Below, in pieces: positions 1 through 64,000 of a stretch of DNA of 64,000 nt. Numbering within the stretch: position 1 is the first letter of the stretch; the number at the start of each line of letters is the position of its first letter. The DNA lies in the NCBI GenBank assembly GCA_016868475.1, contig VGGU01000007.1:1-64000 (forward strand), given 5' to 3'. The notes beneath the pieces are model-generated. The model saw nothing but the letters and a program-made list of their open reading frames with translations, was not told the origin of the DNA and searched no databases. A program made the position numbers and the translations under genes. Source of the DNA: Bacteroidota bacterium (GTDB lineage Bacteria; Bacteroidota; Bacteroidia; Chitinophagales; Chitinophagaceae).

Positions 1-1004
1 GAGATTTTCAATCAGAAATAAATAACAGACTCCCTTTCTCATTGATCAGCAACGACACAGCTAAAAATGAGCTGGTGATCATGCCAGGCTATTGGTTTGA
101 ATACAATTTCTATGCGTTAGCACGCAATAGTGAAAAGTTAGCGATACGGGATGGACGATCAGATAAGAGAATCTACTTGGAATATGACTATCTCGCACCT
201 GACACGGTAAATGAAATGCTAGAAGCAATCACCCTTCTAGCCTCCAGCACTGGCCAAGCCTATGCAAAAAAGAAAAGGGTAAAAAAGAATCAGTCATTTA
301 CTGCAATAGGCAATGCATTGCTACAAAACAACCCTGCTGCAGTAGATCAACTTACTCTTTTACTGAATGATGCAGAGAATAGTCATAGACCTGTGCGTTT
401 GACTAAAGTGAATGCAGCCTATCGTAACTATCATCGTTTGATCCGTTATTATTGCGTGAAAGCATTGTTTGCTATTAAACCCAAAGGCACCGATTGGATG
501 CAATATCTAATAAACCGCTGTGAGAAAGTCCAAAAGCAACCCGCAGCCTGGGTCAATGTGGGGGGGCAATTGTTGCCAGAACAAGCTCTCGATCAACTAA
601 TGAAAAATATCTGTGCCGGTAAGATAAGTAGCTGGGATCAAATTCATGACTGGTATCGTAAACAAAGTGACCGATATCAATCAGACAAAGTTGATCATGC
701 CCTATCGGTGCTGCTCCTGATTTCAAACACTAGACCCAGCCGACTGAGCCGAAAGGCTATACTTTCTTTGGTGGATGAGGCGGAGGAAACTGAGGCCTGG
801 ATCATGTCCCAGATCAAAAAATCAAGAGAGAAAGATTATCAAAATCCATTTCGAAAAATGCTCTACACCAACGAAAAAGAAATGGAGCAGGTTATGGGCA
901 AATTGGACCACAACCCATTTATCAAAAGCCTAGAGGCCAAACAAACCCTGTTCTTTCAGCAAACGGCAAGGGTAAAGCTTCTCTTAGCTGGAAAGAAAAG
1001 TTAA
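1..1004 (+). CDS. DUF4954 family protein, C-terminal part (5' truncated)
   Basis: The reading frame is open from the first bases of the window, so the gene begins outside it; the ORF-track start (a TTG at 42) is only the first start-like codon. The visible 334 or so residues contain RLPFSLIS, MPGYWFEYNFYALARNS and YDYLAPDTVNEM, which match my recollection of the Bacteroidota DUF4954 family. In that family a left-handed beta-helix, acyl/sugar-transferase-like N-terminal half precedes this helical part, giving roughly 650 residues in total. No function is established. The gene has the same orientation as the sulfide genes but is separated from them by 127 bp holding a regulatory palindrome, so it is probably not part of that unit. 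The stop codon is at 1002-1004. Confidence 0.75.
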   Translation, partial: DFQSEINNRLPFSLISNDTAKNELVIMPGYWFEYNFYALARNSEKLAIRDGRSDKRIYLEYDYLAPDTVNEMLEAITLLASSTGQAYAKKKRVKKNQSFTAIGNALLQNNPAAVDQLTLLLNDAENSHRPVRLTKVNAAYRNYHRLIRYYCVKALFAIKPKGTDWMQYLINRCEKVQKQPAAWVNVGGQLLPEQALDQLMKNICAGKISSWDQIHDWYRKQSDRYQSDKVDHALSVLLLISNTRPSRLSRKAILSLVDEAEETEAWIMSQIKKSREKDYQNPFRKMLYTNEKEMEQVMGKLDHNPFIKSLEAKQTLFFQQTARVKLLLAGKKS

Positions 1005-1061
1005 TTTATCTATCCTCCAACTAGCTCGGGGTACTGAAGGAATTGGGCCGTCATTAGCCTA

Positions 1062-1105
1062 TGTGACTAGAATCACTTAACAAGAAAATCCAATTCCGAA
1101 ATTTG
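1062..1105 (+). promoter_or_regulatory. CRP/FNR-like palindrome and -7-like box upstream of the persulfide dioxygenase
   Basis: TGTGACTAGAATCACT (1062-1077) is a near-perfect palindrome of the CRP/FNR class, with core TGAC-N4-ATCA centred at 1069.5. GAAATTTG at 1098-1105 resembles the Bacteroidota -7 box TAnnTTTG with one mismatch. From site centre to the last base of the box is 35.5 bp, nearly the same as in front of the SQR gene. This geometry suits an activator bound close to -41.5. Binding is inferred. Confidence 0.6.
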
Positions 1106-1131
1106 TTTTATAAACTATTAAAATTCTATAT

Positions 1132-2550
1132 ATGAAAGTTGAACAAATCTACACCGGTTGCTTGGCGCATGGCGCTTATTACATTGAAAGCAATGGAGAG
1201 GCCGTGGTGATTGATCCACTGCGTGAAGTTGAACCCTATATTCAAAGGGCAGAAAAGAATGGCTCCAAGATCAAGTATGTTTTGGAAACTCACTTTCATG
1301 CAGATTTTGTATCTGGCCACCTTGACCTAAGTAATAAATCAGGCGCTACCATTGTATATGGACCAACGGCAAAGCCTGGATTTAATGCCATTGTTGCCGA
1401 GGACGGCCAAGAGTTTAAAATTGGAGAGCTAACCTTAAAAGTGCTGCATACACCCGGTCATACCATGGAGAGCACCTGTTATTTGTTGCTCAATGAAAAA
1501 AGTAGCCCCATTGGTCTATTCTCGGGAGATACTTTATTCATTGGAGATGTTGGGCGCCCAGATTTAGCACAAAAATTAGTAGCGGATCTGACTCAAGAAA
1601 AATTAGCCGGCCACTTATATGATTCTCTACGCAACAAGATCATGACATTGCCTGATGACGTCATTGTGTATCCAGCTCACGGAGCAGGCAGCGCTTGCGG
1701 TAAGAAGATGAGCAAAGAAACTACTGATTCATTGGGTAATCAAAAGAAAACAAACTATGCTTTGCGCGCAAATATGACCAAAGAGGAGTTCATCAAAGAA
1801 GTGCTTGATGGGCTGGTTGCTCCCCCTGCTTATTTCCCCCTCAATGTGATGATGAATATCCAGGGTTATGAAGCCTTTGACAAAGTATTGGAAAGAGGTC
1901 AGCACGCCCTTAGTCCTGAGGCATTTGAAGCAGCCGCCAATGAAACCAACGCGTTAATCTTGGATACGCGCGCTCCTCAAACATTTGCAGCTGGGTTCAT
2001 ACCCAATTCAATCAACATAGGGATTGACGGAGAGTTTGCGCCATGGGCAGGCGCAATGATATCCGATATCAAACAGGAAATTTTATTGGTTTGTGATCAA
2101 GGACGTGAGGAAGAAGCTATCACTCGTTTAGCTCGTGTTGGGTATGATCACACTATCGGATACTTACAAGGCGGATTTGCTTCTTGGACACAAGCAGGTA
2201 AAGAACTTGATCAAATCCAATCAGTGGATGCGAATTACTTAGCAGGCATCATTGAGAAACAGCCTGTAAATATTCTGGACGTTCGTAAAAAAAATGAATA
2301 TAATAGCGAGCATATTTTGGATGCAGAAAACGCGCCCTTAGATTTTATCAACAACAGCATGGCTCAAATTGACAAAAGCAAAACCTACTATGTACACTGT
2401 GCAGGAGGATATAGATCTATGATCTTCACTTCTATCCTCCGCTCACGCGGTTTTGAAAACCTCATTGACGTGAAGGGTGGTTTTAAAGCATTGAAGGAAA
2501 GCGGCAAGTTTGCAATAAGCGATTACGTTTGTCCTACTTCCTTACTCTAG
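1132..2550 (+). CDS. CstB-like persulfide dioxygenase with two rhodanese domains
   Basis: This is a metallo-beta-lactamase-fold persulfide dioxygenase followed by two rhodanese domains, the layout of staphylococcal CstB, which oxidises glutathione or low-molecular-weight persulfides and moves sulfane sulfur. Residues 52 to 63 read ETHFHADFVSGH; the last His of the usual HxHxDH is Phe, which is tolerable in these mononuclear-iron enzymes. HTPGH and GDTLFIGDVGRPD supply the other metal-site motifs. The first rhodanese loop is CDQGREE (in CstB this middle domain is described as lacking its Cys, here a Cys is present); the second is CAGGYRS near the C-terminus. Length (472 residues) is slightly above CstB. 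It is the first gene of a sulfide cluster (rhodanese, SQR and DUF6132 follow) and has a CRP/FNR-like site upstream. No signal peptide is visible, so it should be cytoplasmic. Confidence 0.87.
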   Translation: MKVEQIYTGCLAHGAYYIESNGEAVVIDPLREVEPYIQRAEKNGSKIKYVLETHFHADFVSGHLDLSNKSGATIVYGPTAKPGFNAIVAEDGQEFKIGELTLKVLHTPGHTMESTCYLLLNEKSSPIGLFSGDTLFIGDVGRPDLAQKLVADLTQEKLAGHLYDSLRNKIMTLPDDVIVYPAHGAGSACGKKMSKETTDSLGNQKKTNYALRANMTKEEFIKEVLDGLVAPPAYFPLNVMMNIQGYEAFDKVLERGQHALSPEAFEAAANETNALILDTRAPQTFAAGFIPNSINIGIDGEFAPWAGAMISDIKQEILLVCDQGREEEAITRLARVGYDHTIGYLQGGFASWTQAGKELDQIQSVDANYLAGIIEKQPVNILDVRKKNEYNSEHILDAENAPLDFINNSMAQIDKSKTYYVHCAGGYRSMIFTSILRSRGFENLIDVKGGFKALKESGKFAISDYVCPTSLL

Positions 2551-2586
2551 AGTGGAGCCAACTTTATATTCATTCAATTACATACT

Positions 2587-2901
2587 ATGATAGGTTTTAT
2601 TAAAAAACTATTCGGCCCTTCTGTTGACTTCTTGCAATTAGTCATGGAAAAAAACGCCATTATTATTGATGTTCGCAGTCCTGGAGAATATAGGTCTGGA
2701 AATATCCCCGGATCTAAGAATTACCCAGTAGATAGTCTCAATGGAAAAATCAAAGAAATAAAGGCGCTCAATAAACCGGTTATCACCGTTTGCCAAAGCG
2801 GTATGCGTAGTGCAATAGCTAAAGGAAAATTGCAACAAGCAGGTCTTGAGGTCTATAATGGAGGTCCCTGGAGCAGTCTATTGCGTAAGTTGGATAAATA
2901 A
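2587..2901 (+). CDS. Single-domain rhodanese sulfurtransferase
   Basis: This 104-residue protein is one rhodanese domain. It has the DVRSPGEY motif near residue 30 and the active loop CQSGMRSA, in which Cys would carry the persulfide. It probably relays sulfane sulfur between the SQR product and the CstB-like enzyme. A short N-terminal segment (MIGFIKKLFGPSVDFLQ) precedes the domain and is not a convincing signal peptide. The gene follows the persulfide dioxygenase by 36 bp on the same strand, so co-transcription is likely. The acceptor (glutathione, bacillithiol-like thiol or cyanide) cannot be told from sequence. Confidence 0.85.
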   Translation: MIGFIKKLFGPSVDFLQLVMEKNAIIIDVRSPGEYRSGNIPGSKNYPVDSLNGKIKEIKALNKPVITVCQSGMRSAIAKGKLQQAGLEVYNGGPWSSLLRKLDK

Positions 2902-2952
2902 GAAGATTAGTTTTATTAACCTCACTTATGATGACCAGCTGAATTTGGTCTA

Positions 2953-2997
2953 TGTGACTTATATCACCTGTTGAGCAATAGCTTGTACTTATCTTAG
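2953..2997 (+). promoter_or_regulatory. CRP/FNR-like palindrome and -7-like box upstream of the SQR gene
   Basis: TGTGACTTATATCACC at 2953-2968 repeats the palindrome seen upstream of the persulfide dioxygenase (core TGAC-N4-ATCA, 2955-2966, centre 2960.5). TATCTTAG at 2990-2997 matches TAnnTTTG at seven of eight places if the n positions are ignored. The centre-to-box distance is 36.5 bp. The SQR gene therefore appears to have its own regulated promoter in addition to any read-through. Confidence 0.6.
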
Positions 2998-3014
2998 TTC
3001 AATAGTTTAATTCT

Positions 3015-4211
3015 ATGCATTATCAACATCAACTAGTAATTGTAGGTGGCGGAAATGCCGGCATCTCTACAGCAGCCCAATTGCTTCGTAAAAACAAACA
3101 ATTAGACATTGTCATTATTGAGCCTTCAACTTTTCATTATTATCAACCTGCCTGGACCCTGGTAGGTGCTGGCGTATTTGATGTGCAAAAAACCAAACGG
3201 ACAGAAGCCAGCGTCATTCCTAAAGGAGCCCGCTGGATCAAGAGTAAGGCCACTAGTTTTCAACCCGAGAATAATCAGGTAACCTTGGAAAATGGAGAAA
3301 CGATTAATTATGAATTGTTGATTGTTGCACCGGGGATACAATTAAACTGGCATGAGATTAAAGGATTAACTGAGAGTTTAGGAAAAAATGGAGTCACTTC
3401 TAATTATAAATTTGAGTTAGCCCCCTACACTTGGGAATGCATCAAGAACTTCAAAGGGGGAAACATGCTCTTTACAAATCCCCCGGGTGCCGTTAAGTGT
3501 GGAGGTGCCCCCCATAAAATTATGTGGATGGCGGGAGATTGGTTAAGGAAGAAAAAATTATTAGCACAAACGAAGATCCAGTATTGGAGTGGAGGCACTC
3601 GTTTGTTTGGAGTTCCAAAATATGAAAAGACTTTCCTGAAAGTAGCGGAACGGAACCACGTGGATATGCATTTCTACACTAAGCTAGTGGAGGTGGATGG
3701 CCCTAACAAAAAAGCAAAATTCATTGGCTTTGGAGAGAATAATAAAAATCAAGAATACTGGGTTAACTTTGATATGCTCCACGTAACTCCTCCTCAATCA
3801 GCTCCTGATTTTGTTCGCAACAGCCCACTTGCCAATGAAGCGGGTTGGGTTGACGTTGACAAATTCACTTTGCAACATGCTCGTTATCCAAATGTATTTA
3901 GCTTAGGAGATGCTGCTTCTTTGCCTACTTCTCGTACCGGTGCAGCCATACGGAAACAAGTAACAGTATTGGTTCAAAACATACTAGCCTTCAAAGAGGG
4001 TAAGCCACTAACGCATCGTTATAACGGATACAGCAGCTGCCCTGTGGTAACCAGTTATGGCACCTTGGTGCTTTGCGAGTTTGATTATGATGGCAAGCCC
4101 ACGGAAACTTTCCCCTTTGATCAAAGCAAAGAACGATGGAGTATGTATATGCTAAAAAAATGGATGCTCCCTTGGTTATATTGGAATCAAATTTTACCTG
4201 GCAAAATGTAA
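3015..4211 (+). CDS. sqr: Type II sulfide:quinone oxidoreductase
   Basis: SQR is a flavoprotein on the membrane that oxidises sulfide to sulfane sulfur and reduces the quinone pool (menaquinone is expected here). The N-terminus has the FAD motif VIVGGGNAGIST. Two Cys residues fit the redox pair of type II (human SQOR-like) enzymes: C162 in VKCGGAPHK and C342 in SSCPVVTSYG. A second dinucleotide-binding motif, FSLGDAASLPTSRTGAA, lies near residue 300. The C-terminus (WMLPWLYWNQILPG) is aromatic and amphipathic, as expected for monotopic membrane attachment. The length of 398 is normal. Its neighbours, persulfide dioxygenase and rhodanese upstream and DUF6132 9 bp downstream, make sulfide oxidation the clear role. 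Confidence 0.92.
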   Translation: MHYQHQLVIVGGGNAGISTAAQLLRKNKQLDIVIIEPSTFHYYQPAWTLVGAGVFDVQKTKRTEASVIPKGARWIKSKATSFQPENNQVTLENGETINYELLIVAPGIQLNWHEIKGLTESLGKNGVTSNYKFELAPYTWECIKNFKGGNMLFTNPPGAVKCGGAPHKIMWMAGDWLRKKKLLAQTKIQYWSGGTRLFGVPKYEKTFLKVAERNHVDMHFYTKLVEVDGPNKKAKFIGFGENNKNQEYWVNFDMLHVTPPQSAPDFVRNSPLANEAGWVDVDKFTLQHARYPNVFSLGDAASLPTSRTGAAIRKQVTVLVQNILAFKEGKPLTHRYNGYSSCPVVTSYGTLVLCEFDYDGKPTETFPFDQSKERWSMYMLKKWMLPWLYWNQILPGKM

Positions 4212-4220
4212 ACGGCGAAA

Positions 4221-4442
4221 ATGAAGACCTGGATTTTCAACAATAAATTAACGATAATTGGCGTAGTTCTTGGGGCCATTGGCGGCTTCATTTACTGGCA
4301 ACAAATTGGGTGTGTTTCAGGCACCTGCCCTATTACATCTTCCTGGTTTAACAGCACGGCCTACGGAGCCCTTATGGGTGGCTTATTGTTTAGTCTTTTT
4401 AAGCAACAAAAAAAAGAAAACCCCCGGAGAACCGAGGGTTGA
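4221..4442 (+). CDS. DUF6132 family small membrane protein
   Basis: This 73-residue protein has two hydrophobic segments (about residues 11-27 and 48-62) flanking CVSGTCPITS, a motif typical of DUF6132 proteins in Bacteroidota as I remember them. It starts 9 bp after the SQR stop and is probably in the same transcript. The two Cys residues between the helices could handle sulfane sulfur or a metal, but no function is established. A partly paired hairpin (4419-4440) overlaps the last codons; it has no following T-tract, so I do not call it a terminator. Confidence 0.7.
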   Translation: MKTWIFNNKLTIIGVVLGAIGGFIYWQQIGCVSGTCPITSSWFNSTAYGALMGGLLFSLFKQQKKENPRRTEG

Positions 4443-4609
4443 ATATAAACAAAAGCAAACTTTAGTTGTTTTCCCGTCAAGGTCAAAACTAATAAAAGCC
4501 GTTTTTTACATACTTGATGTTGGTCAGCCTTTGTGCTGATTCCTGTCAAGAAATTTTCTCTTACAAAAAACTAAGCTGCTGCGGCCATTGATTCCTATTT
4601 TTGTTCTTC

Positions 4610-6169
4610 ATGAGACCTACTACCGTTAAAACAATTTCTCTGGTGGCCATACCGGTGGTTGCCATTTCTTTTTTACTTGCCTGGTTGTTGAAAGACAATA
4701 AGGTGATGATGACAGGGCTTACACTTCTTATTGTACTTACAAGTTTTATCCCAGGCACACGTTCAACCTTGCTGGCAGGGATTGCAACCATGGTATTAAT
4801 TACTCTATGGAGCGCACTTTTTCCTCCTGAACAATTTGACCTGATCCGAGAACTTTTGGTCCAACTCTACATGTTATCATTGGCCGCATTCACCATGATT
4901 ATGGTATTCTACTACAAGAGAGTGCAAGAAAATTACAATATTGAAAAAGCGCACATGACCTGTCTTTTTGAAAATGCCACAGAAGGTATTTTGCTCACCA
5001 ATCGAAAAGGCGTGATAGTCATGGCCAATAGAGCTGCCGAAGAGATGTTTGATTACTCCGCCGGCGAGTTGGACGGTCTTTCCATTGAAAATCTAATTCC
5101 TCAAAGATACCAACACAATCACTCAAGCCATAGAGAAGGATTCTATCATCAACCCAACAATAGGTATATGGGGAAGGGTCGAGACCTTTTTGCTCGGAAA
5201 AAAGACCAAAGCGAGTTTCCTGTGGAGATCAGCCTCTCTTCCTATAATCAGAATGACGAAACCTTTGTGATTGCATTTATTGTAGATATTACTTCCCGAA
5301 AAGAAGCAGAAAACAAGTTAGCCTCACAGCGAGAAGACTTGGAGAAGGCAAGTCAGGATATGCGCGTACTCAATACTCAATTGGAGGAAAAAGTAGAAGG
5401 CCGAACAGTGGTTTTACAAGAAGCTTTAGAAAAACTCGAGATCTCACAGAAGGAACTTAGCACTTCGCTTGACAAAGAAAGACAATTGAACGAGATCAAA
5501 AGCCGGTTTGTTTCAATGGCTTCTCATGAATTCAGGACACCTCTTAGTACCATTTTATCTTCGGCAACTCTTATTGCTAAATTTCCAGAAATTGACGATC
5601 AACCTAAAAGGGAAAAACATGTTGGCCGCATCAAGGACTCTGTAAAGCACTTGAATGAACTACTGGAAGATTTTCTCTCCCTTGGAAAACTGGAAGAAGG
5701 AAAAGTTAGTATTAGTGCCATTGAATTTTCTGTGCCGGAGTTTTTTGACGATATCGTGGATGAAGTAAAACCTCAATTAAAGAAAGATCAAAAGATTGAG
5801 TACAGCTACGCCAGCCTTACCAACTTTGTCACAGATAAGCGTATGCTGAAAAACATTTTGCTGAATATACTTTCCAATGGAATCAAATTTTCTGGAGAAG
5901 GCACGGTGATCTCATTGGAAGCCTGCTTGGAAGATTACCAACTAAAAATTATTGTCAAAGACCAAGGTATTGGAATCCCTGAAGAAGACCAGAAACATCT
6001 GTTCGCCACTTTTTTTAGAGCTGCCAATGTCAGCAATACTCAAGGCACCGGGTTAGGTCTGGCTATAGTTAAACGATACGTAAATCTCTTGAAAGGAGAG
6101 ATAAGTTTACAAAGTGTATTAGAATTAGGCACTACCATTACCATGAAATTACCCCAGCTTCAAGCTTAG
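4610..6169 (+). CDS. Membrane-bound PAS-domain sensor histidine kinase
   Basis: The start is taken at the ATG at 4610, three codons inside the ORF-track start. Four or so hydrophobic segments occupy roughly residues 8-100. A PAS domain follows (about 115-235, with LFENATEGILLTNRKG and EFPVEISLS), then a coiled coil (about 235-295), a HisKA box with H306 in MASHEFRTPLS, and an ATPase domain with NILSNGIKFS, DQGIGIP and GTGLGLAIVKR. No haem- or cluster-binding residues are evident in the PAS region. The gene lies between the sulfide and cbb3 clusters and ends with a 4-bp convergent overlap with the SafE-type gene. The CRP-type response regulator at 14983 is the only receiver protein in the window, so it is a plausible partner; that pairing is inference. 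Confidence 0.88.
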   Translation: MRPTTVKTISLVAIPVVAISFLLAWLLKDNKVMMTGLTLLIVLTSFIPGTRSTLLAGIATMVLITLWSALFPPEQFDLIRELLVQLYMLSLAAFTMIMVFYYKRVQENYNIEKAHMTCLFENATEGILLTNRKGVIVMANRAAEEMFDYSAGELDGLSIENLIPQRYQHNHSSHREGFYHQPNNRYMGKGRDLFARKKDQSEFPVEISLSSYNQNDETFVIAFIVDITSRKEAENKLASQREDLEKASQDMRVLNTQLEEKVEGRTVVLQEALEKLEISQKELSTSLDKERQLNEIKSRFVSMASHEFRTPLSTILSSATLIAKFPEIDDQPKREKHVGRIKDSVKHLNELLEDFLSLGKLEEGKVSISAIEFSVPEFFDDIVDEVKPQLKKDQKIEYSYASLTNFVTDKRMLKNILLNILSNGIKFSGEGTVISLEACLEDYQLKIIVKDQGIGIPEEDQKHLFATFFRAANVSNTQGTGLGLAIVKRYVNLLKGEISLQSVLELGTTITMKLPQLQA

Positions 6170-6885
6170 GCAGGATGGCAATTTACAGCATCGGAAGGCA
6201 GTTCCGGAAGAACGGGACTTAGGTAGGGAATCCCTAAATTTAATCCACGCAGAATTAGTAAGATCCCCATGCCCGCTACAAAATAAGGGACCATTTTTTG
6301 TAAGGATAATCGTAGAGCGGGTTTTATAAGATGTCCGCTAAAACTAACTAACAACATCGAAGGAAGGGTTCCAACCCCAAAGGCCGCCATAAAGCCAACA
6401 CTGTCTTCAATTTTTCCAATAGAAAAGGTACTGGCCATTGCTATATAGACTAGTCCGCAGGGTAGCCATGCATTGGCCATACCCAAAATAAAAAAATGAT
6501 GTACTCTTTTGGCTGCCATTAATCGCTTGGAAATAAATTGTTGGATGCCTGTAAAAAAACGGGCCAGCAATGGCCATTTTAGCGGGTAAGACTTTTTATT
6601 GTATAACAGGGCAGCAAGTATAATCAGTATCCCCATTCCAATGGAAAGTCCTTGTTGGAATCGACCAATTTGTAGCGGTCTACCAGCCAGTCCAATCAAT
6701 AGTCCTAAAAATGCATAATTGATTACTCTGCCAATTTGATAAGAAGCTATCAACACATTTTTTTTGACAATCGATTGAACCTGATGCATAGGTAATGCTA
6801 AATTCAGGGGCCCACACATGCCTATGCAGTGAAAGCTGCCAGCAAGGCCCAGCATTAATCCCCCCAATAACAGCACTGTATTCAT
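6166..6885 (-). CDS. SafE/TauE-type membrane protein of the cbb3 cluster
   Basis: This 239-residue polytopic protein has about six hydrophobic segments and the N-terminal motif GSFHCIGMCGPLNLALP, typical of the UreH/SafE-type domain found beside cbb3 genes in Bacteroidota. The two Cys residues of HCIGMCGP look like a metal site. A role in copper delivery or oxidase assembly is plausible from context but not proven; despite the family name there is no reason to call it a sulfite exporter. It is the last gene of the cco run, overlapping ccoH by 1 bp, and its stop overlaps the convergent kinase stop. Confidence 0.75.
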   Translation of the reverse strand: MNTVLLLGGLMLGLAGSFHCIGMCGPLNLALPMHQVQSIVKKNVLIASYQIGRVINYAFLGLLIGLAGRPLQIGRFQQGLSIGMGILIILAALLYNKKSYPLKWPLLARFFTGIQQFISKRLMAAKRVHHFFILGMANAWLPCGLVYIAMASTFSIGKIEDSVGFMAAFGVGTLPSMLLVSFSGHLIKPALRLSLQKMVPYFVAGMGILLILRGLNLGIPYLSPVLPELPSDAVNCHPA

Positions 6886-7322
6886 TAATAAACTACAATG
6901 TCTTTTTCCGCATAATAATTTTTCTCAGACTGAGTCCAGGTGATCTTCCCTTTGTATGTACCAGGCAATATGGAGTCTTTGGAAAAAAATTGTTGCCCTT
7001 TATCGTCAGTAGCCAACAAAAATCTTCGATCTTTTCTTGAATCATTGGCGCAATAAAAAAATATCTCCCCGGTAGCTTTGGCTAAATGCATTTCTGATGG
7101 CAATTCTAGAACAATTCCCCCTGAAACAGGAAACAGCTTTACTTCCGCACTTAGCGTTGCAGCAGCGGCTTTTCCGTCAATGACTTGTTGGTAACGAAGC
7201 TCTTGTTTATAATAATCCTTTTCAACCAGTTCAAAATCAGTGTTAAACGCTTGATAGACCAAAAAAGCCATACCTCCAGCAAATAGTATAAAGGCCAATA
7301 TCAGTTTATTTCCCCAGTTCAT
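6885..7322 (-). CDS. ccoH: FixH/CcoH family cbb3 oxidase assembly protein
   Basis: This 145-residue protein has one N-terminal membrane helix (LILAFILFAGGMAFLVYQAF) followed by VEKDYYKQELRYQQ, the hallmark of FixH/CcoH proteins, and an extracytoplasmic beta-rich domain. CcoH takes part in late assembly of cbb3 oxidase. It sits 8 bp after ccoG and overlaps the SafE-type gene, in the standard order G-H. Confidence 0.88.
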   Translation of the reverse strand: MNWGNKLILAFILFAGGMAFLVYQAFNTDFELVEKDYYKQELRYQQVIDGKAAAATLSAEVKLFPVSGGIVLELPSEMHLAKATGEIFFYCANDSRKDRRFLLATDDKGQQFFSKDSILPGTYKGKITWTQSEKNYYAEKDIVVY

Positions 7323-7330
7323 TACTTAAC

Positions 7331-8743
7331 TTATTCTCCTTTGGTAAATGGTCCTGTGAAATTAGTCTTTATGGTGGTAATTTTTTCTTTTCCCGAATAG
7401 AGGCCAACTTTTAATTTAACTGTTCGTTGACTTAATGCTTTCTTAGAGATAGTGATAAAGAATGAACCTGCTGCTTGATCTTCCCGTTTAAGGTGAATAA
7501 AATTATTGCCGATCATGGATACTCTACCAGAATGCTCAAACTCGCCTTCTAGCTTCAGCGTTACATCCTTATCCTTCATGGTTTTATTAATGATCTTAAT
7601 CTCATATAGATTACTGAGACTATCCACCCCAACTTCCTGATATAATTGCCCCCTGGTTCTGACAATGGTGCCATCTATAGCTGCTCGTGTAGCTAACAAC
7701 AGGGCAAGTAGTCCTGATAATACTATCAATATGAAGGTGTAAAACTTCATACGTGCAGTGTAGCGAAGGGGCTTTTGTAGTGAAATTCCATTTTCAGAAT
7801 CATAGCGAACAAGACCCCGAGGTTTGTTGATAGACTCCATGATCTGATCACAGGCGTCAATGCAAGCCGTGCACCCCACACACTCCATTTGTAGCCCATT
7901 TCTAATATCAATACCAGTAGGACAAACCCTTACGCAATTGAAGCAATCAATGCAATCACCAAAGCTTTCACTCCCCTCCCCCTTTTTTAATTTTCCACGG
8001 GGTTCCCCACGTTGGTAATCATAGGCAACAATCATGGAATTGCGGTCAAGTAATACACTTTGTAAACGACCATAGGGGCATACCACTGTGCAGGCTTGCT
8101 CCCGAAAGAAAGCATAAACTAAATAAAATACAGACGAAAAAACAATTAGCGATAAAAAACCTACCCAGTGCTGCGAAACTGGCTCAGTGATGATCTGCCA
8201 AAGTTTGTCAACACCAATGATATAGGCCAAAAAGTAATTGGCAATAATAAAAGCTACTCCAAAAAAAACTGTGTGCTTCCCTGCTTTTTTACTGATCTTT
8301 TCGGTATTCCAAGACATTTTAGCCAACACTCTTTGCTTTGACGCGTCTCCTTCAATCAGGTATTCTATTTTACGAAAGACCATTTCCATGAAAATGGTCT
8401 GTGGGCATATCCATCCGCAAAACAAGCGTCCAAAAGCGGCAGTAAATAAAACTATAATGATGATGAAGGTCACCATCGTCAGGCCAAAGATGAAAAAATC
8501 TTGAGGCCAGAAAATCTTTCCGAAGATGATGAACTTAGCTTCGGGTATATTGAATAAAAATAATGGCCGGTCCTTGTACTTGATAAAAGGCAGGCTTAGA
8601 AAAACCAAAAAAAAGACTCTACTAGCCCAAGTTCGAGCTGAGCTAAATCTGCCTTTAGGTTTCTGGGCAAAAATCCACTTTCTTTTTCCTTCTGGGTCTA
8701 CTGTGGCAATTCGGTCCCTGAATGATTCATCATTGGGCCGCAT
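7331..8743 (-). CDS. ccoG: CcoG/FixG cbb3 oxidase accessory ferredoxin-type protein
   Basis: This 470-residue membrane protein has several helices, including CGWICPQTIFMEMVFRK. Two four-Cys ferredoxin motifs follow: CIDCFNCVRVCPTGIDIR and CVGCTACIDACDQI. A C-terminal Ig-like domain of FixG type ends the protein. CcoG is a cupric reductase that helps supply copper to CcoN. The N-terminal DRIATVDPEGKRKWIFAQKPKG is a family signature. The gene overlaps ccoP by 14 bp, indicating translational coupling. Confidence 0.93.
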   Translation of the reverse strand: MRPNDESFRDRIATVDPEGKRKWIFAQKPKGRFSSARTWASRVFFLVFLSLPFIKYKDRPLFLFNIPEAKFIIFGKIFWPQDFFIFGLTMVTFIIIIVLFTAAFGRLFCGWICPQTIFMEMVFRKIEYLIEGDASKQRVLAKMSWNTEKISKKAGKHTVFFGVAFIIANYFLAYIIGVDKLWQIITEPVSQHWVGFLSLIVFSSVFYLVYAFFREQACTVVCPYGRLQSVLLDRNSMIVAYDYQRGEPRGKLKKGEGSESFGDCIDCFNCVRVCPTGIDIRNGLQMECVGCTACIDACDQIMESINKPRGLVRYDSENGISLQKPLRYTARMKFYTFILIVLSGLLALLLATRAAIDGTIVRTRGQLYQEVGVDSLSNLYEIKIINKTMKDKDVTLKLEGEFEHSGRVSMIGNNFIHLKREDQAAGSFFITISKKALSQRTVKLKVGLYSGKEKITTIKTNFTGPFTKGE

Positions 8744-9830
8744 CTTCTACATATAAATTACCCTGTGGTTCTTTAGGCTCTTTAGGTTTGGTGCCTTTTA
8801 GTGACTTGATATAACTGGACACCTGCGCCATCTCTTTGGCAGATAATTCATCTTTCCAGCTTTTCATTCCATTATTGGCCCCGTATTTAACCACTTTGAA
8901 AATTGATTTGATATCTCCGCTGTAAATCCAATAATCGTCTACTAAGTTTGGGCCAACAGCATTTCCACCTCCATCCTCAGCATGGCAGGTAGCACATTTA
9001 CCGGGGGTGGTGAATATTTTTTGACCTGCGCTCAAATCTTCTGCACTAGTTAACAGTTCCACGGTAGTTTCATCAACACTTTCTCCTTTTGAAGCAAGGA
9101 AAGCTTTCACATCTGCATCCCCTTTAGCAACGGCCATTTCAAATTCCTCTTTACTGGAAGGGGCAGAATGAACAACGTGATAGCGATACAGATAAATAGC
9201 TGCAAAAATAATGCAGATATAGAACCCATATAACCACCATGGGGGCAGCCGATTGTCTAATTCACGGATGCCATCGTACTCGTGTCCGAGATCTAGATCT
9301 TTTTCTTCATCAATAGGTCTGAACAAATTGATGCGATCCCACCAGGAAAGTTGTTTTGCTTTTTTCTCATTGACCACTTCACTATCGGCTTCTGCAACAA
9401 ATTTTGACTTCTCTTTATTAACCAAAAATTTAATATTGATTAGTAATGCGATGATGATAAAGAGTTCTAAAAATAAAACTGTGGCAATGAGATAAAAGGT
9501 GGAAACACTCATTCCCCCAATCAGTTTAGGGGCTGCCACTGTGGTTGCTTCTTGCGCCCATAAGCTCCCCTGGCTTAATAAAGTGGCTCCAATTAACAGC
9601 AATAAGGATTTTGCATTGATCTTACTCTTTTTGTATTTCAGTTCAGCAGCACCTATCAAAATATTTGCCAATACACCAATGATAACCAATAAAAGTGCCA
9701 TTAACGCCAATAGAGTAATGGCCAAGGGGTTGGACAAAATAGAGGAGCCGGAAGGTCCTGCTGCCCATACAGGCGTAGTGGATATAAGCGCAAAGGTTAT
9801 TGTTGCTGTTTTAAGAGTACTTATTTGCAT
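8730..9830 (-). CDS. ccoP: cbb3 oxidase subunit CcoP, single-haem cytochrome c
   Basis: CcoP carries electrons to the cbb3 catalytic subunit. This 366-residue form has three hydrophobic segments: a signal-like N-terminus, a helix around residue 110-135, and a third after LPPWWLYGFYICIIF. The CcoP N-terminal domain signature HEYDGIRELDNRLPPWW comes next, then one class I cytochrome c domain with CATCH near residue 275 and a distal Met in GMKSW. Proteobacterial CcoP has two haems; one haem is usual in Bacteroidota. It lies between ccoQ and ccoG. Confidence 0.92.
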   Translation of the reverse strand: MQISTLKTATITFALISTTPVWAAGPSGSSILSNPLAITLLALMALLLVIIGVLANILIGAAELKYKKSKINAKSLLLLIGATLLSQGSLWAQEATTVAAPKLIGGMSVSTFYLIATVLFLELFIIIALLINIKFLVNKEKSKFVAEADSEVVNEKKAKQLSWWDRINLFRPIDEEKDLDLGHEYDGIRELDNRLPPWWLYGFYICIIFAAIYLYRYHVVHSAPSSKEEFEMAVAKGDADVKAFLASKGESVDETTVELLTSAEDLSAGQKIFTTPGKCATCHAEDGGGNAVGPNLVDDYWIYSGDIKSIFKVVKYGANNGMKSWKDELSAKEMAQVSSYIKSLKGTKPKEPKEPQGNLYVEDAAQ

Positions 9831-9863
9831 ATGCTTGTTATTGTCAGTGGAAGTTGAGGTTTA

Positions 9864-10022
9864 TTAATTAAGCGGAATTTCACTGGCTTTCTGAAAGTCA
9901 CTTTTTTTAGATCGCAACACCCAAATAAGCACTGCCGTAAAAAATAAAAAGAAAATTAGCAATGAACTAAGGCCAAAAACATCAATGCCGCTTACTTTTT
10001 CCAGGTAGTTAATGAATTTCAT
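9864..10022 (-). CDS. ccoQ: CcoQ-like small cbb3 oxidase subunit
   Basis: This 52-residue ORF is absent from the ORF track. It reads from the ATG at 10022 to a TAA at 9864: MKFINYLEKVSG, then a single membrane helix (about residues 17-38, LLIFFLFFTAVLIWVL), then a short charged tail. Position between ccoNO (15 bp) and ccoP (33 bp), size and topology match CcoQ/FixQ, which stabilises the complex. Sequence conservation of CcoQ is low, so the call rests on context. Confidence 0.8.
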   Translation of the reverse strand: MKFINYLEKVSGIDVFGLSSLLIFFLFFTAVLIWVLRSKKSDFQKASEIPLN

Positions 10023-10037
10023 AGCCGGGTTTCTTTT

Positions 10038-12176
10038 TTATTGATTTACTGCAGCTTTCTGGGGCTCAGTGGTGATATCTCTACCTAGTTTTTGCAGGTA
10101 GGCGATCAAAGCAATTATTTCCAGATCAGCGTCCGTATTAATTTTTTCGTTCTTTAAATTGTTTACAATGGAATCGGCCTGACGTATCAGGTCTGCATTG
10201 GCTTGCTTGTCATATCCTTCGGGATAAGGAACTCCCAGCGTTTGCATTGCCCTGATTTTAGCAGCAGTAGAACCAGTATCTAACCGTTGATCAAATAACC
10301 AACCATAGGCAGGCATGAGTGAACCCGGCGACATAGATCGAGGTTCATACATATGATTGTAATGCCAAGAATCTGGGCGCTTCAATTTGGGAGATCCTTC
10401 GCGTGCCAAGTCGGGTCCGGAGCGCTTACTTCCCCATTGAAAAGGATGATCATACACAAACTCACCAGCCTTTGAATACTCACCATATCGGGCAACCTCG
10501 TCTCTAAAAGGACGGACCATTTGAGAGTGACAGGTATAACATCCCTCTCTGATATAGATATCCCTACCCTGCAATTCAAGCGGTGTATAAGGCTTGACGG
10601 CAGCAATGGTGGGTATATTTGATTTTACCAAGAATGTGGGAATAATCTGTACCAGGCCGCCAATAGAAACCAAAATCAAACTTAGCACCAGCATCATTAC
10701 TGGTTTTCTCTCGATTACTCTATGCCAATATTCTTTTTTATTTGATTCTATTTTGGCCAAGGGAGCTGCTTCCGCTGCTTCATCGCTTATAAAACTTCCT
10801 TTAGCAATGGTCTTAAATAAATTATACGTCATCATCAAAGCACCGGTCAAATACAAAGTACCCCCTATGCTTCGGGCGATGTACATGGGTATAATATTGG
10901 TTACCGTCTGTAAAAAGTCGTACTTGATCTGTCCTTCCGGAGTGAATTGTTTCCACATGGAAGCTTGTTCAAAACCAGCCCAATAAAGTGGAACTGCATA
11001 TAAAATAATACCGATTGTGCCTAACCAGAAGTGGTTGGTAGCTAATTTCTTTGAATATAGCTCCGTATTCCACATTTTGGGAATCAAGAAGTAAAGCACG
11101 GCAAAAGCCATAAACCCGTTCCATCCTAAGCCACCTATATGCACGTGAGCAATGGTCCAGTCACTGAAGTGAGAAATAGCATTTACATTTTTAAGACTTA
11201 ATAAGGGCCCCTCAAATGTGCTCATACCATAGCAAGTGATGGCCACAACCATGAACTTCAGTACCGGTTCTTCTCTTACTTTATCCCAAGCACCTCGCAA
11301 GGTGAACAACCCGTTAAGCATACCTCCCCAGCTTGGGGCAATCAACATAATGGAAAAAACAGTGCCTAAGGATTGAGCCCAATCAGGCAATGCAGTGTAT
11401 AATAAATGGTGAGGGCCTGCCCAAATGTAAATGAAGATAAGTGCCCAGAAGTGAACAATAGAAAGTCGGTAAGAGTACACCGGACGATTGGCAGCCTTTG
11501 GCAGAAAATAATACATGATACCCAGAATAGGTGTGGTTAGAAAGAATGCCACGGCATTATGTCCATACCACCATTGTACCAGCGCATCTTGTACTCCTGC
11601 ATACCAGCTGTAACTTTTGAATAGTGAAACAGGGATCTCGAAAGAGTTTACTATATGTAGCATGGCTACAGTTACCCAAGTGGCAATATAAAACCAGATA
11701 GCTACATAAAGCTGACGCTCTCTTCTTGTTAAAATAGTAGCAATCATGTTTATGCCAAATACCACCCACACCAGGGCAATGGCAATATCAATGGGCCATT
11801 CAAGTTCCGCATACTCTTTTCCGGTAGTGAACCCCAGTAGAAGGGTCACTGCTGCAGCCGCTATAATGGCTTGCCATCCCCAGAAATGGAGCCAGCTTAA
11901 TTTGTCACTGAACATGCGGGCTTTACACAAACGCTGCAATGAGTAATAAACTCCCATGAACATGGAATTTCCCACAAATGCAAAAATGATGGCATTGGTG
12001 TGCAAGGGGCGCATACGGCCAAAAGTGGTATACGAAAGATTTAGGGAACTACCAGGATAGTACATTTGGATAGCTGCCCAAAGACCGGCAATCATACCAA
12101 CAATGCCAAAAACTACCGTGGCAATTCCAAAAGCCTTTACAATTTTGTTGTCGTAATAAAATCTCTCTACTTGCAT
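10038..12176 (-). CDS. ccoNO: Fused cbb3 cytochrome oxidase subunits CcoN-CcoO
   Basis: This protein joins the haem-copper catalytic subunit CcoN and the monohaem cytochrome CcoO, a fusion common in Bacteroidota. CcoN covers about residues 1-470 with about twelve helices. Its His ligands are visible in LHTNAIIFAF, WWYGHNAVAF, AGPHHLLYTA and HVHIGGLGWNG. After a linker and another helix (MLVLSLILVSIGGLVQI) comes the CcoO domain with CYTCHSQMVRPF and GSLMPAYGWL. The enzyme reduces O2 with high affinity. The length (712) fits the fusion. ccoS is 20 bp upstream and ccoQ 15 bp downstream. Confidence 0.96.
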   Translation of the reverse strand: MQVERFYYDNKIVKAFGIATVVFGIVGMIAGLWAAIQMYYPGSSLNLSYTTFGRMRPLHTNAIIFAFVGNSMFMGVYYSLQRLCKARMFSDKLSWLHFWGWQAIIAAAAVTLLLGFTTGKEYAELEWPIDIAIALVWVVFGINMIATILTRRERQLYVAIWFYIATWVTVAMLHIVNSFEIPVSLFKSYSWYAGVQDALVQWWYGHNAVAFFLTTPILGIMYYFLPKAANRPVYSYRLSIVHFWALIFIYIWAGPHHLLYTALPDWAQSLGTVFSIMLIAPSWGGMLNGLFTLRGAWDKVREEPVLKFMVVAITCYGMSTFEGPLLSLKNVNAISHFSDWTIAHVHIGGLGWNGFMAFAVLYFLIPKMWNTELYSKKLATNHFWLGTIGIILYAVPLYWAGFEQASMWKQFTPEGQIKYDFLQTVTNIIPMYIARSIGGTLYLTGALMMTYNLFKTIAKGSFISDEAAEAAPLAKIESNKKEYWHRVIERKPVMMLVLSLILVSIGGLVQIIPTFLVKSNIPTIAAVKPYTPLELQGRDIYIREGCYTCHSQMVRPFRDEVARYGEYSKAGEFVYDHPFQWGSKRSGPDLAREGSPKLKRPDSWHYNHMYEPRSMSPGSLMPAYGWLFDQRLDTGSTAAKIRAMQTLGVPYPEGYDKQANADLIRQADSIVNNLKNEKINTDADLEIIALIAYLQKLGRDITTEPQKAAVNQ

Positions 12177-12196
12177 AAATAGCAGTTAAGGGTGGG

Positions 12197-12361
12197 TTAT
12201 TGTTTATGAGGGGATGATGTTTTTTTGTCTTCAAAAAGAATGCGAGAAGCAGGCGAAAAGTCGTCTTCAAACTGACCGGACTTGACGCCCCAGATAAAGG
12301 CAATTAAGAAAAATGCTGCCACAGAAATGCTCACTGCCAATAAAATGAATATTACGCTCAT
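12197..12361 (-). CDS. ccoS: CcoS cbb3 oxidase maturation protein
   Basis: This 54-residue ORF is missing from the ORF track. It runs from the ATG at 12361 to a TAA at 12197. It has one N-terminal helix (VIFILLAVSISVAAFFLIAFIW) and then GVKSGQFEDDFSPASRILFED, the CcoS signature. CcoS is needed for haem and copper insertion into CcoN. It is the first gene downstream of the palindrome at 12438-12449. Confidence 0.93.
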   Translation of the reverse strand: MSVIFILLAVSISVAAFFLIAFIWGVKSGQFEDDFSPASRILFEDKKTSSPHKQ

Positions 12362-12435
12362 TCAATAAAATGATTATACTAAATAAAGGTATTTAATAGC
12401 CTTATTTGGGGAGGGTAATGAAAGTCAGGAAAAAA

Positions 12436-12451
12436 AGTGATTTTAATCAAG
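12436..12451 (-). promoter_or_regulatory. CRP/FNR-like palindrome upstream of ccoS/ccoNO
   Basis: The gap between the ATPase gene and ccoS holds AGTGATTTTAATCAAG. Its core, TGAT-N4-ATCA (12438-12449), closely matches the FNR consensus TTGAT-N4-ATCAA apart from the first base. It is centred 82 bp upstream of the ccoS start. I see no clean -7 box at the spacing found in the sulfide promoters. The site suggests that ccoS-NOQPGH has its own redox-responsive promoter rather than depending only on the ccoI transcript. Confidence 0.5.
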
Positions 12452-12458
12452 TAATTTC

Positions 12459-14864
12459 TTAAAGGCGTAGCTGACGTGCCGCCAAATTACTGCTGCCAAA
12501 AGTGAGCAGTAAAATACTGATGGAACTGCTGGGCATTAAAATAGCGGCAATCAGTGGCGATAAATTGCCTTGAACTGCAAAATATAAACCTATGACATTG
12601 TAAACAATAGACAGGACGAAGCTTGCCATAACTATGCCCCGGTTCTTTTTACAGAGCTGGATAAACTGGTTGAGTTTAACTAATTTTTTTGCCTCAATAA
12701 TAGCATCACTAGAGGGGGTAAAGTTGTTGGATTGCTCACTTAAAGCTACCCCCACATCGGCCTGTTTGAGTGCTCCCGCATCATTAAGCCCATCTCCGAT
12801 CATCATCACCTTATCCCCCTTTTGTTGTAACGATTTGATATAAAGCAGCTTGTCTTCTGGTTGTTGATTGAACAGTAGGGTTGAAGAATGGTCTGTTAAC
12901 TGTTCCAAGGTTTCTCTTTCTGTGGGATTATCTCCTGAAAGAACAGAAATTTTATACTCCGACATTAATAGTTTTATCAGCCCGGGTATTTCATTGCGAT
13001 ATTGATTGCCAAACTTGAAAAATCCTAAATAAACATTTTCAATCTCTACATGCACCTGAGTACCTGCTGCAATGGAGTCTTGCGTTGATTGCTTTACAAA
13101 CGCTATTGAGCCCATCCGGATACGTTTTCCCTGAACAATTCCTTCTATACCCGCACCAACTTTCTCTAATTTATTCTCCACCTGAAGGTAATTATCAGGC
13201 CTAAGCCAATGTACTATGGCTTTGCTTAAAGGATGGGTGGATTGGTTGGCCAATGAAGAGATAAGCTGCTGCTCCTCCGTTGAAAGATCTTTTCCGATAA
13301 ATGCAACTTCTTGCTCTCCAGGTGCCGTTAAGGTGCCCGTTTTATCGAACACCAAATGATTGACCCCGGCAATAGACTCGATTGTTTCGGCATTGCGTAA
13401 AAAGAACTGATTGCGGGCCAAAATTGTTAGGATATTACCATTGGTAAAGGTGTTTGATAATAACAACGCACAGGGACAGGCAATAATAAAAATGGAAGTG
13501 ACGGCTGGCCAAAGTTTGGAGAGGTCCTCGCGCCACCAATAGGCTGCGGTGATAGCGGCAATTAAAAATACGATATAGGTGAAATAACGACTGAGTGCAT
13601 GAACAAAGGAATACTTTTTTGGAGTAGCTTTTTCCTGAAACTCCTCTCTGTTCCACAACTTGGTGAGGTAACTCTGCGCCACCTCTTTCACCACCAATAA
13701 TTCAATATTCCCTTCGGTTTGTTTTCCGCCGGCATACACAATTTCCCCCATCTCCTTCAACACCGGCATCGATTCTCCTGTAACAAAACTATAATCAATA
13801 AATGCTTTACCCTTTACTAAAATTCCATCGGCAGGAATTAACTCTTCCTGATGTATTAAAAGTGTATCATTAACACGTATATCAGGTAGTGCCGTGGGAA
13901 CTTGCTTCCCCTCTTTTAGCACCGCAACCGCCACTGGGAAATAGGAAGTATAATCCCTTTCAAACGAAAGCTGACGATAGGTCTTGTCTTGCAATATTCG
14001 TCCGGCCAGCATAAAAAAAACAATTCCGGTCATGGAATCAAAATAGCCCCCTCCTGTACCTTCCAACACCTCTATTACACTTCGTATAAATGTGATGATT
14101 ATCGCAAGGGCAATAGGGGCATCTATATTGAGATATTTGTGTTTTAAACTTTTCCAAGAAGCCTTATAAAAAGGCAGTGCTGAATAAAGAAATACCGGAA
14201 TGGCCAGGAACAGATTAGCCCACCGAAAAAGTTGAAGCATCCCCTCTTCACTGGTGTCTATGCCCAGGTATTCGGGAAAACTCATAAGCATGATATTGCC
14301 AAAGCAAAAACCGGCTACGCCAATTTGATATACCATTTGTTGGTCAAGGCCAGGTCTTTTGTTTCGAAGATCGCTTAAGCTGATATAAGGTTCGTATCCA
14401 ATGCCAGCCAAGGTTTCTGCTACTTTTCTCAAGCTGGTGGCTTTTTTTATCAGCACTATTTCTACCTCCTTTCGGGTAAAATTGACTTTGCTGGAAACCA
14501 CACCTGGGTTAATTCTATATAGATTTTCAAGTAGATAGAGGCAGGAACTGCAATGCATCTGCGGTAAGTAAAACGTAACATGTAACTGCTCCTCATTTTG
14601 AAAACTAATAAGCTGTTGGCTGATTTTCGTGTCGTCTAAAAAAGCAAACTTGTCTTCGCGAATCGGGATCTTAAGCGTAATTCCCGGATTTTGATTCAAA
14701 TCGTAATAATCACATAACTCGTGTTTGGACACTATTTGAAAAACCATCTTGCAACCTTCGCAACAAAATAATTTATTGTCCAGTTTAATTCTATCGTTTG
14801 CACAAGGCTCCCCACAGTGATAGCAGCTAGCAGTTGTATGGGTATAGTGAAAGTTTGAAATCAT
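12459..14864 (-). CDS. ccoI: CcoI-type copper P1B ATPase
   Basis: This heavy-metal P-type ATPase exports copper for cbb3 assembly. Its N-terminus has a Cys-rich module (CYHCGEPC, CCEGC), then an HMA-like domain with MHCSSC. Later come the metal-site CPC in IACPCALLL, the phosphorylated DKTGTLT, TGES and GDGLNDAGAL. These features are typical of CcoI/CtpA proteins. I prefer the ATG at 14864 (MISNFHYTHTT) because the 11-residue extension of the ORF-track start at 14897 is atypical, and the later start leaves more room for the divergent promoter region. It is divergent from the CRP-type regulator. Confidence 0.92.
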   Translation of the reverse strand: MISNFHYTHTTASCYHCGEPCANDRIKLDNKLFCCEGCKMVFQIVSKHELCDYYDLNQNPGITLKIPIREDKFAFLDDTKISQQLISFQNEEQLHVTFYLPQMHCSSCLYLLENLYRINPGVVSSKVNFTRKEVEIVLIKKATSLRKVAETLAGIGYEPYISLSDLRNKRPGLDQQMVYQIGVAGFCFGNIMLMSFPEYLGIDTSEEGMLQLFRWANLFLAIPVFLYSALPFYKASWKSLKHKYLNIDAPIALAIIITFIRSVIEVLEGTGGGYFDSMTGIVFFMLAGRILQDKTYRQLSFERDYTSYFPVAVAVLKEGKQVPTALPDIRVNDTLLIHQEELIPADGILVKGKAFIDYSFVTGESMPVLKEMGEIVYAGGKQTEGNIELLVVKEVAQSYLTKLWNREEFQEKATPKKYSFVHALSRYFTYIVFLIAAITAAYWWREDLSKLWPAVTSIFIIACPCALLLSNTFTNGNILTILARNQFFLRNAETIESIAGVNHLVFDKTGTLTAPGEQEVAFIGKDLSTEEQQLISSLANQSTHPLSKAIVHWLRPDNYLQVENKLEKVGAGIEGIVQGKRIRMGSIAFVKQSTQDSIAAGTQVHVEIENVYLGFFKFGNQYRNEIPGLIKLLMSEYKISVLSGDNPTERETLEQLTDHSSTLLFNQQPEDKLLYIKSLQQKGDKVMMIGDGLNDAGALKQADVGVALSEQSNNFTPSSDAIIEAKKLVKLNQFIQLCKKNRGIVMASFVLSIVYNVIGLYFAVQGNLSPLIAAILMPSSSISILLLTFGSSNLAARQLRL

Positions 14865-14923
14865 GCAAGTGACGAAAATAGGCGCCCTTATTTCCAAGCG
14901 TGATGAGCAAGTTCATAAAATAA

Positions 14924-14962
14924 GCTGATTTTTATCAAAGTGTCCGTTTTTTAGTAGTTTTG
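14924..14962 (+). promoter_or_regulatory. FNR-like palindrome and -7 box between ccoI and the CRP-type regulator
   Basis: GCTGATTTTTATCAAA (core TGAT-N4-ATCA, 14926-14937) is an FNR-type palindrome. A perfect TAnnTTTG box (TAGTTTTG, 14955-14962) follows toward the regulator, with 30.5 bp from site centre to box end, 5 bp closer than at the sulfide genes. The site is 51 bp upstream of the regulator and 67 bp upstream of the preferred ccoI start. It may control either or both, including autoregulation. Confidence 0.55.
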
Positions 14963-14982
14963 AAAGGTAATACCCTGGTTAG

Positions 14983-16044
14983 ATGTCGCAAAAAACAATC
15001 CTCATTATCGACGATAATGCGGACATACGAGAAAATACAGCAGAGATTCTTTCCTTGGCAGGATATAAAACAACCATGGCTGAAAATGGGAAAAAAGGCA
15101 TTGAGTTGGCCCTGACCCAAAAACCCGATCTGATTGTGTGCGATATCATGATGCCCGAGTTGGATGGATACGGGGTCTTGCACTTACTAAGAAAAAATCC
15201 TGAAACCGAAGATATTCCACTCATTTTCTTGACTGCAAAAGCAGAACGCAGTGATTTGCGCAAAGGCATGGAAATGGGAGCAGACGATTATGTAACCAAG
15301 CCATTCGAAGAGATTGAGCTTATGAATGCCATTGAGTCTCGCCTTCGCAAGTACGAAACGCTGAACAAACGATACCACCCTAATGGGAAAGGATTAAGTG
15401 AATTTTCCAATGATCTTCGGAAAAATGGGCTATTTAATTTTAATCCGGAAAAGTACAATGCAGAACTGTATGCAAAAAAGCAGGTGATTTATTCTGAGGG
15501 TAAACGATCCCGCTATCTTTATTATATTGTTCGGGGTAAGGTAAAGGGTTTTAAAACACATGATGATGGCAAGGAGTATATCACTGATCTGTATAGTGAT
15601 GGAGATTTTCTGGGTTACCCTTCATTGATTGACGAAACCAATTACATTGATACTGCTGTAGCTTTGGAAGACACAGAAATTGTACAGTTACCGCGAGAGG
15701 AGTTTCTGGAACTGATCGAGTGCAATATCCAGGTAGCCACTAAGTTTATAAGGATAGTAGCACAAAACATGAAGGAGAAGGAAGAACGATTGCTAAGCCT
15801 TGCTTATAGTTCTTTACGCAAACGAGTGGCCAAGGCGCTGGTAGATATTCATCAAAAATTCAATAACACCGATAACAATACGCGCATTGCGATCTCCCGC
15901 GAGGACATTGCTCATTATGTGGGCACCGCCACGGAGTCCTTGATAAGAACCCTAAGTGATTTTAAATCGGAGAAATTGATTGAAATCAAAGAAGGAAAGA
16001 TTATCATCATTCAGTTAGAAAAACTAAAGAACCTCTTGTATTGA
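14983..16044 (+). CDS. Response regulator fused to a CRP/FNR-type DNA-binding module
   Basis: This 353-residue protein has an N-terminal receiver domain (acidic D10/D11, phospho-acceptor D54 in CDIMMPELDGYG, K106 in VTKPF). A linker leads to a cyclic-nucleotide-binding-type beta barrel (about 150-270) and a CRP-type winged helix (about 275-345). The recognition helix contains E318 and R322 in TESLIRTL. This keeps the E-x3-R pair by which CRP and FNR read TGA half-sites. There is no N-terminal Cys set for an Fe-S cluster, so phosphorylation rather than direct oxygen sensing is the likely input. It is the only CRP/FNR protein in the window and the best candidate to bind the repeated TGA-N6-TCA palindromes. 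Its stop abuts the convergent DUF2490 stop without a gap. Confidence 0.92.
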   Translation: MSQKTILIIDDNADIRENTAEILSLAGYKTTMAENGKKGIELALTQKPDLIVCDIMMPELDGYGVLHLLRKNPETEDIPLIFLTAKAERSDLRKGMEMGADDYVTKPFEEIELMNAIESRLRKYETLNKRYHPNGKGLSEFSNDLRKNGLFNFNPEKYNAELYAKKQVIYSEGKRSRYLYYIVRGKVKGFKTHDDGKEYITDLYSDGDFLGYPSLIDETNYIDTAVALEDTEIVQLPREEFLELIECNIQVATKFIRIVAQNMKEKEERLLSLAYSSLRKRVAKALVDIHQKFNNTDNNTRIAISREDIAHYVGTATESLIRTLSDFKSEKLIEIKEGKIIIIQLEKLKNLLY

Positions 16045-16806
16045 TCAGTTGATTGTCCGAAGCCCTCTGGAATTTGTTACACGAGCAATACGACGCGTTA
16101 AAGCAATCCAAACTACATCTGTTTTTTCAATCAAATCAGGATTGACCATTTTATTCCATTGCGCATTGTAAGTGAATGACCAAGTAATATTCTTAGACGT
16201 TTTTCCTGCCACACCCAGCAACATACGATTACCAAGCATTGGAGTTTTGTGAGGAACCAAGCGAAAAGAATAGAAAAATTCATTTCCTACATTAATACTG
16301 ATTTTTTGCGTCTTGATGCTGAGAAGAGGAATGTTGCACAGCAGGCGATACCGTGTCCTCAAATCAAATTGCTGCTGGAGGCGATTAATTACACTTCCGT
16401 TTTGCCTGTAAATTCTAGCTTCTGTTCTAAAGCGATGATGGATAGTTGAGAGCCAAAGCGAATGTTCAGTATTGAGTTCCTGAAATGGACGAAATTCTAA
16501 AACATTATTGGAACCCTTCCCTATGTGATAAAAGAATGCAATTCCCGAAGCCCCATTTAGTTTTTTTGTGATTGGATAGCCTAAACTTGCACGTACCAAC
16601 CATTGGGAAAAACGAGAAATATTATCAGCAGTTCTAAAGCCAGCATCGGTAAAAAGCGTGTACTTGTTAGAAATGACAAGTTGATTATAGTACTGAAACC
16701 ATTGTTGGTTGCTGTACGATTTGCTATTTTGAGATAGACAGCTATAACCAGCAAGATGAAAGATCATCAAGAATAAACTCTGTGCTATAAATTTCCAACT
16801 TTTCAA
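16045..16806 (-). CDS. DUF2490-like outer-envelope protein
   Basis: This 253-residue protein has an N-terminal signal-like segment (FIAQSLFLMIFHLAGYSCLS) followed by alternating beta-rich sequence such as QQWFQYYNQLVIS, HHRFRTEARI and LRTRYRLLCNIPLL, with a DUF2490-type pattern. It probably forms an outer-membrane beta barrel. It is the last gene of the long minus-strand run that starts at 32988, 23 bp after moaCB. No specific role is known; a channel or surface protein for the respiratory module is only a guess. Confidence 0.65.
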   Translation of the reverse strand: MKSWKFIAQSLFLMIFHLAGYSCLSQNSKSYSNQQWFQYYNQLVISNKYTLFTDAGFRTADNISRFSQWLVRASLGYPITKKLNGASGIAFFYHIGKGSNNVLEFRPFQELNTEHSLWLSTIHHRFRTEARIYRQNGSVINRLQQQFDLRTRYRLLCNIPLLSIKTQKISINVGNEFFYSFRLVPHKTPMLGNRMLLGVAGKTSKNITWSFTYNAQWNKMVNPDLIEKTDVVWIALTRRIARVTNSRGLRTIN

Positions 16807-16829
16807 GGCCCTGCTACTTTAGCATATTA

Positions 16830-17741
16830 TTAATCGTGCCTTGCCCCTTGCATAACTCTGAAAATATGCAACAAATGAGGGAACACTGCCTCCATGCTTT
16901 CGGCAGCTCCCTTTGTAGAGCCAGGCAATGCCATAACTAGCGTGTTATTAATCAGCCCTACTACACTTCGCGACAACATAGAATAGGGAGTGCGTTGCTG
17001 ACCAAAGGATCTAATGGCTTCCTCTATGCCAGGCACTCTTTTTTGCAACAGCGGTATAATGGTTTCTGGTGTAACATCACGAGGCGAAAGGCCGGTACCC
17101 CCAGTAAAGATTACCAAGTTGATGTCCTGCGCAACATAAGCATGTAGCCGCTCGCTAATCACTTCCTTCTCATCGGGAATGATGATATAGTCGCTCAATT
17201 CAACTTTGCAAGATTGTAATTTTTCTATAATAGCTTTTCCGGCCCGATCTACCTTGCCTCCTTTGGAAATTGAATCGCTGCACACAATAACCACAGCCTT
17301 TAAACCACTGATCTCTTTTATAGGGAAATCACTTTTTCCTCCTTTTTTTTCTAGCAGTTTAATCTTTTCAATACTGATATGTTTATCTATTGGCTTAAGC
17401 ATATCATACATGGTCAATGCTACTACCGAAGCAGTATGCATGGCTTCTACTTCCACCCCCGTTTTGTAAATAGTGTGAATCTCTGCTTCTATAACTATGT
17501 CAAGCTCTTCTATGCGGTACCTAATTTGAGTAAATTCTATTGGCAAGGGATGACAATCCGGAATCATGTCACTGGTTCGCTTTGCGGCAAATAGCCCTGC
17601 CGTTTTAGCCATTTCAAAAACATCCCCTTTAGGAACACGTTTTTCCGTAACCGCCAATATAGTTTCCTTGACACTCACCTTCACTATAGCTTGCGCGATG
17701 GCCTTTCGAAGGGTTGTGCTTTTATGTGTAATATCAATCAT
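16830..17741 (-). CDS. moaCB: MoaC-MoaB fusion, molybdenum cofactor biosynthesis
   Basis: The N-terminal half (about residues 1-150) is MoaC, cyclic pyranopterin monophosphate synthase, with KGDVFEMAK, MIPDCHPLP and KTGVEVEAMH. The C-terminal half (about 150-303) is a MoaB/MogA-type molybdopterin adenylyltransferase, with FTGGTGLSPRDVTPE and ALPGSTKGAAESM. The protein thus acts both early and late in the pathway. Such fusions occur in Bacteroidota. It overlaps the upstream ferredoxin gene by 8 bp. Confidence 0.93.
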   Translation of the reverse strand: MIDITHKSTTLRKAIAQAIVKVSVKETILAVTEKRVPKGDVFEMAKTAGLFAAKRTSDMIPDCHPLPIEFTQIRYRIEELDIVIEAEIHTIYKTGVEVEAMHTASVVALTMYDMLKPIDKHISIEKIKLLEKKGGKSDFPIKEISGLKAVVIVCSDSISKGGKVDRAGKAIIEKLQSCKVELSDYIIIPDEKEVISERLHAYVAQDINLVIFTGGTGLSPRDVTPETIIPLLQKRVPGIEEAIRSFGQQRTPYSMLSRSVVGLINNTLVMALPGSTKGAAESMEAVFPHLLHIFRVMQGARHD

Positions 17742-17973
17742 GTTTAGAACTGATGTTTATTATTTTTACCGGGCAATGCTGAGCTGCTAAATTAAATGCT
17801 TTCCATTCATGGGCGTGAAAAGTGGTAGAATAAAATCCTTTTTTATTGATTGCCCGTACCAATGTGGCTTTTCCGTCTTTTTGAGACATTCTCCACTTTT
17901 CAGGATAAACCTCCACACAGGCATTGCAGCCAATGCACTTTTCTCTTTGTTGAGTAACCGTAAACTGTTTCAT
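17734..17973 (-). CDS. Small single-cluster [4Fe-4S] ferredoxin
   Basis: This 79-residue protein has CIGCNAC near residue 15 and a fourth Cys in QHCPVKII, giving one [4Fe-4S] cluster with a long loop between. It overlaps the U32 gene (ATGA-type, 4 bp) and moaCB (8 bp). The tight coupling to the U32 gene suggests that it feeds electrons to that protein. As I recall, E. coli RlhA, a U32 RNA hydroxylase, genetically requires the small ferredoxin YfhL, which supports the pairing by analogy. A link to MoaA (radical SAM) is an alternative. Confidence 0.8.
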   Translation of the reverse strand: MKQFTVTQQREKCIGCNACVEVYPEKWRMSQKDGKATLVRAINKKGFYSTTFHAHEWKAFNLAAQHCPVKIINISSKHD

Positions 17974-19202
17974 GAATCAACAATTTTAAAAAGCTTATCA
18001 GATGGCCTTATTTTTTGACTGACTTTTATCGAGAAATGCTGCCCCTTTTTAACGGTTTCCACTTCCTGGTCTGCAACTCTGATTTCATCAACAATGGTTT
18101 CCAAATAGCCTAAGGAGGGACCCGTAATCATGATTTTATTCCCGATGGATAAGGCGTGCGACTCAACCACAAACTCTCCTATCCCTGATTTAGTGAAGTA
18201 TTTGACACCTTTACCAATATATATTCTCTTTTGCGTTGCAGCTGAACCATGGATAGCAGACCATTCACCCATTTTTCTTCCTAAATAATAACCATCCCAA
18301 AATCCACGATTATAGACTGTAGCTAATTCTTCTATCCAGATTTTTACTTTTTCTTGGTTATAGGAACCTGCTGCAATTGCATCAAGAGCTTGGCGGTAAC
18401 ACTTGGTTGTTTTATAAACATAATCGGGCGCCCTGCCTCTACCTTCAATTTTGATAACCGATATTCCGATTTCAACAATTTTATCTAAGAAATCTATGGT
18501 GCATAGATCTTTTGCCGACATGATGTATTGGTTGTCTATGGCCAATTCAAATCCGTCCTCTTTATCGGTTACCAGATATTCCCTTCTGCAATTTTGTATG
18601 CAAGCACCTCGGTTAGCCGAACTGTTGTGCGTGTGCAAGCTTAAATAGCATTTGCCTGAAATTGCCATACATAAAGCACCATGAGAAAAGATCTCAATTT
18701 TTAGCAAGTTCCCTGAAGGCCCTTTGATTTTCCGTAATGCTATTTCTTTTATTATTTGTGCAACTTGACTTAAGGTAAGCTCACGGGCTAGTACAATCAG
18801 ATCGGCAAACTGGCTATAAAACTCAACAGTTTCGATGTTAGAAACATTGGCCTGTGTGGAAATATGAACCGGAATACCCATTTTTTTACAATAGGAAATA
18901 ACTGCAAGGTCAGCAGCAATGATAGCATCAATTTTTGCTTCTTTTGCTTTTTGTACAATCTCCTGCATCAAGCGAAGATCGTAGTCGTATAAAATGGTAT
19001 TTAGTGTTAAATAAGCTTTTTTATTGTGCTCCCTAGCAATCTCAGCAATGTTAGGCAAATCGTCTACTCCAAAATTGTAACTGGAACGGGTTCGCATGTT
19101 CAACTGTTCAACACCAAAATAAAAGGCATCGCAGCCGCCTTGAATGGCAGCCATTAAGCTTTCAAAAGAGCCCACCGGCGCCAATAATTCCGTGTTGTTC
19201 AT
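17970..19202 (-). CDS. U32 family protein (RlhA/TrhP/UbiU-type Fe-S hydroxylase superfamily)
   Basis: I use the ATG at 19202; the ORF-track start is a GTG five codons earlier. The N-terminus (ELLAPVGSFESLMAAIQGGCDAFYFG) is the U32 barrel signature. The four Cys pattern GALCMAISGKCYLS and GACIQNC matches the [4Fe-4S] ligands known in U32 hydroxylases such as RlhA, TrhP and UbiU. These act in oxygen-independent hydroxylation of RNA or quinone precursors, not as true peptidases. The substrate cannot be assigned; Bacteroidota use menaquinone, so an RNA target is more likely than a ubiquinone precursor. A dedicated ferredoxin follows. It lies 26 bp (ORF start) downstream of the tyrosine phenol-lyase gene. 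Confidence 0.85.
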   Translation of the reverse strand: MNNTELLAPVGSFESLMAAIQGGCDAFYFGVEQLNMRTRSSYNFGVDDLPNIAEIAREHNKKAYLTLNTILYDYDLRLMQEIVQKAKEAKIDAIIAADLAVISYCKKMGIPVHISTQANVSNIETVEFYSQFADLIVLARELTLSQVAQIIKEIALRKIKGPSGNLLKIEIFSHGALCMAISGKCYLSLHTHNSSANRGACIQNCRREYLVTDKEDGFELAIDNQYIMSAKDLCTIDFLDKIVEIGISVIKIEGRGRAPDYVYKTTKCYRQALDAIAAGSYNQEKVKIWIEELATVYNRGFWDGYYLGRKMGEWSAIHGSAATQKRIYIGKGVKYFTKSGIGEFVVESHALSIGNKIMITGPSLGYLETIVDEIRVADQEVETVKKGQHFSIKVSQKIRPSDKLFKIVDS

Positions 19203-19243
19203 TTTCGTTTTTTTCACAAACGCTGGTTAATTGGAAAATTATG

Positions 19244-20626
19244 TTATTTAATTTTTTCAAATCGGGCTTGAAAAAACCTAAGATACTTGGGTTCATAAAT
19301 CATTTTTAACCCTTTGATCTTATTTCTATTTTTAAAAACCTCGGCCGTTGATTCTGCTACCACATCCATATGAGCCTGCGTATATACTCTTCTTGGTATA
19401 GTAAACCTGACAAGCTCTAAAGCGGGATTGTAGTTTTCGCCATTTGCCTTTCTTCCTGCAGATACCACCCCTCTTTCCATTGTTCTGACACCGGAATCAA
19501 TATAAAATTCTGCAGCCAGTGCTTGTGCAGGGAACTGATCTTGTGAAAGATGTGGCAAAAAAGCCTTTGCATCTACAAAAATTCCATGACCCCCGATAGG
19601 CTTCACGATTGGAATACCATACGCTATCATCTTGTTGCCCAGATATTCCACCTGTCCTATTCTAGCTTTTTGGTGGTTATCATCCAAGGACTCTTTGATC
19701 CCAACAGCTATAGCCTCCATATCTCGTCCGGCCAAACCACCATAGGTGTGTAACCCTTCATAAACTACAACCAAATTTCTAGCTTCTTCATATACATCAT
19801 AATCATTTGTTGCCATGAAACCCCCGATGTTAACTAAGGCATCTTTTTTAGCGCTCATCGTTGCTCCATCGGTGTAAGAACATAACTCTTTAACAATTTC
19901 TTCCACGGATCGGTTAGCATACCCTTTTTCTCTTTGTTTTATAAACCAGGCATTTTCGGCAACCCGGGTCATGTCGTGAATTATTTTAATTCCGTGCTTT
20001 TGTGTCAAGGATCTGAGTTGCTTCAGATTTTGCATACTGATGGGTTGACCACCGGCCATGTTCACATTGGTTGCAATGCTGATATAGGCAATTTTTTTTG
20101 CTCCGTGTTTTTTGATGATGGACTCTACTTTTCCCAGGTCAACATTACCCTTAAACGGATGTTCATTTAGCGGATCATGAGCTTCATCAATAATGATATC
20201 AGTAAAAATTCCTCCGGCCAATTCCTGATGCAATCTTGTGGTGGTAAAGTACATATTGCCAGGTACGAGTTGCCCCTTTTTAATCATAATCTGTGAAAGC
20301 AGATTTTCGGCCCCTCGCCCTTGGTGTGTTGGAATTACATATTTGTACCCATAATGCTCCTTAATGGAAGCTTCCATTCGTTCAAAACTCTTACTTCCAG
20401 CGTAGGCTTCATCACCCAACATAAAAGCACTCCATTGCCTATCACTCATTGAGCCAGTTCCACTATCCGTTAGCAAATCAATATAGACAAAATCTGACGG
20501 GAGTAAAAACGTGTTATATCCTGCTTTTTTAATTTGTGCCAAACGCTGCGATCTACTGGTGACCTTTAACAGTTCCACCATTTTCATTTTATAAGGCTCT
20601 GCCCATGATTTCTTAAAGTCTTTCAT
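19244..20626 (-). CDS. tpl: Tyrosine phenol-lyase (beta-eliminating lyase family)
   Basis: This PLP enzyme of 460 residues belongs to the tryptophanase/tyrosine phenol-lyase family. TPL splits L-tyrosine to phenol, pyruvate and ammonia. The PLP lysine is in SAKKDALVNIGG. TPL-specific features are visible: NMYFTTTRLHQE, corresponding to the Thr124/Arg region of Citrobacter TPL, and GVRTMERGVVSAGR, which keeps the Met-Glu-Arg segment (Arg381 region) that binds the phenol ring. Tryptophanases, including the Bacteroides enzyme as I remember it, have a GIRxVEIG segment instead. It lies 14 bp after moaE and before the U32 gene, inside the Moco run. Why a tyrosine-cleaving enzyme sits there is unknown. 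Confidence 0.82.
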   Translation of the reverse strand: MKDFKKSWAEPYKMKMVELLKVTSRSQRLAQIKKAGYNTFLLPSDFVYIDLLTDSGTGSMSDRQWSAFMLGDEAYAGSKSFERMEASIKEHYGYKYVIPTHQGRGAENLLSQIMIKKGQLVPGNMYFTTTRLHQELAGGIFTDIIIDEAHDPLNEHPFKGNVDLGKVESIIKKHGAKKIAYISIATNVNMAGGQPISMQNLKQLRSLTQKHGIKIIHDMTRVAENAWFIKQREKGYANRSVEEIVKELCSYTDGATMSAKKDALVNIGGFMATNDYDVYEEARNLVVVYEGLHTYGGLAGRDMEAIAVGIKESLDDNHQKARIGQVEYLGNKMIAYGIPIVKPIGGHGIFVDAKAFLPHLSQDQFPAQALAAEFYIDSGVRTMERGVVSAGRKANGENYNPALELVRFTIPRRVYTQAHMDVVAESTAEVFKNRNKIKGLKMIYEPKYLRFFQARFEKIK

Positions 20627-20640
20627 AATTTATGATTTAA

Positions 20641-21081
20641 CTACTTGTTTTCCTTCCAAACTGTTTCATGGGTATCGACAATTTCTTTTCCCCACACCGG
20701 AAGTTCCTGTTTTATTTGTTCCACAATTTGGTTGCAGGCCTCAATAGCAGCTTTTCGATGTTTTGAAGAAGTAAATACAAATAAACAAATTTCACCCACT
20801 TTCACTTTGCCCAAGCTGTGGTAAATGTGCATACAAGTCAAGTCATACTTTGCAAATGCCTCTTCCCGAATTTCATGCGCCTTTTCCAAAGCCATTTCTT
20901 CATAGGCGGTATATTCAATATCGGTAACCCTACCCTTTCCTCTTTCATCAGCGCGGACCTGACCTAAAAAAATGCTATGCCCGCCGATTCCAGTTTTAAC
21001 ACTATGATGGGCTATGCTTTCTGCGATCTGCTGTGGCGTAATTGGCCCTAAAACAAAAATATTCTTATACTTCTTTTGCAT
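20641..21081 (-). CDS. moaE: MoaE, molybdopterin synthase catalytic subunit
   Basis: MoaE converts cyclic pyranopterin monophosphate to molybdopterin using MoaD thiocarboxylate. This 146-residue protein shows the family features GGHSIFLGQVR, the SSKHRKAAIEACNQIVEQIK helix and the catalytic-lysine region ELPVWGKE. It overlaps moeB by 17 bp, consistent with translational coupling, and lies next to moaD. Confidence 0.92.
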   Translation of the reverse strand: MQKKYKNIFVLGPITPQQIAESIAHHSVKTGIGGHSIFLGQVRADERGKGRVTDIEYTAYEEMALEKAHEIREEAFAKYDLTCMHIYHSLGKVKVGEICLFVFTSSKHRKAAIEACNQIVEQIKQELPVWGKEIVDTHETVWKENK

Positions 21082-22183
21082 ACGGTTTATTGTTATTAGG
21101 TGATAAATTGTTCATTATCCCTCCTAGTATTGAGTAATATTTTCGAAACGGATCTGCTTGTTGCAATTGCATCACGGCCTTATCGCTGCGCAGTCCACTT
21201 TTACAAAACACCAACACATTTTCGTAAGGCAATAAGCAATTTATTTGCTGCGCTATTGAAGACAAGGGTAATGCTAAGCACGGAACTGCTTCTATTTTAG
21301 GCAATTCGTCTTTTTCACGTACATCCACAAAAGCGGTAAGTTCAGGATTAAGAAAAAACATTTCCAGCGCTTTGTCCCAATCAATATTTTTTACCGCTGC
21401 ACACGTGATACGGTAATCACGATCTTGAAACTCTATTTGGCTAGCCGGTATTTTTTGATCGGACACCGGATTTTTATCAATAGCCAGCTCATTAAAACGT
21501 TGATCGAGTAAATTATAGTAAAGCATTTTTCCACAGAGAATATTCCCTAAGCCCACGATCAGCTTTATGGCTTCAGTGGCCTGCAGGGTGCCGATTATTC
21601 CAGGAAGCACACCTAACACGCCGGTATCATTACAATTGGGTATTTGCCCAGCATCCGGCGGGTCGGGAAACAGGTCACGGTAATTGTGCGCAATTCCGTT
21701 TAGGTCTTGTACATTAAACACACTCACTTGACCCTCGTATTGATATATAGCCCCGTATACCAACGGCTTATTCAACAATACACAAGCATCGTTAACCAAA
21801 TAACGAGTAGAAAAATTGTCACAACAATCCAACACCACATCATATTTTGAAATCAGCGCTATAGCATTTGAATTGTCTATGAATTGCTCATATCCTTCCA
21901 CAGCAATGTTGTAATATTTTTGACGAATTCGTTCAACCGCTACCCCAACCTTGCTTTTTCCAACATCACTTTCTCCATAAAGAACCTGTCTGTTTAAATT
22001 AGAAATATCCACGACATCCCCATCCACTACGCCTATTTTCCCCACCCCTGCTGCCGCCAGGTATAACAATGCAGGACAACCCAAACCGCCTGCACCAATT
22101 ACTAAAACCGATGCGCTATTCAGTTTTTGCTGCCCCTCATTGCCGAAGCCCATTAATTTTATTTGTCTGTCAAATCTTGTCAT
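21065..22183 (-). CDS. moeB: MoeB/ThiF-type adenylyltransferase with C-terminal rhodanese domain
   Basis: The N-terminal E1-like domain (about residues 1-240) has GAGGLGCPALLYLAAAGVG and NLNRQVLY. It would adenylate the C-terminal glycine of MoaD. The C-terminal rhodanese domain (about 265-365) has an active Cys in FCKSGLRSDKA. The fusion resembles eukaryotic MOCS3 and would activate MoaD and supply its sulfur in one protein. The zinc-binding Cys pairs of classical MoeB are not evident. moaD is 11 bp upstream. Supply to ThiS as well cannot be excluded. Confidence 0.9.
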   Translation of the reverse strand: MTRFDRQIKLMGFGNEGQQKLNSASVLVIGAGGLGCPALLYLAAAGVGKIGVVDGDVVDISNLNRQVLYGESDVGKSKVGVAVERIRQKYYNIAVEGYEQFIDNSNAIALISKYDVVLDCCDNFSTRYLVNDACVLLNKPLVYGAIYQYEGQVSVFNVQDLNGIAHNYRDLFPDPPDAGQIPNCNDTGVLGVLPGIIGTLQATEAIKLIVGLGNILCGKMLYYNLLDQRFNELAIDKNPVSDQKIPASQIEFQDRDYRITCAAVKNIDWDKALEMFFLNPELTAFVDVREKDELPKIEAVPCLALPLSSIAQQINCLLPYENVLVFCKSGLRSDKAVMQLQQADPFRKYYSILGGIMNNLSPNNNKPYAKEV

Positions 22184-22194
22184 TGCCTAGTTGA

Positions 22195-22449
22195 TTATCC
22201 CCCCGAAAATGGAGGCAACAATGCCACTTCATCTCCATTTTCGAAAAGCCTATTTTGGGAGACCACTTTTTGGTTAACGGCTATGCTTATTTTCAACTCA
22301 CTAATACCAGGGAAATTAATGCTAAGCCAGTCCTTTAAAGCATTTACATCAGTCATCCCTTCTACGGTTAAGGAATTAGCGTTGATTATTTCAACTGCTT
22401 TGCCAAATGCTATTACCCTAATTGTACTACCTGTGGTTGTGCTTTCCAT
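22195..22449 (-). CDS. moaD: MoaD, molybdopterin synthase sulfur-carrier subunit
   Basis: This 84-residue ubiquitin-like protein ends in LLPPFSGG, the Gly-Gly tail that is adenylated by MoeB and turned into a thiocarboxylate. It overlaps mobA by 37 bp and precedes moeB and moaE, its two partner genes. The first few residues (MESTTTGST) may be a slight extension; no better start is visible. Confidence 0.92.
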   Translation of the reverse strand: MESTTTGSTIRVIAFGKAVEIINANSLTVEGMTDVNALKDWLSINFPGISELKISIAVNQKVVSQNRLFENGDEVALLPPFSGG

Positions 22450-23015
22450 ATTGCTATATCATTTGGTGTATTCATATTCATGAACCCAGTTGGATACTTT
22501 TCTGTCAAATCGTCCATCGCCACGAGGCGGTGTGTTGATTCCAAAATAAGATCCTGTAGTTTAAGTTTATTTTCGCTAATACAAGCCGCCACCTTATTTT
22601 TTAACGTTACCGGATATATTGCCTGAAGTGGGTGAATACTTGAATTTGTTTCTGTTACAATAATTGTATTGCTGGCAATATTGTTAATCAAACGATGGAT
22701 TGCTTCAATTGGGAAAAACGGCGAATCGCAGGCAAGCAAGAGAACGAATTGTTTTTGTGTATAATGAAACCCTGTGTGCAAGGCCCCCATGGGTCCTTTG
22801 TGGGCAATAACATCCTTAACTGAATTAAACCCCAGTTGATCATATGCAGGAGAATTGGCAATTATCCTAAATGGAAACTGGTGTTGCTGCAATCTATCCG
22901 TCAAATGCAAAAGCATTGGCTTTCCGTTCATCAGCATTAACCCTTTATCCTGTTCCATCCGGGTGCTTTTGCCACCAGCCGTTACTACTATTTCTATGTC
23001 ATGCAGCGCAATCAC
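22413..23015 (-). CDS. mobA: MobA, molybdenum cofactor guanylyltransferase
   Basis: MobA adds GMP to molybdopterin to give the MGD cofactor of the DMSO-reductase family, which fits the alpha subunit encoded in the same run. The N-terminus has the nucleotidyltransferase motif TAGGKSTRMEQDKG; LLACDSPFF marks the metal-binding Asp region. The start is GTG at 23015, forming a GTGA overlap with the upstream TSUP stop. The length of 200 is normal. Confidence 0.9.
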   Translation of the reverse strand: MIALHDIEIVVTAGGKSTRMEQDKGLMLMNGKPMLLHLTDRLQQHQFPFRIIANSPAYDQLGFNSVKDVIAHKGPMGALHTGFHYTQKQFVLLLACDSPFFPIEAIHRLINNIASNTIIVTETNSSIHPLQAIYPVTLKNKVAACISENKLKLQDLILESTHRLVAMDDLTEKYPTGFMNMNTPNDIAIWKAQPQVVQLG

Positions 23016-23752
23016 TGAAAAATAAATTTAATTGAAGCAATGGCAAGTACAGTGGCCAAAGCTATTTTCATTGCAGGAATATTGAATTTATTAGCGCCAA
23101 AATATCCACCAGCCACTCCCCCTGCTAAGGTTAGCAGCACAATCCATTCAAAATGTGCAGGCATTGCAATACCTACTATTCCGGAGCCAATGATGCCCGC
23201 AATGGAATTAAGAAAAATAAACAGGGCACTAATTGTTGCTGTTTGTTTTAAATCAGTCCAACCTAAAATCAATAAAATGGGTGAAAGAATAATCCCCCCA
23301 CCAATACCAATCAATCCTGAAACAAACCCAATGGACAATCCTAATGCAGGAGCCATCCAAAACTTTCGCACAATGCTTGTTGAACCACTTACCGGAAACA
23401 CATTAAGAATTCGCATCACCGGGAAAAGCAAGAGTACGCCAAGCACTTTTTGGTAGATTTTTGCATCCAGAAAAAACAAACTACCTGCAAATGAAGCGGG
23501 TACGGAAAAAATGATCAACGATAGAAAAAGTTCTTTTGGAAATTTTTCAACCCTTCGAAATGATAAAAAGGATATGGCCGAAACACCAATGTTTAGCAAC
23601 AAAGCAGTGGGACGAATTTCGGCAGGGGCAAATCCGTACAAGGTCAGCAGAACCAGGTAACTACTTGCTCCTCCATGTCCAACTGAAGCGTATAAAAAAG
23701 CCACTACGGGCATTAATACAAATAAAATCGATATGGAAAAGTGTGCTTCCAA
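23012..23752 (-). CDS. TSUP (TauE/SafE) family membrane transporter
   Basis: This 246-residue protein has about eight hydrophobic segments and the TSUP features YASVGHGGASSYL and GLIGIGGGIILSP. TSUP proteins move sulfur-containing or small organic anions. Here it is embedded between moeA (4 bp) and mobA (4-bp overlap), so it should be produced with the cofactor and the reductase. An oxyanion such as nitrite, sulfite or molybdate is conceivable, but substrate cannot be read from sequence. No NarK-type transporter is present in the window. Confidence 0.85.
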   Translation of the reverse strand: MEAHFSISILFVLMPVVAFLYASVGHGGASSYLVLLTLYGFAPAEIRPTALLLNIGVSAISFLSFRRVEKFPKELFLSLIIFSVPASFAGSLFFLDAKIYQKVLGVLLLFPVMRILNVFPVSGSTSIVRKFWMAPALGLSIGFVSGLIGIGGGIILSPILLILGWTDLKQTATISALFIFLNSIAGIIGSGIVGIAMPAHFEWIVLLTLAGGVAGGYFGANKFNIPAMKIALATVLAIASIKFIFQ

Positions 23753-23756
23753 AAAA

Positions 23757-24932
23757 TTACCAATAAAATACTTCTACCAAATCCCCCTTCTGCCAAATCT
23801 TATCATTTTCGTGCAAAAGTGCAAAGGCATTTACATCAGCAAAGGGCAATAGATTAAATGAATCCTGTCCATGCAAAATGTTTACTTCGCCATTGATCAC
23901 CACAGCCTTCAAGATGTTTGCCAATTCACCCTTTTTTTCCCATGGATGAGCCAAAGGTAATGTGGCAGAAGCAGAAAATGGGCGCTCAATACCACGCATG
24001 TATTGCAAACACGGCTTAACGTATTGATTAAAACAGGATACCACAGCTGCAGGGTTTCCTGGCAGGGCAAAAACCATAGTCTTTTCTATCTTGCCAGCAA
24101 ACATCGGCTTGCCAGGCTTTTGTCTGATCTTATAAAACAGCGGCTCAACACCTTCATCGGAAAGGGCTTGAAAGACAAAATCGTATTCGCCAACGGAGAT
24201 CCCGCCTACTGTGATCAATACATCGCTATTTCTTATCGCAGACGAAACCACCTGCCTTAACTCATCGACATTATCTTTTACATGAAAGGCCTCCGCATCG
24301 TTTATACCTATTGCTTTTAGATACGCTAATAATGCAGGTTGATTTGAATTATATATTTCACCAGTAAGCAATGGTGTTCCCGTTTCTACCAGTTCATTTC
24401 CGGTTACAATTATCTTTACTTTGGGTTGGCGGTATGCTTGAATATGTCTGATCCCAACCGAACTTAGCAATGCCACTACACCTGGGGTAATAACGGTTCC
24501 CGCTTTAACAATAATCTCTCCTGTTTTACATTGCGCTCCCCGCAATCGAACATTTGCTCCAGATTGAATGCTACCTTCCTTAAAAGTTATTTTATTGTCT
24601 TGGATGGATACCAGTTCTTGCGGAATTACCGTATCCGCGCCTGCTGGTATGGGTGCGCCAGTAAAAATGCGCGCGGCATCATTGCCACTAACATAATGTG
24701 ATTTACGCTCTCCGGCCTGAACACTACCAAAAATTACATACTCGGTTTTGCTTGCGTTAAAGCAAAATGCATACCCATCCATTGCAGAATTATTGAACGA
24801 GGGTACATCAATTGGAGCTGTAACATCATTTTTTACTACTCTTTCAATCGCTTCAGTAATGAGCAACATTTCAGAGGGCAGCTTCCAAACATGTTCTGCA
24901 AGTATTTGCTTTGCTTCAATTAAACCAACCAC
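23757..24932 (-). CDS. moeA: MoeA, molybdopterin molybdenumtransferase
   Basis: MoeA inserts molybdenum into adenylated molybdopterin. This 391-residue protein has the signatures SFNNSAMDGYAF, GAPIPAGADTVIPQE, TGNELV and ALPGNPAAV in the usual order. It lies two bases after the small envelope-protein gene and 4 bp before the TSUP gene. Confidence 0.94.
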   Translation of the reverse strand: MVGLIEAKQILAEHVWKLPSEMLLITEAIERVVKNDVTAPIDVPSFNNSAMDGYAFCFNASKTEYVIFGSVQAGERKSHYVSGNDAARIFTGAPIPAGADTVIPQELVSIQDNKITFKEGSIQSGANVRLRGAQCKTGEIIVKAGTVITPGVVALLSSVGIRHIQAYRQPKVKIIVTGNELVETGTPLLTGEIYNSNQPALLAYLKAIGINDAEAFHVKDNVDELRQVVSSAIRNSDVLITVGGISVGEYDFVFQALSDEGVEPLFYKIRQKPGKPMFAGKIEKTMVFALPGNPAAVVSCFNQYVKPCLQYMRGIERPFSASATLPLAHPWEKKGELANILKAVVINGEVNILHGQDSFNLLPFADVNAFALLHENDKIWQKGDLVEVFYW

Positions 24933-24934
24933 AT

Positions 24935-25333
24935 TTATTTCTTTTTCAACTTATTCAACCTCAATCCCATTCCTATGCCGGCATTCCATTTTCCATTTGT
25001 ACTAGCTGTTTTAGCAGTATAATAAAAAGGAAGCTGAAAGACTAAATGCTTATAGGTATAAGTAATCCCGGCCCCTAACATGGGTATGGCAATAGAATTT
25101 TTTGTGGCCCCTTTGTCTTCCTTAAAACGTAAAGAAGGAAGCAGTCCAATAAATAGCTTAGACTCCCCTTTTGAGAAATTAATATTCGGCCCTAGGAAAT
25201 TCAGGTATGCAGCATTATTCACATATCCGCCAACAATGATACCCTCGAATAGAGAAGCGTTTCCATTTTTTTGCTGAGCAAATATTGTGCTTGAACAAAA
25301 TAAAATGGCCAAAGCAAAGATTAACTTTTTCAT
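24935..25333 (-). CDS. Small exported protein, probable beta-barrel fragment, unknown function
   Basis: This 132-residue protein begins with a clear signal peptide (MKKLIFALAILFCSSTIFAQ). The rest alternates polar and hydrophobic residues and ends with MGLRLNKLKKK. It resembles a small outer-membrane beta-strand protein, but I do not recognise the family. It sits between moaA (56 bp) and moeA (2 bp) in the long minus-strand run, so it is probably co-expressed. Confidence 0.6.
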   Translation of the reverse strand: MKKLIFALAILFCSSTIFAQQKNGNASLFEGIIVGGYVNNAAYLNFLGPNINFSKGESKLFIGLLPSLRFKEDKGATKNSIAIPMLGAGITYTYKHLVFQLPFYYTAKTASTNGKWNAGIGMGLRLNKLKKK

Positions 25334-25389
25334 GATTATAAATTTAAGTGGTTTATTGTTTTATTGTTGCAAATTCATGCTAAGCGCTT

Positions 25390-26373
25390 CTACCCGCCAA
25401 TACTTACCATTGAACGGTTGATCACGTGGTTGACATTGGTTAATTGATAGCCTTTTTCAAACTGATTGCCCATAGCAGCATGTTTAAGCTGAACAGACTT
25501 AAAAATAAGTTCCTCTATTCCGTCTCCATTGCGAAGAGCACTAAGCAAATCCAATTCATCTTTTCCAAAAAGGCAGTTTTTTATTTTTCCCTCTGCAGTT
25601 AGTCGGAGTCGATTGCACTCGCCACAAAACTGTTTGCTCATGGTGGTGATAAAAGCAAAAGTGCCTTCAAATCCAATAGCTTTATACTTACTGGCCGTGG
25701 CATGAGGCTCATCCTTCAATTTGATTATATCATATTGCTCCTGAACGTTGGCCAGTAATTCCTGCGCGGTAATCACTTTGTTCTTATGCCAACTATTACC
25801 GGTAAAGGGCATAAATTCAATAAACCTAACATGCAATGGTTTATTTCGGGTAAGCTCAATAAAGTCAACTAACTCATGCTCAATACTACCGCGAATGGCC
25901 ACTGCATTTATTTTTACACGGAAATCATTTTCTAATAGCAGTAAAATATTTGACCATACCTGCTCAAAAGCATTGCGTTTTGTTATATGTTCAAAAGTAT
26001 TCCCCTTCAAGGAGTCCAAACTCACGTTTACTGAAGTTACACCTGCCTTTTTTAAGGCTTCGATATGTCTGTGGACCAAACTGCCATTGGTAGTGATCAG
26101 CAATTCCACGCCCAGTACTGATAACCGTTGAAGAATTTCATCAAAATCCTTTCGCACTAACGGCTCTCCGCCGGTTAATCTAATTTTTCTAACCCCATGT
26201 TTTACAAAGATCTTAGCAAGGGCTTCAATTTCTTCACTTGTCATCAATTGAGCTTGCTTCATAAATGAATGACATTCTTCGGGCATACAATAATTACAAC
26301 GGAAATTACAGTTGTCAGTAACTGATATTCTGAGGTAGTCATGTATTCGGCCAAATCTGTCGGTAAGCATCAT
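25390..26373 (-). CDS. moaA: MoaA, GTP 3',8-cyclase
   Basis: This radical SAM enzyme performs the first step of molybdenum cofactor synthesis. The N-terminal cluster motif is CNFRCNYCM and the C-terminal cluster motif is CGECNRLRLTAEGKIKNC. TGGEPLVRKDF and SLDSL are also present, and the protein ends in Gly-Gly as MoaA should. Its length is normal (327). It follows the chaperone gene by 31 bp and so connects the reductase genes to the cofactor genes. Confidence 0.95.
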   Translation of the reverse strand: MMLTDRFGRIHDYLRISVTDNCNFRCNYCMPEECHSFMKQAQLMTSEEIEALAKIFVKHGVRKIRLTGGEPLVRKDFDEILQRLSVLGVELLITTNGSLVHRHIEALKKAGVTSVNVSLDSLKGNTFEHITKRNAFEQVWSNILLLLENDFRVKINAVAIRGSIEHELVDFIELTRNKPLHVRFIEFMPFTGNSWHKNKVITAQELLANVQEQYDIIKLKDEPHATASKYKAIGFEGTFAFITTMSKQFCGECNRLRLTAEGKIKNCLFGKDELDLLSALRNGDGIEELIFKSVQLKHAAMGNQFEKGYQLTNVNHVINRSMVSIGG

Positions 26374-26404
26374 GTCATTACTTCTCTTTGTTCAGCAGAG
26401 GTTG

Positions 26405-27019
26405 TTAATTTTTCTCGGTGCTGCAAGGCGGGGCACCATTTCCCGTCAATTCATTAGTAATAAATTCCTCCAACAAATAAGATACAGTTAAAAAGAAGGG
26501 CCCTGCCTCACCTTCGCGCAAACGCTTTGCCAGCGCAAGGGCAAACTCTCCGGTATGTTCTTCTAAAAATTTCCGATAAGCATCTTTGGTTACGCTTCTG
26601 CTTTCTTCATCCGATGCAATTACGTTTTTTACCAATAGTAAGGCCAGAAACTCCAACTGATACATAATGCTGTCGGGGTTCTCGCCTGTTTTAGGTGTAA
26701 ACCCAAATGCATTGTAAAATGCATTTGCGTCAGATACGCTATTGTATTTCTGCAGCAAGTGTGTTTCACTTAATGCAACACCTCCTCTAACAAATATGTT
26801 GGTGAACGCAGACAACACTTCATCTTCATTTGCCGATTCGGCAAGGGACAATAACATATTGTTGATGCTTTCATCCGGGTACCCTACCTGGTGTAAACCC
26901 ATCGCCATCTCTTTAATATTGAACAACCGTTCCTTATCAGGGTAGGCAAAACAATTTGCAATCAGTCTATACAAATCGGCATTCATGAGCATTACATCTG
27001 TCATTTGACTTGTTTTCAT
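26405..27019 (-). CDS. TorD/NarJ-like molybdoenzyme chaperone
   Basis: This 204-residue, all-helical protein has the TorD/DmsD/NarJ pattern: LYRLIANCFAYPDKERL at the N-terminus and MYQLEFLALLLVKNVIA in the middle. Such proteins bind the apo-alpha subunit and its Tat signal and hold it until the cofactor is inserted. It is 14 bp downstream of the gamma gene, the last of the four structural and assembly genes. Confidence 0.82.
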   Translation of the reverse strand: MKTSQMTDVMLMNADLYRLIANCFAYPDKERLFNIKEMAMGLHQVGYPDESINNMLLSLAESANEDEVLSAFTNIFVRGGVALSETHLLQKYNSVSDANAFYNAFGFTPKTGENPDSIMYQLEFLALLLVKNVIASDEESRSVTKDAYRKFLEEHTGEFALALAKRLREGEAGPFFLTVSYLLEEFITNELTGNGAPPCSTEKN

Positions 27020-27033
27020 TGAGTAATTCTTTT

Positions 27034-28323
27034 CTATTTTTGAAGCAATAGATCAATCCAAGGTACAAAGTGTTTTCTTCCGCCAATATTTTGGAAACCG
27101 CCATCCCATAAGGCAAAGGCAACTTTGGTTCTGTCAGTAAACGATGCCTTGTAGTGGTTGCCTGTATTCACAGGCACTACTATACAAAGTGTCCACTTTC
27201 CTTCTTTCCATTCAGCCCAAGCTTTAGCTTGTTGCGTTTCCTGCGTAGCAAGTGTTCCGAACCCTTCAGCCACGGCTTCTTCCACTGGTTCTTTTCTTTT
27301 TATCACCGACATAGGGTTATTGGAGTAGGTGCCTGGCATGTTACCTGTGGCATGTGTTTCAACAATTAATTCAGCTCCAATATCCTGAGCGTAAATTCTT
27401 TTACTTCGGTCTAAATAGCTTTCCAGACCAGGATAAACGTCTACCCACATATTTGGGTATTTCACCTGTACATCCTGGAATCCCTTTTCACAATCTTCCT
27501 GCCAAATGGCTTTCCAATGTACAATATGCACCATTCCCCCTTTATTACCCATCATGTAGCTGGGAATATCATTAAGACTAATTGGAAATTGAACGGCAAA
27601 TTGATCGCAAAACTTAACCACATCAACTTCATTGTTTTTTGAAGAATCATTCCACTCAATGCGAAAGGCAACTTCCTTGGGAAGATAAACACTCTTTATG
27701 GTCAGTTGTTCAACTGATGGATTTTTTAGCGTAGGATAAGTTGCTTGTTGTGGAGAAACGGGTAATTTGAGCGCCTCGATGGTTGACCAAAAATCCGCAT
27801 TTAACTCTTTAGCATTTATTTTCTGTTTTGCCGGATAGCTTTTTAATGCAAATTCAGCATCAACCCAATCAATTTTTTCCTTAGCAGCTGTCGGAGAATT
27901 GGTATTGGTTTTAACTGAAGGCTTTGTTGACGTATTAGCCTCCGTTGGTTTAGGGGTTGTTTTTGCTGGAGCAATCGGAGCGCTTTTGCTCTTGATGTAA
28001 GCCAAAATGTCTTTAAGTTGAACATCGGTAAGCGTTTGATCAGGCATCGGGATTTTGTTATGTTCATTGAACAACTTTACCGCAACCGGATCGCCACTTT
28101 TAACAAGAGCTTGAGATGAGCGAATAAACTTATTTAGCCATTGTGTGGGCCTGCGTGTTGTAACATTTATCAAGTCGGGTCCTACAATTTTTCCTTTGCC
28201 AATACTGTGACAGGCTGAGCAATTTGCTTTATAAATTTTTTCCCCTGCAGCGATTTGCTGAGCAAAGCTGTTTTGCAAACACATAGTGCTAATGCAAAAT
28301 GAGATGAGCAATATTCTTTTCAT
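27034..28323 (-). CDS. Cytochrome c / ethylbenzene-dehydrogenase-type haem b fusion (gamma subunit)
   Basis: I start at the ATG at 28323 because MKRILLISFCISTMCLQNSFAQ is then a proper signal peptide; the ORF-track start adds 12 charged residues. A class I cytochrome c domain follows (CSACH, GPDL, distal Met in IPMPDQ). A Pro/Thr/Lys-rich linker (about 100-140) leads to an EB_dh-type domain with PSYMMGNKGGMVHIVHW. In EbdC-like subunits this region gives the Met ligand of haem b. The fusion would pass electrons between the beta-subunit Fe-S chain, haem b and haem c in the periplasm, so a quinol-oxidising NarI is not needed. Confidence 0.85.
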   Translation of the reverse strand: MKRILLISFCISTMCLQNSFAQQIAAGEKIYKANCSACHSIGKGKIVGPDLINVTTRRPTQWLNKFIRSSQALVKSGDPVAVKLFNEHNKIPMPDQTLTDVQLKDILAYIKSKSAPIAPAKTTPKPTEANTSTKPSVKTNTNSPTAAKEKIDWVDAEFALKSYPAKQKINAKELNADFWSTIEALKLPVSPQQATYPTLKNPSVEQLTIKSVYLPKEVAFRIEWNDSSKNNEVDVVKFCDQFAVQFPISLNDIPSYMMGNKGGMVHIVHWKAIWQEDCEKGFQDVQVKYPNMWVDVYPGLESYLDRSKRIYAQDIGAELIVETHATGNMPGTYSNNPMSVIKRKEPVEEAVAEGFGTLATQETQQAKAWAEWKEGKWTLCIVVPVNTGNHYKASFTDRTKVAFALWDGGFQNIGGRKHFVPWIDLLLQK

Positions 28324-28364
28324 AAATTGTTTTTTCAAATTTCTATTGGATTCCTTCAATTAAT

Positions 28365-29492
28365 CTATGGTGTATTGTGACGGAATGTTTGGAATTGCGC
28401 ATCCCAATGAGGCCTATTGTGAACTGGCTCTACGTAAGGCACGCGAACAATTTCATCGCCAATTTCGTTATAGCCTACTGCATGATTTTCTTCGGCCTTG
28501 TAGGAATGGATGATCCTTGGCGTATTTCCAAATAACATGAACGCCGCAAGCAATTCCTTATCATCCTTCATATTACGATATAGGGTGATGGCATCCTCCA
28601 CATTAGGCCCAAACATCTGAATCAAGAAATCTTTTGGCACATGTACCGGTGGCACATAATACACATTGGGTTGTGTTCCAAATTGCGGGTATAGGGGAAG
28701 TGCAATTTTTTTAATCCGAACAATCATATCAAACGGACTATCTCTTCGAGGTTCTTTGGCGTCTTCCATAAACCCTTGTAAACGAATTTTTCCAATACAA
28801 CTAGTAACGCATCTAGGCTGTTCACCTTGTTCAATCAATGGGTAGCAACCAATACATTTTTCAGAAACACGGGTTACCATGTTGAAAAATGTTTTTTTGT
28901 AAGGACAGGCTTTCACGCATTCTTTGTAACCACGGCAGCGCGATTGATCGATCAAAACTATTCCGTCTTCTTCTCTTTTATAGATCGCTTTACGTGGACA
29001 TGCAGCCAAGCAACCCGGATAGGAACAATGATTGCAAATGCGGGCCAAATAAAACATCCATATATCATGTATGCCATTAAAGAATGCTCCCTTCTCCATG
29101 TTGCCTAAAACTTCATCTTCACCAATATTTGGAAAAGCGTAGCTCCTTTCTTCTGGTCTCCATCCCGTTACCCTTTCTCCGGATTCACTCTCAAAAATGG
29201 TTTTACCTTTATAAACACCCCCTTTACCCCATTCTTGCTCATTGAGTTCCTTCAGGGTATTTACATCCCATTTTTGCGGGTATCCACCGTATGGTTTTGT
29301 TTCCACATTATTGAAGAAAATAGTCTCCTCACCCTTACCAGCTGCCCAAGTAGTTTTACAAGCTACTGTACAGGTTTGACAAGCAATGCATTTGTTTGTA
29401 TCAAATACATAGGTGATCTGTTTTTTAGGCTTTTTTTCTTCATAGGGATATTCCATTTCCCTATTGAGTTGCCAGTTTTTTACCTTTGCCAT
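28365..29492 (-). CDS. Iron-sulfur beta subunit of a type II DMSO-reductase-family enzyme (NarH/NxrB-like)
   Basis: This 375-residue protein carries four cluster motifs: CIACQTCTVAC, CNHCSYPGCLAACP, CRGYKECVKACPYKK and CIGCYPLIEQGEQPRCVTSC. NarH has Trp where this third motif has Tyr (CRGY), a position linked to a [3Fe-4S] cluster. The length is closer to EbdB/SerB/NxrB-like subunits than to E. coli NarH (about 510). It has no signal peptide and would be exported bound to the alpha subunit. It lies 13 bp after the alpha gene. Confidence 0.9.
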   Translation of the reverse strand: MAKVKNWQLNREMEYPYEEKKPKKQITYVFDTNKCIACQTCTVACKTTWAAGKGEETIFFNNVETKPYGGYPQKWDVNTLKELNEQEWGKGGVYKGKTIFESESGERVTGWRPEERSYAFPNIGEDEVLGNMEKGAFFNGIHDIWMFYLARICNHCSYPGCLAACPRKAIYKREEDGIVLIDQSRCRGYKECVKACPYKKTFFNMVTRVSEKCIGCYPLIEQGEQPRCVTSCIGKIRLQGFMEDAKEPRRDSPFDMIVRIKKIALPLYPQFGTQPNVYYVPPVHVPKDFLIQMFGPNVEDAITLYRNMKDDKELLAAFMLFGNTPRIIHSYKAEENHAVGYNEIGDEIVRVPYVEPVHNRPHWDAQFQTFRHNTP

Positions 29493-29505
29493 GTTCTTAT
29501 TTCAT

Positions 29506-32500
29506 TTATTTTTTAACAAAGTTTCCTTTCAAAAATTTCTTAAAGTCATCGTTCTCATAGGTAGGTCGTGTACCATTTTCAGTTCCTTCCCACAAGCCGC
29601 TTCCTCCAATGCCTCCTTTTTCTGCAAGTGATATTTTCACAAAGGCTTCACGAGGGTTGCCGGTTGCTCCATGAACATCAATTTCAAAGCCCTTTCCTAT
29701 TCCCTGACCGAAATTGTTTTTACGTACCAAAGAATCAGTAAGTAAAGTTGGTTTCAGCCAAGCTCGCGTACAACTTTGGTGCGAACCATTGCGGAAAAGT
29801 GCCTGATACCCCGTTTTATTATTCTTAGCTAACCCGTTTGCGTTTTCTTTTGCTCCGGCAACTGAACCGTATGTTGCGCCATAGGCATTGTGCCACATCC
29901 GCGTAACGCCTCTCTGAGTTCCTGGATAGAATCGAGCACGCGCCTTCAATCTTGCCAATTCGTATTCCGGACCATTTTTTCTGCCGGCTAATCCACGGAA
30001 AGGACGATCAGAAGGGTCGGCATCAATCCAAACATAATCGCCATCCTCAACGCCTAACTCGCGTGCATCTAGCGGATTGATATCCACATAGAGTTCCGTA
30101 ACAAAAGGAATGCGTTTATCCCTTCTATGCATGTCGCCAAATGGACCAAACCAAACGGCTACGATATCCGTGTCTACCGGAGTGGTATGTGCGCCGTGCC
30201 TGAACTTGGGCGTGTGGAAAATAAATTTATAATCCTTGTCCTTTAGGTGTAGCGGGTGCTTAGTGTTCTTCACCTCGCTCCATGGTTTTACAACGTTTCT
30301 CGCCTGACGCGTGTCTGTAGCAAGATCATTGATATCCACCCCGTATTTCTGCGGTTCGTCAGGCATAATGCAAGGGTGTTTTTTACCAACAATTACATTA
30401 GGCTCGTAGAATGTGGAATCGATGGGTTCGCGGAAAACAACCATATTTTCCCCGGCTTCAATAAACTCGGGCTCGTCACGATAAAACTCCAATCGTCCAG
30501 ATTTGGTATACCATTGCTTGTCCTCATTGCTCTGCTCCATACCTACAAATTTTGGCGTGGTGCGTGTCATCATCAATGCTGGAATACCTTTTTTAGCTTC
30601 AGCTTCCAATTCATTGAATTTATATCCTCTGGTACCTTGGCTGGTATTAAGAATGCGTTGCAAATAAACTTCAACCTTATTTTCAAACACAAACTTGAAC
30701 ATATCACGGAAGCGTGAGTCGCCAGTTAAATTACCAAAGGCAGACGCAATTCCTGCAATGACTTCAATGTCTCCTTTTGTATCAAAGATTCTTTTTAATG
30801 GTGTTCTGGGGAACACATATAAGAATGGATTGGTTACCGACATGGTCATGTCTGGATATTTGAATTCAGCCCAAGAATCTACCGGATAAACAATGTCTGA
30901 ATATTCGCAAGAACCTGTCCACCACCACTCCAGCACGCTAATAAATTCAATTTTTGGATACACATTTACTACGTTATCGTAGTGTCCTTTTGAATTGGCG
31001 AGCAATGAGTTTCCATTGGAAACCATGATGGACTTTGTAGGAGTAGGCATGTGCGTTTCCCCTGTCATGTTCTTATTACCCATGCGTAAAATGCGATCGC
31101 CATTGTTGAAGTAGTGCGCTGATTCATAATGCATGTACTTCTTCACTTTGGATGGTTTAGTTTCATCCAACTCCAGATTAAATGGATCTTCGGCAATATA
31201 ACCAGGTATGCCAGAGAATAAGGCACCACGGTAGTTACCGGCATATGATCCCACATTACCTCCTATCTTGCCCACGTTTCCAGTGATGCTAGCCAGGAAA
31301 AATACTGCACGATCTTTTAGATCGTTATTGAAAAACTGGTTAGGCCCCATTCCCATGGCAAATAAAGTGTTACCACTATTCGTTGCAATTTCATCTGCAA
31401 TCGCTTCAATTCCTTTTACAGGCGCCCAAGTGAGTTCTTCAATAGTTTTTGGATCAAAGTTTTCCATTACGTATTCCTTCATCAAATCAAAAACAGTACG
31501 AACTTCTACTTCCTTTCCATCTATTGTTTTTACTTTGAATCTACCCTCCAATGCCGGGTTCAGTCCTTTCTCCCGCATATACTTACCATAATCATCACGG
31601 GTAATTACAGATAGCGCATTTTTAGTTTCATCCCAGACCATAAAGTCGCCCCATTCTTTTGCCATTTCTTCATCTACAAATGGCGCCCCCTGTTCCGGAG
31701 ATTTTTTTGCTTTCTCTCCCTTCTTCAAAATCTCAATGTAATTTTTCAAATCAGGTTTCTGATAATTCAAAATCACATCAGTTGGCTTCAACATTTTCTG
31801 ACTATCCATCCGAACCAAGAAGGGCAGGTCGGTGAATTTTTTCATAAAATCAGCATCGTATTTTTTGTCGCGAATAATCACATGCGCAAATCCCAATGCC
31901 AATGCAGGTGTAACTCCAGGACGAACCACCAGCACATTATCTCCTTTATTTGCGGTTGCACTATACTCGCAGGCAATTACGGTAACCTTAGCCCCCTTCA
32001 TACGGGCTTCGGTAAGCCAGTGCGCATCGGGCATTTTAGTGGTTATCCAGTTCATACCCCAAACAATTATATGCTTTGAATGTTCGGTGCAAAAAAGGTC
32101 AAAGTCAACGGTTTGCTGACCTGTAACCATAGGATGCCCCGGCGGTAGATCGGTATGCCATGCATAACTGTCCCAAGTGCGTGCACCCTTAGAACCCTCT
32201 GGTCCTTTATTATTGATGGCATTATCTAGTAATGCTAGAGAGTTTGCCAATCGATTGATACCAAAAATGCGTGTTACACCAAGTGGAGCCATACCTCCAC
32301 GGAATTTCAGTACTTCCACTCCGTGTCCATGGGTGGCTTCGACCATTAATGGGTCATATCCTTGTGCATGTAATTTATCCTGACCTTCTTTTCCGTTATA
32401 GGTTCTGGCAATATTATCCAGCACTAATGCAGTGTACTTAAAGGTGTCTTCCCAGGTGATCTTAACAAAAGCCTCTTTGCCTCTTTGCATATACTCCTGC

Positions 32501-32988
32501 GCAATAGCCCCTGTTTTGATATCCCGAGGCATACCGGCATTTATCCATTTCAAATATCCTTCACGAATAAGTGGATATTTTGCTCTGCGGTCTCCATAAA
32601 AGCGTCTGGCCAGCGCCAAACCTTTCTGGCAGCAACGTGGTTCCCATCGGGCAGAGGTTTGGTTGCCCTGTGCATCTGTTGCTTTTCCAAAACCATAACT
32701 TGGTGCAATACGTACTACTGCTCCATTTTTTACCATTGCTTTCAACAGGCAATTGTGTGTGTCATTGGGAGCACATAAAAATGTGAACTCGTCGTCATAA
32801 GCCCACATATCACGGTATGTTTTTTCCCAACCCCTGTTTGGATATCCTCTAAGTGGATTTTCAATGTCTAAAGGATCGAAAAAGGAGAATGCTTGAGAAA
32901 ATCCGCTAAGGGGCAATGATGACAGTGCTATTGTGCCAAGCCCGCTCAACAGCCCTGATTTGATAAACTGTTTTCTTGATGATTTCAT
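29506..32988 (-). CDS. Molybdopterin catalytic subunit, NXR/pNarG-like periplasmic nitrate reductase candidate
   Basis: This 1160-residue alpha subunit begins with a Tat-like signal, [10 protein letters not shown], with Arg-Lys in place of twin Arg. The N-terminal Fe-S motif is C72-x3-D76-x3-C80, then C119/C120. E. coli NarG has His-x3-Cys-x3-Cys, and the Cys/Asp pattern recalls nitrite oxidoreductases and outward-facing archaeal nitrate reductases. D280 in HTDLPPG aligns with the Mo-ligand Asp222 of NarG (YCDLPP). [16 protein letters not shown] and [13 protein letters not shown] are also NarG/NXR-like. Nitrate is the most probable substrate; chlorate, selenate, or nitrite oxidation cannot be excluded. 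It heads a 16-gene minus-strand run with tandem FNR-like sites upstream. Confidence 0.88.
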
Positions 32989-33235
32989 GACCTGATAATT
33001 TGGTATGTTATTTATCGTTTGTAAGTACCTCTAAAAACAGTCACAAAGTTGTCTGCAAATAGGATATCAACAGATTGATTATTATCATATCAAATACTGA
33101 TTATAGTCACTTTATCCCATACAATATCCATTAGATAAACGTGGTTAACGTTCTCTCGCTTCAGTTTTAACCAGATTAGTAAGGGAAAAAGAGCCCAGAT
33201 TTAGAATTCGAGTATTCTATTTTGGGTTGTTCCAA
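32989..33235. other. 247-bp gap upstream of the molybdoenzyme operon
   Basis: This is the longest gap between genes in the window. It holds the tandem palindromes described separately. I found no convincing ORF, RNA gene or strong terminator in the rest, which is AT-rich. Its length is unusual for this compact segment and fits a regulated promoter. Confidence 0.5.
33074..33111 (-). promoter_or_regulatory. Tandem CRP/FNR-like palindromes upstream of the nitrate-reductase-like operon
   Basis: Two copies of the palindrome lie side by side: TGATTATTATCA (33076-33087) and TGATTATAGTCA (33098-33109). Their centres are 22 bp apart, about two helical turns, and 93 and 115 bp upstream of the alpha-subunit start. 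Read on the minus strand the second is AGTGACTATAATCAG, differing from the persulfide dioxygenase site at only two positions of 14. The -7 box is not clear: CAAATAGG at 33056-33063 is a partial match on the minus strand. Confidence 0.6.
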
Positions 33236-33637
33236 TTATTGCAATTCTGCAAACATGGATGCCAGCTTTTTTACAAACCCACACTCATGTTTTTCAAATT
33301 TTTGTTGTACTAAAGAAAAGGGGTAAACCACTTGGCTACCATTAGCGCTCACCAATACATATTCCTGGCCAAAATGATCGTCATTTATTTTCCATTCATA
33401 GTGGAGTTCTGTAATAAAATGATGCCCCATTGCATAGGCTATTGCAGGCACAATCTGGCCACACAAGGTCTGGTCTTCTTTGCAACATCTGAAAAAAACA
33501 ATGTCGATTGTTTTTGTTTCAAAAGCGCTTTCCTTTAATTCCGCGGCAAAAGTTTGCAGGTAGCGCAAATACATTTCTTTTAATCGGCCCAGGGTTTCCA
33601 AGTCTTGTTCGGAAAGGTCTTTTAAAGCAGTTTTCAT
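33236..33637 (-). CDS. Conserved-looking protein of unknown function, 133 aa
   Basis: I do not recognise this protein. It is soluble, without signal peptide or membrane helix, and has four Cys residues (RCCKEDQTLC and HECG). That spacing could bind a metal but matches no motif I know. It lies upstream of the molybdoenzyme operon on the same strand, with its own promoter-like TAACTTTG box. It may simply be a neighbour; the 247-bp regulatory gap argues against a single transcript starting here. Confidence 0.55.
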   Translation of the reverse strand: MKTALKDLSEQDLETLGRLKEMYLRYLQTFAAELKESAFETKTIDIVFFRCCKEDQTLCGQIVPAIAYAMGHHFITELHYEWKINDDHFGQEYVLVSANGSQVVYPFSLVQQKFEKHECGFVKKLASMFAELQ

Positions 33638-33666
33638 TTTTATTATTATGGCTAACTAATGCCGCG

Positions 33667-33698
33667 CAAAGTTACACCCTCAAATTACAATAGGCAAG
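33667..33698 (-). promoter_or_regulatory. Bacteroidota-type promoter upstream of the 133-aa gene
   Basis: On the minus strand a perfect -7 box TAACTTTG (33674-33667) lies 30 bp before the start codon, with CTTG 20 bp upstream of it (33698-33695) near the TTTG -33 consensus. This is the best-matching two-part promoter I noticed in the window. Confidence 0.5.
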
Positions 33699-33826
33699 GG
33701 ACTTATTTACTAAGTCCCGACTAAAACCAACCATCCTAAATTGAGGTATTATATGTTCACAACTGTTGATAAGTAATTATTGGAATTGCTCTTTATCCAT
33801 ATTAATATTGGATTAAATCCTACGAT

Positions 33827-34795
33827 TTGACAGAAGCTATCATCAACCTCGAAACCGTTAACCCGATTGAATTTTTCGGAGTCAACAACGGAAAACTTGA
33901 TATTCTTAAAAAGAAATTTCCACTGCTAAAAATTCTTTCTCGTGGCACTCAGTTAAAGCTGAGCGGCGCTCCCGAGCAAATAGAACCGGCATGTGATAAA
34001 ATTTCGCTTATTGTCTCTTACCTGGAACGTAATGGACATATGAGTCAGCAGTATTTTGAACAAGTACTGGGCGGAGATGATGCCGAAATAGTTGACCATT
34101 TTCAAGAAAAAAACCCATCGGAGGTTCTTGTATTTGGCCCTAATGGAAAATCCGTTCGTGCTCGCACAGCCAATCAAAAAAAATTAGTTCAAGAAGCTGA
34201 TCGTAACGATATTGTATTTGCTATTGGCCCGGCCGGAACGGGCAAAACATATACAGCGGTAGCTTTGGCAGTTCGGGCCTTAAAGAACAAACAAGTAAAG
34301 AAAATAATCCTTACCCGACCTGCTGTTGAAGCCGGAGAAAGTCTTGGTTTTTTACCCGGAGATTTAAAAGAAAAGATTGACCCCTATTTACGTCCACTTT
34401 ATGACGCTTTAGACGATATGATACCTGCCGACAAACTCGGTTATTATATGACAACTCGTACCATTGAAATAGCTCCACTGGCCTATATGAGGGGACGAAC
34501 GCTTGACAATGCGTTCATTATTTTGGACGAGGCGCAGAATGCCACTGGTTTGCAATTAAAAATGTTTCTTACCCGGATAGGGGCCAATGCAAAGGCAATT
34601 ATCACCGGAGATATGACACAGGTGGATCTTCCGCGTAATCAACGTAGCGGTTTACATACTGCTGTGCGCATCTTAAAGAATATAGAAGGAATTGGGCACA
34701 TTGAATTGAACGAAGAAGATGTTGTTCGTCATCGATTGGTTAAACATATCCTTCGCGCTTACAACCACGAACACGAAAGAGAAAACCCCAAATAG
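33827..34795 (+). CDS. phoH: PhoH-like ATPase
   Basis: This 322-residue protein is a PhoH family P-loop ATPase with Walker A GPAGTGKTYTAVALAV and Walker B FIILDEAQNAT, plus TGDMTQVDLP. An N-terminal KH-like region (LKILSRGTQLKLSGAPEQIE) precedes it, suggesting RNA binding. The family is linked to RNA metabolism and ribosome quality control. The start appears to be a TTG at 33827: upstream there is a stop in frame and no ATG or GTG in between. The start fits the family N-terminus (INLETVNPIEFFG). Confidence 0.9.
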   Translation: MTEAIINLETVNPIEFFGVNNGKLDILKKKFPLLKILSRGTQLKLSGAPEQIEPACDKISLIVSYLERNGHMSQQYFEQVLGGDDAEIVDHFQEKNPSEVLVFGPNGKSVRARTANQKKLVQEADRNDIVFAIGPAGTGKTYTAVALAVRALKNKQVKKIILTRPAVEAGESLGFLPGDLKEKIDPYLRPLYDALDDMIPADKLGYYMTTRTIEIAPLAYMRGRTLDNAFIILDEAQNATGLQLKMFLTRIGANAKAIITGDMTQVDLPRNQRSGLHTAVRILKNIEGIGHIELNEEDVVRHRLVKHILRAYNHEHERENPK

Positions 34796-34804
34796 CGCTT
34801 ATTC

Positions 34805-35227
34805 ATGCAGAAACTGATCACAATTTTCTTTTTGTTTATTCTCGGCACAGCTTGTCAGCAAAAAGAAAAATCATCCCCAACCGCCTCCAGCGAAATTGAT
34901 GCTGCTCGTAATTTTTTAAGAGCAGCCCTTGATGGTAAGTTTGATATAGCCAAGGATTATTTATTGCAAGACTCATTGAATTTAAGCTACCTGGATATAG
35001 CGGCAAGAGGGCACGGAAAATTAACACAGGACGATAAGGATAGCTATAGAGGCTCATCCATCATTATTCATGAAATTCAAGCTCAAAACGATTCAACTTC
35101 GCTATTAATTTTTTCTAACTCTTTTAAGAAAGACCAGGACACCTTGCGGATTATCAAAAAGGATCAAAAGTGGGTTGTAGACCTGAGTTATTTATACCTT
35201 CATCCTACTTCATCGAACAATCCATGA
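34805..35227 (+). CDS. Putative lipoprotein, unknown function
   Basis: This 140-residue protein starts with a hydrophobic signal ending in LGTACQQ, a weak lipobox, so it is probably a lipoprotein. The mature part (ARNFLRAALDGKFDIAKDYLL, later WVVDLSYLY) resembles DUF4878-type or NTF2-like small secreted proteins. It starts 9 bp after phoH and overlaps the crcB start by ATGA. Confidence 0.6.
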   Translation: MQKLITIFFLFILGTACQQKEKSSPTASSEIDAARNFLRAALDGKFDIAKDYLLQDSLNLSYLDIAARGHGKLTQDDKDSYRGSSIIIHEIQAQNDSTSLLIFSNSFKKDQDTLRIIKKDQKWVVDLSYLYLHPTSSNNP

Positions 35228-35601
35228 ACTACGCTATCCTGTTTGTTTTTTTGGGTGGAGGCATGGGGTCCATTTTACGTTACTACGTGGGCAGGGAACT
35301 TAACCCGCCATTGGGGCTTTCTTTTCCTATTGGCACGCTCTTAGTCAATTTGGCCGGATCCTTGTTAATTGGGCTGCTTTGGGGAATCACCGAAAAATCC
35401 AATGATAACAATTCGTCAGTTCAATTATTGCTGATCACTGGATTTTGTGGAGGATTCACCACCCTTTCAGCACTTTCACAAGAAACTTTCTACTTTATTA
35501 AAACCGGGAACCTAGTCTATGCAATTGGTTATAGTTGCGCTACAATTTTGGGAGGAGTTTTACTTACTGCCCTTAGCTACAAAATAGTTACTTCCTTATA
35601 A
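35224..35601 (+). CDS. crcB: CrcB/Fluc fluoride ion channel
   Basis: Fluc channels form dual-topology dimers that expel fluoride. I choose the ATG at 35224, overlapping the lipoprotein stop as ATGA; the ORF-track start at 35170 adds 18 non-family residues. The 125-residue protein has four membrane helices and the signatures GGGMGSILRYYVG, FPIGTLLVNLAGSLLIG and GFCGGFTTLS. It ends 6 bp inside the convergent Mur ligase gene. Confidence 0.93.
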   Translation: MNYAILFVFLGGGMGSILRYYVGRELNPPLGLSFPIGTLLVNLAGSLLIGLLWGITEKSNDNNSSVQLLLITGFCGGFTTLSALSQETFYFIKTGNLVYAIGYSCATILGGVLLTALSYKIVTSL

Positions 35602-36984
35602 CTGGTCATAGAGTTCTTTTGCAAATTGTTCAAGCGAGGGATCTCTGGCACCCATCAATAGTAATACGCAATCATGCTGCAGTGACTCTCGAACGGCTGA
35701 TAAAAATAGATTTCGATCTTCAATAAAATTTGCCTTAACCCCTAGCGTCTTTAAATCAGCAACCAAATCCGATGCTGAAATGTCTTTTACTGCTGTACCG
35801 CCGGCATAGTAGATTTCGCTCATCCAAATCTCATCTTGAGAACGCAGAGAGGCAGCAATGGCCTGCACAAAATCATTTCGCAAAAAACGAGTTGGCTTAT
35901 ATCCGTGGGGTTGAAACCAAGCAACAACTTTTGAAGCAATAGGTTGACAAGCCGTGATGGCAGCTGCACATTTTGCTGGATTGTGTGCATAATCGTCAAT
36001 TACCCAGACTCCATTTTTTTGTCCCAGGATCTGATGTCTTCTGTAAATGCCTTGATATTTTTTCAAAGCTATTGCTGCCGTAGCTAATGGGACTCCTATT
36101 TGATGCGCCACTGTTGCAGCAGCCAAGGCATTTTCCATATTGTGTTTTCCAACCTGTTCTAACGCAAATTGCTCTCCGTTGATCTCAAATTGGATGTGTA
36201 GTCCCCTTTGTGAAAATCCTTTTGCAATATATCCCACATCAACGGTTTCTTCGCAGGTTTGCTCCACTTTAAAATCCTTTGCACCATCAACGGATAGTGT
36301 AGCTGCAAGGGGATGTGTTTGATTAACAATAAATTTCTTGCTTTGAGCCCTAAACTGCTTGAATAGGCCAACTAAAGTATTCACTTCGTCGTGGTCCTTG
36401 TCGATGTTTAATAATAGTCCTATTTCAGGGTGATATTGTACAATTGATCCATCACTTTCATCGGCTTCAATCACCAGCCATTCTCCTTTTCCCACCACAG
36501 CATTCCCCAGTTTTCCCTGCTGAATGATCCGTGTTAAACCTGCGCCACTGATAATACTTGGATCAAATCCGGCTTGTTCTAAAATATCAAAAAGCATGGC
36601 AGCAGTAGTGCTTTTTCCGCTGGTACCTGCCACCGCAATAGTTTTTTTACTGGCAGCGATAATGGCAAGTAATAAGGCCCTATGAATAATGGGAATTCCT
36701 CTTTCCTGTGCAATTTTAACTTCCGGAACAGTGGATTCAATGGCAGTTGAAACCACTACCAAATCAACAGTATGGTCAAGACCCGATCCATCCTGAGGAA
36801 AACATAAAATGCCTTCTTTTTCTAATTGAAACCGAACGGCCTGTCCATCGCCTGTATTGAATTGCCGGTCACTGCCTGCTACATGCATACCAATACCTTT
36901 GAGGTATTGTGCAATAGCGCTCATACCCGTGCCAGCAATGCCAATAAAGTAGGGACGTGAAAAATCCTGCAATCTTGTAATCAT
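35596..36984 (-). CDS. Mur ligase family protein (MurC/Mpl-like)
   Basis: This 462-residue enzyme has the MurC/Mpl N-terminal motif FIGIAGTGMSAIAQYL, the ATP motif AGTSGKSTTAAML, and DDYAHNPAKCAA. The Gly-Ser in place of the usual Gly-Lys-Thr context suits the family. It may be a peptidoglycan-recycling ligase (Mpl) or a MurC-like ligase; because it lies outside a dcw cluster, recycling is more likely. It is 6 bp from the DsbA-like gene on the same strand. Confidence 0.8.
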   Translation of the reverse strand: MITRLQDFSRPYFIGIAGTGMSAIAQYLKGIGMHVAGSDRQFNTGDGQAVRFQLEKEGILCFPQDGSGLDHTVDLVVVSTAIESTVPEVKIAQERGIPIIHRALLLAIIAASKKTIAVAGTSGKSTTAAMLFDILEQAGFDPSIISGAGLTRIIQQGKLGNAVVGKGEWLVIEADESDGSIVQYHPEIGLLLNIDKDHDEVNTLVGLFKQFRAQSKKFIVNQTHPLAATLSVDGAKDFKVEQTCEETVDVGYIAKGFSQRGLHIQFEINGEQFALEQVGKHNMENALAAATVAHQIGVPLATAAIALKKYQGIYRRHQILGQKNGVWVIDDYAHNPAKCAAAITACQPIASKVVAWFQPHGYKPTRFLRNDFVQAIAASLRSQDEIWMSEIYYAGGTAVKDISASDLVADLKTLGVKANFIEDRNLFLSAVRESLQHDCVLLLMGARDPSLEQFAKELYDQL

Positions 36985-36990
36985 GAGACC

Positions 36991-37608
36991 TTAGGCTCTT
37001 TGCTTCTGTCGAGGAGCTGGTTTATTAGCAGGCGCAGAAACTTTTGCTTTACTTGGTGGCGTCTTAGATTTTGTTCTACGCAAGGCATTCTTAATTGCCG
37101 TACTTAAATTAGCAAATGTTGGTTTGCCACTAAAAGGAGTATCATTAATAAAAAAAGCAGGCAATTCCTTTACTCCTCGATTGCGTCCTTCTTTAATATC
37201 GTCTTGTACTTGCCAACCATAGACACCATTTACTAAATCATCTAAGAATTTTTTATTCTTGACGCCTGCTTCCTTGCTGTAAAGCTTCAAACTGGTAGTG
37301 CCCAGGTTTCTTCTGTTATTAAATAGCACGTTATGCATTTCCCAAAACTTACCTTCCTGTGCAGCAGCAATGGCGGACTCGCTGGCCTTCAGACTGCGTT
37401 GATGAATTAAGGTTAGTGGGAAATGACGAAATTGAAAGTTGATCTTACCTTCAAACTCTTCCAAGATTTGTTTCACTATTTCATTCACTTTTGCGCACTC
37501 CTCATTCTCATATTCCCCAAATTCCATCAAGGTAACAGGCGCATCTTTTTTTCCAACAAACACTTCACGAGGTTCAATAATAACAATATCTTCTTTTTTG
37601 AAAGCCAT
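36991..37608 (-). CDS. DsbA-like thioredoxin-fold protein lacking CxxC
   Basis: This 205-residue protein has the DsbA/NhaA-C-type thioredoxin fold: PVTLMEFGEYENEEC, FRHFPLTLIHQRS, AQEGKFWEMH and GVKELPAFFIND. The redox motif is altered: where DsbA has CPxC it has N-E-E-C, leaving one Cys. Ordinary disulfide exchange is therefore unlikely. There is no signal peptide, so it is cytoplasmic, and a basic, Pro/Lys/Ala-rich tail (about 175-205) may bind nucleic acid or partners. Function is unknown. Confidence 0.7.
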   Translation of the reverse strand: MAFKKEDIVIIEPREVFVGKKDAPVTLMEFGEYENEECAKVNEIVKQILEEFEGKINFQFRHFPLTLIHQRSLKASESAIAAAQEGKFWEMHNVLFNNRRNLGTTSLKLYSKEAGVKNKKFLDDLVNGVYGWQVQDDIKEGRNRGVKELPAFFINDTPFSGKPTFANLSTAIKNALRRTKSKTPPSKAKVSAPANKPAPRQKQRA

Positions 37609-37825
37609 ATTCTTTTATTTTAAAGACCAAATTTTGCCCTACAAAAATTGTGGCAATTATTGATCCAATGTGTTGACGCTTACTCAATTAATATAATAGT
37701 CAACCGGCTGAAGATAGGATATTTTACCCTCAGGCCTACAGCCATTTATAATTTTTAACAATTATTGTATATTCAACTCATTATCAATTGGTTAGTAGGT
37801 GCTCTTTTAAAAAATAAAATCCCAT

Positions 37826-40417
37826 TTATTCATGCCTAAAGACCAAGGTATTGTCAAATGCATCCACTAATATGGGCTTTCCTTTTTCAATTTCACCGGC
37901 TACAATTTTTTTACTGAGCAAATTGACTATTTCTTTCTGTATTAACCTTTTTAACGGCCTTGCCCCCATCTGAATATCATGCCCCTGTTCAGCCAGATAT
38001 TGCAAGGCGTATTTGCTAAACCTAAGCTCTATTCCAGTTTTGGATAATAATTCTTTTAAACCACTTAATTGAATCTCCAATATTCCAACCAGATCCTTTG
38101 GCAGAAGTGGCTGAAACAAAATGATTTCGTCTACTCGATTCAAAAACTCCGGTCTCACCGTATTCCGAAGTAATTGCATCACCTGTCCTTTTGCGCGTTC
38201 AGTTGCCGATGAAAGTGTTTTTTCCGTCACTCCTTCAAATGCATCCATGATCAGCTCACTGCCCAAATTGCTGGTCATGATTACAACTGTATTCTTGAAA
38301 TTTACAACCCTACCCTTATTATCGGTCAAACGCCCTTCATCAAGTACTTGCAGTAAGATGTTCCATACGTCGGGGTGCGCTTTTTCAATTTCATCGAGCA
38401 ATACCACACTGTAAGGCTTGCGTCTAATAGCCTCTGTCAGTTGTCCTCCTTCTTCGTACCCTACATAGCCAGGAGGCGCTCCTACTAATCTGCTTACTGA
38501 ATGTTTCTCCTGATATTCGCTCATGTCTATTCTGGTCAACATGGTTTCATCATCAAATAAGAAATGAGCAATTGCCTTTGCTAATTCGGTTTTACCCACT
38601 CCTGTTGTTCCTAAGAATATAAAGGAACCAATGGGTCTTTTGGGATCCTGCAAACCAGTTCTACTTCTGCGAATAGCATCAGAAACGGCAACAATAGCCT
38701 CTTCTTGTCCCACCACTCTTTCATGTAAATGATCTTCAAGAAATAGCAATCGCTCTTTTTCAGATTGCAGCATTTTTGAAACAGGTATTCCTGTTGCTTT
38801 AGCAACGGCCTCTGCTATGTCTTCCGCATCCACTTCTTCTTTTAGTAAGCGCTGTTCTGACTCTTGGGATAATTGATTACTCAAAGTGGCTATCAAATTT
38901 TCCTGCTCCTTTATCTTGCCATATCGGATCTCCGCTACTTTGCCATAGTTTCCCTCGCGCTCCGCTTGCTCTGCTTCCAACTTTAGTTGCTCGATTGAAA
39001 GTTTTGTTTTCTGTAATTGATCTACCAATTCTTTCTCTGCCACCCACTTTGCCTTCAAGGTATCTCGTTGAACAGCCAGATTAGCTATATCTGTATTCAG
39101 CTCCAGCAACTTGGGCTCATCGTTTTCGCGTTTAATGGCCTCTCTTTCTATTTCAAGTTGTCTTATTTGACGTTCCAACGAGTCTAATTCTTCAGGCATG
39201 GAATTCATCTCCAAACGCAGCTTTGCAGCACTTTCATCAATCAAATCGATTGCTTTATCCGGCAGAAATCGGTCGGTAATGTATCGATGAGATAATTCAA
39301 CGGCAGCAATAATAGCCTCATCTTTTATTCGAACATGATGGTGTGTTTCATAGCGATCTTTCAAACCACGCAAAATTGAAATGGCATCTTCCGTATTGGG
39401 CTCTTCAATAAATACTTTTTGAAACCTACGTTCCAATGCTTTGTCTTTCTCAAAATATTTTTGATACTCATTGAGTGTGGTGGCCCCCACTGCGCGAAGT
39501 TCTCCACGAGAAAGAGCAGGCTTTAAAATGTTAGCCGCATCCATAGCCCCCTCGCCTCCACCAGCTCCTATTAAAGTATGTATCTCATCAATAAATAAGA
39601 TAATATCTCCATTTGAATCGCCCACTTCTTTCACCACTGCCTTCAACCTTTCCTCAAATTCTCCTTTGTACTTGGCCCCTGCAATCAACAAGCCCATGTC
39701 CAATGAATAAATCACTTTTGTTTTTAAGTTTTCGGGCACATCTCCATTGATTATACGATGCGCGATTCCTTCTGCAATAGCGGTTTTTCCAACACCCGGT
39801 TCACCTACTAGAATGGGATTGTTCTTGGTGCGACGAGACAGTATATGCAAGGTTCTTCTGATCTCTTCATCGCGTCCGATCACGGGATCTAATTTTCCTT
39901 GCCGGGCCAGATCATTAAAGTTTTTTGCGTACTTGGATAAGGCATTGTATTGTTGCGACTGTGTAACTGAAGTGATCTTGTCTCCTTTTCGCAACTCTTT
40001 AATGGCTGCAATAAGTCCCGTTTCAGTTAACCCTGCGTTTTTCAAAAGCTTCCCAACCGCATCGTCACCTTGAACCAAGGCAAGCAACAAATGTTCCGGA
40101 GTAACAAATTGATCATTAAAAACACTTAGGCAAGCGCCCGCCCGAAGCAATAAAGTGTTGGCCTCCCTGCTTAATTGCTGAGCTGCTTCTCCTTTTACCC
40201 GAGGTAAGGTAGCCAATAACTCTTCGGCCTTGGTAGCCACAATTGTAGTGGTAACATTATTTTTCTTTAGTAGATACTCAACAGGTGTATCGGTTGCCTC
40301 TATCAATGCCTTCAAAACGTGCGAGGGTTCGATAGCAGGCGATTGAGCATTAAATGCCAATTGTTGTGCTTGCTGAATTATTTCGGCAGCCTTGATGGTG
40401 TAATTTCCAAGATTCAT
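37826..40417 (-). CDS. clpB: ClpB protein disaggregase
   Basis: ClpB dissolves protein aggregates with DnaK. I use the ATG at 40417 ([21 protein letters not shown]), the family N-terminus; the ORF-track start adds 22 unrelated residues. Two Clp N repeats are followed by AAA1 with [13 protein letters not shown], a coiled-coil middle domain (about 400-530), and AAA2 with [13 protein letters not shown]. The length is 863, as expected. Upstream lies 127 bp shared with a divergent gene. Confidence 0.97.
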
Positions 40418-40512
40418 AGTAGTATATTTAGTTCTATAAGCAATACAGTTCACGCTTATATAACTCTGTGCATCAAAAATCATTCAGGTCCTAAATTCCA
40501 GTGCAAGAAGAG

Positions 40513-40520
40513 TAACTTTG
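40513..40520 (+). promoter_or_regulatory. Promoter -7 box TAACTTTG
   Basis: A perfect TAnnTTTG box lies 24 bp before the ATG of the beta-lactamase-fold gene in the clpB divergent region. No good -33 TTTG is seen at the usual distance, so the call is moderate. Confidence 0.45.
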
Positions 40521-40544
40521 TCATAGCATTCAATAAATATCTGC

Positions 40545-41582
40545 ATGAAAGTCAGTGTATTTCTTCTCGGCCTGCTATTATTTCAGTTGCCGATAACCGG
40601 TAATAGTCAATCCAATTGGGCGCCGGTTATTGCAAAAGTTGAATCAAATCGGCGATACTGGGGAGAAAACTATGCGATAACAATTGCTGCTGCAGACAGC
40701 GTGCTACTACAAAAGGATAACAAAGTTTTCAATGCTAAAACTCCAATGCCAATTGGAGCTATCAGCCAATGGCTGACGGCCACGTTGTTGGTAAAGTTAG
40801 CCGAAGAGGGAAAGCTATCGCTTGACGACCCTGTAGCAATGTATTTACCTACATTCGAAAAATATTTTAAAGGTTATATCACTATTCGGCACTGCTTAAG
40901 CCAAGGCACTGGCTTAGAGGATAAAAGTGGATTGCGAATGGCTCATCGTACAAAATTTATTTCACTAGAGGAAGAAGTGGAACAACTGGCCACAAGACCC
41001 ATAATAGCAAAACCCGGAGAGCTTTTTTTGTATGGCGAACTCGGGAGCAAAATAGCTGGCAGAGTAGCTGAAGTAGTTTGTAAAAAAAAGTTTGACCTGT
41101 TGATTAGAACAAAAGTGTTGATGCCTTTAGGCATGCGAAGGACCAGCTTTACAAATCTCTCGGGAGGACCCTTGGATCCAGCAGCCGGTGCGGTATCTAC
41201 CGGAGAGGATTTGGTCCGGTTCTTACAAGTATTGTTAAACAAAGGGCAGCTGCCGCAGCGTAGTTTCCTCACTACTGATGCCATGGATCAGTTAATTCAA
41301 CTGCAATTTGGTACCACACAAACACAAAACGCTCCCTTATTGTTTCAACATTATGGATTTGCTCTGGGTGCTTGGGGGTTAGGCACCCCCGCCGAAGGAG
41401 CACAGACGCTGGTAGCTTCCAGTAGAACCGGAAGCTGGATTGCAATAGATTTTTGTCGTAGATATGTCTACGTGGCCATTATCAAAGAAAAGCTAAGCGA
41501 AGAAAAGGATATGCTTCATCAAGAAATGCTAGACATCATCAACATTCAATTAGCTAATAACTGCGCAGAAAACCCTTCGTGA
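40545..41582 (+). CDS. Exported serine beta-lactamase-fold protein with lost catalytic motifs
   Basis: This 345-residue protein has a signal peptide (MKVSVFLLGLLLFQLPITGNSQ) and the overall layout of class C/AmpC-like serine hydrolases: LAEEGKLSLDDPVAMYLP, then IRHCLSQGTGL where active enzymes have HLLTHTSGL, then LGMRRTSF. The SVSK nucleophile motif is replaced by AISQ, the YxN motif by YGE, and the third motif by SRTGSW. It therefore looks like a non-catalytic binding or structural relative. Its stop overlaps the queG GTG start (GTGA). Confidence 0.75.
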   Translation: MKVSVFLLGLLLFQLPITGNSQSNWAPVIAKVESNRRYWGENYAITIAAADSVLLQKDNKVFNAKTPMPIGAISQWLTATLLVKLAEEGKLSLDDPVAMYLPTFEKYFKGYITIRHCLSQGTGLEDKSGLRMAHRTKFISLEEEVEQLATRPIIAKPGELFLYGELGSKIAGRVAEVVCKKKFDLLIRTKVLMPLGMRRTSFTNLSGGPLDPAAGAVSTGEDLVRFLQVLLNKGQLPQRSFLTTDAMDQLIQLQFGTTQTQNAPLLFQHYGFALGAWGLGTPAEGAQTLVASSRTGSWIAIDFCRRYVYVAIIKEKLSEEKDMLHQEMLDIINIQLANNCAENPS

Positions 41583-42514
41583 GTTTAATTGAGCAACATA
41601 CCACTATCGTAAAAAATGCCGCCAGTCAATTTGGATTTGATTATTGTGGAATTGCACAAGCAAAAAGATTAGAAGAAGATGAGCGCCGTTTGACCAACTG
41701 GCTTCAAAAAGGAATGCATGGAGAAATGCATTACATGGAAAACTATTTTGACCTCCGTGTAGACCCAACCCGACTAGTTCCAGGAGCTCGATCAGTAATT
41801 ACATTACTCCTGAATTACTACCCCAATCAGGATCAACTTGCTTCAGCTCCCCGCATTTCAAAATATGCATTCGGCAAAGATTATCATACAGTAATAAAAG
41901 AAAAATTGCACGCACTGCTAGCTGAGCTTAAAGAAAAAATTGGTGCCATTAATGGAAGGGGGTTTGTGGATTCTGCTCCCATACTTGAGCGTTCATGGGC
42001 AAAAGAAGCGGGCTTAGGCTGGATAGGAAAAAATGGAAACCTGATTCATAAAAAAGCAGGGTCCTATTATTTTATTGCAACATTGGTTACCGACTTAACA
42101 CTTACACCGGACAGTCCCTTTGCAAAAGACTATTGCGGTTCCTGCACCCGTTGCATTGACGCCTGCCCTACCTCAGCCATATTACCGGGGAGAGTGATTG
42201 ATGGTAGTCACTGCATTTCCTATTATACAATTGAACTAAAAGCTCATCTAAAGCCTTCGATAGAAAAAGGAAATATGGATGGATGGTTATTTGGTTGCGA
42301 TACTTGTCAGGATGTTTGCCCTTGGAATCGTTTCCGTAAACCTAATGACACCATCGCATTCAAACCCATTCCTGAAATTTTACAACTCAATACAGCAGAA
42401 TGGGAGGAAATGACGGAAGAAACCTTTAAAAAGGTATTTAGTAGTTCGCCATTAAAAAGAACAGGATATAGTGGGATAAGAAGAAACCTCCAATTACTAA
42501 GAGATTCTAGTTGA
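41579..42514 (+). CDS. queG: Epoxyqueuosine reductase
   Basis: QueG performs the last step of queuosine synthesis in tRNA, using cobalamin and two [4Fe-4S] clusters. The 311-residue protein has CGSCTRCIDACPTSAIL and CDTCQDVCPWNRF, the two cluster motifs, and FVDSAPILERSWA, typical of the cobalamin domain. The start is GTG at 41579, coupled by a GTGA overlap to the pseudo-beta-lactamase gene. Confidence 0.95.
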   Translation: MSLIEQHTTIVKNAASQFGFDYCGIAQAKRLEEDERRLTNWLQKGMHGEMHYMENYFDLRVDPTRLVPGARSVITLLLNYYPNQDQLASAPRISKYAFGKDYHTVIKEKLHALLAELKEKIGAINGRGFVDSAPILERSWAKEAGLGWIGKNGNLIHKKAGSYYFIATLVTDLTLTPDSPFAKDYCGSCTRCIDACPTSAILPGRVIDGSHCISYYTIELKAHLKPSIEKGNMDGWLFGCDTCQDVCPWNRFRKPNDTIAFKPIPEILQLNTAEWEEMTEETFKKVFSSSPLKRTGYSGIRRNLQLLRDSS

Positions 42515-42538
42515 TCAACTCAACAAGCCTCATTCAAT

Positions 42539-42979
42539 TTATGGCGTTGCCTTGATTTTCAGCTGTTCTAATTCCTTTTCTAAAGCGAGGCCAAATTTAG
42601 TTTCCACCAATAAGCTGGAAAATTTCTCCCAAGGATACCAATCAAAATAAATATCATAATAGCGCTGAACAGAACAAACAGGCCCATGGACCATGGAAAA
42701 CACTTGATAGCCTGTAGCCATCTGTATTGTAGCATTGTTATTAATGCGAATATGGCCAGAACTATCTGTATGCTCCTGAATGTTAAATAAAGTGCCTTCA
42801 GGCAGCACCGTTTTCCAATAATTGGTTTGTGCCAACATTTTCTTTACAACTTCAGGCTGGCACTGAATATCAATTGCTCTTGAAACACGAACATGGTTGG
42901 GGAAAAAAGAGGAGATAAGCGTAACTAATATAAATAATGCCCCCACACTTAACACCACCAAGGAAATGAATCGTTTCAT
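42539..42979 (-). CDS. SRPBCC-like membrane-anchored protein
   Basis: This 146-residue protein has one N-terminal helix (FISLVVLSVGALFILVTLISSFF) and a START/SRPBCC-like segment (VRVSRAIDIQCQPEVVKKML). Such domains bind small hydrophobic ligands. It starts 11 bp after the ABC permease on the same strand. Function is unknown. Confidence 0.6.
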   Translation of the reverse strand: MKRFISLVVLSVGALFILVTLISSFFPNHVRVSRAIDIQCQPEVVKKMLAQTNYWKTVLPEGTLFNIQEHTDSSGHIRINNNATIQMATGYQVFSMVHGPVCSVQRYYDIYFDWYPWEKFSSLLVETKFGLALEKELEQLKIKATP

Positions 42980-42989
42980 GGGTATGTAG

Positions 42990-44108
42990 TTATTCCCAGC
43001 GTATGAAACGCCTGGTTAAAAAATAAATTACTATTGTCCAGCCAACTAACACGCCTAACTCCGTTCCGCAGGCAAGTAAGGAATCCCCTTCAAAAGAAAT
43101 TTTACGGAGCGCGTCATTAAAATGGCGTAGGGGCAATACAATACTAACCTGTTGTATCCACCTGGGAAAAAATTCAACCGGAAAGAAGGTTCCTGATAAA
43201 ATAAGCTGTGGCAGAGCAAAAAGATTGATTAAAAGAGGAATGGACGAATCCACTTTTGCCATGCTACTAATCAAAAGGCCAGCTCCCATGAGTAAAAAAA
43301 GCATGAGCATGGTCAACAATAAAATGGATAAAAAAGTGATGACTCCATTTTGCAAAGTAAAATCCATGACCCAATGCCCAAACGCCAACAATACCATTAC
43401 ACTCACTAATTGAAAAAATAACCTACTAACCCCAATACCAATCAAGATATTAATTGGTTTAATGGGAGTAGCAAAAAATCTTTTTAATACCAGCTGTTCG
43501 CGTAAACCGTAAAAGGTAAATGCAATCCCAAATAAGGTCGAAAACAAAACAGAGAATCCAATTTGCCCGGGTAATACAAAGTCAATTTGTTTATAGGGCC
43601 TGACCTCTTCAATTTGAGGAGGAAGTAGATGAATTGTTTTGGGCCGATTAGCTTGTACAGCCTCTTGCTGCAGAATTAAAAAGTCCAATAATTGAAGAAA
43701 CCCGCCCATCGTATTGCCACTGGCCGTAGTGGAAGAAAAGTTTACTTTTATTCCAGTTGACATTGCGGCGGTAGAAACACGCTCTATAGCCACTACCCCT
43801 GTTAACTTTCCTCGAAGCAAGGATTGCCGCAAAGAAACGCTGTCGGTAAATCTAACAATTCTGACTAATGGATTTTTAATTAGCGCTTGATAAAAAGCAT
43901 GAGTAGTATCGCTTCCACTTTGAATGGCAATTTTGTATTGAGCACCCTTGTCCTGACGAAAAGCCCCAAAAATGATAACAAACAAAATTGGAAACACCAC
44001 ACTAAACACCAACGCACTTGGGTTTGCCATTATCGCCTGAAAGCTTGCTTTTACTATGGCCAGCATGGCGCGCGATTGGCTATATACAATAGGATCTTTT
44101 GATATCAT
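42990..44108 (-). CDS. ABC-2 type transporter permease
   Basis: This 372-residue protein has an N-terminal helix, a large extracytoplasmic loop (about 55-190), and five helices after FGIAFTFYGLREQLVLKRF, the layout of ABC-2 (YhfP/DrrB-like) permeases. LSGTFFPVEFFPRWIQQVSIVLPLRHF is a typical conserved C-terminal part. No ATPase gene is next to it in the window, so its partner must be elsewhere. The substrate is unknown. Confidence 0.85.
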   Translation of the reverse strand: MISKDPIVYSQSRAMLAIVKASFQAIMANPSALVFSVVFPILFVIIFGAFRQDKGAQYKIAIQSGSDTTHAFYQALIKNPLVRIVRFTDSVSLRQSLLRGKLTGVVAIERVSTAAMSTGIKVNFSSTTASGNTMGGFLQLLDFLILQQEAVQANRPKTIHLLPPQIEEVRPYKQIDFVLPGQIGFSVLFSTLFGIAFTFYGLREQLVLKRFFATPIKPINILIGIGVSRLFFQLVSVMVLLAFGHWVMDFTLQNGVITFLSILLLTMLMLFLLMGAGLLISSMAKVDSSIPLLINLFALPQLILSGTFFPVEFFPRWIQQVSIVLPLRHFNDALRKISFEGDSLLACGTELGVLVGWTIVIYFLTRRFIRWE

Positions 44109-44142
44109 GGCAACAAATGTATTTTAATTTTAAGGATATTTG

Positions 44143-44631
44143 ATGGCCATGAATCTTGTCTATTTACTCACCGGTTCTAATCTTGGAGATCGAATTGAAA
44201 ACCTAAATAAGGCAGCTCAACTAATCAATGAAAAAGCAGGTAAGTTGATGGCTTGTTCCAAGTTTTATCAAACCAGCCCCTGGGGGCCATTGGAACAGCC
44301 TGACTATATCAACCAAGCGTTATTAATTGAAACACCACTGAGTCCATCCTCACTAATGGAACGCTTACTTAGCTTAGAGGAGAAAATAGGCCGAATACGC
44401 ACTCTAAAATATGGACCCAGAGTTATAGATATCGACATCCTATACTATGGAAGCGAAGTGATAAACACTCCCTTGGTACAAGTTCCGCACCCAGCAGTGC
44501 AAAATCGCCGTTTTGCTTTAATTCCTCTTGAGGAAATAGCGCCAAACTACATAGACCCAATCACAGGAAAAACCATAAGCCAACTTCTTGCAGTTTGTCA
44601 AGACATGGGAACAGTGTTGCAATTGAATTAA
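44143..44631 (+). CDS. folK: FolK, hydroxymethyl-dihydropterin pyrophosphokinase
   Basis: This enzyme of folate synthesis transfers pyrophosphate from ATP to the pterin. The protein (about 162 residues) shows LLTGSNLGDRIENL, SKFYQTSPWGP and GPRVIDIDILYYG, the family signatures. Start is ATG at 44143 or, three codons on, 44149. The deoxynucleoside kinase follows 14 bp later. Confidence 0.93.
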   Translation: MAMNLVYLLTGSNLGDRIENLNKAAQLINEKAGKLMACSKFYQTSPWGPLEQPDYINQALLIETPLSPSSLMERLLSLEEKIGRIRTLKYGPRVIDIDILYYGSEVINTPLVQVPHPAVQNRRFALIPLEEIAPNYIDPITGKTISQLLAVCQDMGTVLQLN

Positions 44632-44645
44632 ATTGCAGGCAATTA

Positions 44646-45278
44646 ATGAAGTATCAATTTATTACCATAGAAGGAAATATAGGAGCTGGCAAAACTACGC
44701 TGGCTCAGCTATTAAGCAGACACTATAAAGCGCGCTTGATTCTGGAAGAATTTGCCGACAACCCCTTCCTGCCCAAATTTTATGCAAATCCGGATCAGTA
44801 CGCATTTCCCGTAGAGCTTTTCTTCATGGCAGAACGATACAAGCAATTAAAAGAATTGCTCCAACAACAAGACCTCTTTCAACAAGTCACTATTTCAGAT
44901 TATTTATTCACTAAATGTCTGTTATTTGCCAAAGTAACCTTGCCCGCAGATGAATATCGGCTTTATCAGCGGCTTTTTAACATTATCCACCAACAGCTCA
45001 TTCAACCTGACTTATTGGTGTACTTGCATGCACCTGTTGAAAAGTTACAAGAGAATATTAAAAAAAGAAATCGAGCCTACGAGCAAAATATTTCAACTGA
45101 TTATTTACATCAGCTACAAGACACTTACACACATTATCTTCGTCAGCAAACCTCCCGCACGCTTTTTGTGGATGTTAGTAACGCAGACTTTCTGTATAAT
45201 GATGCTCATCTACAAACGCTGATTAATGCACTTGACAAAACATACGAGCCTGGGGTACATTATATTGAACTTCCATGA
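44646..45278 (+). CDS. Deoxynucleoside kinase family protein
   Basis: I use the ATG at 44646 so that the protein starts MKYQFITIEGNIGAGKTTLAQLL, with the P-loop at the N-terminus; the ORF-track start overlaps folK. The enzyme would phosphorylate deoxynucleosides for nucleotide salvage. ERYKQLKELLQQQDLFQ and VTISDYLFTKC are usual features. The substrate (dA, dG or broad) is not clear. Length is 210. Confidence 0.88.
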   Translation: MKYQFITIEGNIGAGKTTLAQLLSRHYKARLILEEFADNPFLPKFYANPDQYAFPVELFFMAERYKQLKELLQQQDLFQQVTISDYLFTKCLLFAKVTLPADEYRLYQRLFNIIHQQLIQPDLLVYLHAPVEKLQENIKKRNRAYEQNISTDYLHQLQDTYTHYLRQQTSRTLFVDVSNADFLYNDAHLQTLINALDKTYEPGVHYIELP

Positions 45279-46519
45279 AGCGCTGGCATCAAATACCATT
45301 CTTATCTCAGTTTGCAATAAATCCTGAGTTCACTACTTATATAGTGGCCCGAGTTTTATTTATTGCCGGATTACGTATGACTCCCGTGCTTTTAGGATGG
45401 CGCCTTTACCAGATAACTGGAAGCAAGCTAGCCTTGGGGATACTTGGATTATCCGAAGTAATCCCCGCCATTGCACTAGCCTTGCCTGCAGGGGTAAGGG
45501 TAGACAGAAGCGATAAACGAAAACTGCTTATCACTTGCATGGGGTTGTATTTAGTTTTGATGGCCGGGCTTATGCTGGCAACCTCTGATTGGTACACCAA
45601 TCAATACTCCAACCAGGTAGCCGCGTGGACTATTTATTTTTTAATAGCAGGCACAGGGGCCGTGCGTGCTTACTCAGGCGCTGCTTTTAATGCTTTTTTA
45701 GCGCAATTAGTACCCACTGAATCCTTAGTAAAAGCCGCCTCGATCAATAGCATCGGCTGGTTGATTGCTGCGGTAATTGGGCCTGCATTTGCCGGATTGC
45801 TGATGGGTTACACCAATATCACCGTTGCCTTTATTCCCGTGTTGTTGCTTCCTGCTGTGGCTATACTGCTGTTTAAGCGTATTACTCCTAAGCCCATAAG
45901 CTGGCAAGGCAATACTAAAACATGGGAAGGAGTCAAAGAGGGACTGCACTTTGTGTGGAACCAAAAAGCATTATTGAGCGCAATGACTTTAGATATGTTT
46001 GCCGTGCTTTTTGGAGGAGCCGTGGCCCTTCTTCCTGCGTTTGCCAATGATATATTGAAAGTTGGTCCGCAGGGATTAGGGTGGCTGGTAGCGGCTACCT
46101 ATATCGGAAATTTTATTGCTTTAGTGTGGTTCACCAAGAGGCCCTTAAAAAAGAAACAAGGCAAAGCCCTATTGTTTGTTGTAGCAGGTTTTGGTCTTTG
46201 CATCTTAGTTTTTGCAATGTCTAAAAGTTACTGGCTCAGCTTCTTTGCCTTGCTGGCATCCGGGCTTTTTGATGGAGTGAGCATGATTATCCGTTCAACA
46301 ATTGTACAGCTTTTTGTTCCTGATGAAATGCGAGGCCGGGTATCGGCAGTAAACTCCATGTTCATCAACTCCTCAAATGAATTAGGACAGTTTGAAAGTG
46401 GTGTTACAGCTGCAGCAATGGGCTTGGTTCCTTCTGTTATTTTTGGAGGATGTATGACATTATTGGTGGCAATCGTCACCTGGATTAAAAATCCTACTAT
46501 TCGAAAATTTGAGTATTAA
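45275..46519 (+). CDS. Major facilitator superfamily transporter
   Basis: This 414-residue protein has about twelve hydrophobic segments and resembles the MFS_3/enterobactin-exporter-like group (GWRLYQITGSKLALGILGLSEVIPAIALALPAG). Its start overlaps the kinase stop by ATGA, indicating coupling. The substrate is unknown. Confidence 0.88.
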   Translation: MKRWHQIPFLSQFAINPEFTTYIVARVLFIAGLRMTPVLLGWRLYQITGSKLALGILGLSEVIPAIALALPAGVRVDRSDKRKLLITCMGLYLVLMAGLMLATSDWYTNQYSNQVAAWTIYFLIAGTGAVRAYSGAAFNAFLAQLVPTESLVKAASINSIGWLIAAVIGPAFAGLLMGYTNITVAFIPVLLLPAVAILLFKRITPKPISWQGNTKTWEGVKEGLHFVWNQKALLSAMTLDMFAVLFGGAVALLPAFANDILKVGPQGLGWLVAATYIGNFIALVWFTKRPLKKKQGKALLFVVAGFGLCILVFAMSKSYWLSFFALLASGLFDGVSMIIRSTIVQLFVPDEMRGRVSAVNSMFINSSNELGQFESGVTAAAMGLVPSVIFGGCMTLLVAIVTWIKNPTIRKFEY

Positions 46520-47007
46520 GGTTTAGGGATATTTTCCATCAATCGTTCTATTACCAGATAGGTAATTGGGCAGAAGGTAGTATTCTTCAGGGTCAGGGAT
46601 GCCCTTTTCACCAATATATCCTCATCTGTGTAGGGAAATCGCTTACAATCGGAAGGCCGGTCCTCGTAAATACTGCAATAGTTGTCGGTGCCCAGAAAGG
46701 GACAGGGCGTTTGTTGCAACACAAAGTCTCCTTCCTGGTCTTCCTGTAGATAATTTTCTATGAACCGCCCCTCTTTCATGCCCAACAATTTGCTGATTCT
46801 TTTAATGTCCGGTGTTTTAAATCTTGGAGAATACCCTTTACAGCAGTTGGCACAGCTGAGGCAGTTCACTTGATCAAATGCTTCCTCATGATATGCCTCT
46901 TGCCGCTTCAACACTTGGTTTTTTTGCACACGTTGAAGAAATTGTTTGTAGAGTTTTTGACGCTCCTTGGCTTTCTTTTCCCAGTTTACTAACAAGGCCT
47001 TGTTCAT
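46516..47007 (-). CDS. YkgJ-type cysteine-cluster protein
   Basis: I prefer the ATG at 47007 (MNKALLVNWEKKAKE); the ORF-track start at 47082 overlaps the divergent gcvP start. The 163-residue protein has CLSCANCCKGYSPRF, later CPFLGTDNYCSIYEDRPSDCKRFP, the zinc- or iron-binding pattern of the CxxCxxCC (YkgJ) family. Its function is not established. Its stop overlaps the convergent MFS gene by 4 bp. Confidence 0.8.
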   Translation of the reverse strand: MNKALLVNWEKKAKERQKLYKQFLQRVQKNQVLKRQEAYHEEAFDQVNCLSCANCCKGYSPRFKTPDIKRISKLLGMKEGRFIENYLQEDQEGDFVLQQTPCPFLGTDNYCSIYEDRPSDCKRFPYTDEDILVKRASLTLKNTTFCPITYLVIERLMENIPKP

Positions 47008-47031
47008 TCGGCAAAGAAAGGAACTTACCCG

Positions 47032-47039
47032 TAATTTTG
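47032..47039 (+). promoter_or_regulatory. Promoter -7 box TAATTTTG upstream of gcvP
   Basis: A perfect TAnnTTTG box lies 22 bp before the gcvP ATG, in the 54-bp region left when the YkgJ gene starts at 47007. Confidence 0.45.
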
Positions 47040-47061
47040 CCCACAAATTGAACGCACTAAT

Positions 47062-49914
47062 ATGGATATTCTTCATAATCAATCAACAGAATTCAGTAGT
47101 CGACATATTGGCACAATCAACCAAACACAAGAGATGCTATCCGTGATCGGTGAAAAAGACATCCCCTCGTTGATCGACAAAAGTGTGCCTGGCACCATTC
47201 GAATGGAACGTCAACTGAACGTTCCATCGGCCATGACAGAATACGCCTATTTACAACATATACGAACTATTGCTCAACAAAATCAAGTTTGGAAAACTTA
47301 TATCGGACAGGGCTATTACAATACCATCACACCTGCTGTGATACTTCGAAATATTTTTGAAAATCCAGGTTGGTACACACAGTATACTCCTTACCAAGCA
47401 GAAATTTCACAAGGACGTTTGGAAAGTTTACTCAACTTCCAGACTATGGTCGCTGACTTAACAGGACTACCTATAGCCAACGCTTCTTTATTGGATGAAG
47501 CAACTGCTGCAGCCGAAGCCATGACCATGTTTTTCAATTCACTGAATAAACAAGAGCATATTGAACGGCCTCGTTTTTTTGTGGATCAGGAAGTGTTTCC
47601 CCAAACAAAAGACTTGTTGCGTACCCGGGCCTTACCTATACAGATTGAACTAGTTGAGGGCGATCACAAAACGGCAATTCTTGACCACACCTTTTTTGGC
47701 GCTCTGTTGCAATACCCTAACAACAAAGGAGCTGTAGTAGATTATCAAGCGTTCATCCAAAAAGCACATGCCCAAGGAGCTTTTGTGGTAATGGCTACTG
47801 ATTTACTTGCACTTACTTTGTTGACTTCTCCAGGAGAATTAGGTGCTGACGCAGCTATTGGCTCAGCTCAACGATTGGGGGTTCCCCTAGGATATGGTGG
47901 ACCACATGCCGCTTTCTTTGCTACTCGAGACGAGTTTAAAAGAAATATTCCCGGACGAATCATTGGCGTGAGTATTGATGCAAAGGGAAAGCGAGCACTT
48001 CGTATGGCGCTTCAAACCAGAGAGCAACATATCAAACGTGAAAAAGCCACCTCCAATATTTGCACTGCACAAGCATTGCTGGCAAATATGGCTGCGCTAT
48101 ATGCGGTGTATCATGGACCAGATGGGTTGAAGAATATTGCCACCCGTATCACTACGCTAACAAGACTTGTGGCAGAGGCACTAAAAGAAAGAGGCTACAA
48201 TCTAATTACTGCTTATTACTTCGATACTATCACTGTTCAAACAGACCGCATAGCGGCAATTCGTGCTAAAGCCGAAGCGCAACATATCAATCTTCGTTAC
48301 CCAGGTCCTGATCTAATTACATTATCCCTAGACGAAACCACAAGTTTGGAAGACTTGTATGATTTGATCAATTGTTTTGAAGACGATATACAGCCCGTCA
48401 GTTTCTCATTGGACAAATCCCAAACGGTTAGTAACTGGCCTGATACATTAAATCGAACCAGCACTTATTTAACACAAGCCGTGTTTAATATGCATAGAAG
48501 TGAAAGCCAGCTGATGCGATATATAAAACAACTGGAGAATAAAGATCTTTCGTTGAACACATCAATGATCTCATTGGGAAGTTGTACCATGAAGTTGAAT
48601 GCCGCCAGCGAAATGATTCCTTTAAGCTGGCCTGAATGGAACAGCCTGCATCCATTTATCCCTAAAGAGCAAGCCAAAGGATATCATCTGGTGATGGAAG
48701 AATTAAGTCAGCACCTATGTGATATAACGGCTTTTGATGCATGTTGCTTACAACCTAATAGTGGTGCACAAGGAGAGTACGCTGGCTTGTTGACATTACG
48801 CGCTTATCACACAGCGCAAGGTAATGCGCACCGTGATGTAATGCTGATTCCCATCTCTTCCCATGGCACCAACCCTGCCTCTGCAGTAATGGTGGGCATG
48901 AAAGTGGTGGTAGTAAAAGCATTGGCTAACGGTTATATTGATTTGGATGATTTGCGGCAAAAAGCAGAAACCCACAGTAATCAGTTAGCCGGAATCATGA
49001 TCACCTATCCAAGCACCTATGGGATTTTTGAAGAAACCGTAAAAGAAATCAACAGCATTATTCATCTTCATGGAGGACAGGTGTATATGGATGGTGCTAA
49101 TATGAATGCCCAAGTGGGCTTAACTGCGCCTGGATTAATTGGAGCTGATGTTTGTCATTTAAATCTTCATAAGACATTTGCCATCCCACACGGTGGTGGT
49201 GGCCCAGGCATGGGTCCGATTTGTGTAAAAGAGCATTTAAAACCTTATCTACCCGGTCATATCATAGAGGGAACTGCAAATGCTGTATCAGGAGCACCCT
49301 ATGGCTCAGCTTTGATCCTGTTAATTTCATATGCCTATATCAGAATGCTGGGTGCAGCTGGCCTTAAAGAAGCAACCGAATACGCAATATTAAACGCCAA
49401 TTATATGCGGGCTCGATTGGCCTCTCATTACGACATTCTTTTTACCAATCAAAACGGACAGTGTGCACACGAGTTCATTGTTGACTTGCGCCCTTTCAAA
49501 AAGTCAGCTGAAATTGAAGCGGAGGATGTGGCTAAGCGACTGATGGATTATGGATTCCATTCTCCTACTATGAGCTTTCCTGTGGCTGGCACGATAATGA
49601 TTGAACCTACAGAAAGCGAGGATAAGGCCGAACTGGATCGTTTCTGCGACGCCATGATTGCCATTCGTGAGGAAATCCGTGCCATAGAAGAGGGGAAAGC
49701 AGATTCCAAGGATAATCTACTAAAAAACGCACCTCACACACAAGCTATAGTAATGGCTGATCAATGGCCCCACACCTATACACGTATGGAAGCCGCTTTT
49801 CCACTTCCTTATGTTATGCATAATAAGTTTTGGCCATCCGTGTCTCGCGTAAATAATACGCATGGTGATCGCAACTTGATTTGCACCTGTGAGCCAATGG
49901 AAAATTACTTATAG
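47062..49914 (+). CDS. gcvP: Glycine dehydrogenase (decarboxylating), P protein
   Basis: GcvP decarboxylates glycine with PLP in the glycine cleavage system. The 950-residue protein is the full fused form with both halves; the PLP lysine is in HLNLHKTFAIPHGGGGPG. FSSRHIG is the usual start. No other gcv genes are nearby. Confidence 0.97.
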   Translation: MDILHNQSTEFSSRHIGTINQTQEMLSVIGEKDIPSLIDKSVPGTIRMERQLNVPSAMTEYAYLQHIRTIAQQNQVWKTYIGQGYYNTITPAVILRNIFENPGWYTQYTPYQAEISQGRLESLLNFQTMVADLTGLPIANASLLDEATAAAEAMTMFFNSLNKQEHIERPRFFVDQEVFPQTKDLLRTRALPIQIELVEGDHKTAILDHTFFGALLQYPNNKGAVVDYQAFIQKAHAQGAFVVMATDLLALTLLTSPGELGADAAIGSAQRLGVPLGYGGPHAAFFATRDEFKRNIPGRIIGVSIDAKGKRALRMALQTREQHIKREKATSNICTAQALLANMAALYAVYHGPDGLKNIATRITTLTRLVAEALKERGYNLITAYYFDTITVQTDRIAAIRAKAEAQHINLRYPGPDLITLSLDETTSLEDLYDLINCFEDDIQPVSFSLDKSQTVSNWPDTLNRTSTYLTQAVFNMHRSESQLMRYIKQLENKDLSLNTSMISLGSCTMKLNAASEMIPLSWPEWNSLHPFIPKEQAKGYHLVMEELSQHLCDITAFDACCLQPNSGAQGEYAGLLTLRAYHTAQGNAHRDVMLIPISSHGTNPASAVMVGMKVVVVKALANGYIDLDDLRQKAETHSNQLAGIMITYPSTYGIFEETVKEINSIIHLHGGQVYMDGANMNAQVGLTAPGLIGADVCHLNLHKTFAIPHGGGGPGMGPICVKEHLKPYLPGHIIEGTANAVSGAPYGSALILLISYAYIRMLGAAGLKEATEYAILNANYMRARLASHYDILFTNQNGQCAHEFIVDLRPFKKSAEIEAEDVAKRLMDYGFHSPTMSFPVAGTIMIEPTESEDKAELDRFCDAMIAIREEIRAIEEGKADSKDNLLKNAPHTQAIVMADQWPHTYTRMEAAFPLPYVMHNKFWPSVSRVNNTHGDRNLICTCEPMENYL

Positions 49915-49922
49915 GAAAAAAC

Positions 49923-50669
49923 TTAAGCGTTTTTAAATCTTCTATCAATAATCTCCCAATTGAATAAAGACCAGCATGCAGCAATGTAATCTGGTCTTTT
50001 ATTTTGATATTTTAGATAATAAGCGTGTTCCCACACATCCAATCCAAGCAGTGGAGTGCCCTTCAATTCACTAAGATCCATGAGTGGATTGTCTTGATTA
50101 GGGGTGGAACCAACTTTTAATTTTCCATCTGCCGTTTTTATTAACCAAGCCCAGCCACTTCCAAATCGGCTCTTTGCGGCTTCATTGAACTGCGTCTTGA
50201 AATTCTCAAATGAACCAAAATCGCTGTCCATTGCTTCCCTTAAATCACCCGATGGCATTCTCGCATGGCCATTATCGACAGGCACAAGCGTACGCCAAAA
50301 AAATTCATGATTATAATGCCCGCCGGCATTATTACGCATCTTCGTAGAGTATGCTGAAATCTTAGCCAAAAGCGCTGTTAATTTAGTATTTGTTAGGTCT
50401 ACCTTTTCTGCAGTGCATGCATCCAATAGATTCTTTGCGTAAGCCGCAGCATGTTTTGTGAAATGAATTTCCATGGTAAGAGAATCAATAACCGGTTCTA
50501 GTGCTGCATATGAAAAAGGAAGGGGTTGTTGAGTAAAGTCAATATCCTCAGCACCCAATAGTGGAGATTGTGGAATAGCCGACCCTAGGGGTTGAGCAAT
50601 TGAAGGTGAGAGGGCACCAAAGACACTAACTAAGCCTGCTGTTTTAATAAAGGTTCTTCTGGATTTCAT
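49923..50669 (-). CDS. Fe/Mn superoxide dismutase with a Tat signal
   Basis: The N-terminus has a perfect Tat motif, SRRTFIK, and a hydrophobic stretch, so the enzyme should be exported folded. The dismutase domain has the four metal ligands in MEIHFTKH, GGHYNHEFFW, LGLDVWEHAYY (Asp and His). Fe and Mn types are not separated here. Export of an iron/manganese SOD is less common than cytosolic location; it may defend the periplasm. The TlpA gene lies 21 bp upstream on the same strand. Confidence 0.9.
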   Translation of the reverse strand: MKSRRTFIKTAGLVSVFGALSPSIAQPLGSAIPQSPLLGAEDIDFTQQPLPFSYAALEPVIDSLTMEIHFTKHAAAYAKNLLDACTAEKVDLTNTKLTALLAKISAYSTKMRNNAGGHYNHEFFWRTLVPVDNGHARMPSGDLREAMDSDFGSFENFKTQFNEAAKSRFGSGWAWLIKTADGKLKVGSTPNQDNPLMDLSELKGTPLLGLDVWEHAYYLKYQNKRPDYIAACWSLFNWEIIDRRFKNA

Positions 50670-50690
50670 ATACTAATTATTTGAAATGAT

Positions 50691-51221
50691 CTACTGCTTC
50701 AACAATTTATTAATTCCCGACTCCAACGCTGCCCCCATTAAATTTCTGGCTACCACATTTCCCTCTTGATCAATTAAAAATGTTGTTGGAATAGAATATA
50801 CATCCCAAGCCGCCGCTACAGGTGAATCCCAAGCTTTTTTATCAATCAGTTGAGTCCAGGATACCTTGTCTTTTTTTACCGCACGAAGCCATTCACTTTG
50901 GCTTTCATCCAATGAAACGCTTAAAAAAACAACATTTTGATTACGATAGCTGCGATAAATTTTTACCAGGTGCTCATTAGCAGCCCTGCAAGGGCCACAC
51001 CAAGAAGCCCAAAAATCCAGGAGCACTACACTACCCCGAAACTGACTCAACGAAATACTATCCCCTTTTGCATTAGGAAGCTTAAAATCTATTGCTGGCT
51101 CTTGTCTAAGCGCTTGAGCAATTCCGTCAGAAGTGGAAAGTAGAAATATTAAAAAAAATACTGCTGCCCACCTTTGAAGGTAGACAGCAGTATTGCAAAA
51201 GTTGATCTTTACATTGCGCAT
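50691..51221 (-). CDS. TlpA/ResA-like periplasmic thioredoxin
   Basis: This 176-residue protein has a hydrophobic N-terminal export or anchor segment (WAAVFFLIFLLSTSDGIA) and the redox motif WASWCGPCRAAN. TlpA/ResA proteins reduce Cys residues of apocytochromes or copper-binding sites. It lies next to the HMA/Cys-rich gene (22 bp), which suggests a thiol or metal function for this group. Confidence 0.87.
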   Translation of the reverse strand: MRNVKINFCNTAVYLQRWAAVFFLIFLLSTSDGIAQALRQEPAIDFKLPNAKGDSISLSQFRGSVVLLDFWASWCGPCRAANEHLVKIYRSYRNQNVVFLSVSLDESQSEWLRAVKKDKVSWTQLIDKKAWDSPVAAAWDVYSIPTTFLIDQEGNVVARNLMGAALESGINKLLKQ

Positions 51222-51243
51222 GGATCAGTGTGCAAGGAGCACA

Positions 51244-51816
51244 TCAAGATTTATCCGCTGCACTTTTCTTTTCGCGCTTGTCTTTTTTGCAGCAAGCCCC
51301 TTTGTCTTTCTTCTCACATTTGTCTTTCTTCTCACATTTGTCTTTCTTCTCACACTTGTCTTTTTTGCATCCCTCTTTGCCGGCGTCTTTGCAGCAAGCT
51401 TCTTTGTCTGACTTTTCACATTTGCCTGACTTGCAACAGCCCTTGCTTGCATCTTTGCAATGTGCCTCACCTGCAGCAGCAGCTTCTGAGCGTTCGTACT
51501 TGCAGCAGTTTGGCAATTTAGCATAGGCCTCATCTGTAGCCTTTGCGCCAGCATTATTGTGCCCAACTAAAGCTATTTGCTCTTGAATTTTAGAAAGTGA
51601 ACTAGTAGCTGGGTCATAGGTTACCGAAAGATTTTTGCTATTAACATTCCAGAAAGCTTCAGTAGCACCTGCATCTTTTGCAGCCTGCTCAATACGACTT
51701 TTACACATGCCACAGTTTCCGGAAACCTGAAAGGATTCATTTTTATTTTGTGCTTGCACACCAGCAAAGCTGCTCAGCAAAAAAGCAGCAGCAACGAATA
51801 ATTGTTTTGTTTTCAT
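51244..51816 (-). CDS. Exported HMA-domain protein with Cys/Lys-rich repeat tail
   Basis: A signal peptide (MKTKQLFVAAAFLLSSFAGVQA) is followed by an HMA-like metal-binding domain with SGNCGMCKSRIEQAA (about 32-95). Then comes LPNCCKY and a Cys/Lys/Asp-rich tail (about 110-190), including three exact copies of the hexapeptide CEKKDK. The whole looks like a metal-binding, metallothionein-like tail on an exported HMA domain. Copper, mercury or another soft metal is plausible. Neighbours are TlpA and an HYC_CC_PP protein. The repeated part may vary in number between strains. Confidence 0.78.
   Translation of the reverse strand: MKTKQLFVAAAFLLSSFAGVQAQNKNESFQVSGNCGMCKSRIEQAAKDAGATEAFWNVNSKNLSVTYDPATSSLSKIQEQIALVGHNNAGAKATDEAYAKLPNCCKYERSEAAAAGEAHCKDASKGCCKSGKCEKSDKEACCKDAGKEGCKKDKCEKKDKCEKKDKCEKKDKGACCKKDKREKKSAADKS
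51301..51354. repeat. Three tandem 18-bp repeats inside the HMA/Cys-rich gene
   Basis: The 18-bp unit TTTGTCTTTCTTCTCACA occurs three times without mismatch, encoding CEKKDK on the minus strand. A partial, diverged copy follows. Being in frame, changes in copy number would lengthen or shorten the tail without frameshift. Confidence 0.9.
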
Positions 51817-51892
51817 AATATGAAAAATTGAATTTTAAAAAATAATATACAACGATAGAAAGTCAACCCAATGGTTGAGCAAAATACAAGAA

Positions 51893-52282
51893 TCAAATCC
51901 GGAATACCTTGTTTTGCAAAAATATTGGAATGTGTTTTCCAGGAGGAGAATGAGAAAAGTCAGCAACATGTTGGCTTGAACATGAGCAAAGTTTGCCTGT
52001 CAGTATACTGGTTGGAGGCAAAGAAAAAACAGGAGACTGCAAAGTAAAATTCAATGTTACAGGTGGCCGTTGATCTTGAATCAACATAACAAAAGCCGCC
52101 TCCTCATAGCAGCAATCACCGCAATCTTCGGCAGGCATCTCGTTCGAATTGCAGGAAGACATTTTGTGTTCAAAAAAATGTATTTCCTCTACTTTTCCTT
52201 TGCAATAATGCACATCTAATACCCAACCCATAGAACTAAATCCATAAGCGAATATTGCCGTAACAAATAATAAACGAAACAT
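51893..52282 (-). CDS. HYC_CC_PP family protein
   Basis: This 129-residue protein has a signal-like N-terminus, HYCKGK near residue 26, CGDCCYEE near 55, and a later PP motif, the pattern that names the HYC_CC_PP family. Its function is unknown; His and Cys residues suggest metal binding, in line with the HMA neighbour 76 bp away on the same strand. The 76-bp gap holds nothing that I recognise. Confidence 0.75.
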   Translation of the reverse strand: MFRLLFVTAIFAYGFSSMGWVLDVHYCKGKVEEIHFFEHKMSSCNSNEMPAEDCGDCCYEEAAFVMLIQDQRPPVTLNFTLQSPVFSLPPTSILTGKLCSCSSQHVADFSHSPPGKHIPIFLQNKVFRI

Positions 52283-52314
52283 GCAGCTCGAAGGTAATAA
52301 AAAAGAGCCGTCAA

Positions 52315-54405
52315 CTAGTTAACAAATTGCCAATTAATACCTACCCTGATATGAAGCCCGTTTAATGCATAACCTGTAGCTACTAAATTATTACGGGTAA
52401 AGCCAAATCCTTGTAAATCACGTGCTGTGTTGAGGTTTTCTGCACGTACAAATGCGGTTAAGGATCGGATTTTAAAATTGATATAATAGGCAATGTCTGG
52501 TAAAGAATTTTGTACCGTAAGGCTATCCTGATAAAAAAATTGCCCTAATAATGGGGAATAAGCATCCGCTTTATAGGGAGGGCGATATCTTAGTTCAACG
52601 CCCGTGGCCAATTTTAAATTTTTAAATCCGAGATTACCCTCATATGCCAATCGGTTTCGTAAATAAAAAGGAATGGTATTTACCTGAGCCGAGCCAACTC
52701 GTAGTTGCCAATATGCTTCGGCATGCCAACGCCAGTGTTTGGCTATGCAGAATGTTTTCAACATAGAAAGCTGCAATAAAGTAAACAAACTGGATTCTTG
52801 TTGTGGTTGGTAGAAGCCGGTGAAATAAGTGTAATTGCTCAGTAATGAATAGTTGCCAATAAGTCTGGTTCCGATGGCCGGAAGATCCAAGACCACTCCT
52901 ATCTGTGTACGATTTTCCTTGTTGAACTCCAATATGCGTTTAGAAAGGTAAAAACTACTTCGTTTGTCGAAAGCAAAAGAAGGACGTCTGTTGGTATTAG
53001 AGGCATTTAATTCAATTGTATTCCTCTTGCTACCGAAAAATCGTTGCATGCGAGCTGTGGCTTGGTAGTCTCCCGCATTAAATCCGGCAAAATACAATAC
53101 TCCATCTAAGGCCAAGTCCCATTTTTTATTTCGGGTAATATTTCGATAGGAAACAATACCGGATGAATTAAAAAATGAGTTGGGACGCAATGAAGTAGTG
53201 CCCCAAATTAATTGCAGCGAAGCTCCTATTTTAAAGTATTGCTTTAAATTTTTTTCGTCAGGAAACTGATAAATAGAAAAATCGTTGGTCAACAGCTGCC
53301 ACTGATCACGTAAGTCAATGGTGTCTCCCACTCGAAGGGGGATTTGATAAAAACGATTGTAATAGGATACCCTGGGAAGCTTATCGATAAAGGCATACTG
53401 CTCTTTGTCAAAACGGAGCTGGTGCTCTATCCGTACACGAGGAAAGAATAAAGGAACTACAGTTGAATCAGTAACCAACGAATCCTTTCTTCCTATATCA
53501 TATTGGTTTCGCCAGAGCAAAACTCGGTTCTGGTATTGGTTGCCGGTTTTAATTCGGGTATTGAAGAAATTGGAAGAAAAATTGTCTGCTCCTCCCAACC
53601 AAACAGGAATATTGAACCGATCCACAAATATGGGATCGTTTAAGATATCCGTAGTGTCAATAATACCCCCGTTTTCTTCCGATTGCAATTTATTAGTCAA
53701 CCATAGGGCCCAGGATTGATAGCGAAGATTTTTAGATTGATATCGTGTTGAAAAAACAAAGTTGGAATGATTAGAACGTTGATGTTGAAAAATACCAGGA
53801 GAATTGATCATTCGGTAGCGAAAGAAAAAGTTCCATCTCGCATTGATGTTTTGTGTATGCTGCAAGCCAATAATTTGCTCCACTCGTGATCCCAATGAAT
53901 ATTCTAACTCAGTATAAGGGCGGGTAGTTTGAAAAAATGGAATTTCACTTGGTTGTAGGCGATAGGTATCATATCCGTGAAAGCCTGCATCAAATCCTGG
54001 TTGCAGATGAGTTGAAAAAAGTAATGGACGTGTGGCTCCACCTAAGTTTCCCAGGTGCAGCGTGGTTGACTTTAGTGGAAAGCGTTTTGTAAAATCCTCA
54101 ATTGTAGAGTCTAATAAATAAGTAAGAGGCTGATTTAACAATCTGTAGGAGATGGTAATGGAATCTTCTAATTTATCTCTGCGCTTCATGCTGTCCTTCG
54201 TTGCCCCCATTGAAGTTAAATTTCCCAGCTTACCCAAACCATTGGGAGCACCTTGCATCAAGTTTCGAGCTCTGCTTGGATTGCGCATTACAGGAATTTC
54301 CTGACTGGCCGCTATTTTAAAAGAAGCCAGCGATAGTAGTAGAATGGTATAATTTCTGATTGTAATCAAGGTAGCTACAAAAATAGCCGGTCCTTTCGAA
54401 AGCAA
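52315..54405 (-). CDS. Putative outer-membrane porin (Porin_10-type)
   Basis: This 696-residue protein has an N-terminal export signal (YTILLLSLASFKIAAS) and many amphipathic beta strands. The conserved LQPGFDAGFHGYDTYRL and YTELEYSLGS match the Bacteroidota Porin_10 family in my memory. It probably forms a large outer-membrane barrel. The substrate is unknown. It is divergent from sucC. Confidence 0.82.
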   Translation of the reverse strand: MLSKGPAIFVATLITIRNYTILLLSLASFKIAASQEIPVMRNPSRARNLMQGAPNGLGKLGNLTSMGATKDSMKRRDKLEDSITISYRLLNQPLTYLLDSTIEDFTKRFPLKSTTLHLGNLGGATRPLLFSTHLQPGFDAGFHGYDTYRLQPSEIPFFQTTRPYTELEYSLGSRVEQIIGLQHTQNINARWNFFFRYRMINSPGIFQHQRSNHSNFVFSTRYQSKNLRYQSWALWLTNKLQSEENGGIIDTTDILNDPIFVDRFNIPVWLGGADNFSSNFFNTRIKTGNQYQNRVLLWRNQYDIGRKDSLVTDSTVVPLFFPRVRIEHQLRFDKEQYAFIDKLPRVSYYNRFYQIPLRVGDTIDLRDQWQLLTNDFSIYQFPDEKNLKQYFKIGASLQLIWGTTSLRPNSFFNSSGIVSYRNITRNKKWDLALDGVLYFAGFNAGDYQATARMQRFFGSKRNTIELNASNTNRRPSFAFDKRSSFYLSKRILEFNKENRTQIGVVLDLPAIGTRLIGNYSLLSNYTYFTGFYQPQQESSLFTLLQLSMLKTFCIAKHWRWHAEAYWQLRVGSAQVNTIPFYLRNRLAYEGNLGFKNLKLATGVELRYRPPYKADAYSPLLGQFFYQDSLTVQNSLPDIAYYINFKIRSLTAFVRAENLNTARDLQGFGFTRNNLVATGYALNGLHIRVGINWQFVN

Positions 54406-54441
54406 TCGTTAAAAGAAGGCATTATCCTCTCACTTTTGCCC

Positions 54442-54449
54442 TATCTTTG
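54442..54449 (+). promoter_or_regulatory. Promoter -7 box TATCTTTG upstream of sucC
   Basis: A perfect TAnnTTTG box lies 15 bp before the sucC ATG at 54465. It also falls inside the ORF-track N-terminal extension, which supports the later start. Confidence 0.5.
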
Positions 54450-54464
54450 CGAAAATTTTTTCCT

Positions 54465-55676
54465 ATGAACCTGCATGAATATCAGGCCAAGGAATTGCTC
54501 AAGAAATATAATGTTCCGGTACAGGAAGGCGTAGCTTGTTCAACCGTTCAGGAAGCACAGGATGCTTATAAAACAATCCAAGAGGTATCCGGAAGCAAGT
54601 TTGCTGTAATAAAAGCACAAATTCATGCGGGTGGCCGAGGAAAAGGCGCCATCAAAGAGAACGGAATCAATGGTGTTAAGGTGGGTAAGAGCTTAGAGGA
54701 TATTACTGATTTTGCAGAAAAAATTTTAGGCGGCACTCTCGTTACTTTACAAACCGGACCAACCGGGAAGGTAGTCAACAAAGTGCTGGTGGCACAGGAT
54801 ATGTATTACGATGGCCCTAGCGAAAGAAAAGAGTTTTATCTGTCTATTTTGCTGGATCGTTCAAAAGGGCAAAATGTGATCATGTATAGCACAGAAGGTG
54901 GCATGAACATTGAAGAAGTGGCCCATCATACCCCTGAAAAAATATTTAAGGAGTGGGTGTATCCCGGAGGCGGTCTACAACCCTTTCAAGCTCGTAAAAT
55001 TGCATTTAACCTAGGACTGAGTGGTGCGGCCTTTAAAAACTGTGTTCGCTTTGTAACTAATCTCTATAATGCGTTTATTGGATTGGATTGTTCTATGCTA
55101 GAGATCAACCCGCTTTTCAAAGCGGCTGATGATAAGGTCTTGGCAGTAGATTGTAAGATGAACCTGGACGACAATGCGCTTATGCGTCATCCTGATCTTG
55201 CTGCACTTAGAGACCTATCTGAAGAAGATCCCACTGAAGTAGAAGCAGGTCAGTACAATCTGAATTTTATAAAGTTGGATGGTAATGTAGGATGCATGGT
55301 GAACGGTGCTGGTCTGGCCATGGCTACCATGGACATGATTAAGCTTAGCGGAGGCGAACCTGCCAACTTTTTGGATGTTGGAGGAACTGCTAATGCACAA
55401 ACAGTGGAAGCTGGATTTAAAATTATTCTGAAAGATCCAGCAGTAAAAGCAATATTGATAAATATTTTTGGAGGTATCGTACGGTGTGATCGGGTTGCGC
55501 AAGGGGTTATTGACGCTTATAAAAATCTGGGCAACATCAATATTCCTATCATTGTTAGATTGCAGGGCACTAATGCGGTGGAAGCTAAAAAATTGATTGA
55601 TGAAAGTGGCCTAAAAGTGCAATCCGCTATCCTGTTGAGTGAAGCAGCTGCTCTTGTAAAAAAAGCAGTGGCCTAG
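54465..55676 (+). CDS. sucC: Succinyl-CoA ligase, ADP/GDP-forming, beta subunit
   Basis: SucC with SucD makes succinate and ATP or GTP from succinyl-CoA in the TCA cycle. The start is the ATG at 54465 (MNLHEYQAKELLKKY), the invariant family N-terminus. The ATP-grasp part shows IKAQIHAGGRGKG; the C-terminal domain has NIFGGIVRCDRVA. The length is 403. sucD is not adjacent, which is normal for this phylum. Confidence 0.96.
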   Translation: MNLHEYQAKELLKKYNVPVQEGVACSTVQEAQDAYKTIQEVSGSKFAVIKAQIHAGGRGKGAIKENGINGVKVGKSLEDITDFAEKILGGTLVTLQTGPTGKVVNKVLVAQDMYYDGPSERKEFYLSILLDRSKGQNVIMYSTEGGMNIEEVAHHTPEKIFKEWVYPGGGLQPFQARKIAFNLGLSGAAFKNCVRFVTNLYNAFIGLDCSMLEINPLFKAADDKVLAVDCKMNLDDNALMRHPDLAALRDLSEEDPTEVEAGQYNLNFIKLDGNVGCMVNGAGLAMATMDMIKLSGGEPANFLDVGGTANAQTVEAGFKIILKDPAVKAILINIFGGIVRCDRVAQGVIDAYKNLGNINIPIIVRLQGTNAVEAKKLIDESGLKVQSAILLSEAAALVKKAVA

Positions 55677-55680
55677 ATTA

Positions 55681-56313
55681 TCATTGCGGTTGTTCCCCTA
55701 ATTTTTCTACTTCATATACAGGAGAAAATAGATAATAATTTCCTGTTTTTAAATCCCTGCATTTAAACCGTTTTCGAAGCAAGGCCTCTTTCCGAAAAAC
55801 GCGACCATCTTTTATTTTAAACGATGCCCCCACAGGTAATTCCTCCAAGAAATGAACATTTTCTTTGGGTGGATCATATTGTCGTAATGCCCGCATTAAC
55901 CCATCTTCTGCACAACTACTGGCCGCAGGGTTAACTAACACTTCTTGCAATGCTTTTTGAAGCGACGGCGGCAAAAGCTCCTGCGTTAGAAAAGTGTGCA
56001 GCAAATTGGCATAGCAATGTTTCCATTCTCTCCCATGCGCTCGCACACGATTATTAAATTGTTCATAGGTTAACAAATGAGCCAGTTCGTGTAAAAGGGT
56101 CACTAAAAACGCATAGGGATTAAGATTTCCATTTACAGTAATTCGGTGCTGAAGATTTCCACTGCGATGTCGATAATTTCCCAGTATTGTTTTTCGCTCG
56201 CGGGTGATAGTAAGATGAACACGGTGTTGTTGTAAAAGAAAAAGTATTTGTTGGTGGGTGCCCTCCGGCAAAAAGTGAGTTATAAAATCAAGCGAAACTT
56301 CCTTTTTGGGCAT
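55681..56313 (-). CDS. SprT-like zinc metalloprotease-fold protein
   Basis: This 210-residue protein has the HExxH motif in LLHELAHLLTYE and GREWKHCYANLL, as in SprT/Spartan-like proteins. Bacterial functions are poorly known. It is convergent with sucC, ending 5 bp away. Confidence 0.8.
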   Translation of the reverse strand: MPKKEVSLDFITHFLPEGTHQQILFLLQQHRVHLTITRERKTILGNYRHRSGNLQHRITVNGNLNPYAFLVTLLHELAHLLTYEQFNNRVRAHGREWKHCYANLLHTFLTQELLPPSLQKALQEVLVNPAASSCAEDGLMRALRQYDPPKENVHFLEELPVGASFKIKDGRVFRKEALLRKRFKCRDLKTGNYYLFSPVYEVEKLGEQPQ

Positions 56314-56319
56314 AACTCA

Positions 56320-56703
56320 TTATTTCAATACCCGGAGAAGTAGCTTCACTTCCACTCCAGCGTATAACACATATAGCAATGCAGCGCCAAAAAGCGCAGG
56401 AAGATTTAGGGATTGACGTTTTGCGTAGAGATAAATAAACGCAGCAATAGCCAGCACAAAGAATTTTATAATAAAAGAAAGCATTACCGCACGTATGGAA
56501 GCCTGTGGATTTGGATCGGCAAAACTTTTTTCAATGAGATTTGCCGAAAAAATAGCAACAAAAAATAACAGCAAATTAGTTGCCCAAATCAGGGAAACAT
56601 CTACCTGATGCATCTTTAACCAGGAGCCCGATAATAATAAAATAGCAGAGCAGCCCAACAGCATCCAAATAAATACCAAAGAAGTTTTATTCAAAACTTT
56701 CAT
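56320..56703 (-). CDS. AtpI-like four-helix membrane protein
   Basis: This 127-residue protein has four hydrophobic segments. Position after an AtpZ-like gene suggests it is the AtpI-type protein that in many Bacteroidota precedes atpB. Here atpB is not next; a SprT gene follows instead, so the ATP synthase operon appears to be separated. Sequence alone is not diagnostic. Confidence 0.55.
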   Translation of the reverse strand: MKVLNKTSLVFIWMLLGCSAILLLSGSWLKMHQVDVSLIWATNLLLFFVAIFSANLIEKSFADPNPQASIRAVMLSFIIKFFVLAIAAFIYLYAKRQSLNLPALFGAALLYVLYAGVEVKLLLRVLK

Positions 56704-56709
56704 TTGCGA

Positions 56710-56934
56710 CTATTTTGAACCACCTGTTTCTTTAAAAAGTTTATAAAAAATAGATGCCAAGGTGAGCAGTGGAAACAAAATGGTTAACAATGGAAACACA
56801 CCTATCCAACGGTCAATTTTTATACCTGCAGCCACAGCAATGGCTAGGTATACCAACAACTGCGAAGCAAGGCCTGCATACTTAAGCAAATCCGTCTTTG
56901 CTTTATCGTGCAATGGCTTGGGACTGTTGTTCAT
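56710..56934 (-). CDS. AtpZ/AtpI family small membrane protein
   Basis: This 74-residue protein has two helices with YLAIAVAAGIKIDRWIG between them, typical of AtpZ (F0F1-ATPase-associated, putative magnesium/calcium transport or assembly). Its start lies 32 bp inside the bactofilin gene. Confidence 0.75.
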   Translation of the reverse strand: MNNSPKPLHDKAKTDLLKYAGLASQLLVYLAIAVAAGIKIDRWIGVFPLLTILFPLLTLASIFYKLFKETGGSK

Positions 56935-57322
56935 CTTTGGTCATGTCCACCACATTGGCCCCCATATGGCATTGTCCATTAAAGGTTGCGGAAGGCTCCA
57001 CTTGTAATTTGCCTGCATAAAGATTGCCGGACACCACGCATTCGCCACGCAATTGAAGCAATTCGTTAGCACGAATATTTCCATTTACTTTACCGGTAAC
57101 ATCTGCTTGATTACCGATAATATCTCCCTCTACAACACCGGTGTTGCCAATAATGATCTTGGAAGATGTTTTAACGTTACCTATCACGGTACCATCAATT
57201 CGCAGGTCGCCGTTACTGCTGATGTCACCCTTTAGAACAGTGCCTGCACTAATTAAAGTAGCCGCGCTGCCAGGTTGAGGTAGATTAGTTTGCATGTTTG
57301 TTTTTGTTTTTGTAGTAAACAT
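56903..57322 (-). CDS. Bactofilin (polymer-forming cytoskeletal protein)
   Basis: This 139-residue protein is a beta-helical bactofilin: ISAGTVLKGDISSNGDLRIDGTVIGNV, then GVVEGDI and VTGKVNGNI repeats. Bactofilins form filaments that organise cell shape or cell-wall enzymes. The start may be the ATG at 57295 (MQTNLPQPG) rather than 57322. The gene overlaps atpZ by 32 bp. Confidence 0.9.
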   Translation of the reverse strand: MFTTKTKTNMQTNLPQPGSAATLISAGTVLKGDISSNGDLRIDGTVIGNVKTSSKIIIGNTGVVEGDIIGNQADVTGKVNGNIRANELLQLRGECVVSGNLYAGKLQVEPSATFNGQCHMGANVVDMTKDEQQSQAIAR

Positions 57323-57337
57323 AATTTTATTATTGAT

Positions 57338-57736
57338 TCAATCACTAATTACTGAAACTGGAGGAATGTCAAGCTGCGTAGTATCCAAAGAAATAGCCGC
57401 CTCGCCTGACAAGGCTTTTTTCAGGCCGAGAATATACTGATTTTTTATGGCATCTTCCCTGGCCACTGAATCCACCCTGTATTGCAGTCTTTTAAGAGCC
57501 GTAACAGCGGTATAATCCGAACCCGCCCCGGGTATGTAATATTTAAGGGGGGTGAAAACAATCAACGCCGTAGTTAGCCCAACCAACACTACAAACACTG
57601 TGCTAAGTACCATATAAACACTAAGACGAGACAATCGAAAAGTCACTACCTCTTCATAGGTGTCATCATTCATGACAACCAAGCGGTATCGACTTCTCAA
57701 TCGCTTTAGCCCTGCTGGTAATTCTAATTTTGCCAT
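57338..57736 (-). CDS. Single-helix membrane protein upstream of bactofilin
   Basis: I choose the ATG at 57736 (MAKLELPAGLKRL), because a TACCTTTG -7-type box (57752-57745, minus strand) falls inside the longer ORF. The 132-residue protein has RLVVMNDDTYEEVVTFRLSRL, one helix (about 50-75) and a short extracytoplasmic tail. In relatives I recall, this N-terminus precedes an M23 peptidase domain; here the domain is absent and the protein ends after about 60 residues. Bactofilins often act with M23 peptidases. Confidence 0.6.
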   Translation of the reverse strand: MAKLELPAGLKRLRSRYRLVVMNDDTYEEVVTFRLSRLSVYMVLSTVFVVLVGLTTALIVFTPLKYYIPGAGSDYTAVTALKRLQYRVDSVAREDAIKNQYILGLKKALSGEAAISLDTTQLDIPPVSVISD

Positions 57737-57744
57737 TGTTTGCG

Positions 57745-57752
57745 CAAAGGTA
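57745..57752 (-). promoter_or_regulatory. Promoter -7 box TACCTTTG upstream of the single-helix protein
   Basis: CAAAGGTA on the plus strand reads TACCTTTG on the minus strand, a perfect TAnnTTTG. It lies 9 bp before the ATG at 57736. Confidence 0.4.
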
Positions 57753-57864
57753 TGAAGGTAAGGTACAGCAATACTAAAACCCATTGAAACTCAATCAAGA
57801 TAATCACAAAAAATCAAGGTCTCACACACTAAATAATTTGAAAATCAGTTATTAAGGAGCTAGA

Positions 57865-60681
57865 TTGCAAGAAGATATGCGGAATGCGTGTTCCCTGATT
57901 GGGCTTTTAATTCTACTGTTGCTTGGATGGCCAGTTCCCACCCTTTCACAACAGGGTTTTCGCATTGACCTACCCAAAGAGGAGGAGTACAAGGACAGAT
58001 TGCTCCGTTCTGAAAAAACAAAAGAAGGTAAGCTGGGTCAGCCAGCTCGACTTATTCAAAACACGGTTACCCATTACAACTTCACCTATAATGCCACAAG
58101 AAAACTAAACGAGATCCTCCAAAAGGCAAAAGCAGCTCACCGTGAAGATTATAGCACACTGCTTCCTTTTTACAATTTTAGTTTGCAAACTACCCGTAAA
58201 GATTCTACGGACCTGGATAGCGTTATTCAAAAAGCATCATCCGGAATTGCCTTGCATGACCTTAGGAATGATTGGAATGATAATCTATACTTGTTATGGG
58301 GAATGGCTTATTACCTGCAAGAAAAATTTGATTCGGCATTTCAGGTCTTTCAATTTGTCAATTACTATTATGCTCCTCGTGGAAAAGATGGCTATTTCAA
58401 ATCAATAGGGAGTAGAAGGGATGGAAATCGTATCAATAGCATAGCCAGTGAGGAAAAAAGCGGACTCTTATATAAAATGGGAACTGCTCCTCCCAAAAGA
58501 AATGAAGCACTGCTTTGGATGATCCGAACTCATCTGGCACAAGAACAATTACCGGAAGCAGCCGGTTTAATCGAAATGCTACGGAACGATCCCGTCTTTC
58601 CCAAAAGACTGAATACGGCATTAGAAGAATTGATTGCTTTATCATTTTACCAGCAAAAACGCTGGGATAGCGCAGCGATTCATCTGTCGAAAGCTCTTGA
58701 AGGGGCTTCTACATTAAATGAAAAAGCGAGATGGGAATTTTTAACAGGCCAATTATTTGAAAAAGCTGGAAACTACTTAGCCGCCAACCAATATTACAGT
58801 AAAGCCATCCCCCACTCTGCTGATTTGATTTTGGAAATACAAGCACGAATTGCCGCCATTCGGGTTAATAGAGCAGATTTGGACTATGCCAATAGCAATG
58901 TGCGTAGATTACTTGAAATGAGTTCAAAAGAAAAGTACAGCGCTTATCAAGACATCATTTATTATGCGGCTGCTCAAATGGATTTGAACCTTGGAAATAA
59001 AAGCCGTGCTATCGAATCCTTGAATCAAAGCACAAAGGCAACTACTAATAATACCTTGCAAAGAAATAAAGCATTCTTACAGTTGGCAGAAATCTCCTAC
59101 GAATCAGGTTCCTACGCAATGGCGGCTCAATATTACGATAGTCTGAAAACACTTGACAGTTTGCCCATTGATCCGGAAAGGATAGCCATAAAAAAAAGAG
59201 CGTTAAAATCATTGGTCAGCAAACTAGCAACTATTGCAAATCAAGACAGCCTGTTACTGCTGGCTTCCTTACCGGAGGAAGAAAGAAAAGAAGCCGTAAA
59301 AAAAATAGTCAAACAATTACGTAAGCAGGAGGGTTTGCAAGAAGATCCTGCATTAGCTGTTTCTCGTCCCTTACCAACTCTCCTGCAAGCGCCCTCTTTA
59401 TTTGGAGGTGAAACAGAAAAAGGCGAATGGTATTTCTATAATGTCTCCAGCCGAAGCAGGGGTCAGGCCGCTTTTATTGCCCGGTGGGGAAACCGTCCCA
59501 ATATGGATAATTGGAGAAGAGTAGCAAACATGCAATCCACCCTTGCATTAGTACAAGCAAGCGGGAAGGATTCTACGGGAACAAAATCCGGTGCAACAGG
59601 TTCGTCCATTGACTTTGAAACACTTTACGCAGGATTGCCGTTAACCGCTGAGAAAAAGAAAGTTTGCACGGATTCATTGGCCACGGCATTACTCGACGCT
59701 GGCAGAATACTGATTCAGGAAATTGAAGATTGCACAGCAGGATTAAAATTGCTTGATCGTATAAACATCGAGTTTTCCGGCTATGAAAAAATGGATGAAG
59801 TATTGTTTCACCAGCACAACTGTGCATGGAGAGGTGGAAATCTGGATAAAGCAACAGTTATTCTAAAAGAAATGAATGATGGCTATGCTCAAAGTCAATT
59901 TACAGCCCTGCTCAATGGGCGAGAATCTACAGTAGCACAGCAGCAATCAAAGTTGCAGGATAGTATTTACGCCCCCATCTATGCTCTTTTTGCAAAAGGA
60001 GCCTATGAGGAAGCCGTAAAGCTTAAAAAAGAAGCTGAACAAACTGCAGGAGAAAGTCATTGGACTCCGCAACTCCTCTATATTGAAGCGGTTTACTATG
60101 TTCAACAAAAAAAAGACAGTACAGCTATCCAATTGCTTACATCCTTGCAATTGCGTTATCCCAATTCTCCACTTTATTTACGCGCAACTGATTTACTAGA
60201 TGCCATAAGTAAGCGCGCAAAGACGTCGGAGCCCGAAAAACCAATGATGGCACCTGTTATTCCAAATGCAACTGCCGACACATCCAGTCAGCGCCCTCCT
60301 TCCAACCTTTACACCTGGGAAGAACAAACAGACCACCTGGCATTATTTGTCTTGAAAGAAGTGGATCCGGTGCTTGCAGCTGAGGCCATGCGATCCATTG
60401 ATAATTACAATCGTACCGTTTTTAATACCCGGAGTTTTCATAAGGAGTTAGTGAATTTAGACAACCAGTTTCGGGTGATTGTAATAAGCAGTTTTGAAAA
60501 CTACCAAGCAGTTACTAATTATCTGGCAAATATTAAACCTCAATCAGCTATCGAGGTGGTGCCCTGGCTCCCTTCGGAAAAGTATTTTTGGATGCCCATA
60601 TCTGCCGCCAATCTAATTACACTCCGGCAACTCAAGGACCTGGCTGTCTATCAACGTTTCCTTAACAGCAAGAGACCCTAA
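57865..60681 (+). CDS. SprE/PorW-like TPR lipoprotein-type component of type IX secretion
   Basis: This 938-residue protein has an N-terminal export signal (LIGLLILLLLGWPVPTLS) and long TPR-like helical repeats, with TVTHYNFTYNATRKLNEIL and LLPFYNF near the start. These resemble PorW/SprE, needed for gliding and type IX secretion in Bacteroidota. The start may be the TTG at 57865, 5 nt after AAGGAG, or the ATG at 57877. PBP1a follows 9 bp later. Confidence 0.78.
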   Translation: MQEDMRNACSLIGLLILLLLGWPVPTLSQQGFRIDLPKEEEYKDRLLRSEKTKEGKLGQPARLIQNTVTHYNFTYNATRKLNEILQKAKAAHREDYSTLLPFYNFSLQTTRKDSTDLDSVIQKASSGIALHDLRNDWNDNLYLLWGMAYYLQEKFDSAFQVFQFVNYYYAPRGKDGYFKSIGSRRDGNRINSIASEEKSGLLYKMGTAPPKRNEALLWMIRTHLAQEQLPEAAGLIEMLRNDPVFPKRLNTALEELIALSFYQQKRWDSAAIHLSKALEGASTLNEKARWEFLTGQLFEKAGNYLAANQYYSKAIPHSADLILEIQARIAAIRVNRADLDYANSNVRRLLEMSSKEKYSAYQDIIYYAAAQMDLNLGNKSRAIESLNQSTKATTNNTLQRNKAFLQLAEISYESGSYAMAAQYYDSLKTLDSLPIDPERIAIKKRALKSLVSKLATIANQDSLLLLASLPEEERKEAVKKIVKQLRKQEGLQEDPALAVSRPLPTLLQAPSLFGGETEKGEWYFYNVSSRSRGQAAFIARWGNRPNMDNWRRVANMQSTLALVQASGKDSTGTKSGATGSSIDFETLYAGLPLTAEKKKVCTDSLATALLDAGRILIQEIEDCTAGLKLLDRINIEFSGYEKMDEVLFHQHNCAWRGGNLDKATVILKEMNDGYAQSQFTALLNGRESTVAQQQSKLQDSIYAPIYALFAKGAYEEAVKLKKEAEQTAGESHWTPQLLYIEAVYYVQQKKDSTAIQLLTSLQLRYPNSPLYLRATDLLDAISKRAKTSEPEKPMMAPVIPNATADTSSQRPPSNLYTWEEQTDHLALFVLKEVDPVLAAEAMRSIDNYNRTVFNTRSFHKELVNLDNQFRVIVISSFENYQAVTNYLANIKPQSAIEVVPWLPSEKYFWMPISAANLITLRQLKDLAVYQRFLNSKRP

Positions 60682-60690
60682 CTTAGCAAC

Positions 60691-63093
60691 ATGAAACCAA
60701 CTGTTCGATTATTTTGGAAGTTTTTTGGCTGGGGATTACTGGCATTCTTTTTATTGATCTTTTTAGCCAACCTCGGACTTTTTGGAAAAATGCCTTCGCT
60801 CAATGAATTACAAAATCCTTCTATTCTGCAAGCTTCGGAAGTGTACGCAATAGATGGAACACTAATGGGCAAATACTATACCGAGCGAGGCAACAGAAGC
60901 AATGTAAAATACAGAGACCTTTCCCGCCATGCAATAGATGCGCTAATTGCTACAGAGGACGAACGCTTTTATTCGCACAGTGGTATTGATTTCAAATCAA
61001 CACTACGCGCTGTAGTTACAATGGGTTCCGAAGGAGGAGGTAGTACCATTACACAACAATTGGCTAAAGCGTTGCTGGCGCAAGGAAGCCGAAACAAAGC
61101 CTGGCGAGTAATTGAAAAGCTTAAAGAGTGGATAATTGCAGTTAAGCTAGAAAAGAACTTAACCAAAGAGGAGATTATTACCCTTTATTTAAACGCAGTG
61201 CCATTTGGCAATAATATTTATGGGATCCGAAATGCCTCTCGCACTTTTTTTCAAAAAGAACCGGATCGACTCAACATAGAGGAAGCGGCGCTTTTAATTG
61301 GAATGCTCAAAGGAAATAGTATTTATAACCCTGTGCGTAATCCCAAGGCGGCCTTAGATCGTAGAAATGTGGTAATTGGGCAAATGGAGGTCAACAATAA
61401 AATTACCAGCGAAAAAACCGCTCAACTTAAAGCTTTACCCATCCAGTTGAATTACAAGAAAATGGATGAGAATACCGGATATGCTCCTTATTTCAGAGAA
61501 ATACTAAAAGAAGAAATCAAGGAAGCGTTAAAGGGACTCACTAATCCTGAGGGAGAACCCTACAGCATTTACAACGACGGGTTAAAAATTTATACCACCA
61601 TCAATGTTCAACTGCAACAATATGCCGAAGAAGCCTTGGCCATGCATATGTCGCAACTTCAAAAAAATGTAAACAATCGTAATTCTATTAAATCAGGTAA
61701 GATCTGGATTGGCAAAGAATCAATACTAGAAAGAGCCATGAAAGAATCAGACCGCTGGCGCAATTTGGAAGAAGATGGATGGAGTGAAAAAGAAATTCGT
61801 GCTAGTTTCAAGGAGCCTGTTCGGATGAAAGTATTTGCTTGGAACCTACGTCGGGAAACGGATACAATGATGACTCCACTAGATTCCATCAAGTATCACC
61901 GACAAATGGAGCAAGCTTCATTCATGGCTATGGATCCTGTAACCGGAGAGATTCGTGCTTGGGTAGGAGGCATTCATTTTAAAACGTATAAGTACGACCA
62001 TGTTAATATTAAAACCAAAAGACAAGTAGGCTCTACCATTAAACCTTTGCTTTATACACAAGCCGTGGAAGAAAGAGGTTTTACACCGGAAACGGAACTT
62101 CCCAATGAACCACAGTATTTTGAAGGTAACGGATGGGTGCCAGCCAGTAAAGAATGTAAAGGAGGGGCTGGGTCTATGTCGGCTGCCTTGGCCTTTTCAA
62201 AAAATTGCGCTTCTGCTTATATCATGAAACAAATAGGAGCCCAGCAGTTTGCAGAATTTATGGGACGTTTAAACATTCCAACTCCTATTGGCCCCTACCC
62301 TTCGGTGGCTCTGGGATCCTGTGATTTATCATTATTTGAAATGATGTGGGCCTATACCATTTTTTCCGGAAGAGGTTTTTCAACCAAACCCTTTGCCATT
62401 AGCCGTATAGAGGATAGGAATGGAAATGTGATTAAGCGATTTGACTTCAGCGCCAATAGAAAAGAAGTAATAAGCGAATCCACTGCTTTTACTATGGTGC
62501 GAATGATGCAAGGAGTGGTTGATGTTGGAACGGCAGCAGGCATGCGTAGCCGGGTGGGCGCAGCAGAGATGGGAGGAAAAACCGGAACCACCAATGAAAA
62601 TGCAGATGCTTGGTTCCTAGGATTTACCCCTCAAATATTAGCAGGTGCCTGGGTTGGGTTTGATGACCAGTTTATTAGAAACGAAGGTGAAGCATCCAGA
62701 ATGGCCCGACCAATTTGCGAATATTTCTTTGGAAAAGCCTTAGCAAATAGCCGCACCGGACTTGAGCGTGAAGCCAGGTTTGTTGTTCCTGCGGAAATGG
62801 GCAACTCAATGAACAGTGCCGATATCCTTTTAAGCGATCTTGAATTAAGACCAGGTGCCGAAGGAGAAGATATGGGTGTGGGTTCGGAAGAAGACTATAA
62901 GATTGAAACCGTCCCTTATATAGGCCCCGAATCCACTCCTGTTCGTGAAGAGGACTCAAAGCCCGTTCAGCTACCTAAAAAAGATACTCTTCTCAAGAAC
63001 GAAACAGATCCTTCTCATCATACTCCGGCATCTGCTAAAAAAGAAGAAAAGAAAAAAGGGTTGTTGAATCGAATTCTTAAAAAGAATGAATGA
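60691..63093 (+). CDS. Class A penicillin-binding protein (PBP1A-like)
   Basis: This 800-residue protein has one membrane helix (residues 10-31), a GT51 domain with TEDERFYSHSG and GGSTITQQLAKAL, and a transpeptidase domain with STIK, SKN and KTGTTNENADAW. It builds and crosslinks peptidoglycan. A charged, Pro/Lys-rich tail ends the protein. Its stop overlaps the GNAT start by 4 bp. Confidence 0.95.
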   Translation: MKPTVRLFWKFFGWGLLAFFLLIFLANLGLFGKMPSLNELQNPSILQASEVYAIDGTLMGKYYTERGNRSNVKYRDLSRHAIDALIATEDERFYSHSGIDFKSTLRAVVTMGSEGGGSTITQQLAKALLAQGSRNKAWRVIEKLKEWIIAVKLEKNLTKEEIITLYLNAVPFGNNIYGIRNASRTFFQKEPDRLNIEEAALLIGMLKGNSIYNPVRNPKAALDRRNVVIGQMEVNNKITSEKTAQLKALPIQLNYKKMDENTGYAPYFREILKEEIKEALKGLTNPEGEPYSIYNDGLKIYTTINVQLQQYAEEALAMHMSQLQKNVNNRNSIKSGKIWIGKESILERAMKESDRWRNLEEDGWSEKEIRASFKEPVRMKVFAWNLRRETDTMMTPLDSIKYHRQMEQASFMAMDPVTGEIRAWVGGIHFKTYKYDHVNIKTKRQVGSTIKPLLYTQAVEERGFTPETELPNEPQYFEGNGWVPASKECKGGAGSMSAALAFSKNCASAYIMKQIGAQQFAEFMGRLNIPTPIGPYPSVALGSCDLSLFEMMWAYTIFSGRGFSTKPFAISRIEDRNGNVIKRFDFSANRKEVISESTAFTMVRMMQGVVDVGTAAGMRSRVGAAEMGGKTGTTNENADAWFLGFTPQILAGAWVGFDDQFIRNEGEASRMARPICEYFFGKALANSRTGLEREARFVVPAEMGNSMNSADILLSDLELRPGAEGEDMGVGSEEDYKIETVPYIGPESTPVREEDSKPVQLPKKDTLLKNETDPSHHTPASAKKEEKKKGLLNRILKKNE

Positions 63094-63596
63094 CCAGCCA
63101 ACCTAATGCTTATTTAGTACAAGCGGCATCTGTCAAAGACATTGAATTAATTCGAACCTTATGCATGCAGGTTTGGCCGCAAACTTATTCATCAATTCTT
63201 TCAGCAGAGCAATTAAACTATATGTTAGAGTTGATGTACAGCCCCTCCTCTCTTACCCAACAGATGAAGGAAGGCGCCACTTTTTTATTACTCTTTCAAG
63301 CGCTTATGCCTATTGGTTATGCTTCATATCAAGAGCTGCGTGCCGGTGAGTTTAAGCTACACAAATTGTATGTTTTGCCCACTGCACAAGGAAAAGGAGC
63401 TGGGCGCTACTTTATAGCTAAGCTCATAGAACAAATCAAAGGGCTGGGTGCACATACCCTTGAGTTGCAGGTAAATCGACACAATAAAGCAGTAGGATTT
63501 TATCAGCAGCTTGGATTTTCAATACGCGAAACAATAGACGTAGAGATCGGTAAGGGTTTTTACATGAATGATTATATTATGCAAATAGCCCTTTGA
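63090..63596 (+). CDS. GNAT family N-acetyltransferase
   Basis: This 168-residue protein has the acetyl-CoA motif LYVLPTAQGKGAGRYFIAKL and a C-terminal VNRHNKAVGFYQQLGF, typical of GNAT proteins. It is coupled by ATGA to the PBP gene. The substrate is unknown. Confidence 0.88.
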   Translation: MTSQPNAYLVQAASVKDIELIRTLCMQVWPQTYSSILSAEQLNYMLELMYSPSSLTQQMKEGATFLLLFQALMPIGYASYQELRAGEFKLHKLYVLPTAQGKGAGRYFIAKLIEQIKGLGAHTLELQVNRHNKAVGFYQQLGFSIRETIDVEIGKGFYMNDYIMQIAL

Positions 63597-63623
63597 CAAG
63601 TAGGGCTTTATTGATTAATAATG

Positions 63624-63631
63624 TAGCTTTG
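63624..63631 (+). promoter_or_regulatory. Promoter -7 box TAGCTTTG upstream of ahcY
   Basis: A perfect TAnnTTTG box lies 22 bp before the ATG at 63654; no -33 TTTG at normal distance was found. Confidence 0.45.
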
Positions 63632-63653
63632 CGCCTTGTAACAAACCAGTAAT

Positions 63654-64000
63654 ATGTCAACCATCACCAAATCCATTGATTTTAATTTATCCAACAAAGT
63701 AGCTGATATTTCTCTGGCCGAATGGGGTCGCAAAGAAATTCGCTTAGCTGAAGCAGAAATGCCTGGGCTAATGGCCATTCGTTCCGAGTATGGCCCATCT
63801 CAACCCTTAAAAGATGCGCGAATAGCCGGTTGTCTTCATATGACCATTCAAACCGCTGTATTGATCGAAACATTAGTGGCATTGGGCGCTGAGGTAAAAT
63901 GGAGTTCTTGTAATATATTCTCAACACAGGACCATGCCGCTGCTGCTATTGCCGCTGCAGGTATTGGCGTGTTTGCCTGGAAAGGCCAAACCATTGAGGA
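63654..64000 (+). CDS. ahcY: Adenosylhomocysteinase (3' truncated by the window)
   Basis: The open frame starts at ATG 63654 and runs off the window end. The 115 or so visible residues contain [41 protein letters not shown] and [15 protein letters not shown], which are diagnostic for S-adenosylhomocysteine hydrolase. The enzyme recycles S-adenosylhomocysteine to adenosine and homocysteine. It is not in the ORF track. Confidence 0.95.

Follow-up and report, generated by a model that had tools for sequence, protein, structure and literature searches.

The closest described systems are the rhizobial FixL-FixJ-FixK and hFixL-FxkR-FixK cascades, in which a heme-PAS-type kinase, a receiver and a CRP/FNR-type factor without an Fe-S cluster act through TGAT-N4-ATCA boxes on cbb3 oxidase and denitrification genes, and in which FixK binds TTGAT-N4-ATCAA at fixNOQP (PMC7888657). 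Similar half-sites of the TTGAT-N4-ATCAA type, together with a Glu and an Arg in the recognition helix and microaerobic or anaerobic respiration genes as targets, are found for E. coli FNR and FnrN, while E. coli CRP has the barrel, the long dimer helix and the HTH fold in common with the regulator described below. On the sensor side, the heme-PAS proteins DosP and FG214 (PDB 9cdr and 10jx) share the PAS fold and the position of the heme-ligand His with the kinase described below, but differ from it in their effector domains. Few descriptions exist of how Bacteroidota regulate microaerobic respiration and clade II nosZ (N2O reduction) in the absence of a classical FNR, and our search of the open-access literature retrieved no account of a receiver-CRP/FNR system. 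Here, we analysed a 64-kb stretch of Bacteroidota DNA (the window), which carries a response regulator with these CRP/FNR features next to a cbb3 oxidase (cco) island; its features are listed in Table 1.

The regulator gene is a clean open reading frame, and the encoded domains all score above the Pfam cut-offs (Response_reg, 102.7 bits; cNMP_binding, 74.8; HTH_Crp_2, 57.9; Crp, 30.2), in agreement with a sequence-only reading of the locus that had proposed a receiver with D54 joined to a CRP-type domain. The receiver pocket (D10/D11, D54, T84 and K106) is conserved among the homologs, as expected of a response regulator. D54 and K106 are strongly conserved, D54 being kept in 113 of 118 aligned homologs and lost in five. 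Besides the barrel and the Crp-type HTH, Foldseek matches of the AlphaFold model (mean pLDDT 80.8, pTM 0.51) to CRP, FNR and FixK2 place the protein in the CRP/FNR superfamily, although the modelled arrangement of the domains is uncertain with a pTM of only 0.51. No PDB sequence match among those listed spans both parts; each covers the receiver alone or the CRP portion alone. The Glu and Arg of the TESLIR helix (E318 and R322) are present in 118/118 homologs, which supports the earlier suggestion of FNR-like recognition of TGA half-sites. It had also been noted that Fe-S cysteines are lacking, unlike in classical FNR. Indeed, the four [4Fe-4S] ligands are absent, the regulator having only two cysteines (53 and 247) and its homologs one or two as a rule, mostly one. 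Likewise, a hand alignment places Y212 and D223 at the positions of the cAMP-contacting E72 and R82 of CRP. Judged from these residues, phosphorylation is the likely input of the regulator.

A sensor histidine kinase encoded in the same window had escaped the sequence-only reading, as had its probable heme PAS domain, the pairing of operator sites in tandem and a nosZ target elsewhere in the genome. Among 115 loci with enough upstream sequence, an ortholog of this kinase lies directly upstream of the regulator gene in 81, and all 30 of the 59 relatives that have the kinase also have the receiver-CRP protein. Because of this adjacency and co-occurrence, kinase and regulator can be predicted with high probability to be a cognate pair. 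The two genes adjoin in most relatives; in the closest relatives and in the window they stand on either side of the cco island. Four distant genomes among the relatives searched have a receiver-CRP protein and no such kinase.

PDB sequence matches to the kinase PAS region are heme PAS domains (10jx, the heme PAS of FG214, 6e-17; FixL 1d06, 2e-12; DosP, 1.6e-7), these three being its best solved relatives, and the best 29 Foldseek matches are heme PAS domains as well. In an ungapped alignment, H174 falls on the proximal heme histidine of FixL. This residue is invariant in 84/84 homologs, while the residues around it vary, and the PAS model places it inside a long helix (PAS-fragment residues 59-74), as expected for a heme His. 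The kinase thus shows the PAS fold with a proximal His on helix F that defines FixL-type heme PAS domains, and heme binding is a strong prediction from homology. Position 194 is Arg in 51 PAS homologs, Leu in 14 and Met in 12, so that the ligand chemistry may vary among them.

Table 1 Predicted features of the regulator locus and its target promoters in the 64-kb window
Feature	Position	Strand	Details
Receiver-CRP/FNR response regulator	14983..16044	+	353 aa; Pfam domains and homolog alignment
Receiver domain	14998..15336	+	aa 6-118, phospho-acceptor D54; Pfam, alignment
cNMP-binding-type barrel	15469..15720	+	aa 163-246, lacking the cAMP-contact residues of CRP; Pfam, alignment
HTH_Crp_2	15820..16035	+	aa 280-351, with TESLIR (aa 317-322) as recognition helix; Pfam, alignment
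Cognate sensor histidine kinase (predicted)	4601..6169	+	hydrophobic N-terminus and PAS-HisKA-HATPase; likely ATG 4610
FixL-like PAS region	4928..5335	+	H174 at the position of the proximal heme His; R194 at that of FixL R220
ccoI distal operator	14925..14938	-	TTGATAAAAATCAG
ccoI proximal operator	14903..14916	-	TGAACTTGCTCA; centre 22 bp from distal
ccoI -7-like box	14873..14880	-	TATTTTCG
ccoNO distal operator	12437..12450	-	TTGATTAAAATCAC
ccoNO proximal operator	12415..12428	-	TGACTTTCATTA
ccoNO -7-like box	12384..12391	-	TACCTTTA
nar-like operon distal operator	33097..33110	-	GTGACTATAATCAG
nar-like operon proximal operator	33075..33088	-	ATGATAATAATCAA
nar-like operon -7-like box	33044..33051	-	CAACTTTG
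Tandem operator beside kinase	4514..4549	.	perfect -7-like box TAGTTTTG, 4484-4491, facing left
ccoI-type P-type ATPase	12459..14864	-	predicted target
ccoNO fusion, cbb3 oxidase	10038..12176	-	predicted target
ccoP, fixG, fixH, DsbD_2-type gene	6166..9830	-	rest of cco island
nar-like (type II DMSO-reductase family) alpha, beta, heme and chaperone genes	26405..32988	-	predicted target

The palindromes pointed out earlier are present at 14925-14938 and 33075-33110, and they turned out to belong to a larger unit. The predicted operator is a tandem of two TGA-N6-TCA sites with centres exactly 22 bp apart, and a -7-like box starts 29.5 bp past the centre of the proximal site. When the ccoI and ccoNO promoters of relatives were aligned, a second TGA-N6-T(C/T)A site was found 22 bp away in 23/23 cases. 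The same alignment revealed a TAnnTTT-like box whose distance from the sites is fixed. A scan of 80 named loci (1.15 Mb) with spacers of 0 to 40 bp between two TGA-N6-TCA sites gave 95 matches for the N10 spacer, in 62/80 loci, compared to 0-6 for every other spacer. Relative to the proximal centre, a TAnnTTT(G/A) box occurs 46 times at +29.5 (0.15 expected) and three times at each neighbouring offset. The -7 box of a Bacteroidota promoter spans about -12 to -5; if this holds here, the predicted dimers would be centred near -41.5 (proximal) and -63.5 (distal).

The TGA-N6-TCA sites of the repeated palindrome noted earlier are real, but the tandem, and not the single palindrome, is the informative unit. 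When the window was scanned loosely for TTGA-N6-TCAA, matches did not exceed chance (64 matches, 55.7 expected). The strict single palindrome CTGATWWWWATCAG gave 61 matches in regulator-positive genomes, compared to 6 for a control palindrome; it was nevertheless rejected as the unit and replaced by the tandem, as many matches were intragenic and few targets recurred across genomes. In pattern searches, on which all genome-wide site counts are based, TGA-N6-TCA-N10-TGA-N6-TYA occurs at seven sites in the 1.74-Mb genome, four of them in this island, whereas TCA/TCA pairs at the N15 control spacing were absent from the whole genome. In the window and in relatives alike, the distal boxes of ccoI and ccoNO read TGAT-N4-ATCA, which is of the TTGAT-N4-ATCAA type of FNR and FixK anaeroboxes.

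Of the seven genomic tandems, three lie ahead of ccoNO, ccoI and the nar-like operon, and a fourth ahead of a cytochrome c-nosZ operon encoding a Sec-dependent N2O reductase (contig C2, around 7899; L247). Of the remaining three, one is located beside the kinase gene, one where contig C23 ends and one within a gene. The regulator had been proposed as master of the respiratory island including cco, sqr and nar-like genes. A leading role is supported for the cbb3 and nar-like genes by their tandems and by co-occurrence with the regulator, but not for sqr, upstream of which window scans found neither a tandem nor a palindrome. The nar-like genes continue on the same strand into molybdenum-cofactor genes, and the two groups may share a promoter. 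None of the curated family cut-offs is approached by the nar-like alpha subunit, whose best score is to type II DMSO reductase (308.6 versus 984.75 bits); the heme subunit combines cytochrome c and EB_dh in one fusion. An Rfam search of the window gave no matches.

The palindrome near the regulator gene, previously assigned to its own promoter, is actually the distal site of the tandem that serves the divergent ccoI gene, and the conserved -7-like box faces ccoI. The perfect -7 box reported for the regulator side is present (TAGTTTTG, 14955-14962), but relatives do not conserve it, and its distance is about 6 bp shorter than in the conserved promoters. Although a site exists, autoregulation of the regulator gene by activation is thus not supported, while auto-repression is possible. 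Most members of the genus have no conserved tandem facing the kinase-regulator operon. Autoregulation of the kinase by the tandem at 4514-4549 was rejected, as the correctly spaced box points left, away from the kinase. This left-pointing tandem and box (4484-4549) are followed by no clear gene, and relatives carry a small lipoprotein gene at this place; the element may be an orphan promoter or a source of antisense RNA to the small ORF 4221-4442.

The architecture of the two proteins, their pairing, the tandem geometry, its co-occurrence with the regulator and the target genes, all read from sequence, make it probable that the kinase and the receiver-FNR protein constitute a two-protein O2-responsive system, which would activate genes for low-oxygen respiration via the tandem. 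According to this model, the kinase would sense O2 (or NO) via heme in its PAS domain, autophosphorylate at low O2 and pass the phosphate to D54 of the regulator. Phosphorylation, replacing cAMP in CRP or the [4Fe-4S] cluster in FNR, would put the CRP-type dimer into its DNA-binding state. Two dimers would then bind side by side, about two helical turns apart, and from their predicted positions would switch on Bacteroidota promoters that carry a -7 box of the TAnnTTTG type, at ccoNO, ccoI and the nar-like operon, as well as cytochrome c-nosZ on another contig.

In relatives, tandem-plus-box promoters precede ccoNO (20), the cytochrome c gene of nosZ operons (8) and ccoI (5). Further predicted targets include genes for a norB-like oxidase subunit, Hsp20-like, RIC/ScdA, Rrf2 and Usp-like proteins, among others; RIC, Rrf2, cytochrome c and NosZ are family assignments, whereas Hsp20 and Usp were named only from reading the sequence. 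This regulon bears on the nature of the signal, as the same architecture and targets could serve a kinase that senses NO, CO or redox, or a receiver that works without phosphorylation, for example if the unphosphorylated regulator bound DNA and phosphorylation released it. NO and CO are further ligands of heme PAS domains; in relatives, nosZ, the norB-like gene, RIC and the Rrf2 regulator are part of the predicted regulon, and five homologs lack D54. Against this reading stand the cbb3 oxidase genes as the most frequent tandem targets, the strong conservation of D54 and K106, and the presence of two O2 sensors, FixL and DosP, among the nearest relatives of the PAS domain. We consider such a different input unlikely and retain the O2-responsive two-protein system as our model. 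In one regulator-positive genome without cbb3 genes (G026; L218), a palindrome lies 51.5 bp before a TACATTTG box, and the gene that follows is cytochrome oxidase subunit II-like, again a name taken directly from the sequence.

Presence of the tandem follows presence of the regulator. In 20 regulator-positive genomes of the genus, the 22-bp tandem was found 166 times, compared to 16 at a control spacing, whereas 11 genomes without the regulator, mostly small and reduced, had 7 and 12, respectively (tandem density per Mb, Mann-Whitney p = 5e-5). Because the regulator-negative genomes are mostly reduced, the losses of gene and sites may share a cause. These counts also weigh on a second alternative, under which the palindromes would be bound by a stand-alone CRP (contig C42, 206 aa, recognition helix SREVISR), leaving the receiver-CRP protein with another role. 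It is the sole other Crp-HTH protein found in the genome, and half-sites overlap across the CRP family. Its helix, however, retains the CRP-type Arg before the Glu, and stand-alone CRP is also encoded in regulator-negative genomes of the genus with few tandems (one in G033, 89% identical; none in G029), so that tandem counts track the receiver-CRP and not the stand-alone protein. This alternative is therefore very improbable, and we keep the receiver-CRP as the predicted binder of the tandem. That the sites are chance palindromes in an incidental gene neighbourhood fits the loose palindrome scan of the window, but is contradicted by the spacing scan and by a tandem and -7 spacing far above controls and conserved across families, and has next to no credibility. 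The regulator-negative genome G053 (L243) carries four tandems and a stand-alone CRP/FNR protein near ccoN; given these tandems without a receiver-CRP, other CRP/FNR family members may use the same operator.

Full-length regulator orthologs share 65-82% identity in about 20 of the genus genomes that were searched, and those from other families of the order reach 42-54%. A GTDB scan returned at least 588 confirmed receiver-CRP stretches. Among those listed, the best matches are mainly from Chitinophagaceae, with further records from Cyclobacteriaceae, Flammeovirgaceae, Sphingobacteriaceae and Saprospiraceae. Based on these numbers, the fusion is common and not peculiar to the source genome. Three loci (L238, L239 and L240) carry paired tandem receiver-CRP genes that have diverged (36-41% identity), in small genomes without the kinase and without ccoNO. 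On balance, we favour the broader view that this is a widespread mode of O2 control in Bacteroidota, with receiver phosphorylation as the effector of a CRP/FNR-type protein and two cooperating dimers on the 22-bp tandem (about -41.5/-63.5) that would command cbb3 oxidase and clade II N2O reduction. The tandem with its fixed -7 spacing can be scanned in any Bacteroidota genome for regulon prediction, and the cultured hosts Chitinophaga, Sediminibacterium and Segetibacter make the model directly testable.

Compared to known systems, the locus is, by its genes and residues, neither FixLJ-FixK nor FNR or CRP proper. It is not FixLJ-FixK because it lacks a separate FixJ, a receiver-LuxR HTH protein that activates fixK, and instead has its receiver fused to the CRP/FNR protein, with which the kinase pairs directly; the FixJ/FxkR step is thus absent. 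It also differs from these cascades in its strict 22-bp tandem operator, its Bacteroidota host and its Bacteroidota-type -7 box. FNR and CRP proper do not apply because their defining cofactor residues are absent. In contrast to FNR, the regulator has Ile at position 321, where FNR has Ser212, and receives its input via the receiver; in contrast to CRP, it lacks the cAMP contacts and has an added receiver. Taken together, the system likely represents a FixL-FixJ-FixK-like cascade collapsed into one kinase and one receiver-FNR protein.

Follow-up and report, generated by a model that had tools for sequence, protein, structure and literature searches.

Probable periplasmic nitrate reductase from the sister clade of Nitrospira and anammox nitrite oxidoreductases, encoded with Moco genes in a Bacteroidota operon

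In the crystal structure of the Kuenenia nitrite oxidoreductase (NXR), the FS0 cluster of the alpha subunit is ligated by C67, D71, C75 and C115, molybdenum is ligated by D275, and N70 faces the substrate; the haem b ligands of the gamma subunit, KsNXR-C, are M155 and K305 (PMC8387239). Residues that set NXR apart from nitrate reductase (NAR) include N312/T259, E527/A542, K917/H1092 and D71/C53 (review, PMC12300631). Earlier work has drawn attention to a clade beside the NXRs and to the uncertainty about its direction (PMC6050957, PMC10732223, PMC9306079). Nitrotoga, placed by its authors in this sister clade, grows on nitrite, and the nitrate reducers reported from the branch are Hydrogenobacter thermophilus pNar (PMC6050957) and those of Methanoperedens and Thermogutta (PMC10732223). 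The reported identity of Nitrotoga and Hydrogenobaculum to Kuenenia, about 40% (PMC8387239), fits the placement of Nitrotoga in the sister clade and is similar to that of the alpha subunit described here. The clade is a broad, little-tested set of relatives of the enzymes by which nitrifying bacteria make nitrate, and gene surveys often assign its NarG/NxrA matches arbitrarily to nitrite oxidation or to nitrate reduction.

The operon analysed here lies in a 64,000-nucleotide stretch of a Bacteroidota genome, hereafter the window (Table 1). Its alpha gene is a single ATG-started frame, the plus strand there being full of stops, and encodes a type II DMSO-reductase-family subunit. Residues C72, N75, D76, C80, C120, Y275 and D280 were read directly from the sequence. 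An earlier note had picked out the Cys-Asp-Cys cluster motif (C72-x3-D76-x3-C80) and the retained Mo ligand D280, and alignment confirmed both: C72, D76 and C80, together with C120, stand opposite the four Kuenenia NxrA cluster ligands, D280 opposite D275, and N75, the predicted substrate Asn, opposite N70. The likeness to NXRs and outward-facing nitrate reductases claimed in that note also held, in that the best phmmer match among solved structures was K. stuttgartiensis NxrA (7b04; 840 bits, residues 23-1159), followed at a distance by perchlorate reductase (205 bits), NarG (about 130) and ethylbenzene dehydrogenase (121). Such a near-full-length match, together with the retention of D76 in relatives, dismisses chance resemblance. 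There are also matches to TIGR03479/03478, though with scores below the curated cut-offs; family membership is borne out by D280, C72/D76/C80/C120 and the 15 beta cysteines.

Table 1. Positions, in window numbering, of the operon, its neighbours and other features mentioned in the text
Feature	Position	Strand	Basis
Metallo-beta-lactamase/rhodanese protein	1132-2550		
Sulfide:quinone-reductase-like flavoprotein	3015-4211		
CcoG, near CcoNO	7331-8743		
CcoP, near CcoNO	8730-9830		
Fused CcoNO of cbb3 oxidase	10038-12176	minus	same contig as alpha
FixI-type ATPase, near CcoNO	12459-14897		
moaC-moaB fusion	16830-17741	minus	sequence; conserved place beside other Moco genes
moaE	20641-21081	minus	
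moeB/ThiF-type adenylyltransferase, C-terminal region rhodanese-like	21065-22183	minus	family match
mobA	22413-23015	minus	family match
TauE/SafE-family transporter within Moco cluster	23012-23752	minus	family match
moeA	23757-24932	minus	family match
132-aa protein, no function assigned; 68% identical homologue in same place in L003	24935-25333	minus	
moaA, sole copy found in genome	25390-26373	minus	family search
TorD/NarJ-type assembly chaperone	26405-27019	minus	family match
Gamma subunit (441 aa): cytochrome c + EB_dh haem b	27034-28359	minus	domain matches, alignment
Beta subunit (NarH/NxrB-like, 375 aa)	28365-29492	minus	399 bits to KsNXR-B
Alpha subunit (NarG/NxrA-like, 1160 aa)	29506-32988	minus	FS0 and Mo ligands, phmmer, alignment
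One-mismatch FNR/CRP-like palindrome, 100 bp upstream of alpha	33075-33088	minus	shuffle test
DUF3806 protein (133 aa) upstream of alpha; 72% identical counterpart in same place in L003	33236-33637		
Superoxide-dismutase-like protein	49923-50669		

The Cys-Asp-Cys motif is not a novel feature, because the Kuenenia structure already shows Asp ligation, nor does it by itself point to NXR: the 3Cys/1Asp FS0 is an established trait of the branch (PMC8387239). The Asp is present in 101 of the 104 related sequences that cover the site (12 plus 72/75 of the sister clade, and 17/17 NXR), so that the motif marks the whole branch rather than nitrite oxidation. The three exceptions, Nitrospirota sequences within the sister clade (L091-L093), have C-x3-C-x3-C instead and have either lost the Asp ligand or not yet gained it. 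The Tat-like signal proposed for alpha is an RK variant; it reads S-R-K-Q-F-I-K (codons 5-6 AGA-AAA), whereas relatives L003-L010 have RR, encoded in L003 by AGA-AGA. The variant could affect export efficiency, or could be a one-base change or an error. Elsewhere in the window, a superoxide-dismutase-like protein has a clear SRRTFIK twin-arginine signal.

A genome scan gave 535 relatives, the best 80 of which were retained for comparison; Nitrospirota genomes supplied Nitrospira-type NxrA, some in several copies, and plasmid records supplied NarG, ClrA and haloarchaeal sequences. FastTree and IQ-TREE concurred, under model LG+G4, with partial Kuenenia and PcrA sequences and with some long end branches, on an outgroup of NarG, ClrA and PcrA, followed by a haloarchaeal sequence and then by a pair of sister clades: NXR (Kuenenia and Nitrospira; support 100/100) and a large mixed clade that includes the window alpha (100/100) and is widespread in Acidobacteriota, Planctomycetota and others. 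One carrier in culture is Stieleria sedimenti (L021). Membership in the canonical Nitrospira/anammox NXR clade was rejected, since forcing the window group into it costs 254 log units (AU test, p = 1.2e-5). Placement with cytoplasmic NarG, named in the earlier note as an outcome that would count against its reading, was likewise rejected at a cost of 309 log units (p = 1.7e-4). The reading given there is right in part: alpha falls outside NarG and beside NXR but in a sister clade rather than inside the canonical periplasmic NXRs. The tree contains no Nitrotoga or Hydrogenobacter sequence, and their assignment to the sister clade comes from PMC6050957. The nearest archaeal relative (45% identity), on a Natronococcus occultus plasmid (L114:8700-9351), is unannotated, has an apparently frameshifted N-terminus and is possibly a pseudogene.

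At the alignment columns of the published NXR/NAR contrasts, T317, M547 and K928 are fixed in the 89 sister-clade sequences; the 18 NXR sequences carry N, E and K there without exception, and NarG carries T, A and H. The canonical NXR pair Asn312 and Glu527 is thus replaced by T317 and M547. At the Mo-site loop, the sister clade reads T279-D280-L281-P282 (89/89), NXR reads G-D-Q (18/18) and NarG C-D-L-P, so that Q276 and N312, both fixed in NXR, correspond to L281 and T317. Read from these columns, the pocket combines both types: positions 281, 282 and 317 are NAR-like, positions 76 and 928 are NXR-like, and 547 has a state of its own. T279, L281, T317 and M547 (89/89) versus G, Q, N and E (18/18) provide a simple test that distinguishes the sister clade from true Nitrospira/anammox NXR.

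The direction of the reaction, which the earlier note left open, is now less so. We infer nitrate reduction because L281, P282 and T317 match NarG, because the AU test keeps the window group out of the NXR clade, because nitrate reducers are reported in the branch, and because the genome has a partial-denitrifier setting: a nosZ cluster is present, and single-family searches, whose controls worked, detected neither NirK nor NrfA. Such enzymes work in both directions, which counts against a firm reading, and the case is further weakened because D76 and K928 match NXR, while M547 matches neither NarG nor NXR.

Beta has all 15 ligand-position Cys, and it has Cys45 where Nitrospira sequences have Asp; Nitrotoga beta likewise has Cys45 (PMC6050957). 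As the earlier note had observed, there is no NarI gene; in the gamma product an N-terminal monohaem cytochrome c domain, with its CxxCH at 47, is joined to an EB_dh haem b domain. Gamma aligns to KsNXR-C, with the predicted haem b ligands kept as M270 and K429. The fusion occurs in the window and in L003, L004, L005 and L007 but in none of the 65 other loci with a gamma gene, the L006 gene being cut by a contig end. Four relatives (L008, L009, L010 and L012) have near the operon a separate cytochrome c gene whose product can be aligned to the fused domain, pointing to this cytochrome c as the direct partner of gamma.

Taken together, alpha is probably a periplasmic Mo-bisMGD nitrate reductase drawing on quinol via complex III and cytochrome c. 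In the predicted scheme, alpha-beta would be exported by Tat and gamma by Sec, and electrons from quinol would pass through alternative complex III to the cytochrome c domain of gamma, then from gamma haem b to the four Fe-S clusters of beta, on to the FS0 (3Cys/1Asp) of alpha and finally to Mo. Nitrate would there be reduced to nitrite in the periplasm, so that neither a nitrate importer nor a nitrite exporter would be needed. The quinol:cytochrome c route is favored by the presence of ActA, ActB and ActC of alternative complex III in the same genome (contig C2) and by the closeness of the gamma cytochrome c domain to ActA (E 7e-16); ActA, ActB and the nos accessory genes were assigned from their sequences and from their places around the family matches to ActC and NosZ. 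Passage through gamma is favored by the Met/Lys haem b ligands and by the separate matching cytochromes c of the four relatives. As a separate observation, the window also encodes a metallo-beta-lactamase/rhodanese protein and a sulfide:quinone-reductase-like flavoprotein, which suggest that sulfide oxidation could also feed quinone.

The same chain could run in reverse, from nitrite through alpha, beta, gamma and cytochrome c to the cbb3 oxidase, as a physiological nitrite oxidase giving extra energy to a heterotroph (lithoheterotrophic growth). The cbb3 genes on the alpha contig and the cytochrome c-bearing gamma with Met/Lys haem b ligands would serve nitrite oxidation equally well, which weakens the nitrate reductase reading. 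The best solved relative is moreover the Kuenenia NXR, with the same FS0 ligation and K928; the Nitrotoga NXR belongs to the sister clade according to its authors (PMC6050957); and the enzymes not found in the genome, NirK and NrfA, are those that would consume nitrite. We nevertheless consider nitrite oxidation rather unlikely, given that alpha lies outside the NXR clade, that the NXR-fixed Q276, N312 and E527 are L281, T317 and M547 throughout the sister clade, and that nosZ and complex III are in keeping with N-oxide respiration. The corresponding extension, that the module is a portable operon that brings its own cofactor synthesis and makes some Bacteroidota facultative heterotrophic nitrite oxidizers by passing nitrite electrons via the cytochrome c-fused gamma straight to cbb3, is a shade more doubtful still; we found no report in the literature of nitrite-oxidizing (nitrifying) ability in Bacteroidota.

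Gamma belongs to the EB_dh family, which is common to Ser, Clr, Ddh and Ebd (membership also given in PMC3578206), and raises the alternative of a reductase of another oxyanion (chlorate, perchlorate or selenate) or of a dehydrogenase like Ebd or Ddh. This is improbable, because ClrA and PcrA fall in the outgroup of the tree, N75 and a nitrate-type pocket are kept, and no chlorite dismutase was recognized within 22300-42000 or in the other ORF lists.

Returning to the probable nitrate reductase, its operon encodes a nearly complete Moco pathway. The order alpha-beta-gamma-chaperone-moaA-moeA-(tauE)-mobA-moeB-moaE-moaCB is repeated in Bacteroidota loci, and TauE/SafE lies among the Moco genes in seven of the nine compared loci with such clusters (L003, L004, L007, L008, L014, L015 and L016), raising the possibility of a role in molybdate transport. 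TauE has been proposed as a nitrite exporter for another enzyme (PMC4821891); that role is doubtful here, since the enzyme is predicted to be periplasmic and the transporter gene lies within the Moco cluster.

The source genome is small (1.74 Mb, 96.7% complete); it has no PF00384 protein other than alpha, and moaA was found only in the operon. Single-family searches found neither a PF00384 enzyme nor moaA in the congeneric genome G158 (100% complete), which also lacks nosZ, and no moaA in five other family members. The enzyme occurs in 2 of 200 family genomes and 2 of 396 sampled Bacteroidota genomes, in agreement with the earlier remark that it is unusual for the phylum. Enzyme and Moco synthesis therefore behave as an accessory respiratory module: the only PF00384 enzyme is linked to moaA, and G158 is without both. 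The absence from G158, along with the Candidatus Competibacteraceae label of one relative (L007), might instead be taken to mean that the block is foreign DNA introduced by a binning error. This is highly improbable, because Bacteroidota-type genes flank the operon on both sides of the same contig at even GC, the adjoining PhoH is 87% identical to the congeneric copy, and several independent Bacteroidota MAGs carry this operon too. The neighbors of PhoH are rearranged in G158, so that no clean empty site for the operon is seen there. The L007 alpha (80%) and operon group with Bacteroidota despite the label, which reflects mislabelling, mis-binning or transfer.

One-mismatch FNR-type palindromes precede alpha, ccoNO and fixI (chance by shuffling 0.03, 0.03 and 0.005, respectively). 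The alpha box is only a lead, because it is missing in 8/8 nearest relatives. CRP/FNR-type regulators with N-terminal Cys clusters are encoded near the operon in relatives (L003:440-1168, L006:7865-8686 and L008:5962-6711), where oxygen-sensing control is possible.

With the clade itself already described, what is added here is the set of diagnostic residues, a Bacteroidota lineage with a fused gamma, and the joining of the enzyme with Moco synthesis in an accessory module. The Bacteroidota operon, compact and self-sufficient, would allow direction to be measured.

Among known systems, the enzyme resembles the Kuenenia NXR-ABC (PDB 7b04) and Nitrospira NXR in near-full-length alpha alignment, 3Cys/1Asp FS0, Mo Asp, substrate Asn and K928/K917, and resembles Kuenenia NXR-C in its soluble haem b gamma with Met/Lys ligands. 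It differs from them in its 36-40% identity and separate fully supported clade, in T279/L281/T317/M547 versus G/Q/N/E, and in a 375-aa beta with Cys45, versus about 430 aa and Asp in Nitrospira. With E. coli NarGHI it shares the Mo Asp, the substrate Asn and the L281/P282/T317-type pocket positions; NarG, however, differs in having His as its first FS0 residue, Ala in place of M547 and His in place of K928, is only about 24% identical to the window alpha, and works with a membrane NarI. The position as sister to the NXR clade is shared with the Ca. Nitrotoga fabula NXR and H. thermophilus pNar (theirs from PMC6050957, PMC8387239), but in the window alpha Q292 is followed by T where Nitrotoga has M, and the fused cytochrome c of gamma sets it apart from the Nitrotoga/Hydrogenobacter group. 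The fusion is not wholly new, because in Nitrospina gracilis alt_NxrC haem c sites and a haem b domain are likewise united in a single protein (PMC3578206); alt_NxrC, however, is an alternative subunit beside a standard NxrC, whereas the fused gamma is the only gamma of the window operon.
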